In this document: positions 1 through 64,000 of the stretch, in pieces
Numbering within the stretch: the first letter of the stretch is position 1
Layout: every line of letters begins with the position of its first letter
Assembly (NCBI GenBank): GCA_027493055.1
Contig: JAPUDO010000060.1
Span: forward strand, 1 to 64,000
DNA: 64,000 nucleotides
Direction of reading: 5' to 3'
From: Niabella sp.
GTDB lineage: Bacteria; Bacteroidota; Bacteroidia; Chitinophagales; Chitinophagaceae
Notes under the pieces: generated by a model
What the model was told of the DNA's origin: nothing
What the model saw: only the letters and a program-made list of their open reading frames with translations
Database searches by the model: none
Translations under genes and position numbers: made by a program

Positions 1-90
1 CCGGCATTTTCACGGGATGGGAAACGGCTTTATTATTCAAGGCCATTGGATGAAAAGTATGCCGGTATTTTTTATTGTGATATAAAGTAG
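1..90 (+). CDS. C-terminal end of an upstream protein, possibly a beta-propeller
   Basis: An open frame enters from the left edge and stops at a TAG at 88-90, seven bases before the next gene's ATG. It encodes 29 residues. The visible piece contains FSRDGKRLYYSRP and ends in GIFYCDIK, a pattern like the last blade of a PD40/TolB-type or sialidase-like beta-propeller, in which 'S.DGK.LYYS' recurs once per blade. The sequence shows directly only that the frame is open and ends just before a same-strand gene. The family guess is weak because 29 residues cannot define a fold. It is probably cotranscribed with the sulfatase that follows. Confidence 0.45.
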   Translation, partial: PAFSRDGKRLYYSRPLDEKYAGIFYCDIK

Positions 91-96
91 TATGCG

Positions 97-1488
97 ATGA
101 ATGTAAAATGGATCAGTATAATAGCTTTTTGTTTTTGGGGTTGGATGCCTGCCGAAGGCCAGAAAACGAATACGCCCAAAAATATTCTTATTATCATTAC
201 CGATCAGCAATCGGCAGATGCTATGAGCGCTGTTATAGGCAATCGGTATTTGCATACACCTAATATGGATGCGTTGGCAAAAAGCGGTATCCGCTTTACC
301 AGGGCCTATTGTGCCAACCCGCTTTGCACACCGTCACGATCATCTATGTTTACCGGCAGGTATCCGCATGAGTTGGGAGTGATGGATAATGAAGTGCCCA
401 GGGCAGATACGACACTATTTCCTGTTATGGGTACTTTGTTTGCTGCTAAAGGTTACGAGACAGGATATGTAGGAAAATGGCACGTACCCGCATTTCCGTT
501 AAAAAACAAAGAGATCAGTGGTTTTCAATGGACAGAAAATAACCAGTTGGGAGGATCGGATAGCCTGCTTCCCGGTTCCGCAATTCGCTTCATTAATAAG
601 GAAAGGAAGCAGCCTTTTTTGCTTGTGGTTTCTTTTATTAATCCGCATAATATATGCGAATGGGCAAGGGGGGATCGCTTACCGGACGGAGATATAGGTA
701 CTCCTCCCGCCCTGGCCGATTATCCTCCGTTGCTGCCTAATTATGCTCCTACGCTTAATGAAAGCGATGTGAACCGGGATATGCGTATGTTTACCCAGGC
801 TAACCCAAAATTCCCCGTAGGAAATTTTACCGATTCACAATGGCGTGAATACCGCTGGGCTTATTACCGCATGATTGAAAAAGTAGATGCACATATCGGA
901 ACGGTAATAGACGCGTTAAAAGCATCGGGCCGGTATGAAAATACGCTCATTGTATTTTTGAGCGATCATGGCGATATGCAGGGCGCACATCAATGGAATC
1001 AAAAAACCGTTTTTTATGAAGAATCTGCCCGGGTTCCGTTTATTTTATCAGGCCCTGGGTTAAAGCCAAAAACTTCAAACCTGCTTGTCAATACCGGTGT
1101 TGATCTGATCCCCACTATTTGTGCCTATGCCGGGATCAGTTTACCGGCGTCATTGCCGGGTTGTAATATTTTGAAACCGGATTCTTACAGGCAATATGTT
1201 GTTGCTGCTAACAGGCTGGCTATTGGTAAAGATATACCCGGTAAAAAAAGTTTTAAGCCCGAAGGGCGGATGGTGCGCAGTGAGCACTTTAAATACTGGA
1301 TATACGATAAGGGAAAGCAACGGGAGTCATTGTTTGATATGGATACAGATCCCGGTGAAATGCAGGATCTGGCCCGCCTGCCTCGGTACAGGAGCGTGCT
1401 GGAACTGCACAGGCAATATTTAAAAGAATGGGCGGAAAAGTATAAGGACGACAAAGCATTGGAAATGTTGCAATATCAAGATTTATAA
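97..1488 (+). CDS. S1 family sulfatase
   Basis: A 463-residue secreted type I sulfatase that hydrolyses sulfate esters (or N-sulfate) on glycans. The N-terminus is a short hydrophobic signal peptide (residues 1-21, ending in PAEG). The sulfatase signature CTPSR starts at Cys77, which must be converted to formylglycine. A metal-binding TDQQ motif is at residues 35-38, and SDHGD near Asp290/His291 carries the second metal-binding pair. The 'TDQQ' form, with Gln after the first Asp, and the downstream GAHQWNQKT resemble choline-sulfatase and heparan-type sulfatases more than the ADDMG arylsulfatases. The next sulfatase starts three bases after the stop, so the two are surely in one operon. Which sulfate it removes cannot be read from the sequence. 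Confidence 0.9.
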   Translation: MNVKWISIIAFCFWGWMPAEGQKTNTPKNILIIITDQQSADAMSAVIGNRYLHTPNMDALAKSGIRFTRAYCANPLCTPSRSSMFTGRYPHELGVMDNEVPRADTTLFPVMGTLFAAKGYETGYVGKWHVPAFPLKNKEISGFQWTENNQLGGSDSLLPGSAIRFINKERKQPFLLVVSFINPHNICEWARGDRLPDGDIGTPPALADYPPLLPNYAPTLNESDVNRDMRMFTQANPKFPVGNFTDSQWREYRWAYYRMIEKVDAHIGTVIDALKASGRYENTLIVFLSDHGDMQGAHQWNQKTVFYEESARVPFILSGPGLKPKTSNLLVNTGVDLIPTICAYAGISLPASLPGCNILKPDSYRQYVVAANRLAIGKDIPGKKSFKPEGRMVRSEHFKYWIYDKGKQRESLFDMDTDPGEMQDLARLPRYRSVLELHRQYLKEWAEKYKDDKALEMLQYQDL

Positions 1489-1491
1489 AAG

Positions 1492-3072
1492 ATGAACTAT
1501 TTATTTCGATTATTTAACAAGAAAACAGCCTGTCCCAAAAGTAGATTTGGTGGTCATATTGAGCTTGACAAAATATTCATAACTAAATTATGGGCCTTCG
1601 CCAAGCTCAGGCTGACAATCCTTTTGAGGCAATCTCTGCTGTTAATATTATTAAATGTAGCAGCCCTGCAGCTAAGTGCGCAGCAAAAAAAGCTGAATGT
1701 GCTTTTCATCATTGCTGACGATTTGAATTGCGATCTGGGGGTTTATGATCACTACCTGGTTAAAACACCTAATATTGATAAACTTGCAAAACAGGGCATG
1801 ATGTTTACCAATGCTTTTTGCAACTATCCTTTGTGTGGCCCCTCACGCGCTAGTATGATGACAGGTCTTTATCCTGATCAGACAGGCCATTATCAGTTGC
1901 GTGATTATATAAGACAGCATGTGCCTGACGTGATTACAATGTCGCAGAATTTTATGCGGCAGGGCTACACCGCTGCCCGTGTGGGCAAAATGTATCACTA
2001 CGATAACCCCGGTGGCATCGGCACACCCGGCCACGATGACTCCGCCTCCTGGAATGAAAGGTATTATCCCAGGGGTATTGATAAAGATATTGAGGATAAA
2101 ATTTTTAGCCTGAAGCCGGGAAGGTTTGGCGCTACTTTAAGCTGGTTGGCTGCCGAAGGTAAAGATGAAGAGCATACTGATGGGAAAGTGGCTACCCAAG
2201 CCATCGGATTGCTTACAAAATATAAAGAAACGCATACACCATTTTTTCTTGGAGTAGGCTTTTACAAGCCACACACGCCTTTTGTGGCGCCTGCCAAATA
2301 TTTTGATCTGTATAATGTTAACAACATAAAAGTACCTCATATAGACAATGACTACTTTTCTGCCCTACCGGAGCCGGCAGTCGCGGGATTGCAGTATTAC
2401 AAAGAGCAGTTAAATCTGCCAGATTCCCTGGCCAGAAGGGCCATTCAGGGTTATTATGCTACTATCTCTTTTTTAGATGCCCAGGTAGGCAGGGTTTTAA
2501 GTGCATTGGACAGCTTAGGCCTCAGGGACAATACAATTGTAGTATTCACTTCCGATCACGGATATCATATGGGTGAGCACGGTTACTACCAGAAAAATAC
2601 ACTGTTTGAAAACTCAGACAGGATACCCATGATCATTTCTTATCCCGGCATGGGGCAAACAGGAAAGATTAGCCGTTCTATTGTTGAGATCATAGATCTG
2701 TATCCTACCCTTAGTGACCTTGCCGGTTTAAAAGTGCCGGAATATGTGACGGGGCGCAGCTTTAAAAAGATATTAAACAATCCAGATCAAAGAACAAGGG
2801 ACAATGCTTTAAGCCAGATGAGTGGTGGTTATACGTTAAGAACGCCGGAGTACAGGTACACGCGCTGGGGCAATGGAGGGCCGGGTATGATAGAACTCTA
2901 TGATCGCCATGCAGATCCCGGTGAAATGAAAAACCTGGCGAAGTATAAGCAGTATGAACCTGTTATAAAAAAGCTGGACACACAACTTACCAAACGGATA
3001 AAAGAGGTGGCTGTTCCGCCTAAAGGATTAAAGGTTTTTAAAATTCCTGGATCTGATAAGAACGTACATTAA
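1492..3072 (+). CDS. S1 sulfatase, iduronate-2-sulfatase-like, tandem copy 1 with an extended N-terminus
   Basis: A 526-residue sulfatase with CGPSR at Cys115, ADD at residues 75-77 and SDHGYHMGEHG at Asp355/His356. The IADDLNCDLGVYD opening and the YPDQTGHYQ stretch fit the iduronate-2-sulfatase type (S1_7-like). It is a close paralogue of the next gene; both begin MNYL and share most motifs. This copy has 32 extra residues before its signal peptide (about residues 12-46), encoded by a palindromic repeat inserted at about 1540-1620. The hydrophobic segment LLLILLNVAALQLSAQ follows, so export may still work. No ATG lies between the insertion and the mature domain, so the long start is kept. 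The substrate is unknown. Confidence 0.9.
   Translation: MNYLFRLFNKKTACPKSRFGGHIELDKIFITKLWAFAKLRLTILLRQSLLLILLNVAALQLSAQQKKLNVLFIIADDLNCDLGVYDHYLVKTPNIDKLAKQGMMFTNAFCNYPLCGPSRASMMTGLYPDQTGHYQLRDYIRQHVPDVITMSQNFMRQGYTAARVGKMYHYDNPGGIGTPGHDDSASWNERYYPRGIDKDIEDKIFSLKPGRFGATLSWLAAEGKDEEHTDGKVATQAIGLLTKYKETHTPFFLGVGFYKPHTPFVAPAKYFDLYNVNNIKVPHIDNDYFSALPEPAVAGLQYYKEQLNLPDSLARRAIQGYYATISFLDAQVGRVLSALDSLGLRDNTIVVFTSDHGYHMGEHGYYQKNTLFENSDRIPMIISYPGMGQTGKISRSIVEIIDLYPTLSDLAGLKVPEYVTGRSFKKILNNPDQRTRDNALSQMSGGYTLRTPEYRYTRWGNGGPGMIELYDRHADPGEMKNLAKYKQYEPVIKKLDTQLTKRIKEVAVPPKGLKVFKIPGSDKNVH
1540..1620. repeat. REP-like palindromic repeat inserted inside a sulfatase gene
   Basis: Inverted arms at 1554-1567 and 1602-1615 match at 11 of 14 positions around a 34 bp centre. 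The right end, 1596-1617, is a 22-mer that recurs at 51716-51737 with two differences. The core is CAAGCTCAG on one side and TGAGCTTG on the other. It interrupts the region homologous to the signal-peptide start of the neighbouring paralogue, in frame and without a stop. It looks like a small non-coding dispersed element of the REP type, common in Chitinophagaceae-like genomes (general knowledge, not searched). The exact borders are uncertain by about 15 bases. Confidence 0.6.
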
Positions 3073-3094
3073 AATATTTAAATAACTATAAAAG

Positions 3095-4579
3095 ATGAAC
3101 TATTTATTGTGGTTGTTTAAGAGATGTTGCAGCAATAACTGGTTATTGTTGATTGTGCTCACTGTTGGGTCTTTGCCATCGAATGCGCAACAAAAAAAGA
3201 TGAATGTACTTTTTATCATTGCGGATGATTTGAATTGCGATCTGGGGGCTTATGATCACTACCTGGTTAAAACGCCTAATATTGATAAGCTTGCAAAACA
3301 GGGAATGATGTTTACCAATGCTTTTTGCAATTTTCCTTTGTGCGGCCCTTCCCGTGGGAGTATGATGACGGGACTTTATCCCGATCAGACCGGTCATTAC
3401 CAGCTGCATGACTACATCAGACAGCATGTCCCTGATGTAATTACGATGTCGCAGAACTTTATGAGGCAGGGCTACACGGCTGCCCGTGTAGGAAAAATAT
3501 ATCATTATGATAATCCAAATGGTATTGGAACGCCGGGCCATGATGACGCTGCCTCCTGGAGCGAAAGGTATTATCCCAGGGGAATTGACAGGGATATTGA
3601 GGATAAAATTTTTAGCCTGAAACCGGGCGCTTTTGGAGCAACGTTAAGCTGGCTTTCGGCTGAAGGGAATGATGAAGACCATACAGATGGAAAAGTGGCG
3701 CTGCAAGCAATTGAACTGCTTAAAAAATATAAAGAAGAAGATACGCCGTTTTTCCTGGGTGTAGGCTTTTATAAGCCGCATACACCTTATGTAGCACCTT
3801 CTAAATATTTTAATCTGTATAACAGGGATGATATCCGGGTGCCGCAGGTGGATCCCGGGTATTTTTCAACATTGCCCAAACCGGCGGCAAAAAATTTAAC
3901 CCGCTTTAAAGAACAACTGAACTTACCGGATTCGCTGGCCCGTTGCGCTATACAAGGGTATTATGCGGTTATCTCGTTTATGGATGCGCAGGTGGGTAAA
4001 GTGCTACATGCGCTGGACAGCCTGGGTCTAAGAGAGAACACGATTGTTGTATTTACATCTGATCATGGGTATCACATGGGTGAGCATGGTTATTATCAGA
4101 AGTTAACACTATTTGAAAATTCGGACAGGATACCGATGATCGTTTCTTATCCCGGCATGAAGCAAAAAGGAAAAGTGAGCCATTCTATTGTTGAAATAAT
4201 TGATTTGTATCCTACCCTTAGTGATATGGCTGGTTTAAAAGTACCGGAGTATGTGGCCGGGCGCAGCTTTAAAAAAGTATTAAATGATCCTGATAAAATA
4301 ACAAGGAGCAGTGCCTTAAGCCAGATCAGCGGAGGATATACATTAAGAACACCAGATTACAGATATACACGCTGGGGTAACGGAGGAGTGGATATGACAG
4401 AGCTGTATGACCGCCGTATGGATCCTGATGAAATGAAAAATATAGCTAAGCGTGCTGAATATGCGGGGATAATAAAAAAGCTGGATCAGCAGTTATCAGC
4501 AAGGCTAGAGGAATCTGCACGGCCGCCTAAAGGATTAAAGATATTTAAAACATTGGAATCTGATCGAAATGCGCATTGA
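3095..4579 (+). CDS. S1 sulfatase, iduronate-2-sulfatase-like, tandem copy 2
   Basis: A 494-residue sulfatase with signal peptide residues 1-31 (NNWLLLIVLTVGSLPSNAQ), ADD at 43-45, CGPSR at Cys83 and SDHGYHMGEHG at Asp323/His324. It is the tandem duplicate of the gene just upstream and has the uninterrupted N-terminus. Both genes share the same bases around the start (AAAAGATGAACTATTTATT), which supports this ATG. Differences are scattered rather than clustered, and both copies keep all visible catalytic residues, so they may remove sulfate from slightly different positions or sugars. The gap to copy 1 is 22 bp. A 62 bp spacer to the next gene shows no terminator. Confidence 0.92.
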   Translation: MNYLLWLFKRCCSNNWLLLIVLTVGSLPSNAQQKKMNVLFIIADDLNCDLGAYDHYLVKTPNIDKLAKQGMMFTNAFCNFPLCGPSRGSMMTGLYPDQTGHYQLHDYIRQHVPDVITMSQNFMRQGYTAARVGKIYHYDNPNGIGTPGHDDAASWSERYYPRGIDRDIEDKIFSLKPGAFGATLSWLSAEGNDEDHTDGKVALQAIELLKKYKEEDTPFFLGVGFYKPHTPYVAPSKYFNLYNRDDIRVPQVDPGYFSTLPKPAAKNLTRFKEQLNLPDSLARCAIQGYYAVISFMDAQVGKVLHALDSLGLRENTIVVFTSDHGYHMGEHGYYQKLTLFENSDRIPMIVSYPGMKQKGKVSHSIVEIIDLYPTLSDMAGLKVPEYVAGRSFKKVLNDPDKITRSSALSQISGGYTLRTPDYRYTRWGNGGVDMTELYDRRMDPDEMKNIAKRAEYAGIIKKLDQQLSARLEESARPPKGLKIFKTLESDRNAH

Positions 4580-4641
4580 TGAATCAGTTGTGTCAGGTGT
4601 CCTCGCCCTACACATATATTCTATTACCAGAGGCGATGTAA

Positions 4642-6126
4642 ATGTATATAAAGATTAAAAATTCAGGAATGAAGAGATCTGTATTTTTTATACTGTTAAT
4701 AGCACTATGCTTTTCTGCTTTTGCAGAAAAAGAGAGAGACTCTCTGCCCGTAGCTGCACCAGACTTGCAAAGCAAACCTAATATTATTTATATCCTGGCA
4801 GATGATATGGGGTATGGGGATTTGAGCTGCTATGGGCAGGAGCGTTTTCAGACACCGAACATTGACCACCTTGCAAAAGAAGGAATGCAATTTATGCAGC
4901 ATTATGCAGGGACTGCTGTATGCGCGCCCTCGAGATCCGTGTTAATGACAGGGCAGCACACCGGCTACACACCTATAAGAGGTAATAGTACGGGCAATAA
5001 AAAACCAGCCTTCCTGCCGGATTCCGTGATTACAATAGCAGAGATCATGAAAAAAGCAGGCTATGCTACAGGCGCTTTTGGCAAATGGGGCCTGGGTCCT
5101 GTAGGTTCTGAAGGGGATCCGAATAAACAGGGGTTTGATGAATTCTATGGATATAATTCGCAGGGCCTGGCGCACAGCTACTATCCTGATTTTTTAATAC
5201 ATAACAAGGAAAGAGTAATTCTTACGAAAAATCATCCTGATAAAAAAGTGGATTATGCACCTGAGCTGATCCACCGGCAGGTGATGAACTTTATTGATAA
5301 AAACCACGATAAGCCGTTTTTTATTTACTATCCAACAATTATACCTCATGCGGAGTTGGTAGCGCCCGAAGCATATATGGCTAAGTTCAGGGGAAAGCTG
5401 CTGCCAGAGAAATCATTTAATGGTGTAAAATACGGCGCGCCTAATTACAAAAGAGGCGGCTATGAGAGCCAACCGGAAGCCCACGCCGCATTTGCTGCCA
5501 TGATTACTTTGTTAGATGACCAGGTGGGAGAAATAATGGATCGGCTGAAGAAATACGGGATTGATAATAATACGATAGTGATCTTCACTTCAGATAATGG
5601 CCCGCACCTGGAAGCCGGTGCCGACCCTGAATACTTTAACAGCAATGGGCCCTGGCGCGGCTATAAGCGCGATTTGTACGAAGGCGGCATACGTGAACCG
5701 ATGCTGGCCCGCTGGCCGAAGTATATAGCGCCGGGCAGTAAAACTGATCACATCTCCGCTTTTTGGGATGTACTGCCCACGTTTGCTGAGATAGTACAGC
5801 AGCAACCTCCGCAGGATATCCAGGGAATATCCTTTGTGCCAACACTTACGGGCAAAGGAAAACAAAAGGAGCATGACTATCTGTACTGGGAGTTTCATGA
5901 GTGGGAAGGTCGTCAGGCCATAAGAAGGGGCAAATGGAAATATGTCGTCTACAATGTGCTCAATAAAGAAAAAAGGAAAGCAATGTTGTTTGACCTGGAT
6001 ACGGACCCAGGCGAAACGAAAGATATAGCAGCACAACATCCAGACATAGTGAAAGAGTTGCAAACATTGATGGATCGTTCAAGGGTCCCTTCATCATCAT
6101 TCCCTTTTGTTGAAAATATAAAATGA
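4642..6126 (+). CDS. S1 sulfatase, arylsulfatase A type
   Basis: A sulfatase of up to 494 residues. ADDMGYGDLSCYG opens the catalytic domain (Asp54/Asp55), CAPSR is at Cys94, followed by MTGQHTGYTPIRGN, and TSDNGPH lies at Asp318/Asn319. This is the classical arylsulfatase A-like arrangement and differs clearly from the two preceding sulfatases. An alternative start at 4669 (MKRSVFFILLIALCFSAFA) gives a tidier signal peptide; the upstream ATG at 4642 only adds nine residues, and neither has a clear ribosome-binding site. Its stop overlaps the start of the GH78 gene by 4 bp (ATGA), so the two are translationally coupled, suggesting action on a sulfated rhamnose-containing unit (inference). Confidence 0.9.
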   Translation: MYIKIKNSGMKRSVFFILLIALCFSAFAEKERDSLPVAAPDLQSKPNIIYILADDMGYGDLSCYGQERFQTPNIDHLAKEGMQFMQHYAGTAVCAPSRSVLMTGQHTGYTPIRGNSTGNKKPAFLPDSVITIAEIMKKAGYATGAFGKWGLGPVGSEGDPNKQGFDEFYGYNSQGLAHSYYPDFLIHNKERVILTKNHPDKKVDYAPELIHRQVMNFIDKNHDKPFFIYYPTIIPHAELVAPEAYMAKFRGKLLPEKSFNGVKYGAPNYKRGGYESQPEAHAAFAAMITLLDDQVGEIMDRLKKYGIDNNTIVIFTSDNGPHLEAGADPEYFNSNGPWRGYKRDLYEGGIREPMLARWPKYIAPGSKTDHISAFWDVLPTFAEIVQQQPPQDIQGISFVPTLTGKGKQKEHDYLYWEFHEWEGRQAIRRGKWKYVVYNVLNKEKRKAMLFDLDTDPGETKDIAAQHPDIVKELQTLMDRSRVPSSSFPFVENIK

Positions 6127-8477
6127 ATAGGATCCTGCATACAGGCTTATTGCTTCTTTGGATGGTATTTCCCTTTTGGTCAAATGCATCCGATGTAGAC
6201 CTTAGTGCCAAATGGCCTGCCTACTGGATCACCTGCCCGGGTGCTTCGGCATCTGGCTACGGCGTGTATCATTTTCGCAAAGAGTTTGAGTTGAGGAATA
6301 TACCGGAAAAGTTCGTGCTCAATATTTCGGCAGACAACCGCTACCGTTTTTTTGTGAACGGGGTAATGGTTAGCAAAGGCCCTTCCCGTGGCGATTTGCT
6401 GCACTGGTATTACGAAATAGTTGATATCGCATCGCATTTGAAACAGGGGAAGAATGTGCTTGCTGTTGCTGTATGGAACATGGGTGAGTACCGTCCCCTG
6501 GCACAATTATCTAAACGCACCGGGCTGATTGTGCAAAGCAGCGCAGTTGAAGATTCCTCCGTAAATACTAATCAAAGCTGGAAAGCCGTGCGTAATACAG
6601 CTTATGCACCTGTTACATCGTTTAACTATTTTGTAGGCGCGTCCGATAGTGTAAATGCAGCTGCTTATCCCTGGGGGTGGGAACAGAGCGATTATAATGA
6701 TAAAAACTGGGCAGATGCCATGTTGCTTGAAAGAGGCACGCCCTATGGATCATCTACCGGCTACACCTGGATACTGGCACCGCAGGACATACCGCAGATG
6801 GAAGAAACAAAACAACGGATAAGCCGTGTGCGAAAGGCTGAAGGAATAAAGGTCGCACCGGAGTGGCCTTCAAAAAACGGCAAACTGCTCATTCCCGCTC
6901 GGAAAAAAGTTGTGTTGCTGATCGATCAGGATTTTTTGACAACAGGCTACCCCGAATTGCTGGTTAGCGGGGGCAAAAATGCAAAGATCAGGTTAAGCTA
7001 TGCCGAAGCCTTGTTTAAGGATAATAAAAAAGGTAATCGTAATGAAGTAGATGGCTATGAAATGATCAGGGCATCATCAGACTGCTTTATTGCAGATGGC
7101 GGAAAACATCGTTTGTTCAGGCCACTGTGGTTCCGTACCTGGCGCTATATTCAAATGGAAATAGAAACAGGCGCTGAGCCATTACAGGTAGAAGATTTCT
7201 ATGGCATGTTTACTGCTTATCCTTTCAAAGAAAACGCCTCTTTTGAAAGCAGTGATAAGAGCCTGGAAAAGATCTGGCAGGCAGGCTGGCGTACCGCGCG
7301 GCTCTGTGCGCATGAAACTTATTTTGATTGTCCCTATTATGAACAGTTGCAGTATATAGGAGATACGCGCATCCAGTCGCTTATTTCTTTGTATGTATCC
7401 GGTGATGACCGCCTGATGAAAAAAGCTATTCGTGCTTTTAACCGCTCCCGTACGTATGAAGGGATCACCGACAGCCGCTTCCCGGGTTATATGCCACAGT
7501 TCATTCCGCCCTTCTCTTTATTCTGGATCAATATGGTGCAGGATCATTGGATGCACCGCGGAGATACCGCTTTGGTAAAGGAATGTTTGCCTGGAATTAA
7601 ATCAGTATTAAACTGGTTCGAAAATAAAATAGATCCTCAAACAGGCATGTTGGGCGCCTTACCGCACTGGAATTTCGTGGATTGGGCCAAGCCCTGGCCC
7701 TGGAACAATGAAAAACCACTGGGTGGTGTGCCTCCGGGCGGGCTCACGGGAGGTTCCTCCATCCTTACGCTGCAGTTTGCTTACACATTGAAAGATGCGG
7801 TTCAGTTATTTTCTCTGATGCATGAAAAAGCCCTGGCGCTTCATTACGGTAAATTATATGAAGCTGTGCTGGCTGCTGTTAAAAAGAATTGCTGGGATGA
7901 TACAAAAAAAATATTTGCAGATGACATCAGTCATGCCAGTTTTAGCCAGCATGCCAATATTATGGCTATTCTTTCGGATGCTTTACCGGCAAACGATCAG
8001 CAAATGCTTTTTAATAAGATTGTTAGTGATACCAGCTTCATACAGGCTACTTTGTATTATCGTTTTTATTTGTTCAGGGCATTAAAAAAAGTAGGTTTAG
8101 GTAATGATTATCTCAATATGCTGCAGCCCTGGAAAGATATGCTGGGCCTGGGGCTTACTACTTTTGCCGAGAAGCCGGAACCCACACGTTCTGACTGCCA
8201 TGCCTGGAGCGCCAGCCCTAATTATGATCTGTTGTCGCTGGTATGTGGCATAGAGCCGGCAGCACCGGGATTCAAGTCAGTGCGTGTAACACCGCACTTG
8301 GGACACCTTAAATATGTAAAGGCAACAATGCCGCATCCGGCAGGTAATATAACCGTGAACCTTTCCACATCAGGTAGTGGATTGTCAGGAGCAATTGAAT
8401 TGCCGGCAGGGGTAAATGGGGTTTTTTTGTATCACGGTAAAACACAGCAGTTGAAACCTGGTAAGAATATTTTTTAA
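6123..8477 (+). CDS. GH78 alpha-L-rhamnosidase
   Basis: A 784-residue secreted enzyme that releases terminal alpha-L-rhamnose by inversion. The signal peptide is residues 1-22. A beta-sandwich domain (FFVNG, about residues 75-140) precedes the (alpha/alpha)6 catalytic barrel. The GH78 acid cluster is explicit: Asp402, Glu407 and Asp414 in DCPYYEQLQYIGDTR follow the D-x4-E-x6-D spacing of characterised GH78 enzymes, with Glu407 the expected general acid. The likely catalytic base is Glu683, just before SDCHAWSASP. A C-terminal beta-sandwich ends the protein. The start overlaps the preceding sulfatase by 4 bp. It is a strong sign that the target glycan contains rhamnose. Confidence 0.92.
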   Translation: MNRILHTGLLLLWMVFPFWSNASDVDLSAKWPAYWITCPGASASGYGVYHFRKEFELRNIPEKFVLNISADNRYRFFVNGVMVSKGPSRGDLLHWYYEIVDIASHLKQGKNVLAVAVWNMGEYRPLAQLSKRTGLIVQSSAVEDSSVNTNQSWKAVRNTAYAPVTSFNYFVGASDSVNAAAYPWGWEQSDYNDKNWADAMLLERGTPYGSSTGYTWILAPQDIPQMEETKQRISRVRKAEGIKVAPEWPSKNGKLLIPARKKVVLLIDQDFLTTGYPELLVSGGKNAKIRLSYAEALFKDNKKGNRNEVDGYEMIRASSDCFIADGGKHRLFRPLWFRTWRYIQMEIETGAEPLQVEDFYGMFTAYPFKENASFESSDKSLEKIWQAGWRTARLCAHETYFDCPYYEQLQYIGDTRIQSLISLYVSGDDRLMKKAIRAFNRSRTYEGITDSRFPGYMPQFIPPFSLFWINMVQDHWMHRGDTALVKECLPGIKSVLNWFENKIDPQTGMLGALPHWNFVDWAKPWPWNNEKPLGGVPPGGLTGGSSILTLQFAYTLKDAVQLFSLMHEKALALHYGKLYEAVLAAVKKNCWDDTKKIFADDISHASFSQHANIMAILSDALPANDQQMLFNKIVSDTSFIQATLYYRFYLFRALKKVGLGNDYLNMLQPWKDMLGLGLTTFAEKPEPTRSDCHAWSASPNYDLLSLVCGIEPAAPGFKSVRVTPHLGHLKYVKATMPHPAGNITVNLSTSGSGLSGAIELPAGVNGVFLYHGKTQQLKPGKNIF

Positions 8478-8495
8478 GAAAATAATATAATTAAA

Positions 8496-10412
8496 ATGAA
8501 AATATATTTAAGATACATTTTATTATTTTGTTTTTCATGCTATGCTTCGATGGCCTGGTGCCAGCAAAAGCCCAACATACTGTGGGTTACTATTGAAGAT
8601 ACCTCTCCGGAGTTTATTGGCTGCTATGGTAACAGTGCTGCTAAAACACCCAATATAGATAAGCTCGCAAAAGAAGGTGTCCGGTTCACAAATGCTTTTT
8701 CTACAGGTGCGGTTTGCTCCCCCAGCCGTACTGCTATCATAACCGGTGTTAAAACCTATTGCACGGGTACAGGTCATCATCGCAGCGCTTTTCCTGTTCC
8801 TGCGTTTATGAAAGGGTTTCCCTACTACATGCAGCAGGCAGGATATTATACTACCAACGGTGGTAAAACGGACTATAATATAAAAAATGAATCCGGCTAT
8901 ATAAAAGAAGCCTGGAACGAAAGCGGCGGCGATAAAGCCGGGTGGTGGAGCCGGAAGCCTGGCCAACCTTTTTTCACTGTGGTTAATTTTAATGCATCAC
9001 ATCAGTCTAATACCATGACCAATCCTTATGCGCAATATGAAAAAGCCGTTTGGGCAAATCTTGGCGAACAGGAAAGGATAGCTGATGACGCTTTTGAAAT
9101 GCCACCCTTTTATCATGATTCTCCGGAGATGAGAAAAGAAATGGCGCGCGTTTACAATTCATTATCATTAACAGATAAGCGTATTGGAGAACTGCTTGAT
9201 CGTCTGAAAAAAGATCATCTCATGGACAGCACCATCATTATTTTTTATGGTGATCATGGTGAAGGTATTCCCAGGGGAAAGACCAATGGTATCAGCTTTG
9301 GATTTCGCGTGCCATTTGTGATCTGGTTCCCCGAAATGTATAAGCATCTGTCACCCTGGGGCACAGGTGTGGTTACGGATGAGCTGATCGATTTTACCGA
9401 TCTTGCTCCTACAATGCTCTCTCTTGCGGGTAGGCAGCAGCCAGAATATATGACGGGCCGGGCATTTATGGGCAATCAGCGCCAGGTACCGCCAAAATAT
9501 TTATACCTGTCTTCTGACAGGTCGGACAACGGCCTGGATATGGTTCGTGCGGTAACAGATGGCCACTATTTCTACGCCCGTAACTTAATGCCCTTTGTAC
9601 CACAGTTGCGCTATATCCGGTATATGGAAGTAGGAGCTATCAAACAAATAATGAGGAGCGACCTGGAAAAAGGTGTTTTAGACCCCTTGCAGAAAAGCCT
9701 GTTTGAGCCACGCCCCGCTGAGTTTTTGTTCGATACAAAAACGGATCCCTGGGAAACAAAAAACCTTGCGCCAGACAAAAACGAACAGGAACGATTAAGG
9801 AACATGAGACATGCGTATGAAAAAGAGGTCGTTGCCAGGAGGGATGTAATGCTGCTTCCCGAAGGAGAAATGGAAGCCATTTCTAATAGTGGCAATAACC
9901 CGTATGAATACAGGCTGAATGATGCAGCCTATCCTATAAAAGAAATTTTTCGCATTGCTGCTATATCCGGCTTCCGGGGGGTACCCAAATTTTTAAAGCA
10001 ACAACTCAACTGTTTGAAGGATAGCAACAGGATCGTTCGTTACTGGGCTGTAACAGGTTTGCGCTCTGAGCCCATAGAAAGCCTGAAGGATCACGTTTCA
10101 GAAATAGAGGCATTGCTTTCCGATCCTTATCCGCCGGTGGCAGTTACTGCTGCAGCTGTATTATATGAGCTGAATAAAAGCAGCAAGGCTGTGGGCTGTT
10201 TAAAGAAACATATTTTAGGTGATAACCAGTATTGGGCGCTGATGGGCGTTAATTTTCTGCTGTATACAAATCATGATAAAAAACCTTTTGTTGAAGCTGT
10301 GCAGCAATGCCTTTCCATGAAAGGAAGAAGCTATGCCGCAAGAGCAGCCTGTATGGATTTCTTAGGCAGCCTTCATTTAGTCCCGAATGATTTTGAGCAT
10401 CTCAGGGGATAA
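8496..10412 (+). CDS. S1 sulfatase with C-terminal HEAT-like repeats (copy A)
   Basis: A 638-residue protein. After a signal peptide (residues 1-22) comes a sulfatase domain in which TIEDTSP (Glu34/Asp35) replaces the usual ADD, CSPSR is at Cys74, and YGDHGEGIPRGK is at Asp253/His254. The EDxSP opening is the form seen in sulfamidase-like (S1_8-like) bacterial sulfatases. From about residue 485 the protein continues into helical repeats (for example RYWAVTGL and PVAVTAAAVLYEL) that look like HEAT/Armadillo repeats and probably mediate protein or substrate contacts. A second gene of the same architecture starts at 13404, on the other side of a GH2 gene. Specificity, including N- versus O-sulfate, cannot be read from the sequence. 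Confidence 0.88.
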   Translation: MKIYLRYILLFCFSCYASMAWCQQKPNILWVTIEDTSPEFIGCYGNSAAKTPNIDKLAKEGVRFTNAFSTGAVCSPSRTAIITGVKTYCTGTGHHRSAFPVPAFMKGFPYYMQQAGYYTTNGGKTDYNIKNESGYIKEAWNESGGDKAGWWSRKPGQPFFTVVNFNASHQSNTMTNPYAQYEKAVWANLGEQERIADDAFEMPPFYHDSPEMRKEMARVYNSLSLTDKRIGELLDRLKKDHLMDSTIIIFYGDHGEGIPRGKTNGISFGFRVPFVIWFPEMYKHLSPWGTGVVTDELIDFTDLAPTMLSLAGRQQPEYMTGRAFMGNQRQVPPKYLYLSSDRSDNGLDMVRAVTDGHYFYARNLMPFVPQLRYIRYMEVGAIKQIMRSDLEKGVLDPLQKSLFEPRPAEFLFDTKTDPWETKNLAPDKNEQERLRNMRHAYEKEVVARRDVMLLPEGEMEAISNSGNNPYEYRLNDAAYPIKEIFRIAAISGFRGVPKFLKQQLNCLKDSNRIVRYWAVTGLRSEPIESLKDHVSEIEALLSDPYPPVAVTAAAVLYELNKSSKAVGCLKKHILGDNQYWALMGVNFLLYTNHDKKPFVEAVQQCLSMKGRSYAARAACMDFLGSLHLVPNDFEHLRG

Positions 10413-10543
10413 GAAAATACGCTAAAGGAATTCATGGGAGTTGCCTCTGGTTAAGGATACGCAGTGTTTAGTCAGTGAGGCTAAAGCTAATGATAATACC
10501 GCCACTCTTAGTTTTTATAAGATTGGCGCCATTTGATAAAACA

Positions 10544-13414
10544 ATGAAGTTGAGATTTTTTTATAGCATTTTTAGCCCGTTGCAGGCGTTGTTGGTGTTT
10601 TTGTCAACAATATTGCCAAAAAAGAAGCATCATCTTTTTTGCCTTTCATTTCTTATCTGCTTTCATACAGTTATGTTACAGGCTCAGGAAACCTGTGTAC
10701 AATACCTGTCAGGGACTGGTGCAGATAATACGGTGGATTGGGATTTCTTTTGCTCCTCCGGGATGCAGAGCGGCAAATGGACAAAGATAGCCGTGCCCTC
10801 TTGCTGGGAACAGCAGGGCTTTGGCTCCTATAATTACGGGCATGTTCCTTTAAAAGACAGGTTGAATGAAACGGGCACCTACAAGTATACATTTGCTGTT
10901 CCCGCAAGCTGGAAAAGCCAGGAGGTGCAGATTGTTTTTGAAGGAGTGATGACGGATGCGGAAGTACGTATTAATGGCACACTGGCCGGTCCGGTGCATC
11001 AGGGCGCATTTTATGAATTTCGTTATGATATCAGCAAACTGTTGAAGTATGGAAGTACTAATGTGCTGCAGGTGCTTGTGAAAAAGCATTCTGATAATGC
11101 ATCCGTCAACGAGGCCGAACGTACAGCCGATTTTTGGATGTTCGGTGGCATTTTCAGGCCGGTATATCTGGAGGCAAAGCCCAAAGTGAATATAGAAAGA
11201 GTAGCGGTGGATTCCAAAGCAGATGGGGATTTTACCGCGGATGTTTATTTAAGAAACTTTCAAAAAGCTGCTTCCGTGCAGGTGATACTAACGCCATTGC
11301 CTGTAAAACCAAAGGGCATTGTAAAAGAAACCGTTTTGTCAGCGGCGGTAACCAATGCAGTTACACGTATCAATGGAAAAATAAACGATGTCATTACCTG
11401 GACTCCTGAATTGCCCAACCGCTACCGTGCTGTGTTTAAATTGCTGGACAGCAAAGGAAAGCTGTTGCACCACTATAGTGAAACTATCGGGTTCAGAACA
11501 ATAGAAGTGCGTGAGGAGGATGGTATTTATGTGAACGGTAATCGTGTTAAACTAAAAGGAGTGAACCGGCATACTTTCCATCCCAAGTATGGGCGCACCT
11601 CTTCCAAAGAGCTAAGCATACGTGATGTAAGTACTATAAAAGATATGAACATGAATGCCTTGCGGATGTCGCATTACCCGCCGGAAAAACATTTTCTTGA
11701 TGTATGCGACTCGCTGGGCCTTTTTGTTTTGGATGAGCTCACCGGCTGGCAAAAACCGCCTTATGATGACACCGTTGGGCTGAAGCTGTTAAAGGAGATG
11801 ATCTCAAGAGATGTGAATCATCCCTGTATTGTTTTATGGGATAATGGCAATGAAGGCGGAGGCAATTATAACCTCGATAAGGAGTTTGCCAGGCTGGATA
11901 TCCAGCAACGGGAAGTGCTGTATCCCTGGCAACAGTTTGGAAAATTCAATACAGCTCATTATATTAATTACAATTACCTGGCGCACGATAACCATAGCAG
12001 GCAGAAGATATTTCTTCCAACTGAATTTTTACATAGTTTGTATGATGGGGGTGCCGGTGCCGGATTAGAGGATTACTGGCAGAAGATGTGGGACGACCCT
12101 CTTTGTGCAGGAGGCTTTATATGGGCATATGCCGATGAAGCGATAGAAAGAAGGGACCGCAATGATAGTCTTGATACAGATGGCAATCATGCACCAGATG
12201 GTATTTTAGGTCCTTATCTTGAAAAAGAAGGCAGCTATTATACAATAAAAGAAGTATGGTCGCCTGTATTTTTTGAACAACGGTACCTAACACCTGCATT
12301 TGACGGAAAGTTCCATATAGAGAACCGGTTTATCTATACTGATCTGAAAGAATGCCGCTTTGAAGTAAGCTGGGCAAATTTCTCCGGTCCGGAAATGAAA
12401 ACCAATATAAAGAAAACTGCTTCAAAACCAATTGCTGTTTCTCTTGAACCGGGACAGAAAGGTACACTCCGGTTAGATATGCCCGACAACTGGATGAGCT
12501 ATGATGCGTTATACATTACTGCCAGCGATCCTTTTGGCAGGAATATTAATACATGGACATGGCCGGTAAAAAAAGCTGCTGAGGTTGCCGGTAGTTTGCT
12601 GCGTCATGAACATTATAGCAGTATAACATTAACTGATAAGGATAATGAATACCTGGTACAAACCAGTTCGCTTAAAATAGCATTTGATAAAAAGACAGGC
12701 GCGCTGAACGGTGTGGAAAGAAGCGGGATGCGCATACCTTTATCCAACGGTCCATACATTATAGGCAGAACAGCACCTGTTAAAGAAGTTGCCTGCAAGA
12801 AAATAAAGGATACAGTTCTTGTATCAGTAGTATATGAAAATGATAACCGGTTCAACTGGTTGGTTACTGCAGACGGGCTGCTTCATCTGGATGTGACTTA
12901 TAAACCTGAGAATAACAATCTCTTTTCAGGTGTTTCATTTGATTTTCCTGAAATTGAAGTAACAGGAATGCGATGGCTGGGCAATGGGCCTTACCGCGTG
13001 TATAAAAACCGTATGAAAGGCGCCTCCTTCGGGCTATGGGAAAAAGTGTATAATAATACGGTAACGGGAGAATCAGGATATATCTACCCGGAGTTTAAAG
13101 GTTTTCATGCCGGCATCTATTGGGCGGATATAAAGGGAAAGCGTGATAATGGGTTCACCGTGTATGTGTTGTCCAACGATATATTTTTAAGAATGTTCAC
13201 ACCGCAGGCGCCGCTTCAGCCAGCAAAAACGGTGATGGATTACCCACCGGGGGCTATATCTTTTTTGCATAGCATCAATAGTATAGGAACCAAGTTTGAT
13301 ATGCAGCAGGGACCGCAGGCAGCACCCACACAATTTTACTCTATGAAGATTTATGAAGGGGCTTTGAATTTGAAATTAGTATTTGATTTTAACAAGTTTA
13401 ATTATGAAAAGTAA
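10544..13414 (+). CDS. GH2 family beta-glycosidase (beta-galactosidase-like)
   Basis: A large retaining glycosidase with the domain order sugar-binding beta-sandwich, immunoglobulin-like domain, TIM barrel, C-terminal beta-sandwiches. The acid/base is Glu437 in NGNEGGG (codon at 11852-11854) and the nucleophile is Glu494 in LPTEFLH (codon at 12023-12025); LRMSHYPPEKHFLDVCD is the GH2 barrel motif. The start is unclear: the frame is open from an ATG at 10475, an ATG at 10544 is taken here, and a TTG at 10613 would give the cleanest signal peptide (PKKKHHLFCLSFLICFHTV...). The end overlaps the next sulfatase by 11 bp. Activity could be beta-galactosidase, beta-glucuronidase or related; motifs alone do not decide. 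Confidence 0.9.
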   Translation: MKLRFFYSIFSPLQALLVFLSTILPKKKHHLFCLSFLICFHTVMLQAQETCVQYLSGTGADNTVDWDFFCSSGMQSGKWTKIAVPSCWEQQGFGSYNYGHVPLKDRLNETGTYKYTFAVPASWKSQEVQIVFEGVMTDAEVRINGTLAGPVHQGAFYEFRYDISKLLKYGSTNVLQVLVKKHSDNASVNEAERTADFWMFGGIFRPVYLEAKPKVNIERVAVDSKADGDFTADVYLRNFQKAASVQVILTPLPVKPKGIVKETVLSAAVTNAVTRINGKINDVITWTPELPNRYRAVFKLLDSKGKLLHHYSETIGFRTIEVREEDGIYVNGNRVKLKGVNRHTFHPKYGRTSSKELSIRDVSTIKDMNMNALRMSHYPPEKHFLDVCDSLGLFVLDELTGWQKPPYDDTVGLKLLKEMISRDVNHPCIVLWDNGNEGGGNYNLDKEFARLDIQQREVLYPWQQFGKFNTAHYINYNYLAHDNHSRQKIFLPTEFLHSLYDGGAGAGLEDYWQKMWDDPLCAGGFIWAYADEAIERRDRNDSLDTDGNHAPDGILGPYLEKEGSYYTIKEVWSPVFFEQRYLTPAFDGKFHIENRFIYTDLKECRFEVSWANFSGPEMKTNIKKTASKPIAVSLEPGQKGTLRLDMPDNWMSYDALYITASDPFGRNINTWTWPVKKAAEVAGSLLRHEHYSSITLTDKDNEYLVQTSSLKIAFDKKTGALNGVERSGMRIPLSNGPYIIGRTAPVKEVACKKIKDTVLVSVVYENDNRFNWLVTADGLLHLDVTYKPENNNLFSGVSFDFPEIEVTGMRWLGNGPYRVYKNRMKGASFGLWEKVYNNTVTGESGYIYPEFKGFHAGIYWADIKGKRDNGFTVYVLSNDIFLRMFTPQAPLQPAKTVMDYPPGAISFLHSINSIGTKFDMQQGPQAAPTQFYSMKIYEGALNLKLVFDFNKFNYEK

Positions 13415-15251
13415 AACGAACATTATAAGTGTTTTGCTACTCTTGTTGCTTATGGCTTCAGCCCGGGCGCAGCAGGTATCGTCTGCTTCAGAAGAATTAC
13501 CCAATATCCTCTGGCTTACATCCGAAGATAACAGTCCTTTGCTGGGCTGCTACGGAGATGAGATGGCTACCACACCTTCTCTTGATAAGCTGGCGGGTGA
13601 GGGGTTTTTATACACCCATGCCTATGCCAATGCGCCCGTTTGCGCTCCTTCGCGCAATACCATTATTACAGGAGTGTATGCCTGCTCTGCGGGGAACGAT
13701 GGTATGAGAAGTTATTATCCGAAATCTGATGTGGTTCGTTTGCTGCCTGAATATTTAAGGGACAAAGGATATTACTGTACAAATAATTCCAAACAGGATT
13801 ACAATATTGCGGATGTCAGAAAAGATCTGTGGAATGAGAGCAGCGAAACCGCTCATTATAAAAATCGTAAGCCGGGCCAGCCTTTCTTTGCTGTATTTAA
13901 CACGCTGATCTCGCACGAAAGTTGCCTGCACAAACCTGATTCCAGCCAGCCAAAACACGACCCCGATAAGGTAAAGCTGCCGCCTTATCAGCCCGATACG
14001 AAAGCCATAAGAACTGATTGGGCGAGGTATTATGATTATATAGAAAAGATGGATGCATGGGTGGGCGAAAAACTAAAGGAGCTGGAGGATGCGGGTCTTG
14101 CAGACAATACCATTGTTATTTATTACGGAGATCATGGTGGTGTGCTGCCACGCAGCAAACGCTATGTATATGAAACCGGAACCCGTATCCCTTTTATTAT
14201 AAGGATACCTGAAAAGTTTAAAAAATTATACCCGGCTGTAGCTCCCGGTTTAAAGGTAAATAGGCTCATCGGCCTGGTAGATTTGTTACCCACTATGCTA
14301 AGTATTTGTAATATTCCTGTTCCTTCTTATCTCCAGGGAAATGCTTTTCTGGGGAAACAGAAAACAGCAGATCCTCAGTATGCTTATATGTTCCGCGGTC
14401 GTATGGATGAACGTATTGATATGAGCCGCGCCGTTCGGGACAGGCAATATCGTTATATAAGAAATTATATGCCTTATCGCATTTATGCGCAGCATATTGA
14501 CTATTTGTGGAAAGCCGCCTCTATGCGTTCCTGGGAAGAAATGTACCTGCAGGGCAAATGCGATGAAGTGCAATCGCGTTTCTTTCAGACCAAGCCGGTG
14601 GAAGAGCTGTATAATACAGAGAAAGACCCCTGGGAAGTACATAACCTGGCTGGAGATCCAGCATACAAAGATGTATTGCTGAGGATGCGGGCTGAGCATA
14701 CAAAATGGATGAAACAGATAAAAGATGCCGGGTTTATACCTGAAGGGGAAATGAAAAGGATAGCGGCGAAGATGCCTGTCTATGATTATATGCGTTCCGG
14801 TGCACAGTCTATGGATCAACTGATTGCTGTAAGTGACCTCGCCAATTTTGCAACGGAGAAAGATGTTCCAAAACTTACACAGTTCCTCAAAAACAAAAAT
14901 GAGCTGCTCCGCTATTGGGCAGCATGTGGGTTGCTGCAATTAGGGGATAAAGCCCGTGCTGCAATTCCCCGGTTAAAAGTTGCGTTAGCTGATACAGTTC
15001 CGGATGTGGCTATAACTGCGGCTGAAACATTGTACCGCCTGGGAGATAAAAATGAAAGCCGGCAGTTGCTGCTGCAGTCGCTGAACAATCCCGAAATTAT
15101 GGTGCAGGTGCATGCGCTCAATGCAATTGATAACAGTTGTGTGTTAAACGACGAGGTTCGCAAAGCGGTAGAGGCCCTGGCCGAAAAGCAGGTCGTGAAA
15201 AGAAATGAGTATGTATTTAATATGACAAAATGGATACTGGATAAGCCATAG
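13404..15251 (+). CDS. S1 sulfatase with C-terminal HEAT repeats (copy B)
   Basis: A 615-residue protein from the ATG at 13404; the frame also has an ATG at 13383, but MKSKTNIISVLLLLLLMASARAQ is a textbook signal peptide and the 11 bp overlap with the GH2 gene is normal for coupled genes. TSEDNSP (Glu41/Asp42) opens the domain, CAPSR is at Cys80 and YGDHGGVLPRSK at Asp243/His244. HEAT repeats follow from about residue 470 (RYWAACGLLQLGDKA, VAITAAETLYRLGD). It has the same architecture as the gene at 8496 but is divergent, so an old duplication is likely. Its GH2 neighbour suggests that desulfation and beta-glycoside cleavage act on the same residue (inference). Confidence 0.9.
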   Translation: MKSKTNIISVLLLLLLMASARAQQVSSASEELPNILWLTSEDNSPLLGCYGDEMATTPSLDKLAGEGFLYTHAYANAPVCAPSRNTIITGVYACSAGNDGMRSYYPKSDVVRLLPEYLRDKGYYCTNNSKQDYNIADVRKDLWNESSETAHYKNRKPGQPFFAVFNTLISHESCLHKPDSSQPKHDPDKVKLPPYQPDTKAIRTDWARYYDYIEKMDAWVGEKLKELEDAGLADNTIVIYYGDHGGVLPRSKRYVYETGTRIPFIIRIPEKFKKLYPAVAPGLKVNRLIGLVDLLPTMLSICNIPVPSYLQGNAFLGKQKTADPQYAYMFRGRMDERIDMSRAVRDRQYRYIRNYMPYRIYAQHIDYLWKAASMRSWEEMYLQGKCDEVQSRFFQTKPVEELYNTEKDPWEVHNLAGDPAYKDVLLRMRAEHTKWMKQIKDAGFIPEGEMKRIAAKMPVYDYMRSGAQSMDQLIAVSDLANFATEKDVPKLTQFLKNKNELLRYWAACGLLQLGDKARAAIPRLKVALADTVPDVAITAAETLYRLGDKNESRQLLLQSLNNPEIMVQVHALNAIDNSCVLNDEVRKAVEALAEKQVVKRNEYVFNMTKWILDKP

Positions 15252-15357
15252 AAAATAAAAATGTTATCCGGTTTTAACGGTACAGGTCTGTCAGGGGAAT
15301 GTTATTGTGCAACTATAATTTCAAAACTTTTTTCGCCCTCTTAAAACAATTTAAACT

Positions 15358-17703
15358 ATGAAGCGATTTAATTTGCTTTTATGCTCATTTGTGTTACTGC
15401 TTTTTGCCTGTTCCTTTTCTTTATGTAAGAAAAAGATAACGGCGCCGGAGGAACAGGAACAGACACCGCCTGATAATAATGGTGGTGATGAGCCGGATGA
15501 CGAAGATGATATTGTATATACGCTAGATGCCCCTAAAGTAAGACCGCTGCCTGTGGTTACGCAGGAAGAATGGGAGTCCGGCAGCAGAACCCCGGGAGAT
15601 CATACCCAGCATATGCAGGGGCTTGCCTATAGTGAATCCGATCCCGATCGTATTTACATGGGGCAGGATGTATCCAACGTATGGGTATCGCGTGATTTTG
15701 GGTTGAGTTGGTTTACACCTAAATGCCGGGGATTGGGTTCTCATTTTGTTCTTTCTATAGAAGTGGATCCGCTGGATAAGAACCGTATAATGGCGGCTGT
15801 AAATTGCAGGCCATACGATGTAACAAACAAGGAGTACCAGGGTATTTATCTTTCTAAGGATGGAGGCATTACCTGGAAGTGGACAGCCACAAGAACCGAT
15901 CTGTCTGCTGTTCGCAGCAGCACAAAAATGCTCGCCTATGCACCCACTTCAAAAGACGCACAAAAAGGCTATGCCACCCGTTGGTATGCCGCCTTTTGTG
16001 AGGGCGATGCAGGCGCTTCGGATGATGGGTTGCTAACTTCTAACGACGGAGGTGAAACCTGGACCGAAGTAATGAAACTGCCGGCTGCTACTTTCGGTGA
16101 GGATATCCGCGGACTGAAAGTACATAAAACCAAACAGGAAAAAGTTTTCTTATATGGTAGTGAAGGCCTTTTCCGGTTTGAAGATGCCGCCAATCCAAAT
16201 GGGGCGGTCACCAAAATAAGTGGACGTTTGGCTGGTGCGCCTGGCGATTTGCCTAATGGTGACATAAAAGGAAGTATTTATCAGTCAGACGATGGCCAGA
16301 CACTGATGGTAGCGGTAGCTCAAAAAGGTATTTATAAATCAACCAATGCAGGAGGTAAGTGGGACTTGTTATATCCATGGGATGAAATTGCGTACTGTTA
16401 TGTGAACGAGAAATATCCCAATATGATATTTGCTGTACCGAGAGCGAAAAACGGAGAACAAATCCGTATCAGCAATGACGGGGGTACAAGCTGGTATAGT
16501 CCTGCCAAATCTGATGTGCATTACCGCCCCGGTTATGATAACAGTGACTGGGTCCGGAAATTGAACGGCCAGTTTACTTATATACTTTCTGATCCGCGCG
16601 ACCCTCAAAAAGCGTTTATACACACAAATTCTAAAAATTTCAGGACGGAAGACGGCGGCCATACCTGGGATATATCCGATAATGGCTTTAATGCAGCGCA
16701 ACATGTTGGTCCCTGGCAGGAGCAGATGTTTGATCCGGTGAACCCTGACAGGTTCTGTTATTTTATGGTGGATCGTTCGTATGCTTATACTGATACCAGG
16801 GGTCGGTGGTTCTACCCGAGCACGATCCAGCCGGGTCCGCTGGGTTTGAATGGGCGCACCTGTCTCTCTGGCGCTTTGCATCCTACAGAACCGGTCATAC
16901 TGGCGAGTGTGGGCACTTCGCCCGTAGGACAACTATTGCGCTCTCCAGATAACGGAAAAACCTGGAGCGTAGTGAGTACGGGCAATAAGCAGCGCTGGTG
17001 TATTGCCTTTAATTTACAGCATCCGGACACCTGCTATCAATGGAGAGAGCGATCCATTGATGCTGGCCAGACCTGGACGGAAATGCTCAATATGCCGGCG
17101 AATGCCATTCTTTGTGCTGTATCCCGTTCCAACGGCAGGGTTTTGTATGCAATGGATTTTAAAAATACGGGCAAAAAAATATGGCGATCCACCGATGCGG
17201 GTGCAACCTGGGAACAAGTGATCGAAGCCGGATGGAAAATGACAACGCCGGGAGATCCTACAGGTACCATTCGCGTTCATCCGAAAGATCCCAATATTGT
17301 ATATACTTATAGCGCCAGCGGCTATATTACCAGATGGGATGTTACTACTTTACCGGCCAAAGCCACCGGCATCACCATCACCGGCGGCACTGATAAGGAC
17401 TTTTTTGCGGCCAAGTTTGCCATTGATCCCCGACATCCTAAGGTAATGTACGCGATTAATATGCGGGCTAATACCGGCAATAAGTTTTTCCGCACTATAG
17501 ATGAAGGCGCCACCTGGCAGAATATCAGTGACTATATTACTGAGGGTTCCGTTAACGGGTTAGCAGTGTCTCCTGTTAGCGGCGAAGTATATATTTCCGG
17601 GGAAAATGGCTCATCGGTAATGCTGCCGCCCTACGCTACAAGCAATACGGCTTATGATGCGGTGCCTTATACCAGCAACATTCTTTTGGCACCCTATAAT
17701 TAA
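15358..17703 (+). CDS. Asp-box (BNR) double beta-propeller lipoprotein, copy 1
   Basis: A 781-residue protein with a lipoprotein signal (LLLFAC, Cys18) and then a strongly acidic linker (PDNNGGDEPDDEDD), which fits export to the outer surface. It carries ten Asp-box motifs of the S-x-D-x-G-x-x-W type: SRDFGLSW, SKDGGITW, SNDGGETW, STNAGGKW, SNDGGTSW, TEDGGHTW, SPDNGKTW, SIDAGQTW, STDAGATW and TIDEGATW. The number and length suggest two tandem seven-bladed propellers, as in the sortilin/Vps10 and GH74 fold. I cannot identify catalytic residues, so it may be an enzyme (endo-glycanase or lyase) or a surface binding protein. A paralogue follows directly. Leader 15252-15357 shows no terminator. 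Confidence 0.8.
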   Translation: MKRFNLLLCSFVLLLFACSFSLCKKKITAPEEQEQTPPDNNGGDEPDDEDDIVYTLDAPKVRPLPVVTQEEWESGSRTPGDHTQHMQGLAYSESDPDRIYMGQDVSNVWVSRDFGLSWFTPKCRGLGSHFVLSIEVDPLDKNRIMAAVNCRPYDVTNKEYQGIYLSKDGGITWKWTATRTDLSAVRSSTKMLAYAPTSKDAQKGYATRWYAAFCEGDAGASDDGLLTSNDGGETWTEVMKLPAATFGEDIRGLKVHKTKQEKVFLYGSEGLFRFEDAANPNGAVTKISGRLAGAPGDLPNGDIKGSIYQSDDGQTLMVAVAQKGIYKSTNAGGKWDLLYPWDEIAYCYVNEKYPNMIFAVPRAKNGEQIRISNDGGTSWYSPAKSDVHYRPGYDNSDWVRKLNGQFTYILSDPRDPQKAFIHTNSKNFRTEDGGHTWDISDNGFNAAQHVGPWQEQMFDPVNPDRFCYFMVDRSYAYTDTRGRWFYPSTIQPGPLGLNGRTCLSGALHPTEPVILASVGTSPVGQLLRSPDNGKTWSVVSTGNKQRWCIAFNLQHPDTCYQWRERSIDAGQTWTEMLNMPANAILCAVSRSNGRVLYAMDFKNTGKKIWRSTDAGATWEQVIEAGWKMTTPGDPTGTIRVHPKDPNIVYTYSASGYITRWDVTTLPAKATGITITGGTDKDFFAAKFAIDPRHPKVMYAINMRANTGNKFFRTIDEGATWQNISDYITEGSVNGLAVSPVSGEVYISGENGSSVMLPPYATSNTAYDAVPYTSNILLAPYN

Positions 17704-17790
17704 AAATAGAATGGCATAAATGAATACTGTAAATAAATCTTAAATGGGGGACTTCAAAAGAAATTTCTAAACTACTTGGAAAAATAAATT

Positions 17791-20082
17791 ATGAAGAAAA
17801 TTAGTCTTTTTGCCGTATTGGCTACTATCATTCTGATACTTGCCTATAAAAACGGTTTTTCGGGAAGAACGCAAAGTGAAGACACGGCAGCGGTTCTGCG
17901 AACCGTTAATATGGAGCCACCGCAATTAAAACCATTGCCGGTAGTGACTAAAGAGGAATATGAAGCGGGAAATGTGATGCCCGGAGATCATACCCAGCAT
18001 ATGTTGGGTGTAAGCTACTGCGAATCTGATCCTGATCGTATATATATGGGGCAGGATGTAAGTAATGTATGGGTGTCGCGGGATTTTGGCCAGAACTGGT
18101 TCAATCTTCAGAACAAGGGCCTTGGCAGTCATTTTGTAATGTCAGTGGAAACGGACCCGCTGGACAAGAACCGGGTGCTTGCCGCTGTTCAGTGCAGGAT
18201 ATATGATATGGCGAATGCAGGTGAACAGGGCATTTATCTTTCAAAGGATGGGGGCATTAATTGGAAGAAGAGCGAGAGCAGAAAAAAACTGGGAGAAATA
18301 AGAGGCAGCACCCGCCTGATCGCGTATGCACCTACTTCAAAAGATGTCGCAAAGGGCTATGCTACCCGGTGGTATGCAGCATTTAGCCAGTATCGGAATA
18401 AAAAAGAAGGGCTGGCATCAGATGATGGCTTGCTTTATTCTGATAATGGTGGTGAGTCGTGGACCGAGGTCAGGAAATTGCCTGAGACACTTTTTGGATC
18501 TCAGATCAGGGGTATAAAAGTGCATACCACGAAGAAGGATGAGGTATTTATTTATGGCAATAAAGGATTATTCCGGTTCGAAGATGCAACGAACCCCAGG
18601 GGCGCCTATACCAAACTAAGCGGGCGCGGCGGATTGCCCGAAGGAGATATCTGGGGAGAGTTGTACCAATCGGATAATGGGTTGGTATTAATTGTTGCGG
18701 TTGCCGGAAATGGGATATATAAATCCACTGATGGCGGTACACGCTGGAGCTCATTATACCAATGGCCGTATATCAATTATTGCTATATTAATAAAAAGTT
18801 TCCTGATAAGATTTTTGCAGTGCCGTCAGAAAAAAGCGGCCAGCAAATTCATATCAGCAGCAATGGCGGGCAAAGCTGGGAAACACCTCAGTCTGTTACC
18901 TACAGGCCGGGTTATACAGGAGGATGGAGCACGTTACTGAATGGACAATTTACGTATATCTTGCCCGATCCGCGGAACGTGAACAGGGTATTTATTCACA
19001 CTAAATCCAAAAACTTTCGGTCTGTGGACGGTGGAAAAAACTGGACAGTGTCCGATAATGGATACAATGGCGCTTCTCATATTGCTGCAGAGCAAATGTT
19101 TGATCCCACAAACCCAGACAGGTTTGCTTACTTTATGACTGACCGCGGGGCAGTGGTTACTACCAATAGAGGCAGATGGTTTAGCGGCGCCGATTTAAAG
19201 CCCAAGCAATATGGTCTTACCTGGAAGAGCGCCATAGCCGGGGCATTAAGGCCGGGTTGCGACACGATTCTTGCCTGCATCAATACTGGTACCGTGGGGA
19301 AACTGTTTCTATCGCCCGATAATGGCCAAAGCTGGCACCTAGTAAGCGATGGAAATAAACCCAGGATGGTGGTTGCTTATGACTTGCAGGATCCGAATTT
19401 TTGTTATCAGTGGAGAGAGCGATCGTTTGATGGAGGTAAAACCTGGGAACCGCTGACTAATATGCCGGCCAATACCATTATTTGCGGGGTCTCCCGCTCT
19501 AACGGTAAAGTATTATATGCCATGGATATTGATGGCAGCCGGAAAAAAATATGGAGATCAACAGATAGGGGAAATAGCTGGGGAAACCCTGTGATTACGG
19601 CATCCTGGGAGCTAACCACACCGGGACCTGATAAACACCTGTTTACTTTTAATATAGATCCTGTGAACGAAAATGTTGTGTACACCAGTAGCGCAAATGG
19701 CCAGGTTACCCGGTGGGATCTCAGTAAGGCAGCTCCTGTATCAGAACAGATTACTTTTCCCGGCAGCGGGGAGCATCATTTCTTTATTAACTTCTTTGCA
19801 ATTGATCCCCGGCATCCTGAAGTGATGTATGCCATTAACCAGCGGGCCAATACCGGCAATAAATTTTTCCGATCCAGCGACGGTGGCCAACACTGGCAAA
19901 ATATCAGCAGGTTTATTCCACAGGGGTCGATTAAGGGAATCGCTGTTTCACCGATTACCGGTGAAGTGTATACATCCGGTGAAAATGGTTCAATAGTAAT
20001 ACTGCCGCCTTATCCTGCCAGTAATACAGCATATGCCTGGATTCCGTACACCATGAATGTTCTTTATGAACCTTATAATTAA
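17791..20082 (+). CDS. Asp-box (BNR) double beta-propeller protein, copy 2
   Basis: A 763-residue paralogue of the preceding gene, with the same motif PGDHTQHM near residue 65, the same MGQDVSNVWVSRD segment and ten Asp boxes (SRDFGQNW, SKDGGINW, SDNGGESW, STDGGTRW, SSNGGQSW, SVDGGKNW, SPDNGQSW, SFDGGKTW, STDRGNSW, SSDGGQHW). Unlike copy 1 it lacks a lipobox and the acidic linker; its N-terminus (ISLFAVLATIILILAY) looks like a signal peptide or an anchor. The pair may therefore work in two places, copy 1 on the cell surface and copy 2 in the periplasm (inference). The function is not recognised; a GH74-like or sortilin-like fold is the best description. Confidence 0.8.
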   Translation: MKKISLFAVLATIILILAYKNGFSGRTQSEDTAAVLRTVNMEPPQLKPLPVVTKEEYEAGNVMPGDHTQHMLGVSYCESDPDRIYMGQDVSNVWVSRDFGQNWFNLQNKGLGSHFVMSVETDPLDKNRVLAAVQCRIYDMANAGEQGIYLSKDGGINWKKSESRKKLGEIRGSTRLIAYAPTSKDVAKGYATRWYAAFSQYRNKKEGLASDDGLLYSDNGGESWTEVRKLPETLFGSQIRGIKVHTTKKDEVFIYGNKGLFRFEDATNPRGAYTKLSGRGGLPEGDIWGELYQSDNGLVLIVAVAGNGIYKSTDGGTRWSSLYQWPYINYCYINKKFPDKIFAVPSEKSGQQIHISSNGGQSWETPQSVTYRPGYTGGWSTLLNGQFTYILPDPRNVNRVFIHTKSKNFRSVDGGKNWTVSDNGYNGASHIAAEQMFDPTNPDRFAYFMTDRGAVVTTNRGRWFSGADLKPKQYGLTWKSAIAGALRPGCDTILACINTGTVGKLFLSPDNGQSWHLVSDGNKPRMVVAYDLQDPNFCYQWRERSFDGGKTWEPLTNMPANTIICGVSRSNGKVLYAMDIDGSRKKIWRSTDRGNSWGNPVITASWELTTPGPDKHLFTFNIDPVNENVVYTSSANGQVTRWDLSKAAPVSEQITFPGSGEHHFFINFFAIDPRHPEVMYAINQRANTGNKFFRSSDGGQHWQNISRFIPQGSIKGIAVSPITGEVYTSGENGSIVILPPYPASNTAYAWIPYTMNVLYEPYN

Positions 20083-20133
20083 AGTAACAGGGCCAGGCGG
20101 CGCTATAACGCTTTTTAAATAAATTTTTAAAAG

Positions 20134-20967
20134 ATGCAAATACGATTTTTATTCCTGTCTTTTTTGGTGCTGATGATGAATAGCCTGTTTAGCCAGAAGA
20201 CAGCAGTGTATAAAACAGTCGGTAATACTGATCTGAAAATGGCAGTTTATGAGCCGCCCGGCTTTGATAAACATAAGAAATATAAAGCGATGGTGTTTTT
20301 CTTTGGAGGAGGCTGGACAAAAGGAAGCTATGCGCAGTTCAAATTACATGCCGCCTGGTTTGCGGAAAAAGGGCTGGTTTGTTTTTTACCCGATTACCGG
20401 GTAGAGAGCCGGAATCACACAACTCCCTTTGAAGCATTGAAAGATGCAAAAACTGCGATACGATTTATTAAGCAAAATGCAGACCGGTTTCATATTGATA
20501 GCGCTAAGATAATAGCTTCAGGAGGCTCTGCCGGCGGGCAGCTTGCTGCTGCAACAGCACTTATAACAGATTACAATGAAGATACAGATAACCTGGCAAT
20601 CAGCCCGGTTCCTGATGCGCTGATCCTGTTTAACCCGGTGATAGATAACGGCCCCGGGGGATTCGGCTTTGAAAGGATAGGAGAAGCCTATCTTAAATTT
20701 TCTCCCTTACATAACATCAGGAAAGGAGCACCGCCTACTTTAATCATGCTGGGTAAAAAAGATCATCTGATTCCTGTGGCAGCTGCCGAATATTATAAAA
20801 CGGTGATGGAAAAAGTGGGCAGCAGGTGTGATCTTGTATTGTATGATAATGCAGGTCATGGCTTTTTTAATCAAAACGCAAAGAATGATAATCCCTTTTA
20901 CCAGGAAACCCTCAATGAAGCCGAACGGTTTTTAAAGTCTTTGGGATATATATCAGCAGCAAAGTAA
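20134..20967 (+). CDS. Secreted alpha/beta-hydrolase, candidate carbohydrate esterase
   Basis: A 277-residue hydrolase with signal peptide residues 1-20. The catalytic triad is visible: Ser132 in GGSAGG, Asp210 in GKKDHLIP and His242 in NAGHGFF. FFGGGW near residue 54 provides the oxyanion loop. It resembles BD-FAE-like and lipase/esterase families that remove acetyl or other acyl groups from plant or algal glycans. Its position between propeller proteins and a sulfatase suggests it clears ester substituents before the glycosidases act (inference). The acyl group cannot be inferred. The A/T-rich leader TAAATAAATTTTTAAAAG before the ATG is typical for genes in this window. Confidence 0.85.
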   Translation: MQIRFLFLSFLVLMMNSLFSQKTAVYKTVGNTDLKMAVYEPPGFDKHKKYKAMVFFFGGGWTKGSYAQFKLHAAWFAEKGLVCFLPDYRVESRNHTTPFEALKDAKTAIRFIKQNADRFHIDSAKIIASGGSAGGQLAAATALITDYNEDTDNLAISPVPDALILFNPVIDNGPGGFGFERIGEAYLKFSPLHNIRKGAPPTLIMLGKKDHLIPVAAAEYYKTVMEKVGSRCDLVLYDNAGHGFFNQNAKNDNPFYQETLNEAERFLKSLGYISAAK

Positions 20968-21015
20968 AAGTGAATGAGTAAAAAAGAAATTGGGTAAATT
21001 TTAAATAAATATGAA

Positions 21016-22620
21016 ATGAAAAAAGCAGCAATTTTATTAGTATTACTTGCAACGTTTAGCGTTACGTATAGTCAGCAAAAAAAAGCCGGCCAGCAGCCTC
21101 CCAATATTATTTATATTATGAGCGATGACCACGGCTACCAGGCCATCAGCGCTTATGGCTATGGTTTGAATGAGACGCCGAATATAGACCGTCTTGCAAA
21201 AGAAGGTGCATTATTTACAACTGCCTGTGTTACCAATTCCTTGTGTGCGCCCAGCCGGGCGGTAATGCTTACAGGCAAGCATAGCTTTATCAATGGAAAG
21301 GTTGATAATGTATCTCACTTCGACTGGAACCAGGATAATTTCCCCAAGCTGCTTCAGAAAGCCGGTTATCAAACTGCAATGGTAGGAAAAATTCATATGG
21401 ACGGATTGCCACAGGGTTTTGACTATTCGGCAGTGCTGCCTGACCAGGGAGATTATTACAATCCGGATTTTATTATCAATGGCGTTAAGCAGCAGATCCA
21501 CGGCCACGTAACAGAGATTACTACAGACCTGACGTTGAAGTGGCTGAAAGAGCGGGATAAAACCAAACCCTTTTGCCTGCTCTATCATCAGAAAGCGCCA
21601 CATCGCCCATGGCAACCTACCGAACGGTACTATAAAGAATATACAAAGAAAACCTTTAAGGAACCTGGAAGCCTGTTCGATGATTATAAGGGCCGGGGTA
21701 CAGCAGCCAAAGCTGCTGAAATGAATATTCTTAAAGATATGAACTGGGCAGATGATGATAAGATAAAACCGGCAATATTGAATGAGTTGGGTCTTCGTTC
21801 CTTGATAAAATGGGACACGTTATCTTATAACAGGAGCCTGGGGAGGATGGATGCAGCACAGCGTGCTGCCTGGGACGCCGTTTATGATCCGATTAATGAG
21901 GATTTCAGAAAACGCTATCCCACCATGTCTGAAAAAGACCTGATGCACTGGCGTTACCAGCGCTATTTACAGGATTATCTGGGAACGGTAGCTTCAGTAG
22001 ATGACGGAGTGGGTGAAGTGCTGGATTATTTAGATAAGAACGGGCTGGCAGAAAATACAATCGTCATCTATACTTCAGACCAGGGTTTTTATATGGGCGA
22101 GCATGGATGGTTTGACAAGCGTTTTATGTACGAGGAATCGCTAAAAACACCCTTGTTGATCCGTTATCCCAAAGAGATTAAAGCGGGTACAAAGATTAAT
22201 TCAATGGTGCAGAACCTGGATTTTGCTCCTACTTTTCTTGATTATGCAGGAGCAAAGATTCCGGCTGATATGCAGGGCCAATCCTTCAGGAAGCTGATAG
22301 CCGGTAAAACTGCCAAATGGCGGGATGCTGTTTATTATACCTATTATGAGTATCCGTCCATACACATGGTAAAACGCCATTATGGAATTCGTACCAGCCG
22401 GTATAAGCTGATGCATTTTTATTATGATATTGATGAATGGGAATTATATGATCTGCAAAAAGATCCGCAAGAAATGCATAATCTGTATAACGATCCTTCT
22501 TATAGTAAGGTAAGGAAAGATATGCACAGGAAGCTTGATAAATTAAGAAAAAAATACAGGGATAGTGATGCAAATGACCAGAAGTATATCAAAAATTACT
22601 TATCCACGCTAAAGAAATAA
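21016..22620 (+). CDS. S1 sulfatase, N-acetylglucosamine-6-sulfatase-like
   Basis: A 534-residue sulfatase with signal peptide residues 1-19, SDDHGYQAISAYG (Asp37/Asp38), CAPSR at Cys77, MTGKHSF-type continuation (LTGKHSFINGK), and TSDQGFYMGEHGW at Asp355/Gln356. The SDDHGYQAIS opening and the HQKAPHRPW segment are characteristic of the S1_11-type sulfatases, whose known members act on 6-O-sulfated N-acetylglucosamine; whether this one does is inference. It is the last of seven sulfatases in the window and lies next to a GH3 gene 21 bp downstream. The ATG at 21011 is in another frame; the start at 21016 is set by the signal peptide. Confidence 0.92.
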   Translation: MKKAAILLVLLATFSVTYSQQKKAGQQPPNIIYIMSDDHGYQAISAYGYGLNETPNIDRLAKEGALFTTACVTNSLCAPSRAVMLTGKHSFINGKVDNVSHFDWNQDNFPKLLQKAGYQTAMVGKIHMDGLPQGFDYSAVLPDQGDYYNPDFIINGVKQQIHGHVTEITTDLTLKWLKERDKTKPFCLLYHQKAPHRPWQPTERYYKEYTKKTFKEPGSLFDDYKGRGTAAKAAEMNILKDMNWADDDKIKPAILNELGLRSLIKWDTLSYNRSLGRMDAAQRAAWDAVYDPINEDFRKRYPTMSEKDLMHWRYQRYLQDYLGTVASVDDGVGEVLDYLDKNGLAENTIVIYTSDQGFYMGEHGWFDKRFMYEESLKTPLLIRYPKEIKAGTKINSMVQNLDFAPTFLDYAGAKIPADMQGQSFRKLIAGKTAKWRDAVYYTYYEYPSIHMVKRHYGIRTSRYKLMHFYYDIDEWELYDLQKDPQEMHNLYNDPSYSKVRKDMHRKLDKLRKKYRDSDANDQKYIKNYLSTLKK

Positions 22621-22641
22621 GAGAAGCTGTAAAAAAAATCA

Positions 22642-24807
22642 ATGAAAATGATAATCATCAGAAACCTTGCGCTCAGTGCATTGGGGTTTATATGTATGTG
22701 CATAGCTGCACAAGGGCAGAGCAGTAATCAAAACGAAGCAAAAATCGAACATCTCATTAAGCAAATGACGCTGGAGGAAAAGATCGGTATGATCCATGCT
22801 AATTCGTCGTTTACATCGGCAGGCGTTCCTCGGCTGCGAATTCCGGAGCTTACTATGTCTGACGGGCCGCATGGTGTGCGTCCCGAGCATGGTCGCGACT
22901 GGGAGCTGGATAATAAAGGGGGCGATTCTTCTACTTATCTGCCGGTAGGTATAACGCTGGCTTCAACCTGGAATCCCGCATTGGGTTATGCCTTTGGTGC
23001 CGTGCTTGGCAGTGAAGCGGCTTACAGGGGTAAAGATGTAATACTGGGCCCGGGTATTAATATTATGCGTACGCCGCTTAACGGAAGGAATTTTGAATAC
23101 CTGGGAGAAGATCCTTACCTGATCTCGAAGATGGCAACAGGATATATTAAGGGAGTGCAGGATCAGGGCGTTTCGGCATGTGTTAAACATTACTTGGCCA
23201 ATAACCAGGAATTTCTCCGGGGGGAGATCAATGTTGAAATGAGCGAGCGGGCGCTGAGGGAAATTTACCTTCCGGGCTTTAAGGCAGCGGTAATGGAGGG
23301 CGGTGTCAATACGCTTATGGGAGCTTACAACAAATTCAGAGGGGAATATTGCACATACAACAACTATCTGATCAATAAGATCCTTAAGCAAGAATGGAAG
23401 TTTACGGGCGCGGTAATAAGCGACTGGGGCGCCATCCACAGTACAAAAGAGGCGCTGCTTGGCGGGGCCGATTTGGAAATGGGAACGGATCTTTCTATGT
23501 TGCCAAACCCTGATTATAATAAATTCTTCTTTGCCAATGATGCGTTGAAAATGGTGCGCAGCGGCGAAGTAACCGAATCTGTTATTGATGATAAAGTACG
23601 GCGCATATTAAGAGTGATGTTCAAAACGCAGATGTTTGATAAACGGAAAGCAGGGGCACATAGTACCGCGGAGCATGCAGCTGTAGCAAAAAAGGTAGCT
23701 GAAGAAGGCATTATATTGCTCCGGAATAATAAAGGAGTGCTGCCTTTGAACAAACAGGCTGTTAAAACAATCGCGGTGATCGGTGCCAATGCGAACCGGG
23801 AAAATGCAATGGGTGGCGGCAGTTCACAAGTACGGGCACCATATGAAATTACGCCGTTGAAAGGGCTGCAAAATTATGCCGGCAATCATATAAATATTCT
23901 TTTTGAGCAGGGCTATACTATAGCGAAAGGTGCAAAGCCAGATGCTGCGCTTATTAAAAAAGCGGTTGAAGCTGCTAAGCGTTCAGACGTTGCAATTATT
24001 GTAGGTGGATGGACACATGGATATGATTATAGTGTATGGGATGATAATGCCTATGATGCAGAAGGTCGTGATAAACCGGATATGAACTTGCCATTTGGTC
24101 AGGATCAGCTTATAAAAGCCGTAGCTGGTGCCAATCCAAATATAGTAGTGGTGCTATACGGAGGCGGTCCTGCTGATATGACGCAATGGGTGGATAAGGT
24201 GAAAGGAATTATACAGGCTGGTTATCCCGGACAGGAAGGCGGTAATGCCTTAGCAGCAATTATTTTCGGTGAGGTAAACCCTTCGGGCAGGCTTACAGTG
24301 ACCTTTCCGAAAAAGCTGGCAGATGTACCCGCTCATAAACTGGGCGAGTATCCCGGCGATAGCATTAATGTGCATTATAACGACGATATTTTTGTGGGTT
24401 ACCGCTATTATGATACTTACAACGTGGAGCCGCTCTTCCCGTTTGGTCATGGTTTATCCTATACTGCATTTAAATACAGCAACCTTTCTGCAACCATCCA
24501 AAATGGAAAGGCAACGGTTACGGTTCGTATACAAAATACAGGCTCCAGGCCAGGGGCTGAAGTAGTGCAGTTATATGTAAAAGATGTTCAGTCGTCAGTG
24601 AAACGACCGGATAAAGAATTAAAAGCATTTGAAAAAACATTCCTGTTACCAGGGCAATCCAAAGACATCAGCTTCGAGCTGGGAAGTGAGGCCTTTAGCT
24701 TTTTTGATGATGGGAAAATGCAGTGGGTAAAGGAGCCGGGCGAATTCGAGATTCTGGTGGGCTCATCTTCCCGGGATATAAGGGCTCACCGTACTATAAA
24801 GCTATAA
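22642..24807 (+). CDS. GH3 beta-glycosidase (copy 1)
   Basis: A 721-residue secreted retaining glycosidase (beta-glucosidase, beta-xylosidase or beta-N-acetylhexosaminidase range). Signal peptide residues 1-25. The GH3 N-terminal barrel holds SDGPHGVR, GRNFEYLGEDPYL, KHYLANNQE and the nucleophile Asp261 in VISDWGA. The (alpha/beta)6 sandwich domain follows (EEGIILLRNNKGVLPL, IAVIGANA), and a fibronectin-III-like domain closes the protein (NTGSRPGAEVVQLYV). The second GH3 gene at 29116 has a different arrangement of motifs and is not a recent duplicate. KHYLANNQE, rather than a hexosaminidase-type KH(F/G)PG(H), argues for a beta-glucosidase or beta-xylosidase role. Confidence 0.92.
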   Translation: MKMIIIRNLALSALGFICMCIAAQGQSSNQNEAKIEHLIKQMTLEEKIGMIHANSSFTSAGVPRLRIPELTMSDGPHGVRPEHGRDWELDNKGGDSSTYLPVGITLASTWNPALGYAFGAVLGSEAAYRGKDVILGPGINIMRTPLNGRNFEYLGEDPYLISKMATGYIKGVQDQGVSACVKHYLANNQEFLRGEINVEMSERALREIYLPGFKAAVMEGGVNTLMGAYNKFRGEYCTYNNYLINKILKQEWKFTGAVISDWGAIHSTKEALLGGADLEMGTDLSMLPNPDYNKFFFANDALKMVRSGEVTESVIDDKVRRILRVMFKTQMFDKRKAGAHSTAEHAAVAKKVAEEGIILLRNNKGVLPLNKQAVKTIAVIGANANRENAMGGGSSQVRAPYEITPLKGLQNYAGNHINILFEQGYTIAKGAKPDAALIKKAVEAAKRSDVAIIVGGWTHGYDYSVWDDNAYDAEGRDKPDMNLPFGQDQLIKAVAGANPNIVVVLYGGGPADMTQWVDKVKGIIQAGYPGQEGGNALAAIIFGEVNPSGRLTVTFPKKLADVPAHKLGEYPGDSINVHYNDDIFVGYRYYDTYNVEPLFPFGHGLSYTAFKYSNLSATIQNGKATVTVRIQNTGSRPGAEVVQLYVKDVQSSVKRPDKELKAFEKTFLLPGQSKDISFELGSEAFSFFDDGKMQWVKEPGEFEILVGSSSRDIRAHRTIKL

Positions 24808-24847
24808 TAGGTAACGCAGTTGTAATACCAGTAAAAGTGTTTCAAAA

Positions 24848-26983
24848 ATGAATAAGAGAAAATATACAGGCGGACACAGGTTAAAATGTAAGCTGATCAT
24901 CGCGCTTATTTTTATCGGCGTCATGATACCAGGGGCAAAAGCCCAGGATACAAAAGGTATTTTTTCCAAATGGAATTATATCAAAGGCAGCAATCAGTCT
25001 CTTTATGGATATTTAGCGGATAACGCCATACAGAAACTGAATGAAAGGAAAAAGCAGATTGATGGTTTATCATCTGAAAAAGATTGGGTGAAAAGGCAGC
25101 AGCAGGTAAAGCAGGCTTACGCGCAGGTATTGGGAGCCTTTCCTGCCAAAACACCGCTGAATGCTGTGGTTACGGGAACACTACAAAATGAAGAGGTAAA
25201 GGTTGAAAAAATATATTTTGAATCTTTACCCGGTTATTATGTTACCGCCGCGCTGTTTCTGCCCGTTGATAGGAAAGGAAAACTTCCAGCCATTCTATTT
25301 TGTTCCGGGCATAGTAAATCTGGTTTTCGCAGTTGGTCTTACCAGAACTCGATACTCAATTTAGTGAAAAAAGGGTTCGCTGTATTTGCCTTTGATCCTA
25401 TAGGACAGGGCGAGCGCAGGCAATTTTCGAATGATGAAAAACGCAAATTATTCAGCACAACACAGGATCATTCTTATCCCGGCAACCAGGTATTTCTTAC
25501 CGGCAGATCACCGGCTTACTATTTTATCTGGGATGGAATACGCGCTATCGATTACCTGTACAGCCGGCCCGATATAGATACAGCCCGCATCGGGGTCACC
25601 GGCAGATCCGGTGGCGGCACGCAAACTGCGTATATTGCTGCGTTTGACAGTAGAATCAAAGCGGCTGCGCCCGAATGTTATGTTACCAGTTTTGAAAAAT
25701 TGCTAATGTCCATGGGGCCGCAGGATGCGGAGCAAAATCTTACAGGCGGAATTGCTGCCGGTCTGGATATACCCGATCTGCTTATTTCGTTTGCACCCAG
25801 GCCTATGCTGCTGGTAACCACCACAAGGGACATTTTCAGTATACAGGGTGCAAGAGATGCTTTTAAAGAAGCAAAACATGCTTATGCTTACTTAGGCAAA
25901 CCGGATAATATGAATATGACGGAAGATGATGCAGCGCATATGTCCACCCCCAAGAACAGGGAAGCTATTAATCGCTTCTTTCAAAAGTACCTGCAAAACC
26001 CCGGCAGTGCTGAAGATGAAAAGGTTGATATTTTTAAGCCGGAAGACCTGCAGGTAACTCCCGGTGGCAATGTATATACATCTTTAGGTGGTGATAATTT
26101 GCAAACGCTTGCGCAGAAATATACACAACAGTTAATAAAGAATCGTGTTCCTGCTAATGGAATAGAAGAATTGAAAAAGCGTGTTATGGGTACCACAGGA
26201 TTTCATCCGCCAAAGATTGCAGCGGCTTGTATCTTTTCCGGAAGAGATCACCGAAAACAATATGCTATCGAATCTTATTTAATAGAAACGCCAGGAGGAT
26301 ATTACCTTCCTTTTTACTGCTTGAAACCATCAGGCGCTAATAAAAAAGATAAAGCTGTTTTATTACTGGATGACCGGGGAAAAACAGAAGCAATTAAAGA
26401 AGGTGCACTGGCAGATTCATTGGCGCTGGCTGGATATGAAGTGGTAGTGCCCGACCTGAGCGGCTTTGGCGAGCTGGGGAATGGCTATATAAAAGGTGGT
26501 GACTCCTATGTAGATGCTATTCCATTAAACCTTTGGTATATGAGTATTTTGGTCAACCAATCCCTGCTGGGTGTGCGGATGAATGAACTGTCTGTGCTGG
26601 TGGATTGGATAAAAACAAACCAGAATGAGATAGAAGGTATAGCAAAAGGTGTACTGACAACAGATTTGTTACATCTTGCATTCATGCGCAGCAATGATAT
26701 ACGATCGTTATTATTGATTAATCCGCTGATCTCTGTTCAGTCCCTTATTGAAACGCGGGAGTATAAAACTCAGTATATACTTTCTTCGGTTGCCGGCTCC
26801 ATAAGACAGTATGATTTGTGTGATTTGATCAATGCATACGCGCAAAAGAACAGGCTGCTTCTCCTGAATCCCCGGAACGGGGCAGGAGCAATAATAACCG
26901 AACAGCAGGGCGAACAAATTAAAAAATATGGTATACACCCAGGTAGCTTGCTGACGGTGAAGTATAGCAGTGAATGGTTTTAA
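24848..26983 (+). CDS. Two-domain alpha/beta-hydrolase, acetyl-xylan-esterase-like
   Basis: A 711-residue secreted protein with two hydrolase-fold halves. After a signal peptide ending near GAKAQ (residue 33), the first half has the nucleophile elbow GRSGGG with Ser254, and DPIGQGERRQF and SYPGN of the acetyl-xylan esterase / dienelactone-hydrolase type. The second half (from about residue 470) keeps the beginning of a hydrolase fold (AVLLLDDRGKTEA, PDLSGFGELGNG) but has IAKGVLTTD where a G-x-S-x-G would stand, so it looks catalytically dead and may shape or bind substrate. It probably removes acyl esters from the glycan. The exact carbohydrate esterase family is not certain. Confidence 0.75.
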   Translation: MNKRKYTGGHRLKCKLIIALIFIGVMIPGAKAQDTKGIFSKWNYIKGSNQSLYGYLADNAIQKLNERKKQIDGLSSEKDWVKRQQQVKQAYAQVLGAFPAKTPLNAVVTGTLQNEEVKVEKIYFESLPGYYVTAALFLPVDRKGKLPAILFCSGHSKSGFRSWSYQNSILNLVKKGFAVFAFDPIGQGERRQFSNDEKRKLFSTTQDHSYPGNQVFLTGRSPAYYFIWDGIRAIDYLYSRPDIDTARIGVTGRSGGGTQTAYIAAFDSRIKAAAPECYVTSFEKLLMSMGPQDAEQNLTGGIAAGLDIPDLLISFAPRPMLLVTTTRDIFSIQGARDAFKEAKHAYAYLGKPDNMNMTEDDAAHMSTPKNREAINRFFQKYLQNPGSAEDEKVDIFKPEDLQVTPGGNVYTSLGGDNLQTLAQKYTQQLIKNRVPANGIEELKKRVMGTTGFHPPKIAAACIFSGRDHRKQYAIESYLIETPGGYYLPFYCLKPSGANKKDKAVLLLDDRGKTEAIKEGALADSLALAGYEVVVPDLSGFGELGNGYIKGGDSYVDAIPLNLWYMSILVNQSLLGVRMNELSVLVDWIKTNQNEIEGIAKGVLTTDLLHLAFMRSNDIRSLLLINPLISVQSLIETREYKTQYILSSVAGSIRQYDLCDLINAYAQKNRLLLLNPRNGAGAIITEQQGEQIKKYGIHPGSLLTVKYSSEWF

Positions 26984-27003
26984 CTCATGAGTAAAAAATA
27001 ATT

Positions 27004-28242
27004 ATGAAGAATCCGGTAAATTTATTTTTAGCTGTTGCTTTCAATTTTATGGCTTTGGCGGCCATTTCACAGAACCGGCCGGAAATACCAGTGGCACATA
27101 CATCGCTGAATATTGACTTTATCAATAGAGAGCTGAAAGATGCTGTGTCACAGGTTAAAGTATTAGCAGCGCTATTACCTAAGGACGCTATGCCACGCAC
27201 TTTCGTGGGCGATACTTTGGTTACTTCTAATACTTCCTGGTGGACATCTGGTTTTTATCCCGGGTTATTATTATACCTGTATGATTTTTCAGGCGACTCC
27301 ACACTCTTTCATTTAGCCAGCAATAAAATGGCGATACTGGAAAAAGAAAAATACAATACCGGCACTCATGACCTGGGGTTCATGCTGTATTGTAGCTATG
27401 GAAATGCTTTAAGAATTACACATGACACTGCAAAGTATAAAAACATTCTGGTCACAGGTGCAGAATCGCTGGCCAGCCGGTATCGTCCTAAAGTAGGAGC
27501 GATCAGGTCGTGGAACATGCCTTCATTCCCGGTCATCATTGATAATATGATGAACCTTGAGCTTCTGCTTGTGGCATCAAGGCTTAGCGGTAACATAGAA
27601 TTATGGAATATAGCTGTGGCGCATGCGAATACCACGATGAAGAATCATTTCCGCCCCGATTACAGTTGTTATCATGTGGTAGACTATGATCCTGAAAACG
27701 GAAACATTATTGCTAAAAAAACGGCGCAGGGCGCTTATGATGAATCGGCATGGGCGCGCGGGCAGGCATGGGCTTTATATGGATATACAATGATGTACAG
27801 GGAAACAAGAAGCCGGACGTATCTTGATTTTGCAAAAAAGATTTCAGGATTTATTCTTGATCACCCTAACATGCCTGCCGATCTGATCCCTTACTGGGAT
27901 TTTGATACACCGCAACTGCCAGATAATCATCCGTTCGCACCGCATAAAAAAAGCAGGGATGCATCTGCTGCTGCAATAATAGCATCAGCATTAATAGAGC
28001 TAAGCACTTACACCAGGGGTGCAGAAAGCGATGCTTATCTTTCAAAAGCTGAAAAGATGTTAACCCATCTTGCTCAGTATCCCTATAAAGCAGCTATTGG
28101 AAGTAACGGCGGATTTATATTACAGCATAGCATGGGATCACTTCCCCGTAATGTAGAAGTAGATGTGCCGCTTACCTACGCTGATTATTATTACGTGGAA
28201 GCACTGATGAGATACAGACAATTACTACAGGATCGCAATTAA
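27004..28242 (+). CDS. GH88 unsaturated glucuronyl hydrolase (copy 1)
   Basis: A 412-residue (alpha/alpha)6 barrel enzyme that hydrates the 4,5-double bond of unsaturated uronic acids left by polysaccharide lyases and so releases them. The two catalytic aspartates are Asp123 in GTHDLGFM and Asp180 in IIDNMMNLELL. Other family marks are WWTSGFYPG, ESAWARGQAWALYGY and the C-terminal DVPLTYADYYYVEAL. Signal peptide residues 1-22 points to the periplasm. A second GH88 gene lies at 51788. Its presence means the glycan contains uronic acid and that a lyase works in the same pathway; the candidates are at 60039 and 61967. DUF1080 follows 11 bp downstream. Confidence 0.92.
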   Translation: MKNPVNLFLAVAFNFMALAAISQNRPEIPVAHTSLNIDFINRELKDAVSQVKVLAALLPKDAMPRTFVGDTLVTSNTSWWTSGFYPGLLLYLYDFSGDSTLFHLASNKMAILEKEKYNTGTHDLGFMLYCSYGNALRITHDTAKYKNILVTGAESLASRYRPKVGAIRSWNMPSFPVIIDNMMNLELLLVASRLSGNIELWNIAVAHANTTMKNHFRPDYSCYHVVDYDPENGNIIAKKTAQGAYDESAWARGQAWALYGYTMMYRETRSRTYLDFAKKISGFILDHPNMPADLIPYWDFDTPQLPDNHPFAPHKKSRDASAAAIIASALIELSTYTRGAESDAYLSKAEKMLTHLAQYPYKAAIGSNGGFILQHSMGSLPRNVEVDVPLTYADYYYVEALMRYRQLLQDRN

Positions 28243-28253
28243 ATATTATAGAC

Positions 28254-28994
28254 ATGAAATATTTCAGTCTTGTTTTTTTATGGGTTTGCTTTTTAGGAAC
28301 AGGGATAAGCGCTGTTGCCCAGTACACCATAAACGGCTACCAGGAGCTGTTTGATGGAGCTAGTCTAAAGGGGTGGAAAGGCGATACGGCTTTATGGTAT
28401 GTAAAAGATAGCGCAATAGTCGGAGAAATAAAGCCTGGAAAAGAATTGACGCGAAATTCATTCATTATCTGGCAGGGTGATAATTTGAAAGATTTTGAGC
28501 TTATTGCAGAATATAAAGTGTCAGAGAAGGGGAACAGTGGCTTTAATTATCGCAGTGAAGAAGTGCCTGAGCAGCCTTTTGCGATGCGGGGATACCAGGC
28601 TGATATTGATGGCGCAAAAAAATATACCGGGCAAAATTATGAAGAGCTGGGAAGAAAGATATTGGCGTTCCCCGGCCAGAAAGTACGGCTTCCGCCTGTA
28701 GAAGGCGCACTTTCTGATTTTGCAAAGAAGAATATATGGACGGCCAGCGAGCTGTTAAGTGAATCAGGAAACATAGATTCCCTTAAATCATTTATTAAAG
28801 ATAATGATTGGAACCAGCTGCGCATTGTGGCCAGGGGAAACAACCTGCAGCATTATATCAATGGTGTTTTAATGAGCGATGTAACAGATGATGATGTAAG
28901 AAACAGGAAGATGGAAGGGAAACTGGGATTTCAGGTGCATGTAGGGCCACCGATGACAATTGCTGTACGAAGCATCCGTTTAAAGCGATTGTAA
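28254..28994 (+). CDS. DUF1080 protein (3-keto-glycoside hydrolase-like)
   Basis: A 246-residue secreted jelly-roll protein of the DUF1080 (PF06439) type. Signal peptide residues 1-23; typical opening LFDGASLKGWKG, then SGFNYRSEE, MRGYQADIDG and YTGQNYEELGRKI, and the end GKLGFQVHVGPPMTIAVRSIRLK. Recently characterised relatives cleave 3-keto-glycosides (3-keto-disaccharide hydrolase); many others are unstudied. The normal partner, a Gfo/Idh/MocA or other oxidoreductase that makes the 3-keto group, is not in this window. It sits 11 bp after GH88 and is followed by a 121 bp gap with an inverted repeat. Confidence 0.85.
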   Translation: MKYFSLVFLWVCFLGTGISAVAQYTINGYQELFDGASLKGWKGDTALWYVKDSAIVGEIKPGKELTRNSFIIWQGDNLKDFELIAEYKVSEKGNSGFNYRSEEVPEQPFAMRGYQADIDGAKKYTGQNYEELGRKILAFPGQKVRLPPVEGALSDFAKKNIWTASELLSESGNIDSLKSFIKDNDWNQLRIVARGNNLQHYINGVLMSDVTDDDVRNRKMEGKLGFQVHVGPPMTIAVRSIRLKRL

Positions 28995-29042
28995 TGAAGA
29001 GCCTGTTTAAAATTTATCTGATAGTTTACTTAAGATGTTTGT

Positions 29043-29082
29043 GATAACACCAACATTGGCGGTCGCCGTTTCCGGTGTTATC
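29043..29082 (+). other. Inverted repeat between DUF1080 and GH3 genes
   Basis: GATAACACC at 29043-29051 pairs perfectly with GGTGTTATC at 29074-29082 (9 bp), and a small GGCG/CGCC hairpin sits in the loop. No T-run follows, so it is not a standard intrinsic terminator. It may be an mRNA-processing or regulatory hairpin that separates the GH3 gene from the genes upstream. Its role is unknown. Confidence 0.4.
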
Positions 29083-29115
29083 GCCCGCAACTACACTGAA
29101 TATAAAAATTTATAA

Positions 29116-31380
29116 ATGAAACTGAATATTATAAAAAGGGTTGCAGTTCTTCTGCTCAGTAATATATTTTTAAATCAACCAGCACAAGGGCAAACCGGGA
29201 ATCTTTATAAGAATGCATCTAAACCAATAGAACAAAGAATAGCAGACCTGCTTTCCAAAATGACATTGGAAGAAAAAACCGGGCAGATGAACCAATTGAA
29301 TTTTAGCCCCAATAACGCGGACCTGAAGCAGAAAATAAAACAAGGTCAGGCTGGCTCAATACTGAATGTAGTAGGAGCAAATGATGTAAATACGTTACAG
29401 CGAATTGCCCTCGAGGAAAGCCGTTTAGGAATACCATTGATTATTGGAAGAGATGTTATCCATGGATTTAAGACCATATTCCCGATTCCCCTGGGACAAG
29501 CTGCGTCCTTTGAACCGGAAATAGCAGAAAGCGGCGCCCGCATTGCTGCTACAGAAGCCCGTGAAAGCGGGGTTAACTGGACCTTCGCACCCATGCTGGA
29601 TATAAGCAGGGACGCCCGCTGGGGCAGGATAGCCGAAAGTCTTGGTGAAGACCCTTACCTGGCTGCTTCGTTGGGAGCGGCTATGGTAAAAGGTTTTCAG
29701 GGAGATGCTTTGTCTGGCAGCTATTCCATAGCTGCATGTTTGAAACATTTTTTTGGATATGGTGCTGCAGAAGGAGGACGGGATTATAACAGCACTAACA
29801 TTCCGGAACATTTATTGCGCAATGTGTACCTGGTGCCTTTTCAGAAATCAGTTGAAGCGGGCGCCGCAACAGTTATGACATCATTTAATGACAATGATGG
29901 AATACCGGCATCAGCTAATGATTTTATGTTAAAGCAGGTGCTGCGTAAAGAGTGGGGGTTTAAGGGCTTTGTAGTTTCAGACTGGGCATCGGTAGAAGAA
30001 ATGGTGGTACATGGGTTTGCTGCCGATAAGAAAGATGCCGCACGCTTATCAGCAAATGCCGGCCTTGATATGGAGATGGCCACTGGCCTCTACCTTCAAT
30101 ATTTGCCGGAGCTGGTGAAGGAAGGCAAAGTTCCTGTTTCTGTTATTGACGATGCTGTGAAAAATATCCTTCGTATAAAATTCAGTATGGGACTGTTTGA
30201 GCATCCTTACGCTGTATCTGCTGTACCCTCAACCATATATTCAAAAGAGCATTTGCAGGCAGCAAGGCATGCCGCAGTACGCTCGGCAGTGCTGCTTAAA
30301 AATGAGAAGCAGGTGCTGCCATTAAATAATAAAACGAAAATAGCTGTGATAGGCCCTATGGCAAACGCGCAACGCGATCAGTTAGGAACCTGGGTTTTTG
30401 ATGGAGAAAAAGAACATACGGTTACACCTTTAAAAGCCTTGCAAACGGAATATAATTACATACAATATGTGTACGAGCCCGGCTTGCGTTACAGTCGAGA
30501 TAAGGATACCAGTGCTTTTGGAAGCGCCGTAAATGCTGTAAAGCAGGCTGATGCGGCAGTGGTTTTTCTTGGCGAAGAAGCCATTCTTTCCGGGGAAGCA
30601 CATTCTTTATCCGATTTAAACCTGATAGGCAGGCAATCCCAGCTGTTAGCTGCGTTGAAAAGAGCCGGCAAACCTGTAGTATTAGTAATTATGGCAGGCC
30701 GTCCGTTAACAATACTAAGAGATTTACCGTATGCAGATGCAGTCCTTTATAGTTTTCATCCGGGGACTATGGGAGGTTCTGCTATTATGGACCTGCTGTT
30801 TGGAAAAGCCAGTCCCAGCGGGAAGCTTCCTGTTACCTTCGTAAAAGAAGTGGGACAAATACCCATGTATTATAACCACAATAATACCGGACGCCCTGCC
30901 CCTGCAGAAGTGACAACTATCGATCAGCTACCTTTGGAAGCAAAGCAAAGCTCTTTGGGTTATACTTCTTTTTACCTGGATTCCGGCAAAGACCCTTTAT
31001 TCCCTTTTGGGTATGGACTGTCTTATACAAGCTTTCAATACAGCGATTTAAAATTATCAGCACCGGCTATTAAGAAAGGAGAAAAGCTTACAATACAAGT
31101 CACGCTGAAAAATACAGGCAGGTACGATGGTGCTGAAGTGGTACAGCTTTATATCCAGGATAAAGTGGGATCTATAGTAAGGCCTGTTAAAGAGTTAAAG
31201 AGATTTCAAAAAGTGGAACTGAAAACAGGAGAAAGCAGGGTTTTGAAATTTGAGCTGACTTGTAATGATTTGGCCTTTTACGGAAAAGAGCTTAAGAAAA
31301 AATGCGAAGAAGGTTACTTTAACATATGGGTTGGAGGGAGCAGCGTGACAGGCTTGCAGGCCTCTTTCACACTTGAATAA
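29116..31380 (+). CDS. GH3 beta-glucosidase, periplasmic BglX-like (copy 2)
   Basis: A 754-residue secreted GH3 enzyme close in layout to the periplasmic beta-glucosidase BglX: signal peptide residues 1-25, IEQRIADLLSKMTLEEKTGQ, RDVIHGFKTIFPIPLGQAAS, DISRDARWGRIAESLGEDP, KHFFGYGAAEGGRDYN and the nucleophile Asp289 in VVSDWASV. The C-terminal fibronectin-III-like domain ends in YFNIWVGGSS. It cleaves terminal beta-linked glucose or xylose from oligosaccharides. It is the last gene before the 0.6 kb leader of the first SusC gene, so it probably closes the first transcriptional block. Confidence 0.92.
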   Translation: MKLNIIKRVAVLLLSNIFLNQPAQGQTGNLYKNASKPIEQRIADLLSKMTLEEKTGQMNQLNFSPNNADLKQKIKQGQAGSILNVVGANDVNTLQRIALEESRLGIPLIIGRDVIHGFKTIFPIPLGQAASFEPEIAESGARIAATEARESGVNWTFAPMLDISRDARWGRIAESLGEDPYLAASLGAAMVKGFQGDALSGSYSIAACLKHFFGYGAAEGGRDYNSTNIPEHLLRNVYLVPFQKSVEAGAATVMTSFNDNDGIPASANDFMLKQVLRKEWGFKGFVVSDWASVEEMVVHGFAADKKDAARLSANAGLDMEMATGLYLQYLPELVKEGKVPVSVIDDAVKNILRIKFSMGLFEHPYAVSAVPSTIYSKEHLQAARHAAVRSAVLLKNEKQVLPLNNKTKIAVIGPMANAQRDQLGTWVFDGEKEHTVTPLKALQTEYNYIQYVYEPGLRYSRDKDTSAFGSAVNAVKQADAAVVFLGEEAILSGEAHSLSDLNLIGRQSQLLAALKRAGKPVVLVIMAGRPLTILRDLPYADAVLYSFHPGTMGGSAIMDLLFGKASPSGKLPVTFVKEVGQIPMYYNHNNTGRPAPAEVTTIDQLPLEAKQSSLGYTSFYLDSGKDPLFPFGYGLSYTSFQYSDLKLSAPAIKKGEKLTIQVTLKNTGRYDGAEVVQLYIQDKVGSIVRPVKELKRFQKVELKTGESRVLKFELTCNDLAFYGKELKKKCEEGYFNIWVGGSSVTGLQASFTLE

Positions 31381-31655
31381 GAGGGTTTGTCAAAGAACGC
31401 CTGATGTTATATTATTACGTTACAACTTTAGAAGGATTCCGGGATACAGATTTGTGGGCAGCCTGTAAATTGACGCCCGGCGATTGCCGCTTTTATTTTA
31501 ATTTCAAAAAAGGTTGTTTGCGTTTGGGGGTTTCAAAAAAAAAAAAGGACTATATAGTTATAGGAGTGCTGTCAATATGAAATATAATTTGTTTTCAGAA
31601 CTATTGCTCAAAAAATCCAGTGAAGACTAACTGTTAAGACAAGGTAAGTTTATAA

Positions 31656-31663
31656 TAGTTTTG
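31656..31663 (+). promoter_or_regulatory. Candidate Bacteroidota -7 promoter element
   Basis: TAGTTTTG matches the TAnnTTTG -7 consensus of the Bacteroidota primary sigma factor exactly. The -33 position holds only a degenerate TGTTA at about 31632-31636 instead of TTTG. If used, transcription would begin around 31670 and give a leader of about 300 bases before the SusC start at 31973, with the hairpin at 31680-31705 at its 5' end. Confidence 0.4.
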
Positions 31664-31679
31664 TTTTTAAGGTGCATCG

Positions 31680-31705
31680 ATGACAACATGTTCTCCTGTT
31701 GTCAT
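31680..31705 (+). other. Perfect 9 bp hairpin in the SusC leader
   Basis: ATGACAACA at 31680-31688 and TGTTGTCAT at 31697-31705 are perfect complements with an 8 nt loop. It is not followed by a T-run. It lies shortly downstream of the candidate promoter, so it may be an operator or a 5'-end stabilising hairpin. Confidence 0.4.
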
Positions 31706-31972
31706 AGATGGCAGGTCAATGAACCTGTTTTTAATGTTCAGGGAATGAAGGTGCGGGCCTATAGACGGTTGGCCTTGAAATTGGCTACAGGAGGGGATTG
31801 AGTATAAATAAAATAACGATTGTTTTAACCTTAAAGTGATTGCTATATGAACATAATTACATAATACCATTTTACACAAAAAAGGAGAATGCGACCAACA
31901 TTCCCCCTAAAGCTTTTAAACAAAAGTAACGTTTGCGACAACATTTTTTTATTCAAAAACCAATGTAAAGTT

Positions 31973-34900
31973 ATGCAAAAAAATAGCAACTCTTTTGCCA
32001 TTCTTTTTGGCAAAGGAGCTTTCAAATACCTGCTCATGACGAAACTTGCTATTATTTTAAGTTTGATCTTTTCGTTCCCCGCCCTTGCAGATAGTATTTC
32101 GGCACAAACTGTTAGTTTAAATCTTAAGAATGTTTCCATTGAAACTGCTATTAAGACTATAGAGACACAAGGTGTTTACAGGTTTGTGTACAAAACAGAG
32201 ACACTTCCCAAAGACAGATCAGTAACCCTTTTTGTAGAGAATGCCACCCTTAATCATGTAATGGAGAAAATTCTTCATAAAACATCATTATCGTATGAAA
32301 TAATTAATGGCCAGCTGGTAGTAATAGTGGCTCCGGATGCGGCTCAAAGGAGCGTAGCACAGATTATTTCAGGGAGGGTTACGGATGCAGATGGCAAACC
32401 GCTGGCTGGCGTAAACATTTCTGAAAAAGATACAAAGAACGGCACTGTGAGCGCAGCAGACGGGAGTTTCTCTCTGAATGTACATTCTTCAAAAGCAATA
32501 CTGGTTTTTTCTTTTGTAGGATATGAAACCCGGGAAATGCAGGTGCCTGACAAATCTTTTATCAGCCTGGTGCTGAAAGAAAATGTTCAGAATATGGAAG
32601 ACGTGATAGTGGTGGGATATGGCCAGCAAAAAAAAGCCAGTGTGGTGGGTTCCATTGTGCAGGTAACCGGGCAGGACCTGGAACGTACAGGAGGTTTAAC
32701 CAATCTGGGCCTTGCACTTACAGGACAGCTTCCCGGTGTTACTGTGGTACAAAGCAGCGGAGAGCCAGGCAGGGAAGATCCCCGGATCTATATACGCAGT
32801 ATGGGAACATGGAACAACTCACAGCCCCTCATTTTGGTAGATGGTGTGGAAAGAAAAATGGGTGATATTGATATGAGTGAAGTAGAAAGTGTTTCTGTGC
32901 TGAAAGATGCGTCTGCCACCTCTGTATTTGGTGTGAAAGGGGCCCAGGGCGTTATACTCATCACTACCAAGCGGGGTAAAATAGGAAGACCTGTTATTAC
33001 GTTCGATGCGAATACAACCACTAAAACAATATCGAGGGTGGCTAAAAAGCTCAATTCCTATGATCAGTATGATTTCCGTAACCAGGCAATAGAATACCAG
33101 CTCAACAGGGCAGGTACCCAGGATTGGGATACTTATTTGCCCTACCGGATGCTTCAGTATTATAAGCAGCCGCAGGCTAATGGGCTGCAATACCTCTTCC
33201 CTGATGTAGACTGGGAAAAAGAGCTGCTAAAACAACTCCCCATGTCGTATCGTGCCAATGTAAACGTATCGGGGGGTACGGACTTTGCCAAATATTTCGG
33301 CTCCGTGGCCTTTACTTTTGATGATGATATGATCAAAACAGATGCCGACCCTATGGATCGTGGATATAAAGCACAGAACTCGTATGAACGGCTCAATTTT
33401 CGCACTAACTTAGACCTTAACATAACTAAAACCACCGTATTCTCTACCAATCTTGCGGGATATATCGGTAATAAAAGAAATGCCTCAGGGCTTGGCTCTT
33501 CCGATGAGAAAATATTTGGGGCGTTTGCAGGTTTTTCTCCAGATATGTACCCCTTGCTGAACTATGACGGGTCTTATGGTTATAACCCCCAGCTAACAAA
33601 TAATCCCAACCCTTTTGCAAGGGCTAACAGCAATGGGGTACGGTCAAACAGGGAAACCAGTATTTCAACAGATTTCAGGTTAACCCAAAAGCTCGATTTT
33701 ATCACCAAAGGATTATCGGCCGGTCTGCTTTTCTCTTATGATAATATTTTTCGTACTACAAGTGATATAAATGATGGCAACCAGTCACGGTCCTTATATA
33801 TTGATCCTGCCGCTATAGATATCCTGTACTCAGTGAATGGGAGCTACATCGATGAAAACGGTCACTTTTATGTAAAGGATGGATACCGGTTAGAGGATTA
33901 TATGCAGGGATATATCTTTAACCAGGCATCTGATCATGACTATGACTGGTCCAAAGGAGCGCCTACATATACTGCGGAGTCAAGTAGCGGAGCTGTATTC
34001 AGGAAAGTATTTTACCAGGCACAGGTCAATTACAGCCGCACGTTTAAGCGGCATGAGGTAGGCGGGCTTGCTCTGTTCAACAGGGAGATATTTGCCGAGG
34101 GTAATATGTTCCCCAGATACCGTGAAGACTGGGTGGGGCGTGTTACCTATGGCTATGACCGGCGCTATCTTTTTGAGTCCAATTTTGCTTACAATGGTTC
34201 CGAAAAATTCTCCTCGAAGTACCGTTTTGGATTTTTTCCTTCAGTAGCAGTGGGATGGGTAGTAACACAGGAGAAGTTTATGCAGGAGGTTAAATGGCTG
34301 AATAAGCTGAAACTGCGTTATTCCCTTGGCAAGATTGGTAACGATGAATTTACTTCGCCCCGTTGGGCCTATCAAACCAATTGGGCGCAAGGTTCGGATA
34401 GAACCAACTTCGGCTATCTGAATCGTGCTACCAGCCCGTATGTTCAATACTATGAATCGGTAGTAGGAAACCCCAACCTGAGATGGGAAACCGCACAAAA
34501 GCAAAACCTGGGGATCGAGATCACGGCTTTCAAAAACAGGATCGACGTGAACTTAGACCTGTTCTCAGAACACCGTACTGATATCTTTATGAATGCCGGC
34601 CGAAGGACCATTTCAAGCTATTTCGGTCAAAGCGCAGTATCGGCCAACCTGGGCGAAACCAAAGGAAAGGGGTATGAGCTGGAAGCGACCTTCAGGAATA
34701 AATTTGGCCGGTATCTCAATACTTTTCTTACGCTTACACATACCGGTGCGTTTGACAAAATTATATATATGGAAGACGCGCCACTTTTGCCCGGCTACCA
34801 GAAAAATGCCGGGTACCAGATCAACCAGGTGGTAACACAGATTGGAGCTGGTTATATCAATAACTGGGACGATGTATATTCGGCTACCGGTTTTTCCACA

Positions 34901-35476
34901 GGCAATACCGAGCGTATGCCGGGAGAATACCGTATCCTCGATTTTAATGGGGATGGCGTTATTGATGCCAGCGATGCTGCTCCCTATTCTTATCCCAGAG
35001 ATCGCCCGCAGCATACTTACGGGTTCATTCTTGGCAGTGAATATAAAGGGTTCAACGTTCGGGTGCAGTTTTATGGCGTATATAATGTTAGCGGGCAATA
35101 TGCGTCTGGGGTATATCCTTTTGGTAATCTCTCCCATACAGGCCCGGTGCTGGCGGAGTTTGCAGATAATTCATGGACCCCCGGTAACACCAATGCTAAA
35201 TACAGGTCGATGGTTGTATTCCTCCCGGGAGCACAATCTCTTGGTACCTATGGTTATGAAGACGGATCGTACCTGCGCCTGAAAACGGCTGAGGTGGGAT
35301 ATGCGTTAAATAAATCCAGCCTGAAGTTTTTGGGTGTCAATTCCCTTCGCTTTTTCCTTAACGGCAATAACCTGTTTCTATGGAGCAAAATGATCAATGA
35401 CAGGGAAGGCGCTTCTGCTGTTGCCAGTTATCCCCTTGTAAGGCGCTTCAACTTTGGGGTAAGCGTTAAGTTTTAA
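31973..35476 (+). CDS. susC-like: SusC-like TonB-dependent receptor with STN domain (pair 1)
   Basis: An outer-membrane oligosaccharide importer of 1167 residues from the ATG at 31973. Order: leader and signal peptide (1-44), secretin/TonB short N-terminal (STN) domain (about 48-118), carboxypeptidase-regulatory-like domain (about 131-200), TonB-box-like MEDVIVVGYG (208-217), plug with VKGAQGVILITTKRG, then the 22-strand barrel to the terminal Phe. The frame is also open back to 31889, but the ATGCAAAAAA start matches that of the third SusC gene. STN domains normally contact a FecR anti-sigma factor; none is adjacent, so it may share the one at 44456. SusD follows 17 bp downstream. Confidence 0.93.
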   Translation: MQKNSNSFAILFGKGAFKYLLMTKLAIILSLIFSFPALADSISAQTVSLNLKNVSIETAIKTIETQGVYRFVYKTETLPKDRSVTLFVENATLNHVMEKILHKTSLSYEIINGQLVVIVAPDAAQRSVAQIISGRVTDADGKPLAGVNISEKDTKNGTVSAADGSFSLNVHSSKAILVFSFVGYETREMQVPDKSFISLVLKENVQNMEDVIVVGYGQQKKASVVGSIVQVTGQDLERTGGLTNLGLALTGQLPGVTVVQSSGEPGREDPRIYIRSMGTWNNSQPLILVDGVERKMGDIDMSEVESVSVLKDASATSVFGVKGAQGVILITTKRGKIGRPVITFDANTTTKTISRVAKKLNSYDQYDFRNQAIEYQLNRAGTQDWDTYLPYRMLQYYKQPQANGLQYLFPDVDWEKELLKQLPMSYRANVNVSGGTDFAKYFGSVAFTFDDDMIKTDADPMDRGYKAQNSYERLNFRTNLDLNITKTTVFSTNLAGYIGNKRNASGLGSSDEKIFGAFAGFSPDMYPLLNYDGSYGYNPQLTNNPNPFARANSNGVRSNRETSISTDFRLTQKLDFITKGLSAGLLFSYDNIFRTTSDINDGNQSRSLYIDPAAIDILYSVNGSYIDENGHFYVKDGYRLEDYMQGYIFNQASDHDYDWSKGAPTYTAESSSGAVFRKVFYQAQVNYSRTFKRHEVGGLALFNREIFAEGNMFPRYREDWVGRVTYGYDRRYLFESNFAYNGSEKFSSKYRFGFFPSVAVGWVVTQEKFMQEVKWLNKLKLRYSLGKIGNDEFTSPRWAYQTNWAQGSDRTNFGYLNRATSPYVQYYESVVGNPNLRWETAQKQNLGIEITAFKNRIDVNLDLFSEHRTDIFMNAGRRTISSYFGQSAVSANLGETKGKGYELEATFRNKFGRYLNTFLTLTHTGAFDKIIYMEDAPLLPGYQKNAGYQINQVVTQIGAGYINNWDDVYSATGFSTGNTERMPGEYRILDFNGDGVIDASDAAPYSYPRDRPQHTYGFILGSEYKGFNVRVQFYGVYNVSGQYASGVYPFGNLSHTGPVLAEFADNSWTPGNTNAKYRSMVVFLPGAQSLGTYGYEDGSYLRLKTAEVGYALNKSSLKFLGVNSLRFFLNGNNLFLWSKMINDREGASAVASYPLVRRFNFGVSVKF

Positions 35477-35493
35477 TCGTAAAAAATCAGATA

Positions 35494-37290
35494 ATGAAAA
35501 ATATATTTATTCTGCTGCTTATATGGCCGCTTTTTATACTCTCCTGTAAAAAATACCTGAATCAGGCGCCTCAGGCGGAAATAACAGAAGCAGAAGTTTT
35601 TGGCACTTTTTCGCGTTACCAGGGCTTTGTAGAGGATATGTACCAGGCTATACCTGATTTTTCAAGGTCGCAGTATAATGTAATGAACTGGAATTTTTCC
35701 AATGATGTGTATAGCAGTCTTCCACAAAGTATGAACACTTTCTTTGGAAAAGGAGATTATTGGAAATGGACAAGCCGGCCATATAGTTTTTTTAATGGCA
35801 CCACCACACCCAGGGTAAATAACCAGGGGGCTGAATCAAGTAGCACGAACCAGCGGAGTGGCTTTTGGATAAATGGATGGAGGAGCATAAGAGTAGCCAA
35901 TATTGCTATCCAGAATATAGATATGATGCAGGGCACGCAGGAAGAAAAAAATCTAATATTGGGACAAGCTTATTTTTTCCGTGCTTTTTTCCATTTCAAT
36001 ATTCTCGCTTGCTGGGGTGGCATCCCTTATGTAGATAAAGTGCTTGCGCCGGAAGATAAATTAGACTGGCCGCGCCTTTCCTATCTTGAAACGGCGAAAA
36101 AAATTGCCGGAGACCTGGAAAAAGCGGCTGAATTGCTTCCCAAATCATGGAATGAAACGGCAACGGGGCAAAGCCTTGGCATAGGCGCCAGTGCAGGCCG
36201 TGTTACTAAAGGCGCTGCTTATGCGTACCTGGGCAAGAACTGGCTGTATGCTGCCAGCCCGCTGATGAACGGGATGGAAACAGGGAACTATACTTCTTAC
36301 AATACAGAACTGGCTAAAAAAGCTGCGGATGCCTTCAACCAGCTGCTGAAGCTGGCCGGTGAAGGCTATTACGGCCTGCATATCTGGGACAATTATTATC
36401 AGAATTTCTGGACAATGACCGCCGGTGAAAATCTTATTGGTAAAGAATGGGTATGGGGTCATCCGTATTATACAGGCAGTCGTAACGCTTATGGAGAGCA
36501 TTTATTAACGGTGCTCGGCGGTACCAATGCTGGTTATTGCCCTCCTACACTGGAGCTGGTTAATAAGTTCGGAATGGCTAATGGTTTGCCTATTGATGCA
36601 TCTGGCTCTGGGTATAACCCTAACAAGCCCTGGGATAACCGCGATCCCCGCTTTTACTATTCATTGGTATTGGATGGAGAAAAGATTATCCATTTTACCA
36701 CCAATTTTCCAACAGATACTTACGCCCAGTTTTATACTAATGGCAAGCACCGGATCAATGCAGCCACCGGGTTTGGCCAGAAAAAATTTTTAGGAAAAGG
36801 AGCCAACAACAAAGACCAGAAATGGGGCGCCAACTATGTTTTCATGGTGCCCTATATGCGGCTGGCCCATGCTTACCTGATGTATGCCGAAGCGGCTAAT
36901 GAAGGGTATGGCGGCCCCGATGGCAAATCGCCAGGAGGTACAATATCTGCAAAGGAAGCCGTCAATTTTGTACGTGCCCGGGCAGGCATCCCGGCGGAAG
37001 ATGCCCGGTTCTTAACATCCAAAGAGGTTTTCAGAAATGCAATTCGCAACGAGATAGGAGTAGAAACCTGCCTGGAAGGCCATCAATGGTTTGATTACCG
37101 CAGGTGGTACATTGCGCATTTGCCCGAAAACAGAACAAAAACAGGTTTGAACTATGATCAGGCACATACCTATTTTACACCGGTAAAGATGGGCGAGATC
37201 CTGTTCGATCCTGCAAAACATTACTGGCTCCCTTTTACAAGAGACGAGGCATCGCTGTATCCTGAATTTCCTCAAAACCCGGGATGGTAA
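35494..37290 (+). CDS. susD-like: SusD-like surface glycan-binding lipoprotein (pair 1)
   Basis: A 598-residue lipoprotein with lipobox ILSC (Cys18) that forms the lid of the SusC barrel and binds the glycan at the cell surface. The tetratricopeptide-like helical core is recognisable by LILGQAYFFRAFFHFNIL (about residues 153-170) and by the conserved C-terminal block AVNFVRARAGIP ... NEIGVETCLEGHQWFDYRRW. The protein ends in FPQNPGW, a typical SusD terminus. It lies directly after its SusC partner and 27 bp before the second SusC gene. Confidence 0.93.
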   Translation: MKNIFILLLIWPLFILSCKKYLNQAPQAEITEAEVFGTFSRYQGFVEDMYQAIPDFSRSQYNVMNWNFSNDVYSSLPQSMNTFFGKGDYWKWTSRPYSFFNGTTTPRVNNQGAESSSTNQRSGFWINGWRSIRVANIAIQNIDMMQGTQEEKNLILGQAYFFRAFFHFNILACWGGIPYVDKVLAPEDKLDWPRLSYLETAKKIAGDLEKAAELLPKSWNETATGQSLGIGASAGRVTKGAAYAYLGKNWLYAASPLMNGMETGNYTSYNTELAKKAADAFNQLLKLAGEGYYGLHIWDNYYQNFWTMTAGENLIGKEWVWGHPYYTGSRNAYGEHLLTVLGGTNAGYCPPTLELVNKFGMANGLPIDASGSGYNPNKPWDNRDPRFYYSLVLDGEKIIHFTTNFPTDTYAQFYTNGKHRINAATGFGQKKFLGKGANNKDQKWGANYVFMVPYMRLAHAYLMYAEAANEGYGGPDGKSPGGTISAKEAVNFVRARAGIPAEDARFLTSKEVFRNAIRNEIGVETCLEGHQWFDYRRWYIAHLPENRTKTGLNYDQAHTYFTPVKMGEILFDPAKHYWLPFTRDEASLYPEFPQNPGW

Positions 37291-37317
37291 ACTTCTGTTA
37301 ACAGTAAATAGTAAAAA

Positions 37318-40300
37318 ATGAACAAAAAATATCAATTATTACTGCTTATAACCTTCATCTTGTTTTCCGCACCCTGTATGGTGTTTGCCCAGGGAAAAGG
37401 CGGAAATATAGTTGTGTCATCTATGGTTACCGATGAATCGGGCAATGCCCTGGAGGGCGTGGATATCCTGAATGAGAAAGGCACTGTTATCAGCACTACG
37501 GACCAGAACGGAAATTTTTCAGTTCAGGCTAAGAAGAACAGTATCTTGCATATCAGGCACAAAGGTTTTAAAAGCATAGAGGTTTCCGTACAAAGTGCTC
37601 CGGATAAGCTTGTGCTTATGTCCCTTCCTTTTCTTATGGATGAGAGCGATAAGGTGCCCATTCTTTTTGGTGAAGTAAAAAGAAGAGAGACGGTAGGAGC
37701 CAGCTATACCCTGGACCCTTCTGAATTTTTTAAATACGATAATGTGCGAAGCGTATCAGGAGGTATGAACGGAAGAGTACCGGGTATGCTGGGAGCTAAT
37801 AATATCAGGGGGATAGGTAATGCATTGTTTTTGATAGACGGCCTTCCGCGCGATATTTCCGATATCAATATTGAAGAAGTAGACAAAATTACGGTGCTGA
37901 AAGACGCCAATGCTGCGGCTTTGTACGGTGGTATGGCCGCTAATGGAATAGTGCAGATCACTACAAAGAGGGGACAGGCATACAGGCAAAAGCTGAATGT
38001 GATTGCAGAAAAAGGTATTGCCATGCCCGTGGCACTGCCCCAATACCTGGGCTCTGCCGAATACATGAAATACCGCAACCAGGCTGCTATCAATGATGGT
38101 ATAGCAACAGCTCCCTTTTCTCCGGAAACCATAGAAAATTATGCTTCAGGGAAAAATCCGTATAGATATCCTGATGTGGATCTGTATTCCAGTGAATATC
38201 TTAAACGCTATCTGAATCAAAGCAAAGTTGCCGCAGAATTTTCAGGAGGAAATAAAGTTACCCGCTATTATGCCAGCCTGGGATGGACAGGCAGAGGAAC
38301 ACTATATAATATTGGCGATGCTGCAGATGCCAGCTACAACAAGTTTAACGTGCGCAGCAATATAGATATTAATGTTACCAATTTTATCAAAGCTTATATT
38401 GGAGTAGCTATGGTCTTCAATGTGAACAAAGATCCGGTAGGTAATTTCTGGAATGTTGCCTCAACATTGCAGCCTTATCGTTACTCCCAATTGCTGCCGC
38501 TTTCGCTAATGACGCATGATATGCAAATATCTGATGGCAGCTCACTTGATAACGCATTTAAAGTAGGAGGGAAATATATACTGGGGGGCAGCACACTTTA
38601 TACAGATAATGTATATGGTAACCAGTCGTTCGGAAGTTATTCAACCAATATCGACCGCTCGCTTCAATATACGCAGGGTGTGGCTGTGGATCTTGATAAA
38701 TTTATTAAAGGCCTGAACTTTAACGCAGCTGTCAGCTTTGATTTTTTTAACAGCTTTCAGCAAGGTGTTAGTAACGCTTATGCAGTATATGAGCCTATGT
38801 GGACGGACCAGGATTCTATTTCGGGCCTTACCAGGGTAGGGGCTGATCTGCGGACAGGCACACAAACCGCAAACGGTGCGTATTTTCAGCGCAGGAATAA
38901 TGTATCTGCCGCATTTGATTACCACCGGGAATTAGGCGGGGGGCATAACCTGTCCGCAACAGTACTGGGTTTTTTTACCCAATTGAGGCAGGAAGATCTG
39001 CTTGATCCTCAGAAAAACGCTCATCTGGGCGCACGCGTTAGCTATCATTATGCAGGAAAATATCTTGCTGATTTCAGCAGCGCTTATGTAAACGGATATA
39101 AATTTGCCCCGGGACATAAAGGAGGATTTTCGCCTTCACTGGGCCTGGCCTGGGTGATCAGCGATGAGCATTTTCTTTCCAATGCAAAAGCCATAAACTT
39201 TCTGAAGTTAAGGGCATCGGCAGGGATTATCAATTACGAGCCTTCGGGTAATGATTATACCTTGTATTCACAAACATTCGGTAATTATAACGGAGCCTTT
39301 GGCTGGGATGATGGACAGCGGTCTCTTCCCTCAAGAACGCTGATTCATGCGGCAAACGAAGCGCTTACTTTTCAGAAATCCAAAACCTTCAACCTGGGCC
39401 TGGAAGGTTACTTCTTTGATCAGGTGCTTGCCCTGGATGCAAATGCATTTCTTACAAAAAGAACAGGCCTGGTTGTGCAGAGGAGCACTTATCCGTCTTA
39501 TCTGGCTAATTATATCCCTTACGAAAATTATAATGAAACCGATTATAAAGGGCTGGAGGCGGGCTTAGTATGGAAGCTGGGCCGTAAGAAGGATACGGGG
39601 CTGGATATAGGAGTAAATATGCTGTATTCAACTTCTGAAAGAGTGAAGGTAGACGAAATGCGGTCTGAGCCCTACCTGAACAGGCAGGGGCAACCAGATG
39701 ATGCAATGTTTGGCCTGGAAGCCATCGGTTTATTTGATAGCTGGGAAACTATTCAGAGCAGTCCCCAGCAGGCCTTTACTGCCGTAAAGCCGGGGGATAT
39801 CAGGTATAAAGATCAAAATAATGATGGCGTGATCAATGAAGATGATCTCGTTTACATTGGTAATTCCCAGGCCCGCCTGTCGTTTGGACTGTCACTGCTT
39901 GCCCGCTATAAAAACTTAAGCCTTTTTGCCATGGCAACAGCAAGGCAGGGTGGCTACTCCTATAACAACAGCGGGTACTATTGGGTACAGGGAGAGGATA
40001 GATATTCCGTTGAAGTATTGAATAGCTGGACAGAAGCCACCAAAGCAACAGCAACCTATCCGCGTTTATCATACGGAAACAATACCAATAATTTCAGGCC
40101 CTCTACTTTCTGGCTGTATAAAAATGATTTTATCAGGCTGGAGCGGGTACAGTTGAATTATGATCTGCCTTCAGGAATATCCAACATTTTATTTTCCAGG
40201 GATATAAGCTTTTTCCTCCGCGGAGAAAATCTGCTGCGGTTTTCCAAAGACGCAGAAAAGAGACAACTGGTGATAGGCGGGGAGCCTGACTATCGGGGCT

Positions 40301-40329
40301 TTTTATTAGGATTGAAAGTAAAGTTTTAA
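37318..40329 (+). CDS. susC-like: SusC-like TonB-dependent receptor without STN domain (pair 2)
   Basis: A 1003-residue outer-membrane importer. Signal peptide (1-24, ending VFAQ), carboxypeptidase-regulatory-like domain (about 31-103, SSMVTDESGNALEGVDILN), plug (NIRGIGNALFLIDGLPRDI, DANAAALYGGMAANGIVQITTKRG) and barrel ending in LGLKVKF. There is no STN domain, so it should not signal through a FecR protein. Instead of the usual DVVVVGYG TonB-box-like segment it has SDKVPILFGEVKRRE, a variant found in some SusC subgroups. It lies 11 bp before its SusD partner. Having two receptors next to each other suggests that two different oligosaccharides are taken up. Confidence 0.93.
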   Translation: MNKKYQLLLLITFILFSAPCMVFAQGKGGNIVVSSMVTDESGNALEGVDILNEKGTVISTTDQNGNFSVQAKKNSILHIRHKGFKSIEVSVQSAPDKLVLMSLPFLMDESDKVPILFGEVKRRETVGASYTLDPSEFFKYDNVRSVSGGMNGRVPGMLGANNIRGIGNALFLIDGLPRDISDINIEEVDKITVLKDANAAALYGGMAANGIVQITTKRGQAYRQKLNVIAEKGIAMPVALPQYLGSAEYMKYRNQAAINDGIATAPFSPETIENYASGKNPYRYPDVDLYSSEYLKRYLNQSKVAAEFSGGNKVTRYYASLGWTGRGTLYNIGDAADASYNKFNVRSNIDINVTNFIKAYIGVAMVFNVNKDPVGNFWNVASTLQPYRYSQLLPLSLMTHDMQISDGSSLDNAFKVGGKYILGGSTLYTDNVYGNQSFGSYSTNIDRSLQYTQGVAVDLDKFIKGLNFNAAVSFDFFNSFQQGVSNAYAVYEPMWTDQDSISGLTRVGADLRTGTQTANGAYFQRRNNVSAAFDYHRELGGGHNLSATVLGFFTQLRQEDLLDPQKNAHLGARVSYHYAGKYLADFSSAYVNGYKFAPGHKGGFSPSLGLAWVISDEHFLSNAKAINFLKLRASAGIINYEPSGNDYTLYSQTFGNYNGAFGWDDGQRSLPSRTLIHAANEALTFQKSKTFNLGLEGYFFDQVLALDANAFLTKRTGLVVQRSTYPSYLANYIPYENYNETDYKGLEAGLVWKLGRKKDTGLDIGVNMLYSTSERVKVDEMRSEPYLNRQGQPDDAMFGLEAIGLFDSWETIQSSPQQAFTAVKPGDIRYKDQNNDGVINEDDLVYIGNSQARLSFGLSLLARYKNLSLFAMATARQGGYSYNNSGYYWVQGEDRYSVEVLNSWTEATKATATYPRLSYGNNTNNFRPSTFWLYKNDFIRLERVQLNYDLPSGISNILFSRDISFFLRGENLLRFSKDAEKRQLVIGGEPDYRGFLLGLKVKF

Positions 40330-40340
40330 ATACATTTAAA

Positions 40341-42059
40341 ATGAAGAAAAATATTTTACCGCTATTGCTGCTCCTTATGATATCAGCCTGCCAGGAAGAG
40401 GGTTTGCTGGAACCGGGGAAAAATAACCAGCAGCAACTTGATTATGTATTGAGAACGCCTGCTTTTGCAGAGGGGTTTTTGATGAGCGCTTATAAAAACC
40501 TGGACACGGAATATAATTATACCGAATGTGCAACCGATGATGCGGTGAACAATGCCAACGGCAATGCGCTCAGAAGAATAGCCACAGGCGAATGGTCTGC
40601 GCTTTATTCTCCCACGCAGGTGGGAGGATGGGACGGCGCTTACCAGGCTATCTTTAACCTGAATTATTTGCTCTCGATTGTGAACGATGTGCAATGGAGC
40701 ACCCAGGATCCCGAGAGGAACCAATTGTTTATAAAGAAAAACAGTGGTGAAGCGTATGCGCTTCGGGGATATTTTTATCTGCAATTGCTGGTGCGTTATG
40801 GAGGAAAGTCCGTTACCGGTGAGCTGCTGGGAGTGCCCTTGCTTATTGAGCCCGTGAAAGTAACAGACAATTATAAATTACCCCGGGCTTCCTTTAGGGC
40901 GGTAATGGACCAGGTATATGCAGATTTTGATAAGGCTATGGAGTTATTACCGGCCACCTGGAATAATAATTATACTGTTGATAATTATATACGGGTATTT
41001 GGAAGCCAGAACCAGGGCCGTATACAGGGGAAAATAGTATCAGCTTTTAAAGCCAAAGCAGCGCTTTTAGATGCCAGTCCGGCGTTTAACGGAGGAAACT
41101 ACAATACTGAAAAAGCGGCCAGGGCAGCTGAGCTGGCCGCTTCTTTACTGACGGCTTTAGGCGGAGCCACGGCCCTGCCACAGGATGGTGTTTTGTTTTA
41201 TGATAAAGATGATGATGTTAATAACCCTGAAATACTCTGGCGTACCGATTTTGCAAACAATAATACACGGGAGAAAGCTAATTACCCGCCCACGCTGTTT
41301 GGAAACGGAAGGGTTAATCCTACGCAAAACCTGGTTGACGCTTTTCCAATGAAAAACGGTTATCCTATTACACATGCTTCCAGCGGGTATGCTGCAAATA
41401 ATCCGTATGCTAACAGGGACCCCAGATTAGGTTATTTTATAGTTACAAATGGCTCCGTTGTACGTACGGGAACACCTGCAATCAATACCAGCGTTACCAG
41501 CACTACCAACGACGGGCTGAATAAAACCGAATTTTCTACCAGAACCGGGTATTATCTGAAGAAACTGTTAAGAACGGAAGTTAATCTTAGCCCCAACACT
41601 ACCACCAATAGTCGCCATTTTTACACGTTCCTCCGGTACACAGATCTGTTTCTTGCTTATGCAGAAGCAGCCAACGAAGCATGGGGCCCAAAAGCTGATC
41701 CCAGAGGGTATGGTTTTACAGCCTACAGTATTATCGCACAAATCCGCAAAAGAGCAGGAATTACGCAACCCGATAATTACCTGGCCGCCATTGCAACAAA
41801 GGAGGCCATGCGCGAACTGATCAGAAACGAACGGCGGCTTGAATTGTGTTTTGAAGATCATCGTTTTTGGGATATCAGGAGATGGCAGCTGGACGGCGCT
41901 ATCACGGGTACCGCAAAAGGCGTTTCCATCAATGGAAGTGCATTTGATATCATGGATGTAGAGCCAAGAACTTACAGGTTGCCCGATGCCTATTATGGCC
42001 CGATCCCGAGAGCAGAGATAACTAAAAATGTGCTTCTTCTACAGAATGCAGGATGGTAA
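40341..42059 (+). CDS. susD-like: SusD-like surface glycan-binding lipoprotein (pair 2)
   Basis: A 572-residue lipoprotein with lipobox ISAC (Cys17) followed by the acidic QEEG, which fits surface export. Core motifs: GEAYALRGYFYLQLLVRYGG (about residues 137-155), FLAYAEAANEAWG and the C-terminal RNERRLELCFEDHRFWDIRRW. It ends in LLQNAGW. It is the partner of the STN-less SusC just upstream and precedes a second surface lipoprotein 31 bp downstream. Confidence 0.93.
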   Translation: MKKNILPLLLLLMISACQEEGLLEPGKNNQQQLDYVLRTPAFAEGFLMSAYKNLDTEYNYTECATDDAVNNANGNALRRIATGEWSALYSPTQVGGWDGAYQAIFNLNYLLSIVNDVQWSTQDPERNQLFIKKNSGEAYALRGYFYLQLLVRYGGKSVTGELLGVPLLIEPVKVTDNYKLPRASFRAVMDQVYADFDKAMELLPATWNNNYTVDNYIRVFGSQNQGRIQGKIVSAFKAKAALLDASPAFNGGNYNTEKAARAAELAASLLTALGGATALPQDGVLFYDKDDDVNNPEILWRTDFANNNTREKANYPPTLFGNGRVNPTQNLVDAFPMKNGYPITHASSGYAANNPYANRDPRLGYFIVTNGSVVRTGTPAINTSVTSTTNDGLNKTEFSTRTGYYLKKLLRTEVNLSPNTTTNSRHFYTFLRYTDLFLAYAEAANEAWGPKADPRGYGFTAYSIIAQIRKRAGITQPDNYLAAIATKEAMRELIRNERRLELCFEDHRFWDIRRWQLDGAITGTAKGVSINGSAFDIMDVEPRTYRLPDAYYGPIPRAEITKNVLLLQNAGW

Positions 42060-42090
42060 TATAAAATTAAAAACATAAAATATATACAAG

Positions 42091-43128
42091 ATGAAAAAGA
42101 TAATGAAGCTGTTGCTGTTTACAGTAATATTATCAACGGCAATATGCTCCTGCCAGAACAAGGATGTGGATTTCCCTGATTTTGAGTACACCACCACTTA
42201 CTTTCCGTATCAATATCCTGTGAGAACACTGACTTTGGGAGATTATTATTTTGACAATGAAAATGATAATAACCTGAGGTTTGCTATATCGGCAACAATG
42301 GGAGGTGTTTATGAAAATAAAGAAGATCGCCTGGTAGACTTTGTTGTTGACGAGAAGCTGGTTGAAAAAATGTATATAGGAAACAAGCAAATATTGCCGC
42401 TGCCATCCAAATATTATACGCTGAGTGACCCTTCACGCATTGTTATTCCAAAAGGAAAATTATCCGGAAGCGTGTACGTTCAGTTAACAGAAGAATTTTT
42501 AAATGATCCTAATGCACTGGGGCCTGCAGGTACTGTTTACGTAGTACCGTTACGCATCACCAAATCAACCACGGATTCAGTGCTTTTTGGAAAACCTTCG
42601 GTAGCTAATCCTGATTACAGGATAGGTGATAACTGGGAAATAAATCCCAAAAATTTCACACTTTTCGGAATTAATTATGTAAATGAATATCATGGTAATT
42701 ATTTGGTAAGAGGAAAATCTGAGCAACAGCAGCTGGCGGGCACACCGGTAGCTACTACAGTTTACCGGACAAAAGATGTGGAAACCGATCGTGTAATAGG
42801 CATGGGCACGGCATCCAGGAATGAGGTAACGTACACCAAAGAGGTTGCCAGAAGCGCAGGGCAAAGTCCCGGTAATTTCACTATGCGAATTACTTTTGGT
42901 GGAAATGGGAACGGCCAGATAGCTACGAATCCGGGCTCTGCTTTTTCGGTAACCGGTACGGCAAAATTTGTAAAAGATGCGGAATCATGGGGAGGAAAGC
43001 CAAGGGCTGCTATTTATTTAGATTATGTGGTGAATGACGGATCTTTTTTAAATGCAGCAAAAGATACCCTGGTGTTCCGCGACAAGGGCGTTTATTTCCA
43101 GGAATTTACTTCTGTATATAAGCCCTGA
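42091..43128 (+). CDS. Surface glycan-binding lipoprotein, DUF1735/DUF5627-like
   Basis: A 345-residue lipoprotein (signal ending ICSC, Cys21, then QNKDVDFPD) placed where Bacteroidota PULs keep their surface glycan-binding proteins, right after a SusC/SusD pair. The N-terminal half (YYTLSDPSRIVIPKGKLSG, AGTVYVVPLRITK) matches the BT_3987-type DUF1735 immunoglobulin-like domain; the C-terminal half (YHGNYLVRGKSE, SAFSVTGTAKFV, LDYVV) resembles the partner beta-barrel domain DUF5627. It most likely helps SusD 2 collect the polysaccharide. It is the last gene before a 655 bp intergenic region and a terminator-like hairpin. Confidence 0.75.
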   Translation: MKKIMKLLLFTVILSTAICSCQNKDVDFPDFEYTTTYFPYQYPVRTLTLGDYYFDNENDNNLRFAISATMGGVYENKEDRLVDFVVDEKLVEKMYIGNKQILPLPSKYYTLSDPSRIVIPKGKLSGSVYVQLTEEFLNDPNALGPAGTVYVVPLRITKSTTDSVLFGKPSVANPDYRIGDNWEINPKNFTLFGINYVNEYHGNYLVRGKSEQQQLAGTPVATTVYRTKDVETDRVIGMGTASRNEVTYTKEVARSAGQSPGNFTMRITFGGNGNGQIATNPGSAFSVTGTAKFVKDAESWGGKPRAAIYLDYVVNDGSFLNAAKDTLVFRDKGVYFQEFTSVYKP

Positions 43129-43325
43129 TATTTTTAAATATATAACGCAAACGCCCGGCACCTCGTAATTTAAAAGCAGGCACTATTAATATGACGGGGA
43201 TAGAAAAATATTTTTCGTGCTTGATTGTTGATTGGAACATACAATAGTACTAATGACGCTATGCTGGGTGTTTTCAACGGATAACAGAGCTGGACCTTCT
43301 TAATAAATTTTACAGCACAATAGAT

Positions 43326-43418
43326 TGTAACATGTACATTCTTCACAAATAATTTTGTTACAAAAATGTAACATTACTGCTCGTAACATTTTAAATTGTT
43401 ACATTTATAAATGTTACA
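43326..43418. promoter_or_regulatory. Overlapping TGTTACA/TGTAACA palindrome array
   Basis: Six half-sites occur in 93 bp: TGTAACA at 43326-43332, TGTTACA at 43356-43362, TGTAACA at 43367-43373, GTAACA at 43383-43388, TGTTACA at 43397-43403 and TGTTACA at 43412-43418. Sites two and three form an inverted repeat with a 4 bp spacer. Sites four and five form a 20 bp near-perfect palindrome (43383-43402). ACATTTATAAATGT at 43401-43414 is a perfect 14 bp palindrome. Such density suggests an operator cluster for a dimeric DNA-binding protein. No such regulator gene is in the window and I cannot name the family. Confidence 0.6.
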
Positions 43419-43474
43419 AAAGCTTGTCCTGAAAAAGTTGCTACTTTTTACTTGTTAATCTGTGCATAGTCAAT

Positions 43475-43503
43475 AAAAAAGCTCCCGGAAAGGGAGCCTT
43501 TTA
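43475..43503 (+). terminator. Terminator-like hairpin
   Basis: GCTCCC at 43481-43486 pairs with GGGAGC at 43492-43497 around the loop GGAAA; an A-run (43475-43480) precedes it and CTTTT follows. The A-run and T-run flanks make it look like an intrinsic terminator that could work in both directions. It probably ends the block that finishes with the lipoprotein gene at 43128, or insulates the fecI promoter downstream. Confidence 0.6.
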
Positions 43504-43716
43504 GTAGCAGAGGTGGGAAAAATAACAAACCAGATCGTTGAAGATTTTTTTGAATTCTGTGAAATAGCAGACTGTCATGATAATCTCTGATTTTAAATGA
43601 ACTGATTTAACAGTTGTCAGCTAAGTCTTCACTGTTATTATAGTACCTGCCGATACTTTTCGTTACAATTAATACTTTCTTTTAAAGATTCCTGACCGGT
43701 TTAAGAAATTCTGAAG

Positions 43717-43724
43717 TATGTTTG
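43717..43724 (+). promoter_or_regulatory. Candidate promoter of the fecI-fecR-susCD unit
   Basis: TATGTTTG is an exact match to the Bacteroidota TAnnTTTG -7 consensus. The -33 region at about 43698-43703 reads GGTTTA, only partly like TTTG. Transcription would start near 43731, leaving a leader of about 53 bases before the TTG start of the sigma-factor gene. Confidence 0.5.
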
Positions 43725-43783
43725 ACTTTAGTAATGGACTATTGAAATTTATAATTTCATTAACTTTATCGGCTTAGAAGATT

Positions 43784-44386
43784 TTGGAGAACAATACGCC
43801 ATATAAGAAAGAAGAATTACTTACGCTTATTATTTCTGGTGATCAAAAAGCTTTCAGGAGGTTTTTCGAACTACAGGAGCAGCCGCTGTTGTTTTTTGCG
43901 GACAAGCTGCTCTCCAACAGGCAGCAGGCAGAGGATAGTGTTCTTATTGCGTTTCAAAAATTCTGGGAGCTAAAGGATAATTTTGCCAGCCTGGAATCGG
44001 TTCGTTCATTTTTATACACTACTGTCAGAAACCTGGCGCTGAACCATATTAAACGCCGTAATATGCTTCAGACCGCTCATCAGGACATCTTAAAGCAAAG
44101 TACTGCTTATGATGATGCGTATGTTGAATATAAAATGCTGCAAAGCGAATTGCTGGCACTGGTTTATAATGAAATACAATCTTTACAGAGTAATCACCGG
44201 CAAATATTGCAATTAGCATTTATTGAAGAATTATCTACTAAAGAAATAAGTCAAAAGCTTTCGATGGAAGAAAGCAGTGTTCGTTCTGCCAAAACACGGG
44301 CACTTATTCAGCTAAAAAAAGCCCTCGTTCATAAGAAAATATTTTCGGTGGGTATATGGTTGCTGTTTTTAAGTACCGGTAAGTAG
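43784..44386 (+). CDS. ECF RNA polymerase sigma factor, FecI-like
   Basis: A 200-residue extracytoplasmic-function sigma-70 factor that directs RNA polymerase to the promoters of its PUL when released by the FecR partner. Region 2 covers about residues 18-90 (FRRFFELQEQPLLFFADKLL, DSVLIAFQKFWE) and region 4 about 128-185 (LQLAFIEELSTKEISQKLS, SVRSAKTRALIQLKKAL). It must start at a TTG: a TAG stop lies in frame at 43775-43777 and there is no ATG before region 2. A hydrophobic tail (IFSVGIWLLFLSTG) ends the protein, which is common in this family. FecR follows after 69 bp. Confidence 0.92.
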   Translation: MENNTPYKKEELLTLIISGDQKAFRRFFELQEQPLLFFADKLLSNRQQAEDSVLIAFQKFWELKDNFASLESVRSFLYTTVRNLALNHIKRRNMLQTAHQDILKQSTAYDDAYVEYKMLQSELLALVYNEIQSLQSNHRQILQLAFIEELSTKEISQKLSMEESSVRSAKTRALIQLKKALVHKKIFSVGIWLLFLSTGK

Positions 44387-44455
44387 CGCTTATGATTTTT
44401 CAAAAAAAATCATTTTTCTTGCAGCGTTTACGGTTTTCAATTGTTTTATAGGAGT

Positions 44456-45652
44456 ATGAACGGTCAAATCAATCTGGATAACAGGTTAATCAATATCCTG
44501 GGTATAGTGCAAGCCGGTGGAAAACTCCCGGAGGAAGAACAAGAGTACCTGGATAATTGGCTGAAGAGCTCGGCTTATGGGAAGGAATTACTTAATAATA
44601 TAAATGACGATGATTGGTTAAGGGAAAATCTGAAGCAGTTTCAGGATCTAAAGCAAGGCAGTAATAGCCGGTGGGAACTGTTGCAGGATAAAATTTATGC
44701 AATAAACAGGGTAAATAAGAAAGATAAGACAGTTCGCTTTCTTAATAAATGGTGGGTAGCAGCTTCCGCCGCTGCAGTATTATTGTTAGGAATGTTTATT
44801 TGGCAAACGCTGGTCAACAGGAATAGCCCATCGGTTGCTATGTCGGAAACAAATGATATACAACCTGGCAGGGAAGGAGCTGTGCTAACATTGTCTGATG
44901 GTTCTTCCATATTGCTCGATACTGTAAAAAATGGTGTTATAGCATTACAAGGCGGTGCTACAGTAAGAGTAATTAACGGAGCTTTGGTTTATGATAATAA
45001 TGGCCGGGAAGTGGTAATGAATACGATTGCCACACCTAATAGCCGGCAATATCAGCTTACACTGCCCGATGGTACAGAAGTATGGCTCAATAATGCCAGT
45101 TCTATAACGTATCCCACTGTTTTTAAAGGAAAGGAAAGAAAGATAGAGGTTACCGGAGAAGTATATTTTGAAGTGGCGAAAAATGCTGAAATGCCTTTTA
45201 AAGTAAACATCAATAACAGGGAAGAGGTAGTGGTTTTAGGGACCCATTTTAATGTAAAAGGGTATAATGATGAAGATAACACAAAGGTTACGTTACTGGA
45301 AGGATCAGTAAAAGTATCTTCTAAAGAAGGGGATGAGGTAAAAATTAAGCCGGGAGAGCAAGCTCAGGTATTCCACAAAGAAAAAAATAAAATAGCTGTA
45401 CATCCGGTAAATACTGCAGAATCCATAGCCTGGAAGAAAGGGTATTTTAACTTTGAAGGATTGAGTTTTGAAGAAGTAATGCGATTACTTGAACGATGGT
45501 ATGATGTGGAAGTGGTTTACAAAGGCCAAGTGCCCCAAATTAATTTTGGCGGTGATCTTAACAGGAATACAACGCTGAAAGGAGCCATAAAAGCGCTGGA
45601 ATATTACAATGTGCGTTTAGAGCTGGAAGGGAAAAAAATTATTGTTCATTAA
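44456..45652 (+). CDS. FecR-like anti-sigma factor
   Basis: A 398-residue inner-membrane regulator that holds the sigma factor in the cytoplasm and reads the state of the STN receptor from the periplasm. Cytoplasmic part residues 1-97, one transmembrane helix about 99-119 (WWVAASAAAVLLLGMFIW), periplasmic FecR domain (LTLPDGTEVWLNNASSITYP, VTGEVYFEVAKN, GTHFNVKGY, VTLLEGSVKV) and C-terminal DUF4974 domain (FNFEGLSFEEVMRLLERWYD, LEGKKIIVH). The ATG at 44456 follows GGAG closely; the frame is also open to a TTG at 44441. It sits between fecI and the STN-type SusC, the classical order. Confidence 0.93.
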   Translation: MNGQINLDNRLINILGIVQAGGKLPEEEQEYLDNWLKSSAYGKELLNNINDDDWLRENLKQFQDLKQGSNSRWELLQDKIYAINRVNKKDKTVRFLNKWWVAASAAAVLLLGMFIWQTLVNRNSPSVAMSETNDIQPGREGAVLTLSDGSSILLDTVKNGVIALQGGATVRVINGALVYDNNGREVVMNTIATPNSRQYQLTLPDGTEVWLNNASSITYPTVFKGKERKIEVTGEVYFEVAKNAEMPFKVNINNREEVVVLGTHFNVKGYNDEDNTKVTLLEGSVKVSSKEGDEVKIKPGEQAQVFHKEKNKIAVHPVNTAESIAWKKGYFNFEGLSFEEVMRLLERWYDVEVVYKGQVPQINFGGDLNRNTTLKGAIKALEYYNVRLELEGKKIIVH

Positions 45653-45783
45653 AGCAAACTTATGGCAAGCATAGTATTATGGATTTTCTCTGAATAGAAG
45701 ATGTATAGAGTTATCTTCAGGCATTAAAAACATGAGGTATATAGAAATGAAATAGGAGTACTAAACAAGCTATTAGTAAAAAA

Positions 45784-45808
45784 CCGGTAGTGTCGTTACC
45801 ACTACCGG
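45784..45808 (+). other. Perfect 9 bp hairpin before the third SusC gene
   Basis: CCGGTAGTG at 45784-45792 and CACTACCGG at 45800-45808 are perfect complements with a 7 nt loop. A run of A precedes the stem and no T-run follows. In the 221 bp gap between fecR and susC it could be an attenuator or processing site that lets the receptor be expressed at a different level from its regulators. Confidence 0.5.
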
Positions 45809-45873
45809 CGAATGTTTACTAATGAAAAACGATTGTAGGAACCATTTTTTAACATCAAAAACGATTGCAATTT

Positions 45874-48800
45874 ATGCAAAAAAGTCCAAAAACGCTTTGG
45901 AGCAAACTCACCTTTGCGTTTCTGAAAATTGTTGAGTTTGAAAAGAACATCCAAATTGCTGCTACTCAACTATTCTTAAAAAGAATGCCTTCGTTCTGTA
46001 GGAGTAGTAGTGATGAAAAGCTTCGGAAAAAAAGTAACAGAACCATCTTTCTTGCAATGAAACTCTACGTAATCCTGATGCTGGCTGCTATTACAGGTCT
46101 GTACGCCAGGGGCATATCCCAAAGTATTACCCTGAAGGCAGATCGAATGCCTTTCAAGACCGTGATAACCGAAATAAAAGCACAGACAGGATATGGCGTT
46201 TTACACACAGGCAATTTGATGCACACAGGCAAACCTGTTACTGTGGTTGCAGAAAATATGCCGCTTTCTGAGTTTCTGAATTTAATATTAAAAGACCAGC
46301 CCATTACCTATCGGTTTTCTGAAAAAAACATTTTACTACTGCCTAAGCCAAAGCATCTGCCTCAATTAAATACAGTGGAAACTGAGGAGCCTCTATCCAT
46401 ACCAATAATAGTTAAGATAGAGGACTCGCTTGGAAGCCCATTAACCGGTGCTACTATCACGGTGAACAATAAAAAAGTTACTGCTATTACAAATACAAAA
46501 GGGGAGGCCACACTTAACCTGACCGAGGGTGATGTGCTTGAAGCCTCTTTTGTAGGTTACAAAACACAAAGAATAGTGGTTACTGGAAATACTATTACGG
46601 GCAGGATCTTAACTATAGTATTAAGATTGGATATGGAGAATGCCAGCTTGCTGGACGACCTTGTGGTGATAGGATATGCTACACAGTCAAAAAAGGACCT
46701 TACAGGCTCGGTAACCAGTTTGGATGCAGAGAAAAAATTGAAAGATATTCCCAACAATTCGTTGGAGCAGGCGCTTGTTGGAAGGCTTGCAGGGGTTCAG
46801 ATTGGTGCTTCCGAAGGATCTCTGGACCCTGATTACCGTATTGTGGTACGTGGGGGCGGTTCTATTACGCAAGACAATTCACCCCTTTATATTATAGACG
46901 GTGTACAGGTAGAGGACGGGTTGAGATCGCTGTCTCCACAGGATATTGAGCGTATAGATGTGCTTAAAGATGCTTCGGCTACAGCCATATATGGTTCCAG
47001 GGGTGCCAACGGGGTTGTGATCATCACAACAAAAGGAGGGAAGACCGGCACAACTAACGTAACGTATAATGGCATTTTTGGGATGAACCAATTAAACAAA
47101 ACATTGCCGGTAATGAGGCCTTCTGAATTTGTGCTTTATCAATGGGAACGAACGCGCATTGCCTCCGCCGCTGATCAAACCAAGTTTTCAAACGCGTATA
47201 AAGTAAATGAATTTAGCGATATCGATTCTATTTACTCCGGTCTCCAGCCTATCGATTGGCAGGAGAAAGTAATGGGACGTAGGGCAAATATGCTTACTCA
47301 TAACGTTGGCATAAACGGCGGTAAGGGCGATACGCGTTTTAACTTTAGCTATACCCGTAACGATCAGCAGGGAATTGTACTTAATACGGACTATAACCGT
47401 AATATCTTTAGCCTCAAACTTGACCAGAAAGTAAGTAATAAACTTAGTGTATCATTTACTACCCGCTATATCGAAACAAATACTAACGGGGCAGGTGTTT
47501 CTGATGCGGGGAATGCGCAGGTAAATGGGCTTAGAAATTTCATAAAATACAAACCCTTCCTTGCCGCTAGCGAAAGTGCAGATGAATTTGATGAAGAATA
47601 CTTTAATGAAACTAACCAGGGTGGAGGGCTTGGCCTCATGAACCCTGTAGCCTGGAGCCTGGCTAAGTATCGTAAAGTGCGGACGTCTGTTTTTAATCTG
47701 GGTGGAAATGTTAATTATAAGGTTGCGAAATGGTTATCGTTCAGGAGTACTGCTGGTACAAACATTAATAATATGTCCGTCAAGGGCTTTAACGATGTGC
47801 TCAGGAGTATCGGTAATCCAAGTACCACGTTTAACGACATGGAAAGCCGTACGTTTAACTGGTCAAATGTGTTGAACTATACCAACAGCGGAAATAAAAC
47901 TGCATTTTCTAAAAACAACTCACTAACGTTTATGCTGGGTCAGGAAATTTATATATCCCAAAATGATAATTTGGAAAACCGCTTTAACCTGTACCCCAGG
48001 GGGATTACGGCCGATGTTGCATTAAGCCAGCTTACCCAGGGAACAGTTGTTCCCGGTTATCCCAGCAGAACATTGGTCAAAAGTACATTATCCTCCTTTT
48101 TCGGACGTGGTAACTATTCGTACAAAAGTAAATACATGGCCACTTTTACCCTAAGATCCGATGGCTCTTCTAAATTCAAGCCAGGAAACCGTTGGGGGTA
48201 TTTTCCATCAGGAGCAGTTGCCTGGACATTCTCCAAAGAGAACTTCATGAAGGACCTGACATTTATCTCTAACGGTAAGCTAAGGTTTACTTATGGTACA
48301 TCGGGCAACAACCGTATCCCCGATTATCTCTACCAAACAACCTATACGGCCAACGCCTTGTATGGTTTAAATAATAGTGTTACATCCTTTGGATATACTG
48401 CTAACGGGTTGGCTAATCCGAACTTAAGATGGGAAACAACCATTTCCAGGAATATTGGGTTAGATCTGGGCTTCTTTAATGAAAGGTTACAATTAACAGT
48501 AGACCTGTATAGCAATCTTACTAATGATGTAATTACCCGCGTGCCGGTGTCCACCACTTCCGGCTACTCTACACAATTGCAGAATACGGCCAACACCCGT
48601 AACCAGGGAATAGAGTTTCAGGTGTCCGGTGCAATAGTCAATAGCAAGGAATTCACCTGGAATGCAGATTTCAATATTTCATTCAACAAAAATACCATAC
48701 GCAGTTTATCAAGCGGACTTGATTACTACCTGCAGAGCTCTGGTTGGTCAAACCTGGTAAGTAACGGCGATTTCATTGTAAAGGCCGGTGGCAAAGTAGG

Positions 48801-49608
48801 AGATATGTGGGGTTTCGTGTCTGATGGATATTATACTGTCGATGATTTTGATGTAACACCCAACACCGGAAGCAATGCTGCCACATATCCTTATATCTAT
48901 AAGCTTAAGCAAGGGGTGGCAGATCCGTCAAAAACATTTTCGGTAGCTCAGCCGGGTTTAATGAAAGTGAAAGATATGAATGGAGATGGTTTTATCACTG
49001 AAGAAGATAAAGCGGTTATTGGCAATGGAGTGCCAAGGTCCTTCGGAGGCCTGAACCAGCAGTTTACTTACAAGAATTTTGATGCAAGCTTTTTTATCAA
49101 CTTCTCATTTGGGGGCGATGTATTGAATGCGAATAAAGTAGAGTTTACCAATGGATACCTTAACAATAACAATTTGCTGAAAGATATGGAAGGACGGTGG
49201 AAAACCGTTGATGCGGAAGGTAACCTCATACAACGGGTATCCGGTACTACCGTATATGGTGTGGATCCGGAAGTAATCAGGGCAACGAATGCTTCAGCTA
49301 CCTTATGGCAACCGGTACGCAGCACACCTGGTTATTATTTAACCAGTTGGGCGGTGGAGAACGGATCATTCATCAGGTTTAATAACCTCACACTGGGCTA
49401 TACGTTTAGAGGCGGTATTCTTCGAAGGGCTACTATAAAACGCTTGCGGGCTTACGCCACCGTCAATAATATAGCGCTCATCAGCAGCTATTCCGGTTAT
49501 GACCCCGAAGTTAATACACGCCGTTCTACGGGTGTAACACCCGGAGTTGATTATTCTGCCTATCCACGCAGCAGAGGTTACATTTTGGGTTTAAATCTTT
49601 CTTTCTAA
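45874..49608 (+). CDS. susC-like: SusC-like TonB-dependent receptor with STN domain (pair 3)
   Basis: A 1244-residue outer-membrane importer and signal transducer. Unusual N-terminus: about 61 basic and hydrophobic residues come before the true signal-like segment MKLYVILMLAAITGLYARG (Met62, ATG at 46057). Then STN domain (about 84-156), carboxypeptidase-regulatory-like domain (about 172-250), TonB-box-like LDDLVVIGYA, plug (VRGGGSITQDNSPLYIIDGV, GSRGANGVVIITTKGG) and barrel ending in LGLNLSF. Being directly downstream of fecI and fecR, it is the likely sensor for the regulatory unit. Start 45865 is also possible (three residues longer); 45874 matches the ATGCAAAAAA start of the first SusC gene. 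Confidence 0.93.
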   Translation: MQKSPKTLWSKLTFAFLKIVEFEKNIQIAATQLFLKRMPSFCRSSSDEKLRKKSNRTIFLAMKLYVILMLAAITGLYARGISQSITLKADRMPFKTVITEIKAQTGYGVLHTGNLMHTGKPVTVVAENMPLSEFLNLILKDQPITYRFSEKNILLLPKPKHLPQLNTVETEEPLSIPIIVKIEDSLGSPLTGATITVNNKKVTAITNTKGEATLNLTEGDVLEASFVGYKTQRIVVTGNTITGRILTIVLRLDMENASLLDDLVVIGYATQSKKDLTGSVTSLDAEKKLKDIPNNSLEQALVGRLAGVQIGASEGSLDPDYRIVVRGGGSITQDNSPLYIIDGVQVEDGLRSLSPQDIERIDVLKDASATAIYGSRGANGVVIITTKGGKTGTTNVTYNGIFGMNQLNKTLPVMRPSEFVLYQWERTRIASAADQTKFSNAYKVNEFSDIDSIYSGLQPIDWQEKVMGRRANMLTHNVGINGGKGDTRFNFSYTRNDQQGIVLNTDYNRNIFSLKLDQKVSNKLSVSFTTRYIETNTNGAGVSDAGNAQVNGLRNFIKYKPFLAASESADEFDEEYFNETNQGGGLGLMNPVAWSLAKYRKVRTSVFNLGGNVNYKVAKWLSFRSTAGTNINNMSVKGFNDVLRSIGNPSTTFNDMESRTFNWSNVLNYTNSGNKTAFSKNNSLTFMLGQEIYISQNDNLENRFNLYPRGITADVALSQLTQGTVVPGYPSRTLVKSTLSSFFGRGNYSYKSKYMATFTLRSDGSSKFKPGNRWGYFPSGAVAWTFSKENFMKDLTFISNGKLRFTYGTSGNNRIPDYLYQTTYTANALYGLNNSVTSFGYTANGLANPNLRWETTISRNIGLDLGFFNERLQLTVDLYSNLTNDVITRVPVSTTSGYSTQLQNTANTRNQGIEFQVSGAIVNSKEFTWNADFNISFNKNTIRSLSSGLDYYLQSSGWSNLVSNGDFIVKAGGKVGDMWGFVSDGYYTVDDFDVTPNTGSNAATYPYIYKLKQGVADPSKTFSVAQPGLMKVKDMNGDGFITEEDKAVIGNGVPRSFGGLNQQFTYKNFDASFFINFSFGGDVLNANKVEFTNGYLNNNNLLKDMEGRWKTVDAEGNLIQRVSGTTVYGVDPEVIRATNASATLWQPVRSTPGYYLTSWAVENGSFIRFNNLTLGYTFRGGILRRATIKRLRAYATVNNIALISSYSGYDPEVNTRRSTGVTPGVDYSAYPRSRGYILGLNLSF

Positions 49609-49625
49609 AAAAACAAACTAAACTG

Positions 49626-51632
49626 ATGAAAAAGGTATTTAAAACAATATATATAGCTGCAGCGCTGCTTGCAGCAAACGGAATGACATCATGCGAGAAA
49701 TTCCTTGACCAGCAGCCGGTATCTTCAACACCCGAGAGCATTTTGTTCAATAACCCAAACAGCGCTTTGCAGGCGGTATTAGGCGTATACAGTGTTATGG
49801 CTGGCACTAATGGGTACGGGGCCCGGTTGAGCCTGGCATTTCCTTTCGATACGGATGAAATGATTGGTAATCCGAATGGGGCAATTACAGAAGACCAACG
49901 CAGGCTGGGTGCTTACGATATTCTGCCGAGTAATTCATATCTGGCAGGTACATTCAATAATTTATACACAGGTATAGAAAGAGCAAATGTATGTATTAAG
50001 AACATTCCGGCAATGAACCTTTACGCCAATGGTACCGAAGCGCAAAAAAGAGAGCTGCAGCGTTTGTATGGAGAATCCCTCACACTCAGGGCTTTCTATT
50101 ATTCAGAGTTAATAAAAATATGGGGTGATGTTCCGGCTATATATGAACCCTCTGCTACCTTTACTAATTTTGATGTTCCTAAATCAGACAGGGATGTCAT
50201 CTATGACAGGATATTGGACGATCTGGCTGATGCTACAGCGTTGGTTCCCTGGCGTACTGAAGCCGGTGTGGGTAACGATGAGCGGATTACTAAAGGTGCT
50301 GTAAGGGCGCTCAGGGCGCGGATAGCATTGTTCAGAGGAGGATTTTCTCTTCGTAGAGATACGCGTCAGATGGAGCGCCGCCCGGACTATCTGGAGTATT
50401 ATACTATTGCAAGGGCTGAATGCGACAGCATTATAACAAACGGCTTCCATAGCTTGAACTCGAGCTTTCAGGCAATATGGGATGATAATATACTCGATGG
50501 TAAAGTTGAATCAAAAGAAGTTTTGTTTGAAGTGGCAATGGCCGGCGAGAATTCCAATACCGACTCACAGCTTGGCACCTGGAACGGCATCAGGCTAACC
50601 ATTGGTACAACCACTTCAGGGCAGAACAGAAGCTTTGTTGTGCCTACATTATTTTATAAATACGCACCTTTTGATAAACGGAGGGATGTGTCCATAGCAC
50701 CATTTAACGTGTCCAACGGTAATATTGTTGCAACTACGCTTTTAGGTGGTGCCGATGGGAAGTGGCGTACAAACTGGGTGACGCCTTCAATTACATCGCC
50801 AAAGCAGTTTTATGGCATAAACTGGGCCATCATCCGCTATTCAGATGTACTTTTAATGTTTGCCGAAGCTGATAACGAAATTAACGGAGGTCCAACTGCA
50901 AGGGCCATTGAGTTGGTAAATTCCATTCGCAGAAGAAGCTGGACAACAGGCGCCATCAAAACAATGAGCATTACAAATGGAGGTAGCGGCTATACGGCTG
51001 CACCAACTGTTACTATTACGGGAGGTAATGGCAGCGGGGCGACAGCAGTGACTACCGTAGAGGGAGGTAGTATAACAGCAATAAATGTGGTCAATCCTGG
51101 CAGCGGTTATACAACAGCTCCTGTTATTTCATTTTCAGGGGGCGGAGGAACCGGCGCAACAGTTACTTCTGTACGCACTACCATTGAAGAAGCGGATTTG
51201 ACACCTGAGCAAACAGCATCGAAAGAAGCGTTCTTAGCCGCTATACAGGATGAACGGTTACTGGAATTTGTGAGCGAAGGCATACGCAAGTACGATCTGA
51301 TCAGATGGAACTTACTGGGAACGAAAATTGCTGAAACAAAAGCCGAATTAACCAAAATGGTTAATAAGGAAGCTCCGTATGATGTTTATGCACAACGTAT
51401 GTATTACAGGCCCAATTCTCTAACATTGACATGGGGGAACTCATTCTATGCGCCATCACCTGCGTCCCTTACAGGATATACCGGTATCAATTGGGTAGCC
51501 TCTGTTACGCAGGCGAACATCATAGATAAGCTGGGCGCTAATTTCACACCGAATAAATCAGAGCTATACCCAATCGCAACTCCTGTAATAGAGGCCTCAC
51601 ATGGAGCTATTACACAGGATTATGGTTACTAG
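49626..51632 (+). CDS. susD-like: SusD-like lipoprotein with inserted GSGYT repeats (pair 3)
   Basis: A 668-residue surface lipoprotein (lipobox MTSC, Cys23; then EKFLDQQPVS). SusD core motifs: GESLTLRAFYYSELIKIWGD and the C-terminal DERLLEFVSEGIRKYDLIRW. Between the conserved helix AIELVNSIRRRSW and that block lies an insertion at about residues 447-516. It contains two similar units, each with a GSGYT(A/T)AP(T/V) motif followed by a Gly/Ser/Thr-rich stretch (codons 50964-51173), predicted to be beta-rich. This makes the protein about 70 residues longer than its two counterparts here would suggest. The insertion probably forms an extra surface domain. A dispersed palindromic repeat follows the gene. 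Confidence 0.93.
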   Translation: MKKVFKTIYIAAALLAANGMTSCEKFLDQQPVSSTPESILFNNPNSALQAVLGVYSVMAGTNGYGARLSLAFPFDTDEMIGNPNGAITEDQRRLGAYDILPSNSYLAGTFNNLYTGIERANVCIKNIPAMNLYANGTEAQKRELQRLYGESLTLRAFYYSELIKIWGDVPAIYEPSATFTNFDVPKSDRDVIYDRILDDLADATALVPWRTEAGVGNDERITKGAVRALRARIALFRGGFSLRRDTRQMERRPDYLEYYTIARAECDSIITNGFHSLNSSFQAIWDDNILDGKVESKEVLFEVAMAGENSNTDSQLGTWNGIRLTIGTTTSGQNRSFVVPTLFYKYAPFDKRRDVSIAPFNVSNGNIVATTLLGGADGKWRTNWVTPSITSPKQFYGINWAIIRYSDVLLMFAEADNEINGGPTARAIELVNSIRRRSWTTGAIKTMSITNGGSGYTAAPTVTITGGNGSGATAVTTVEGGSITAINVVNPGSGYTTAPVISFSGGGGTGATVTSVRTTIEEADLTPEQTASKEAFLAAIQDERLLEFVSEGIRKYDLIRWNLLGTKIAETKAELTKMVNKEAPYDVYAQRMYYRPNSLTLTWGNSFYAPSPASLTGYTGINWVASVTQANIIDKLGANFTPNKSELYPIATPVIEASHGAITQDYGY

Positions 51633-51660
51633 TGTCATGTCAACCGTAAAACATAGTATT

Positions 51661-51742
51661 GATTGTCACCCTGTTCCGATAGCTATCGGAAGACGAAGGG
51701 TGTATAAGGAGAGCGCTTCGTCAAGCTCAGCCTGACATAGGT
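51661..51742. repeat. REP-like dispersed palindromic repeat
   Basis: Outer arms TGTCACCCTG (51664-51673) and CAGCCTGACA (51728-51737) match at 8 of 10 positions. Inside lies a perfect 18 bp palindrome TTCCGATAGCTATCGGAA (51674-51691). The right end 51716-51737 is shared with the copy inside the sulfatase gene at 1596-1617 (20 of 22 bases). It stands alone in the gap between the SusD gene and GH88 and might also act as a transcription terminator or mRNA stabiliser. Confidence 0.75.
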
Positions 51743-51787
51743 TGCGAAAGAATATGATTCACATAACACTGGATGTAAAAATATTGC

Positions 51788-53020
51788 ATGTACAGTTTTT
51801 ATATACATAGGAAGATTTTATTAACAATGGTGCTTGGTAGCTTATGTTTTTGGGTGTTTGCCCAAAAAACGAAGACACTACCGGTGAAAAAAGAGTTGGT
51901 TTCCTTAATCAACAACCGGTTAGAAAAAGCTGCGGCTCAATACCGTTATTTTACCACACAGGCGAGTGATACGCTTTTCCCGAAAACGATCAGTAAAGAT
52001 GGTACACTGGAAAGCAGTAAAAGCTGGTGGTGGTGCAGTGGTTTTTACCCCGGTACATTGCTTTATCTTAACGAGAATAAGAGTGATGACACGCTGTATA
52101 AAAAAGCAATGCATTACCTGGGCCTTCTAGAAAAAGAACAGTACAACAAAGGTACACACGATCTGGGCTTTATGATGTATTGCAGCTTTGGTAATGCACA
52201 ACGTCTGTGGCCTGATAAAAAATACCAGGACATATTAGTGCAAAGCGCAAAATCGCTGGCGTCAAGATACAGCCCTGTTACCGGTTGTATAAGATCCTGG
52301 AACTCAAAAAACTCCTCGGATTTTCTGGTTATTATAGACAATATGATGAACCTTGAGCTATTATTCTATGCTGCTAAGGTAACAGACGATTCTTCGTTCT
52401 ACAGGATAGCTGTAAGCCATGCAGATAAAACTATTGAAAATCATTTTCGTCCCGATTATAGTTCTTTTCACGTAGTAAATTACAATTCCCAAACGGGAGC
52501 GGTAAAGCTGCGGAGGACACAGCAGGGGGCCGCTGATGCATCTGCCTGGGCGAGAGGGCAGGCGTGGGGTTTGTATGGATACACTTTAATGTACCGCGAA
52601 ACCAGGCAGCGAAAATATCTTGATTTTGCTAACCGTATTGCGGAGTTCATCTTAAATCACCCTCATCTGCCCAAAGATAAAGTGCCTTATTGGGATTTTG
52701 ATGCACCCGGTATTCCGGATGCGCTGCGCGATGCTTCTGCAGCTGCAGTAATGGCCTCGGCTTTTACAGAATTAGCAACTTATGCCGATGAAAACAATGC
52801 CCGGAAATACCTGGATGCTTCAGAAGACATGCTTACCGCGCTATCAAACCCACCCTATCAGAATGCATATAAAGAGAACAGGGGCTTTTTATTGAAGCAT
52901 AGTGTAGGTAGTTTGCCCCAGAACTCGGAAGTAGATGTCCCACTGACCTATGCCGATTACTATTATGTAGAAGCCATGATGCGTTATAAAAAACTGGCAT
53001 TTGGGAAAACGATTTTTTAG
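51788..53020 (+). CDS. GH88 unsaturated glucuronyl hydrolase (copy 2)
   Basis: A 410-residue paralogue of the gene at 27004 with the same catalytic pair, Asp125 in GTHDLGFMMY and Asp184 in IIDNMMNLEL, and the same frames WWCSGFYPG, ASAWARGQAWGLYGY and DVPLTYADYYYVEAMMRY. Signal peptide residues 1-25. It releases unsaturated uronates from lyase products. Two GH88 genes in separate transcriptional blocks suggest either two different linkages or neighbours next to the uronic acid, or expression under different control. The GH5 gene follows after 2 bp. Confidence 0.92.
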   Translation: MYSFYIHRKILLTMVLGSLCFWVFAQKTKTLPVKKELVSLINNRLEKAAAQYRYFTTQASDTLFPKTISKDGTLESSKSWWWCSGFYPGTLLYLNENKSDDTLYKKAMHYLGLLEKEQYNKGTHDLGFMMYCSFGNAQRLWPDKKYQDILVQSAKSLASRYSPVTGCIRSWNSKNSSDFLVIIDNMMNLELLFYAAKVTDDSSFYRIAVSHADKTIENHFRPDYSSFHVVNYNSQTGAVKLRRTQQGAADASAWARGQAWGLYGYTLMYRETRQRKYLDFANRIAEFILNHPHLPKDKVPYWDFDAPGIPDALRDASAAAVMASAFTELATYADENNARKYLDASEDMLTALSNPPYQNAYKENRGFLLKHSVGSLPQNSEVDVPLTYADYYYVEAMMRYKKLAFGKTIF

Positions 53021-53022
53021 TT

Positions 53023-54171
53023 ATGAAGAATATATCTGTTGTAAAAAATAAAAAAGAATCCTTCATTGTTTTGTTGCCGGCAATAATGGTGCTTCAAGTA
53101 TTGTTGCTGCTAATGAATAATCTACAGGCGCAGTCAGCTAAAGAAGTGCCCTTTGAAATGAGAAAGGGAATGAACCTCAGCGCCTGGCTGTCGCAAAATA
53201 AATTTAAAAGCGATGCCGAAAGGGAGGCCTATTTTACAGAGGCTGATTTTAAAGAATTAAAAGCGCTGGGTTTTGATCATATAAGACTTCCGGTAGCGGA
53301 AATAAATATTTATGATGAAAAGGGCAATCCTAAAGCAGAAGTAATGAAGCTGATCCATCGTACCATTGAGTGGTGCAGGGATGCTGATATGCGTATGATT
53401 CTGGATTGTCATCAAACGCGCGATCATGATTTTTCAAAATACAGCTCTATTGTTTTGTTTAACGATCCCAATGCGCTCTTCCGCTTTATTGACCTTTGGA
53501 GCAGGTTGTCGGATGAGTTTGGAAAATACCCTAATACCTTACTGGCTTACGAATTGCTTAATGAGCCTAATGCCAAGGAAAATCAAAGCTGGAATAATAT
53601 TGCCTTACCGCTTATAAAGGCAATCAGGAAAAAAGAGCCCGAGCGTATCATTCTTTTAGGTTCCAACAAAGCCAACAGGGTCAGCACATTTACCGATCTG
53701 TGCGTTCCTAAGAAAGATCCCAATATTATTCTGAGCTTTCATTTTTACTACCCTTATCTGCTTACTCATTTTAATTCAGATTCTTACAAATCACTTAAAG
53801 TTATTAAGGGCCCACTTATTTATCCTGGGCAGATAGTTCCGGATAGCATTATTACAAGGCTGGATGATAATGCAAAAAAAGTGGTCGAAAAGCATAATGG
53901 TATATTTAATAAGGACGTACTGTACCAAATGATACAGCCGGTTATTCAAAAAGCAAAGGACAATGGTCTGCGCTTACACTGCGGGGAATTTGGCGTTAAT
54001 TTCCAGTATCCTGACCGGCCTTTGCTTACGCGATATATAGAGGATGTTGTTGCCATTTTTAAAGAGCATGATATAGCTTATACTGTTTGGGGGTACAGAA
54101 AGCAGTTTGGGGTGTTTGACGATAACCGGAAGATTAAAGATCAGCGTTACCTGGATGCTATCGTAAAATAA
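53023..54171 (+). CDS. GH5 glycoside hydrolase
   Basis: A 382-residue TIM-barrel retaining glycosidase of the cellulase clan. Signal peptide residues 1-36. Acid/base Glu181 in ELLNEPNA and nucleophile Glu322 in HCGEFGVN are clear; MRKGMNLSAWL, HIRLPVAEIN, LDCHQTRDHD and YTVWGYRKQFGVFD are further family marks. GH5 covers endo-glucanases, mannanases, xylanases and others; the subfamily cannot be told by eye. It lies 2 bp after GH88 and 16 bp before the first pyruvyl-transferase-like gene, so all belong to one operon. It may cut the backbone or remove a beta-linked side residue. Confidence 0.9.
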   Translation: MKNISVVKNKKESFIVLLPAIMVLQVLLLLMNNLQAQSAKEVPFEMRKGMNLSAWLSQNKFKSDAEREAYFTEADFKELKALGFDHIRLPVAEINIYDEKGNPKAEVMKLIHRTIEWCRDADMRMILDCHQTRDHDFSKYSSIVLFNDPNALFRFIDLWSRLSDEFGKYPNTLLAYELLNEPNAKENQSWNNIALPLIKAIRKKEPERIILLGSNKANRVSTFTDLCVPKKDPNIILSFHFYYPYLLTHFNSDSYKSLKVIKGPLIYPGQIVPDSIITRLDDNAKKVVEKHNGIFNKDVLYQMIQPVIQKAKDNGLRLHCGEFGVNFQYPDRPLLTRYIEDVVAIFKEHDIAYTVWGYRKQFGVFDDNRKIKDQRYLDAIVK

Positions 54172-54187
54172 TAAATAACCAGAAACC

Positions 54188-55453
54188 ATGAACAGCAGAA
54201 GACAGTTTATACAAAATGTATCTATAGCTTCAGCAGGGGCTGTGCTGCTACCTGTAACCGGTATGTTTGCAGCTTCGGGATCGCTAAAAGGAAAAAAAAT
54301 TCTTGTTCGCTCCGGCTGGCAAACGGTTAACATAGGAGATATAGGCCACACTTTTGGACTGCTGGCCATAATGGAAGAGCATTTACCCGGCGTGGAAATC
54401 ATATTATGGATAAAATCCTATGACAGGGGCGTGGCCGAATTACTGGAGCAGTATTTTCCCAAAGTGCAGCTCATTAAAAGTAAGCTGGAGGATAACGCCG
54501 CAGATGTAAAAAAAGCTTTTGATGATTGTTCTTTTTTTATACACAGCTCCGGCCCGTTTGTTACAGCACAAAAGGAATTGCAATCCTGGTGGGATATTAC
54601 GAAAAAGCCTTTTGGCATTTATGGGGTATCGTTAGATGAAGTTGGCAGTGACCTGGCTTCGCTTATTGAAAAAGCTTCTTTTTTCTACTGCCGCGATACC
54701 GAATCCTTAAAATATTTAAGAACGCTCAATAATAAATGCCCTGTACAGGGCTTTGCGCCGGATTCAACATTTGGAATAAAGATTTATAACGATAAAAAGG
54801 CCGCTGATTATTTGCAAGCGGCAGGGTTAAAAAAAAGCGGGTTTATTTGTGTGATTCCAAGATTGCGGTATACCCCTTACTGGCAAATGGTAAACAGGGC
54901 GCCTTCGGAAAGTGAAAAAGAGCGATATGCTATTTCTATGGCTTTTCAGGGACGTGATGGAGAAAAGATGCGTAGCGTAATTACCTCCTGGGTAAAAGCG
55001 ACCGGTCTTAAAGTACTGATATGTCCCGAAGTTACTTACCAGGTAGCATTTAGTAAAGAAAACTTATACGATCCGCTGCCGGATGATATAAAAAAGAATG
55101 TGGTATGGCGCGATAGCTTCTGGCTGCCTGATGAAGCTACCAGTGTTTATAAAAACGCGAGGGCGATGGTTTGCTGCGAGCCTCATTCGCTTATAATGGC
55201 AGTGGCAAATGGTATTCCCTCTATACATGTAAAGCAATCAACCGACACACGTAAAGGACAGATGTGGCGCGATATAGGGCTTGGCGACTGGTATTTCCTG
55301 ATGGATGAAACCCCGGCTTCACAGATCAGCATGGAATTACTCAATATTCATAATAATTATAGTGATGCACAAAAGAAAGTGAAGAAAGCTATGGATTACG
55401 TACGGGCGGTACAAAAAGATACGATGCTGGTCGTGAAAAAGAATATGAAATAA
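54188..55453 (+). CDS. Tat-exported polysaccharide pyruvyl transferase-like protein, copy 1
   Basis: A 421-residue protein with a twin-arginine signal (SRRQFIQ at residues 3-9, hydrophobic stretch to about 28). The rest reads as a polysaccharide pyruvyl transferase (PF04230, GT-B-like) fold: ILVRSGWQTVNIGDIGHT near residue 45 with the NxGD motif, FGIYGVSLDEVG, FYCRDTESLKYL, and the C-terminal CCEPHSLIMAVANGIPSIHV with the conserved His. Known members move pyruvate from phosphoenolpyruvate onto sugars in the cytoplasm. A Tat-exported version in a degradation locus has no obvious donor, so the reaction is unknown; it may act on, or bind, pyruvylated or related substituents (inference). A paralogue follows 25 bp later. 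Confidence 0.78.
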   Translation: MNSRRQFIQNVSIASAGAVLLPVTGMFAASGSLKGKKILVRSGWQTVNIGDIGHTFGLLAIMEEHLPGVEIILWIKSYDRGVAELLEQYFPKVQLIKSKLEDNAADVKKAFDDCSFFIHSSGPFVTAQKELQSWWDITKKPFGIYGVSLDEVGSDLASLIEKASFFYCRDTESLKYLRTLNNKCPVQGFAPDSTFGIKIYNDKKAADYLQAAGLKKSGFICVIPRLRYTPYWQMVNRAPSESEKERYAISMAFQGRDGEKMRSVITSWVKATGLKVLICPEVTYQVAFSKENLYDPLPDDIKKNVVWRDSFWLPDEATSVYKNARAMVCCEPHSLIMAVANGIPSIHVKQSTDTRKGQMWRDIGLGDWYFLMDETPASQISMELLNIHNNYSDAQKKVKKAMDYVRAVQKDTMLVVKKNMK

Positions 55454-55478
55454 AATATCCTGTTATAAAAACGTAAAG

Positions 55479-56747
55479 ATGACGAACAGAAGATCTTTTA
55501 TAAAAGAAGGGGCTGTAGCAGCTTTAGGCGCTGCTTTAATACCTTCCTGGGTGAAAGCTATAGGTACGGAAAGAAAAACGATTTTACTTTGCTCGTCCTG
55601 GCAAACTTTTAATATTGGTGATATAGCGCACACACCTGGCGTGCTGGCCATTTTTGAAAAACAATTGCCCAATGTTAATGTGATTTTGTGGCCGCACGAT
55701 GTAGCCAATGGTGTAAAAGAAATACTGGAAAGACGTTTTCCCCGTTACGCTATTGTTCAAACAGAAGAAGCGGTGGCTGCTGCTATCAAAAAAGCGGATA
55801 TGCTGGTACATGGCAGTGGGCCATCGCTGGTAGGCAGAAAAAATATTGTAAGATGGCGCAAAGAAACCAGTAAGCCTTATGGTATTTATGGTATTACTTT
55901 TCCCGGTATATATGCCGCAAAGCATGAAGTTATAAAAGCTACGCCTTTAGACACAGAGCTTGTAAGCAATGCGGCCTTCGCTTTCTTCAGGGATTCAGTA
56001 TCCCTGCAGTTTGCAAAAGATAACGGCATTTCCTGCCCTGTTATGGAGTTTGGCCCTGATGGTACTTTTGCGGTAGATCTTCACAATGATAAGGCTGCGC
56101 TTTCATTCATGAAAAAACACGGACTCAAAGAAGGTGAGTTTATGTGCTGTATTCCCCGTTACCGGTTTACTGAAGAGTGGCTGGCTAAAGGAAAGAACAG
56201 GCCTTACCGGCAGGACCATGTGGATTACAACAATAAAATGAAGGATCATGATAATGGCCCTTTACGCGAAGCTATCACCGCGGTAGTAAGGAAAACAAAA
56301 ATGAAAGTGTTGATTTGTCCTGAAGATGAAACACATGTAGCCCTGGGTAAATCCTTATTACTGGATCACCTGCCGGAGGATGTAAAGAAAAAAGTAGTAT
56401 GGAGGGACAGGTATTGGCTTACAGATGAAGCGCTCAGTACTTATAAAAGATCAGCCGGACTTTTTGGCCTGGAAATGCACTCGCCTATAATCTGTATAGG
56501 GCAGGGCGTGCCTGCCGTTGTTTGCCGCTTTTATGAACAAAGCACCAAAGGCTTTATGTGGAAAGATATTGGGTTGAACGATTGGTTGTTTGATATGGAC
56601 GATCCGGCACAAGTGAAGAATATAGTACCCACGGTACTCTCAATTGCCAGGAACCCTAAAGCAGCAAAAGCCAAAGCTCTGAAAGCAAGGGCTTATGTAC
56701 AAAAGCGACAAAAGGAAACCATGCAGATTTTAGCAAAATCTTTATAA
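55479..56747 (+). CDS. Tat-exported polysaccharide pyruvyl transferase-like protein, copy 2
   Basis: A 422-residue paralogue of the preceding gene. Twin-arginine signal NRRSFIK (residues 3-9), then LLCSSWQTFNIGDIAHTPG, YGIYGITFPGIYA, FAFFRDSVSLQFA, a CIPRYRFTEEWL segment, VLICPEDETHVALG, VVWRDRYWLTDEALSTYKRS and the C-terminal FGLEMHSPIICIGQGVPAVV with the conserved His. Segments shared by both copies, such as WQT.NIGDI.HT and MW(R/K)DIGL.DW, probably mark the active site. Both would be folded in the cytoplasm and exported ready-made by Tat, which fits a bound cofactor or metal. The LamG gene begins 1 bp after the stop. Confidence 0.78.
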   Translation: MTNRRSFIKEGAVAALGAALIPSWVKAIGTERKTILLCSSWQTFNIGDIAHTPGVLAIFEKQLPNVNVILWPHDVANGVKEILERRFPRYAIVQTEEAVAAAIKKADMLVHGSGPSLVGRKNIVRWRKETSKPYGIYGITFPGIYAAKHEVIKATPLDTELVSNAAFAFFRDSVSLQFAKDNGISCPVMEFGPDGTFAVDLHNDKAALSFMKKHGLKEGEFMCCIPRYRFTEEWLAKGKNRPYRQDHVDYNNKMKDHDNGPLREAITAVVRKTKMKVLICPEDETHVALGKSLLLDHLPEDVKKKVVWRDRYWLTDEALSTYKRSAGLFGLEMHSPIICIGQGVPAVVCRFYEQSTKGFMWKDIGLNDWLFDMDDPAQVKNIVPTVLSIARNPKAAKAKALKARAYVQKRQKETMQILAKSL

Positions 56748-56748
56748 A

Positions 56749-57609
56749 ATGAAGCCTTTTATAAACAAACCTTTACTGTTGCTAACTGCCGTTTTTTATT
56801 GTGCCAGCATAAATGCAAAAGCACAAAATTTTCGCAGTGTAATTGAAAAACAGCCAGGTTTAGTTGCCTTTTGGGATTTTGCTGATACCACAGGAAAACC
56901 AATAGCAGGAAGTGCCAAAAGTGTAAAGCTTTTACCTGCCGGCCAACCAAAATTTATTTCCGAAGGGCCTTTGTCAGGCAAGAGCATTGAATTAAACGGC
57001 AAAACCGATTATTGGTATATTAAACACGAAAACACAGAAAAACTAGATGTAAAAACAAATGCCGTAACAGTAATTGCCTGGGTAAAATGGTTGGGCGGTA
57101 CAGGTTTTGTTGCCGGCAAATGGAACGAGTACAAAGATGGCGGCAAGCGGCAATACGGTTTATTTGTATCGTTGCCATATTATAACGGTACGCAACAGGT
57201 TTGTGGCCATATTTCTAAAAACGGAGGGTCAACAAACCCATTCCCTTATAGTATAGACTATTCGGCCAGTCCGCAGAAAGTGCCTTTAAACACCTGGGTT
57301 TGTGCAACGTTTACATACGATGGAAAACATATTAAATCCTATTTAAATGGCGTATTTCAGCCACGTGAGCCCGAGCTGATACAACGTACTGCCGGTTTTT
57401 TGCCTGATAAACCCGAAGGGTTAACGCAGGTTAAGAATCCGTATTACTACCCTGATGGAATGGGTAATAACGGTTCTGATTTTACTGTTGGGGCAGTACA
57501 GCTTAAAACGGGAATGGGCAATTTTTTCAAAGGCCGGATCGGTGGTATCGCTGTATTCAACAGGGCACTGAGTGATAAAGAAATAGCGCGGGTGGCGGTA
57601 ATGCCTTAA
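56749..57609 (+). CDS. Secreted LamG/concanavalin A-like domain protein
   Basis: A 286-residue protein with signal peptide residues 1-25 and a single laminin-G/concanavalin A-like jelly roll: LVAFWDFADTTG, SIELNGKTDYWYI, VTVIAWVKWLGG, NTWVCATFTYDGKHIKSYLNGV and the ending FFKGRIGGIAVFNRALSDKEI, a standard LamG_3 pattern. No catalytic residues of a known glycoside hydrolase or lyase stand out, so it is most likely a carbohydrate-binding protein. It starts one base after the second pyruvyl-transferase-like gene, which suggests it works with that pair. The three genes may form a functional module. Confidence 0.8.
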   Translation: MKPFINKPLLLLTAVFYCASINAKAQNFRSVIEKQPGLVAFWDFADTTGKPIAGSAKSVKLLPAGQPKFISEGPLSGKSIELNGKTDYWYIKHENTEKLDVKTNAVTVIAWVKWLGGTGFVAGKWNEYKDGGKRQYGLFVSLPYYNGTQQVCGHISKNGGSTNPFPYSIDYSASPQKVPLNTWVCATFTYDGKHIKSYLNGVFQPREPELIQRTAGFLPDKPEGLTQVKNPYYYPDGMGNNGSDFTVGAVQLKTGMGNFFKGRIGGIAVFNRALSDKEIARVAVMP

Positions 57610-57657
57610 TCGGCGGATACTATTTTTATCGGACCTTAATCATTAATACTTCCGAAA

Positions 57658-59100
57658 ATGAAAAAGTACAGCAAATATTTTTTACTGATATATGTTGGGT
57701 GCATAGCGGGTATTTATGCTTCAGCTCAGCCCAACTGGGGTATGCCAAGAGTAGCCAATACCCAAACCCCTTACGGCGAGATGACGCATCGTATTAATAA
57801 TACCCCCAAATATATAGCAGCGGAAAAACCACCAATGGGCTGGAATTCATGGAACAATTTCGGGCTGCAGATAACAGAGGACGAGTTTAAAAAGCAGGTA
57901 GATTACGTAGCCGAAAAATTAAAATCTTCCGGGTATGAATATGTGGTCATTGATGCTTCCTGGTATTCACCAAGTGTATCTGCCGACAGGAAAAGCCCCT
58001 TTCACCACCCTTCGTATGCACGCCACGATGCAGAGCTGGATATGTATGGAAGGTTCCTTCCTGCAAAAAATAAATTTCCGGGTGCTAAAGGCTCGTTTAA
58101 ATACCTGGCAGATTATGTACACAAAAAGGGGTTGAAGTTGGGTATTCATATTCAGCGGGGTATTCCATGGCAGGCAGTAGAAAATGATATGCCGGTTTTG
58201 GGAACAGGTTTTAAGGCAAAAGATATAGCTAATCCTGCAGATATGTGTTTGTGGTTTAATGCAACTTATGGAGTGGATGTGAGTAAACCCGGGGGGCAGG
58301 AATATTATAATTCCATTTTTGAGCTGTATGCTTCATGGGGTGTGGACTTTGTTAAGGTAGATGATCTTTCAATGCCATACCATGCCGATGAAATAACAGC
58401 GATACGAAAAGCAATTGAGAAAACAGGCAGGAAAATGGTTTTCAGTACTTCTCCCGGCAGCACTCCTTTAACAGCCAGGATGCATATAATGAACAATGCA
58501 GATATGTTTCGTGTATCATCAGACTTTTGGGATACCTGGCCTCAGTTAAAAAAACAGTTTGAATATGCCAGACAGTGGGCTATACATAGTGTTCATGTAC
58601 CCGGCCGGTGGCCCGACCTGGATATGCTGCCGGTTGGCAAAATTGGTACGAGAAGTGGTGATGCGGGAGGCGAGCGGCAGACCAGGTTTACAAAGGATGA
58701 GCAGTTTACCTTATACACACTTTGGGCCATCAGCCGGTCCCCGTTAATTATTAGTAATGATCTCACCCAGAACGATGATTTCACATTAAAGCTGCTTACT
58801 AACAAAGAAGTGATTGCAGTGAATCAGGCCGGATCAATGCAGCGTGAAATATATAATAAGGGAGGTATTATAGCATGGGTTTCAGATGCCGGAGATATAG
58901 GCGCTAAGTACGTTGCAGTTTTTAATCTTAACGATAATGAAGAACAGGTAAATATTGATTTTAGTGACCTAAAGCTTAGTTCCGGCCTTAAAGCCAGGGA
59001 TTTATGGAAACAAAAGGATATAGGCCTGATGAAAGATAAACTGGTTTCAAAAGTTGCAGCGCATGGAGTTGTGCTTTATAAGCTGGAGAACTACAATTAG
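57658..59100 (+). CDS. GH27 alpha-galactosidase
   Basis: A 480-residue retaining enzyme that removes terminal alpha-D-galactose (some members act on alpha-N-acetylgalactosamine or beta-L-arabinopyranose). Signal peptide residues 1-23. The GH27 opening PPMGWNSWNNFGLQI is at about residue 58; nucleophile Asp235 in VKVDDLSMPY and acid/base Asp289 in RVSSDFWDTW. WAISRSPLIISNDL begins the C-terminal part, and an antiparallel beta-domain ends it (AHGVVLYKL). It replaces the common C-x-x-DxC pattern by KVDDLS, a known variant. It suggests galactose in the target glycan, which is of interest beside pyruvyl-transferase-like genes because pyruvate ketals often sit on galactose. Confidence 0.92.
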   Translation: MKKYSKYFLLIYVGCIAGIYASAQPNWGMPRVANTQTPYGEMTHRINNTPKYIAAEKPPMGWNSWNNFGLQITEDEFKKQVDYVAEKLKSSGYEYVVIDASWYSPSVSADRKSPFHHPSYARHDAELDMYGRFLPAKNKFPGAKGSFKYLADYVHKKGLKLGIHIQRGIPWQAVENDMPVLGTGFKAKDIANPADMCLWFNATYGVDVSKPGGQEYYNSIFELYASWGVDFVKVDDLSMPYHADEITAIRKAIEKTGRKMVFSTSPGSTPLTARMHIMNNADMFRVSSDFWDTWPQLKKQFEYARQWAIHSVHVPGRWPDLDMLPVGKIGTRSGDAGGERQTRFTKDEQFTLYTLWAISRSPLIISNDLTQNDDFTLKLLTNKEVIAVNQAGSMQREIYNKGGIIAWVSDAGDIGAKYVAVFNLNDNEEQVNIDFSDLKLSSGLKARDLWKQKDIGLMKDKLVSKVAAHGVVLYKLENYN

Positions 59101-59121
59101 TATGAAGAAAAATAGTTTAAA

Positions 59122-60024
59122 ATGAAAATTCTTTACAGCGTGCTGGTTATAATTGCCTTGCTTCCTGGTGTTCAGTCACATGCACAAAAAGATGCCAGCC
59201 ACATCAGGTTATTTATAATAGGCAATAGTTTTTCACAAAATGCTTCAAGGTATTTAAAGCAAATAGCTGAAAGGGGAGATTGTCAGCTTACAATAGGTCG
59301 GGCGGAACTTGGAGGTTGCCCATTGCAAAGGCATTGGGATTCTGTGGCAGTGAACCTTTTGGACTCTTTAAGAGGGAAGGCGTATAATGGCAGGTCATTA
59401 AAAGAACTTTTGTCAAACGGCAAATGGGACATAGTAACCATTCAGCAGTATTCATTGCTTTCGGGCGATACGGCAACCTATCAACCCTATGCCCGGAAGC
59501 TGTATGCCTTTATAAAAGAGTTACAGCCCGATGCTGAAGTAGTGATTCATCAGACATGGGCCTACCGGTCAGATGCAAAGAATTTTGGAAAGATAAGTGG
59601 AAATAAAAGAGCTGGTTCTCAGAAGGAAATGTGGGAAAGATCCCGGTACGCTTACCACAAACTGGCTGGAGATTTAGGAGGGCTGCGCATTATTCCGGTG
59701 GGCGATGCTTTTTATGCAGCAGCAACGGATAAAGAATGGTCGTTTGTAAAAGATAATAGTTTTGATGAGGGAAATCCGGTACAGTCCCAACTTCCTGCCG
59801 AAGCTAATTCTTTGAACGTTGGGTATTTCTGGAAAGATGGCAGGCTTCAGTTCGATCCCAATCATGCTAATGAAGCGGGTTGCTATTTGGCGGGGCTGGT
59901 TTGGTATGGATTCCTCTTTAAACAAAACATTCAAAAAGTATCCTTTAAGCCCGGAGAAGTGTCAGAAAATTTTGCAGCGTTCCTCAAAAATACTGCACTC
60001 CAAACGCTTCGCAGCCACCGATGA
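59122..60024 (+). CDS. SGNH-type hydrolase, DUF4886-like
   Basis: A 300-residue secreted protein with signal peptide residues 1-22. The SGNH signature IGNSFSQNA gives Ser36, GGCPLQRHWD and TIQQYSLLSGD follow, and DPNHANEAGCYLAG provides Asp245 and His248 (D-x-x-H block). This pattern fits DUF4886, a family of probable carbohydrate esterases. It probably removes acetyl or similar esters from the polysaccharide or its oligosaccharides. The next gene begins 14 bp downstream. Confidence 0.8.
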   Translation: MKILYSVLVIIALLPGVQSHAQKDASHIRLFIIGNSFSQNASRYLKQIAERGDCQLTIGRAELGGCPLQRHWDSVAVNLLDSLRGKAYNGRSLKELLSNGKWDIVTIQQYSLLSGDTATYQPYARKLYAFIKELQPDAEVVIHQTWAYRSDAKNFGKISGNKRAGSQKEMWERSRYAYHKLAGDLGGLRIIPVGDAFYAAATDKEWSFVKDNSFDEGNPVQSQLPAEANSLNVGYFWKDGRLQFDPNHANEAGCYLAGLVWYGFLFKQNIQKVSFKPGEVSENFAAFLKNTALQTLRSHR

Positions 60025-60038
60025 TATAAACGTGTTAT

Positions 60039-61955
60039 ATGACTTCAAAAAGTATTATAAAAAAGACGTTCATTGCTTTGGCAGGATATATCTGCCTGGT
60101 GATGCCATTATATGCCCAAAGGATCATGGTTGTGGAACCTCCTGATATTGATCGGGTAAAGGAAATTGCAGTATTGCTGCCAGAGAAGCCGAAGGGGTTT
60201 GGTGATCCTGTTCAGGTTCGCGGCCGGTGGGACAGCCTTTACACTACCGGCGCATTTTTGCGGTTGATAAATGAAGCGGATAGCATTAGCAGCGTGCCAT
60301 TTCCTGAACTAACGGAGGCTATTTATATGAGCTATTATAAAGGGAAGGATTCTGAAACGTCCAAGCGGTTTATTATGAAACGCAGAATGTTGCTCGCAAA
60401 AATGATTTGGGCCGAATGTCTTACCAACAGGGGAACGTACATGCCTGCTATTATTCATGCGCTCCGGAGCATTGTTAATACCCGAACCTGGACGTTTCCT
60501 GCCGAAGACAGGGAAAAGACAAACTGGGAGGGGAAACGTTACACTATAGGCTTAAGCTCTTCTGCTTATGGGTCTGATATGGCTCAGGCCCTCTATCTTC
60601 TTGATAGCAAACTGCCAGGCGACTTAAAGGAACAAATAAAAACAGCCCTCTATCAAAGAATCTTTAGGCCGGTGCTTCATGCTGTAAATACCGGTAATGT
60701 TAATAATGAGTTCCGGTCTTTAAAAGATATAGGAAATCATAACCCGGTGGAGCTTGCCAATGTATTAGGCGCTGCTTTTGCAGTTCTGGAAGATAAACAG
60801 CAGCGTGCGGTGTTTGCAGCTATAGCTGAGAAATATTCGGTGAACTATTTTGAAAGTTATTTGGATGACGGCTATTGCACTGAAGGAATAGGTTACTACT
60901 CGTATGGATTTACGCACTACGTTTTTTTGAGAGAGCTGCTATGGCAGGCCACCCATGGGAAAATAGATCTGTTCCAAAGGCCCAAAGTAGCTAAAATGGC
61001 CAGGTTCGCCCCTGCAATGGAAATCATTAATAGCGTATATCCTGCTATCAGCGATTGCGAACAGTATATAAAGCCGTGGCATCAGTTAATGTATTATCTT
61101 AATAAAAACAATGATCTTGGCCTTTCAGCATATAGCCGGCTTTCCACTGATATAGAGCAGCCATCGCTTTGCTGGATGATGTTCTTTTTCCCCAACGCAG
61201 CATCCGCATATCCCGATAGCGATAATAGTTTCAAATCATTGCCGGTACGTGATTATTTTAATGATGCTGGCGTGCTTACGGTAAGGCCTCTTGCAGGTTC
61301 GCTCTTTAATATGGGCGCTACTTTGAAGGGCGGCAATAATGCGGAACAGCACAACCATAATGATTTAGGCTCTTACTCCATAGTTGTAGGGGACGAATTA
61401 ATTACCGGCGATGTTGGCCTTGCCACTTACACGCCTAAATACTTTACAAAGGAACGATATGATCTGTTTAAAACAACCTCATCCTACGGGCACAATGTGC
61501 CTCTTATTAATGGCATTCAGCAGTTTGCCGGTAAAGATGCGGTAGCCAGAATTATAAAGACCGGCTTTAGTGATCAGCAGGATGAATTTGCTATGGATCT
61601 TGCTTCCGCATATAAAGCGGATGACTTAAAAAAGCTGGTAAGGACGTTCACTTACAACCGGGGAAGTAAACACACTCCAGGTTATTTGCGGGTACGGGAT
61701 GATTTCTGTTTTAGCAAAAATACGGCTTTTGAAACCGCTATAATTACACGATACGGATGGCGCAGGGTTAATGAAAATACAATTGAAATTATTGGTGCGC
61801 GTGCTGTACTGCAGGCTACGATCCATAGTTCTGTGCCATCTTTTAACATAAGTAGCGAGGTGATTGATGAAGGGCCAATGCCTTATACCCGGATTGCCAT
61901 AAAGTTGCCAGCAACTATGAATGGACATGTGAGTATTGAGTTTAAAACAAAATAA
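60039..61955 (+). CDS. Heparinase II/III-like protein, candidate polysaccharide lyase
   Basis: A 638-residue secreted protein (signal peptide residues 1-26). An (alpha/alpha)n toroid (about 30-390) is followed by an antiparallel beta-sandwich, as in heparinase II/III, alginate and chondroitin lyases. Candidate active-site residues are Asn233-His234-Asn235 in IGNHNPVELANV, Tyr286/Tyr287/Tyr289 in EGIGYYSYGF and His438/His440 in QHNHNDLGSYS. These match the layout in which Tyr and His abstract the C5 proton of a uronic acid. It is the best lyase candidate in the window and would feed the two GH88 enzymes. The lyase family number and substrate are not determinable by eye. Confidence 0.75.
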   Translation: MTSKSIIKKTFIALAGYICLVMPLYAQRIMVVEPPDIDRVKEIAVLLPEKPKGFGDPVQVRGRWDSLYTTGAFLRLINEADSISSVPFPELTEAIYMSYYKGKDSETSKRFIMKRRMLLAKMIWAECLTNRGTYMPAIIHALRSIVNTRTWTFPAEDREKTNWEGKRYTIGLSSSAYGSDMAQALYLLDSKLPGDLKEQIKTALYQRIFRPVLHAVNTGNVNNEFRSLKDIGNHNPVELANVLGAAFAVLEDKQQRAVFAAIAEKYSVNYFESYLDDGYCTEGIGYYSYGFTHYVFLRELLWQATHGKIDLFQRPKVAKMARFAPAMEIINSVYPAISDCEQYIKPWHQLMYYLNKNNDLGLSAYSRLSTDIEQPSLCWMMFFFPNAASAYPDSDNSFKSLPVRDYFNDAGVLTVRPLAGSLFNMGATLKGGNNAEQHNHNDLGSYSIVVGDELITGDVGLATYTPKYFTKERYDLFKTTSSYGHNVPLINGIQQFAGKDAVARIIKTGFSDQQDEFAMDLASAYKADDLKKLVRTFTYNRGSKHTPGYLRVRDDFCFSKNTAFETAIITRYGWRRVNENTIEIIGARAVLQATIHSSVPSFNISSEVIDEGPMPYTRIAIKLPATMNGHVSIEFKTK

Positions 61956-61966
61956 AAATTATTGAA

Positions 61967-63067
61967 ATGAAACTTATAGCTGGTTTACTTATCATTAGTC
62001 TGTCCTGTGCTGCTAACAAGGCTGACACGGTGGCGCCCTTTAAAGCCAGCCAGGGAATCCTGCTTTTTAATTCAGGTTTTGAAGGAGATACATACGTTAG
62101 TATAGCTTCAGCCCAGATTGAAAAGCTTGCAGGAGCAGATCATACTGTTGAAGCCCCCAATAACTGGACAACTTTCTGCACAAAAGGAGGCTATCCTGCT
62201 GCAGGAAATTTCAGCATTTTTTACGAAGGTGGTGATAGCACCAAACGTAAAGCCCGTTTGGTGAAAGATCCGAAAAATAGTATGAACACGGTATTAAAGT
62301 TTACGGTATATGAGGCAAATGTTGTAAAAGAAGGGGAGGCGGATCCTTATAAAACAAGGATACAGGGCCAGGTAAGCAATACGGCTCCGGGTATCAAAAA
62401 ATATTACCAATCGGTAAAGATGTATTTCCCATCGGCTACCATGAATGTATTGAAAAATTATCCCGAAAATATAACCTGGTTCTCTCTGGCCGAGTTTTGG
62501 AATAATGCGGCCTGGGGAAACGTTCCTAAAGATCCTTACCGGCTTACAGTGGGTATGGGACATAAGGCTGGTGGCGCAAATCCGTTTTACTTTCATTTCA
62601 GCTGCGACAAGTATGCCATTCAATTTAAAGCGGATGGAAAAACACCTGAAAAATATATTCCTACTAAGATTGCCGGCAGGGGTAATGAAATCTTCTCCAT
62701 TCCATTTGATACCTGGCTTACTGTTGAGTATTACTACCAGGAAGGGAATTGGGCAGCTTTTTCAACAAGGCCCGCCGGACATTTTTATATGTCTGTACAA
62801 CCGGAAGGCAAACCAAAGATCATTTTGTTCAACGAAAGGGTAGCTACTATTCATCCTGACGAAACGGTGCCGCCCGATGGTTTAACATCCTATCACCCTT
62901 TGAAGTTTTATACCAATAAACAAATTGCCATGTATATGAAAGCAAATCATACTCCGCTGGAAATGATGTGGGACGATTTAAAGATATATAACGACAGGGT
63001 CCCGGACGATGCAGCCCTTATTGCGGAGTTAAATAAACCCTTAACTTTTTATCAACGGCTTAAATAG
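61967..63067 (+). CDS. Jelly-roll protein, candidate polysaccharide lyase (PF14099-like)
   Basis: A 366-residue secreted protein; the short N-terminal hydrophobic stretch ends in LSCAAN, possibly a lipoprotein cysteine at residue 14. The sequence NSGFEGDTYV, KARLVKDPKNSMNTVLKFTV, KTRIQGQVSN, VKMYFPSATM, ITWFSLAEFWNN, FDTWLTVEYYYQEGN and a final MMWDDLKIYND give the strand pattern of concanavalin A-like jelly rolls such as heparin lyase I or glucuronan lyase. I cannot identify certain catalytic residues, so a binding role is also possible. It follows the heparinase II/III-like gene by 11 bp, which supports a role on the same uronic-acid-containing chain. Confidence 0.55.
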   Translation: MKLIAGLLIISLSCAANKADTVAPFKASQGILLFNSGFEGDTYVSIASAQIEKLAGADHTVEAPNNWTTFCTKGGYPAAGNFSIFYEGGDSTKRKARLVKDPKNSMNTVLKFTVYEANVVKEGEADPYKTRIQGQVSNTAPGIKKYYQSVKMYFPSATMNVLKNYPENITWFSLAEFWNNAAWGNVPKDPYRLTVGMGHKAGGANPFYFHFSCDKYAIQFKADGKTPEKYIPTKIAGRGNEIFSIPFDTWLTVEYYYQEGNWAAFSTRPAGHFYMSVQPEGKPKIILFNERVATIHPDETVPPDGLTSYHPLKFYTNKQIAMYMKANHTPLEMMWDDLKIYNDRVPDDAALIAELNKPLTFYQRLK

Positions 63068-63073
63068 AAATAA

Positions 63074-64000
63074 ATGAAAAAATATTTTTTTATAACGTTC
63101 GTATCAGCCCTTCTGTTTGTGATGCCTGCGTTTGCAATGCCCGCAGACAGTAGCATGAATGTTGAATACGGATCTGCCAAATCTTTTGATGGCTCCACAA
63201 AGAAGCTCACGATGGACCTGTTTTTTCCGGCACGTGAAAAAGGGAAAAAATATCCGCTCGTGATATTAATGCATGGGGGAGGATTTGTTTCGGGCAGTAA
63301 AGAGGCTATGAAGGGGCATTGCAGGGTGCTGGCCGATTCGGGCTTTATAGCTGTTTCCATCAATTACAGAAAAGGATGGGACCAGGGTAAAAATCCCTAC
63401 ACCTGTGAAGGGGATATAGAAAGCTTTCAAAAAGCTGTTTACAGGGCTACGCAGGATGCATACGCTGCTGTACATTTTTTAATAGATAATAGTGATGCCT
63501 TTGCTATCGATACCTCCTGGATATTCTCGGGAGGTAGCAGCGCCGGCGCCGTATTGGCATTAAACCTGGCCTATCTGAAAAATGATTATGTGAAGAAGCA
63601 TTTTAAAAAAGCGTATAAAGCTTTAGGTTCGCTTGATGTAGCGGCTGATACGAAAACCCCGTTTACAATTAAAGGGATTTGCAGTATGTGGGGCGGCTTG
63701 TCAGACTCCACGCTGATCAACAGGAAATCAGCCGTGCCAACTATTTTTTATCATGGTACATCAGATATTGTAGTTCCTTATGATATAGGCCGGTTTGGTA
63801 CCGTATGCGACAATTACCCATATATTTTCGGGTCGGCGTGTTTATATCGTCAAACGGTAGCAGCGGGAAAAGCAGCTGTTTTAAATACTTCGGTGGGTGG
63901 AAAGCATGGCCCCAAAGAATATTGGTACAAAGTTACTATGAGCAATACAGCCTGTTTTTTTAAGAAGATTATGAGTAATACAGCATCTGCCCATTCGCTT
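63074..64000 (+). CDS. Secreted alpha/beta-hydrolase, truncated by the window end
   Basis: The frame starts at ATG 63074, 6 bp after the preceding stop, and stays open for 309 codons to the right edge. Signal peptide residues 1-20 (FFITFVSALLFVMPAFA). VILMHGGGFVSGSK provides the oxyanion loop and FSGGSSAGAVLAL the nucleophile Ser156. HGTSDIVVPYDIG probably carries the catalytic Asp and GGKHGPKEYW the His, so most of the enzyme is present. It is of the BD-FAE/carboxylesterase type and probably removes acyl groups from the glycan. It is distinct from the hydrolase at 20134. Confidence 0.85.
   Translation, partial: MKKYFFITFVSALLFVMPAFAMPADSSMNVEYGSAKSFDGSTKKLTMDLFFPAREKGKKYPLVILMHGGGFVSGSKEAMKGHCRVLADSGFIAVSINYRKGWDQGKNPYTCEGDIESFQKAVYRATQDAYAAVHFLIDNSDAFAIDTSWIFSGGSSAGAVLALNLAYLKNDYVKKHFKKAYKALGSLDVAADTKTPFTIKGICSMWGGLSDSTLINRKSAVPTIFYHGTSDIVVPYDIGRFGTVCDNYPYIFGSACLYRQTVAAGKAAVLNTSVGGKHGPKEYWYKVTMSNTACFFKKIMSNTASAHSL

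Follow-up and report, generated by a model that had tools for sequence, protein, structure and literature searches.

Predicted Tat-exported relatives of polysaccharide pyruvyl transferases in a Niabella SusCD locus: candidate enzymes of pyruvate-ketal removal

Results

The window analyzed here, a 64,000-nucleotide stretch of a Niabella sp. contig, contains a co-directed run of genes on the forward (+) strand: ECF sigma–FecR–SusC–SusD–GH88–GH5–PPT1–PPT2–LamG–GH27–DUF4886–heparinase-like. PPT1 and PPT2, the subjects of this study, belong to a clade of PF04230 proteins that we call E-type. The run opens with an ECF sigma factor (43784..44386; Pfam Sigma70_r4/r2) and a FecR-type anti-sigma regulator (44441..45652; Pfam FecR 3.4e-18, FecR_C), followed by a SusC-like TonB-dependent receptor (45865..49608; Plug, STN, CarbopepD_reg_2), whose real start may lie further in, and a SusD-like binding protein (49626..51632; SusD_RagB 1.5e-26). 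This SusC/SusD pair, with the co-directed glycan enzymes that follow it, identifies a SusCD polysaccharide utilization locus (PUL).

Upstream of PPT1 and PPT2 lie a GH88 unsaturated glucuronyl hydrolase (51788..53020) and a GH5 protein (53023..54171; Pfam Cellulase 2.8e-36), whose nearest solved relative is the endoglucanase CelC (1cec, E 7.7e-49). The former matches 3wiw, a structure that bears the name Glycosyl hydrolase family 88 (E 4.5e-100), and 1vd5 (1.1e-44); the Pfam GH88 model gave it just 20.2 bits, below the cut-off of 26.6. Downstream, one base separates the PPT2 stop (ending at 56747) from the ATG of a LamG/ConA-like lectin-fold protein (56749..57609; PF13385 1.4e-14). There follow an alpha-galactosidase (57658..59100; Melibiase_2 2.6e-31, Melibiase_C), presumably of GH27 type, a DUF4886 protein (59122..60024; PF16227 6.4e-42), and a heparinase II/III-like protein, probably a lyase (60039..61955; Pfam Hepar_II_III_C 6.8e-6; 8r75 1.2e-30), which is 39-41% identical to neighbors of E-type genes in Dyadobacter (L015, L026). 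A possible polysaccharide lyase (61967..63067) shows 32% identity to L011:1188-2171, a sequence that itself matches PF14099 under the cut-off (E 6.4e-4); the PF14099 profile search gave no match for 61967..63067. A preliminary description of this DNA had placed PPT1 and PPT2 in a degradation locus, with the LamG gene starting 1 bp after PPT2, and both points are borne out. The sulfated galactan substrate that it had suggested fared less well: GH88, the heparinase-II/III-like protein and the possible further lyase point to a uronate-containing glycan, and the six sulfatases found are confined to the initial 15 kb of the window, so far from this locus that the PUL begins over 28 kb downstream of them.

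PPT1 (54188..55453, 421 aa) and PPT2 (55479..56747, 422 aa) are predicted Tat-exported proteins, 39% identical over 434 alignment columns, and are the sole PF04230 matches of a profile search in the genome. Both exceed the Pfam gathering cut-off of 25.3 bits (PPT1 57.3 bits, E 3.1e-15; PPT2 52.7 bits, E 7.6e-14), with profile positions 1-276 of 280 covered, and both contain the N-IGD and E(P/M)HS motifs. This kinship is not due to chance, because a profile of 40 E-type proteins, PPT1 and PPT2 included, matched one of 16 ordinary PF04230 proteins with 99.2% probability (E 1.2e-19, 336 columns). Twin-arginine motifs (SRRQFIQ in PPT1, NRRSFIK in PPT2; arginines at residues 4-5 of each) precede a hydrophobic stretch in the signal regions 54188..54277 and 55479..55562, and the genome encodes TatC; export by the Tat system is predicted from these features. 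The NCBIfam TAT model, with a cut-off of 16.7, accepts PPT2 (18.0) and places PPT1 narrowly below (15.5), while the Pfam TAT_signal model scored PPT2 at 13.4, under its cut-off of 22.7, and listed no match for PPT1. The earlier reading of the genes as tandem paralogues with twin-arginine signals and the N-IGD and (P/M)HS motifs of this family therefore stands, as does their membership of PF04230.

Structure models of the two proteins (pLDDT 91.5 and 89.6) place both in the GT-B fold. Their best Foldseek matches (top E 1.5e-10 and 3.0e-11; about 10-14% identity, TM about 0.5) are UDP-GlcNAc 2-epimerases and related GT-B enzymes, and we take nearly all of the listed matches to be GT-B enzymes. 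Some of the matched UDP-sugar 2-epimerases act on a glucuronate derivative, which would suit an E-type activity on uronic acids themselves, although the matches may reflect just the shared fold. The structure of the pyruvyltransferase Pvg1p (5AX7) is absent from the 50 Foldseek matches listed, and PDB sequence searches with single proteins and with the family profile returned no convincing relative; in a PDB profile search, Pvg1p was reached only via ordinary PF04230 proteins. From their place near strand ends in the models, the conserved residues described below probably face the cleft.

A single genome scan recovered 500 E-type relatives. The 140 proteins examined (89 clusters at 80% identity) span Bacteroidota, Verrucomicrobiota and Planctomycetota, plus one actinomycete. 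They include an 85-row set, composed of the best 80 of the 500 matches and five more and thus biased to close relatives, and 20 regions of a Verrucomicrobiota sample (21 divergent proteins) added to offset this bias. The comparison set of 30 ordinary PF04230 proteins represents the loci that scored highest in a single phylum sample, a part of all matches; the fused proteins L101 and L116 were trimmed before counting, and L108 was counted from the correct-strand ORF. In a tree built by a quick method from 84 chosen rows, a branch with SH-aLRT 99 sets the E-type rows apart; monophyly is only suggested, however, since the branches of the ordinary rows are very long. A Tat-like signal occurs in 117 of 119 E-type proteins, as opposed to 1 of 30 ordinary proteins and 90 of 808 neighboring ORFs; by eye, 14 of the 21 divergent members have no export signal. 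The preliminary description had presented the pair, together with the LamG gene, as its main candidate for an undescribed system. The pair is one case of a widespread clade and so no isolated system, although a LamG gene also adjoins one other member (L151).

The key feature of PPT1 and PPT2, which the preliminary description had missed, is a Glu two residues ahead of a His. The E-P-H-S motif of PPT1 (55178..55189; E331, H333) and the E-M-H-S motif of PPT2 (56472..56483; E332, H334) align with R337-L338-H339 of Pvg1p; by hand count on the 5AX7 alignment, D106, R217, R337 and H339 of Pvg1p correspond to D48, R171, E332 and H334 of PPT2. In PPT2 numbering, S113, R171, E282, W313 and H334 are invariant across the 140 E-type proteins, K357 is kept in 139 and D48 in 136, with Thr replacing it in four divergent members (L147-L150). 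By eye, the surroundings of these four do not look catabolic. The R337 position is Glu in 138 of the 140, Asp in one and Cys in one; in the Cys-bearing sequence (L029:11295) the letters near the motif look disturbed. Among the 30 ordinary proteins this position is R in 22, S in 7 and T in 1, whereas R217 and H339 are present in all 30 and Asp at the D48 position in only 16. W41, H51, E282 and W313 are characteristic of the E-type: the ordinary proteins lack W41, H51 and W313, and one of them has Glu at the E282 position. K357 is offset by one column from the ordinary K/R, and its equivalence to K361 of Pvg1p is only probable. The donor-site set R217, R337, H339 and K361 is therefore incomplete in the E-type: R217 and H339 are kept, K361 probably so, and R337 is Glu.

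Earlier reports bear on these positions. R337 is a proposed phosphoenolpyruvate (PEP)-binding arginine of Pvg1p, in which D106A nearly abolished activity and R337A failed to express (PMC4872226); in CsaB, R148Q/K and H308A/R abolished activity (PMC10435577). That the E-type are ordinary PEP-dependent ketal pyruvyltransferases, exported by chance or misread as exported, is very improbable: PF04230 membership and the kept R217 and H339 would agree with such a role, but the near-invariant R-to-E change, the Tat-like signal and the catabolic run speak against it. As the preliminary description had expected, the usual mechanism appears unlikely with an altered PEP site, although S or T at R337 in 8 of the 30 ordinary proteins means that Glu is no proof of lost PEP binding. 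Neither of the findings that it had named as overturning its reading was obtained: likeness to PF04230 is clear, and the PEP site is not intact. A non-catalytic glycan-binding protein on this fold, which was among the earlier suggestions, is likewise unlikely. Tandem paralogues adjoining SusCD, with a lectin-fold LamG gene next door, are what binding proteins might look like. But S113, R171, E282, W313, E332, H334 and K357, each kept in at least 138 of 140 proteins across phyla and compartments, are typical of an active site, and the many conserved polar residues fit a binding role poorly.

The genomic context of other E-type genes is in many cases catabolic. With SusC and SusD profiles built from the E-type loci themselves, 29 of 35 Bacteroidota E-type loci had SusC no more than 10 kb away (2 of 20 ordinary PF04230 control loci) and 27 of 35 had SusD (0 of 20). 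With the window set aside, 9 of 36 Bacteroidota loci carry uronate-glycan enzymes in the neighborhood of the E-type genes, as opposed to none of 20 control loci; the query proteins of this test came from seven of the nine positive loci and L009, so that only L020 and L045 are new. These enzymes comprise PF05426 lyases (L011, L015, L026), PL8 proteins (L035, L040, L045 and within L020) and GH88-like proteins (L022, L024); a heparinase II/III protein occurs in the actinomycete locus (L009). The five uronate-enzyme families were found in none of 65 Verrucomicrobiota and Planctomycetota E-type loci. Xanthan was considered as a substrate of the PL8-bearing loci and is weakened, the tested PL8 matching chondroitinase AC (9.7e-76) better than it does xanthan lyase (1.1e-28). 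The run after SusCD holds only one to three E-type genes in 13 of 35 Bacteroidota loci, and in Verrucomicrobiota and Planctomycetota the E-type gene is the sole member of its run at 14 of 45 loci (manual count). Occasionally in these two phyla, as in L060, an E-type gene lies near ribosomal-protein-like genes (by eye). Sugar-degradation loci also house several members that have no export signal, and E-type activity thus seems not to be bound to one compartment.

These neighbors also bear on the possibility of a periplasmic transferase that would move a pyruvyl or other group from a non-PEP donor, for example by transketalisation between glycans. Most donor residues are retained on a GT-B fold, a TMEM260-like O-mannosyltransferase gene lies 3' of the E-type genes in L036, and by eye L032, L146 and L152 have glycosyltransferase- or nucleotide-sugar-like ORFs at most a few kb away. 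We nonetheless hold a transferase to be improbable: glycan-degrading and uptake families dominate the scanned neighbors, among which L036 gave the sole glycosyltransferase, in a survey whose listing of neighbor families shows 25 of 84.

Discussion

Pyruvate ketals are present on many polysaccharides, and we know of no supply of PEP in the periplasm. We give a probability of roughly 0.38 to the reading that E-type proteins work in glycan breakdown without PEP, most likely as periplasmic pyruvate-ketal hydrolases acting on oligosaccharides imported by SusCD. Its parts differ in strength: a catabolic role is well supported, PEP independence is what we infer from the altered donor site, and ketal hydrolysis is a proposal. 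The substrate group would be the pyruvate ketals (1-carboxyethylidene groups) on oligosaccharides brought in by the adjacent SusCD pair. R171, H334 and K357 of PPT2, whose counterparts in CsaB and Pvg1p are thought to hold PEP, would grip the carboxylate of the pyruvyl group, and D48 (Pvg1p D106) would deal with the oxygen of the sugar. General acid/base roles could fall to E332, which replaces R337, and to E282, which is specific to the clade; they would protonate the leaving oxygen and activate water. Pyruvate and free sugar would be released, and the exposed acidic oligosaccharide may then pass on to the GH88, GH5, GH27 and lyase-like proteins.

The main rival is action on a uronic acid or other acidic residue itself, by a GT-B-fold glycosidase, lyase or epimerase, which we regard as a serious though doubtful possibility. 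Here R171, H334 and K357 would bind the sugar carboxylate, and E282 and E332 would be the catalytic acids. Uronate enzymes neighbor the pair (GH88, heparinase-like) and other E-type genes, and the 13 runs with E-type genes alone after SusCD suggest that depolymerization may fall to the E-type protein itself; mere stripping of ketals would leave such runs without a depolymerase. Further, the kept carboxylate-binding residues equally suit uronic acids, and the partner enzymes act on uronates. However, the E-type retains the pyruvyl-donor residues and, nearly always, the acceptor-oxygen Asp, which a new chemistry would not need.

Compared with the ketal pyruvyltransferases of PF04230 (CsaB, WcaK, Pvg1p), E-type proteins share the fold, R217, H339, nearly always D106 and probably K361, but have Glu at R337 and their own W41, H51, E282 and W313, and are predicted to be exported or sit in sugar-degradation loci. 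Against the NCBIfam models TIGR03609, TIGR04006 and NF007452, ten E-type proteins scored at most 30.5 bits (CsaB cut-off 213.1) and 16.6 bits (WcaK cut-off 399); the two ordinary PF04230 proteins scanned also fall under the CsaB and WcaK cut-offs (CsaB scores 30.6 and 67.0), so these scores do not separate the E-type. The UDP-GlcNAc 2-epimerases and related GT-B enzymes, though the best fold matches, are nucleotide-sugar enzymes. PvGal-ase, a GH1 enzyme, likewise concerns the breakdown of pyruvylated glycans, but it belongs to a different family and is reported to free the whole pyruvylated galactose (PMC6090015). Xanthan lyase (PL8; 2e24, 6f2p), of the family whose genes adjoin some E-type genes, handles a pyruvylated acidic polysaccharide and is reported to free pyruvylated mannose (PMC6801904).

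Within the literature searched, we found no gene for a pyruvate-ketal hydrolase and no description of an exported or catabolic PF04230 protein. We propose, tentatively, that E-type proteins may be the missing depyruvylating enzymes, in which a donor-site R-to-E change would have turned a pyruvyltransferase scaffold into a hydrolase, in periplasm and cytoplasm and across at least four phyla. An E-type protein in a Spirosoma record is annotated as a polysaccharide pyruvyl transferase family protein. Even if the chemistry proves different, this annotation is probably misleading for the E-type, because its members occur in degradation loci, lack the candidate PEP-binding Arg, and are the sole candidate enzymes in some SusCD runs. 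The E-type, of which a single genome scan gave 500 relatives, would be a concrete and directly testable candidate for a depyruvylating enzyme.

Family assignment and genomic setting of PPT1 and PPT2

The adjacent forward-strand genes PPT1 (54188-55453) and PPT2 (55479-56747) encode proteins sharing 39% identity. The preliminary description had placed both in the polysaccharide pyruvyl transferase fold, and a PF04230 profile search confirmed this, with scores well above cut-off and nearly the full profile length covered. The export that had been proposed also holds as a prediction, given the twin-arginine motif and following hydrophobic stretch at each N-terminus; the NCBIfam TAT model placed PPT2 above cut-off and PPT1 slightly under, and TatC is encoded in the genome. 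No PF04230 match beyond these two was found in the assembly (99.99% complete), and the genome therefore yielded no cytoplasmic member of this pyruvyltransferase family. AlphaFold predicted both structures with high mean pLDDT (91.5 for PPT2, 89.6 for PPT1). With these models as Foldseek queries, UDP-sugar 2-epimerases stood top among the matches listed, most of which are presumably GT-B enzymes; Pvg1p, a known ketal pyruvyltransferase of PF04230, was absent among the 50 matches listed for each model.

The two genes lie in a co-directed run encoding an ECF sigma factor, FecR, SusC, SusD, GH88 (closest solved chain 3wiw, 4.5e-100; Pfam GH88 score below cut-off), GH5 (closest solved relative CelC, 7.7e-49), PPT1, PPT2, LamG, alpha-galactosidase, a DUF4886 protein of unknown function (59122-60024), a heparinase II/III-like protein (closest solved relative 8r75, 1.2e-30) and a possible lyase, with intergenic gaps of 1-48 bases from GH88 through the last gene. 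Together these genes would fit a uronate-bearing acidic glycan. The six sulfatase genes found in the window all fall in its first 15 kb and, together with genes for a rhamnosidase-like protein and a GH2 protein, form a separate sulfated-glycan cluster (97-15251). Elsewhere in the window are two side-by-side sortilin/BNR-repeat proteins (15358-20082), a second GH88 gene adjoining a 3-keto-disaccharide hydrolase gene (PF06439; 27004-28994) and, upstream of the PPT locus, two tandem SusC/SusD pairs followed by a DUF5627 gene (31889-42059).

Distribution and export signals of the clade

PPT1 and PPT2 belong to a PF04230 clade, here called E-type, with an E-x-H motif; other PF04230 proteins are termed ordinary. 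In a single scan across 84,980 species genomes, 500 of the 545 pattern matches encode relatives, and the best 80 of these were retained (35 from Bacteroidota, 45 from Verrucomicrobiota or Planctomycetota). Two plasmid records (Spirosoma, Nonomuraea) and one genome from the same class as the window yielded further relatives. Sampling of the window's phylum and of its class shows the clade to be uncommon there: strong matches occur in 2/395 genomes of each sample, the window's genome counted, with two and one further weak matches, respectively. Matches are commoner in a Verrucomicrobiota sample (25/194 at E <=0.001, two of them weak or partial). One match there, G519:C61:3413-4645, contains four in-frame TGA codons and is either a decayed gene or written in another genetic code.

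Judged by motif and hydropathy, a Tat-like signal is present in 117 of 119 E-type proteins, the exceptions being L076, with a Sec-type-looking start, and the Nonomuraea protein; the same test was positive for 1/30 ordinary proteins and 90/808 neighbouring ORFs. Among 21 E-type proteins added from the Verrucomicrobiota sample and inspected by eye, 14 lack a signal and start almost directly at the core, four appear Tat-like, and one each is lipoprotein-like, Sec-like or long and unclear at its start. Twenty of the 21 retain the E-x-H motif, and the remaining one has D in place of E.

Active-site residues

A profile built from 16 ordinary PF04230 proteins found Pvg1p (5AX7) at 2e-17 and aligned it, and the E-type family profile matched that ordinary set at 99.2% probability; Pvg1p numbering is the 5AX7 chain number plus 53, by hand count. 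In these profile alignments, Pvg1p D106, R217 and H339 correspond to PPT2 D48, R171 and H334, and R337 corresponds to E332. PPT2 K357 is probably the counterpart of Pvg1p K361, although it lies one column off the basic residue (K in 23, R in 7) of 30 ordinary proteins.

At the R337 position, the 30 ordinary proteins carry R (22), S (7) or T (1), and the 140 E-type proteins carry E (138), D (1) or C (1). Clustering at 80% identity gives R 20, S 7 and T 1 in 28 ordinary clusters, and E 87, D 1 and C 1 in 89 E-type clusters. R171, H334, S113, E282 and W313 are each found in 140/140 E-type proteins, K357 in 139, W41 in 136 and H51 in 135; W41, H51 and W313 occur in 0/30 ordinary proteins and E282 in 1/30. 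D48 is kept in 136/140 and replaced by Thr in the other four, which are divergent; 16/30 ordinary proteins have Asp at this position.

The CsaB study reports no activity for R148Q/K and H308A/R and changed PEP kinetics for K328R (PMC10435577); the Pvg1p study reports activity nearly lost in D106A and failed expression of R217A and R337A (PMC4872226). Together with the residue comparison, these mutants indicate a donor site largely preserved across the clade, with one residue changed in a fixed way. We infer that glutamate at the R337 position would block PEP.

PPT1 and PPT2 are PF04230 members that depart from PEP-dependent ketal pyruvyltransferases at one donor-site residue, and it is doubtful that their location is compatible with such an activity. 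No NCBIfam model except the TAT signal reached cut-off for 10 E-type proteins scanned; likewise, none did for two ordinary proteins. A literature search, with poor coverage of subscription journals, found no paper on such a clade, and the accessible part of a review of xanthan breakdown names no enzyme removing the ketal.

Gene neighbourhoods and proposed function

In Bacteroidota, SusC lies within 10 kb of the E-type gene in 29/35 loci and SusD in 27/35, compared with 2/20 and 0/20 around ordinary PF04230 genes from the same phylum as the window, by profiles made from the E-type loci themselves; of the six loci with neither, two (L010, L011) are on short contigs. On manual reading, SusC or SusD shares a co-directed run with the E-type gene in 25/35 loci. 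At least two E-type copies occur in at least 20/84 loci, the window counted.

Uronate-glycan enzymes are recurrent partners: heparinase-like proteins resembling the window's (39-41% identity; L015, L026), PF05426 lyases (L011, L015, L026), PL8 (L020, L035, L040, L045) and GH88-like proteins (L022, L024). They occur in 9/36 Bacteroidota loci besides the window, 0/20 controls around ordinary genes, and 0/65 Verrucomicrobiota and Planctomycetota loci; because seven of the nine positive loci supplied the queries, this link is tested only by the two other positive loci and by the sets with no hit. In 13 of the 25 runs (L016, L019, L020, L021, L023, L025, L029, L030, L031, L033, L034, L044, L070), only one to three E-type genes follow SusD, counting ORFs of at least 130 aa, although further enzymes may lie past a 250-base gap, as does PL8 in L020. 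The main rival, that E-type proteins act directly on uronate residues, explains better why some runs contain no other enzyme; we consider it possible and not much less probable than the mechanism proposed below.

Among the best 80 of 500 relatives, 45 loci are from Verrucomicrobiota or Planctomycetota, and in 14 of these the E-type gene stands alone in its run. For the others, 58 neighbours selected out of 100 showed no dominant family among the 25 listed of 84. Signal-less Verrucomicrobiota-sample members lie beside GH123-like, GH35, melibiase, GH39, acetylesterase, sugar transporter and aldolase genes; by eye, the surroundings of L147-L150 lack a catabolic look. The Nonomuraea gene adjoins, by eye, a LacI-like regulator and ABC-permease-like ORFs, beside genes for a solute-binding protein and for a heparinase II/III protein that showed no similarity to its window counterpart at the cut-off applied. 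LamG and melibiase genes near a signal-less member (L151:1305-4099) recall the window's LamG and alpha-galactosidase. FAD-dependent oxidoreductase (PF12831) genes recur in L004, L039, L041 and other loci, and in 4/58 Verrucomicrobiota/Planctomycetota neighbours. RraA-like or HpcH/HpaI aldolase genes (L141, L038, L014, L073) and an enolase-superfamily gene (L141) close to E-type genes may hint at sugar-acid or pyruvate-forming pathways.

Since the putative pyruvyl-holding residues are kept, a putative donor-binding arginine is gone, the signal may be present or absent, and glycan importers precede the gene, a pyruvyl-removing enzyme is the simplest reading. In its full form, which we propose tentatively, water would stand in for the sugar of the forward reaction, and E332 and E282 would be the putative acid/base. 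We hold a catabolic, PEP-independent role for the clade to be likely, at a probability near 0.8.
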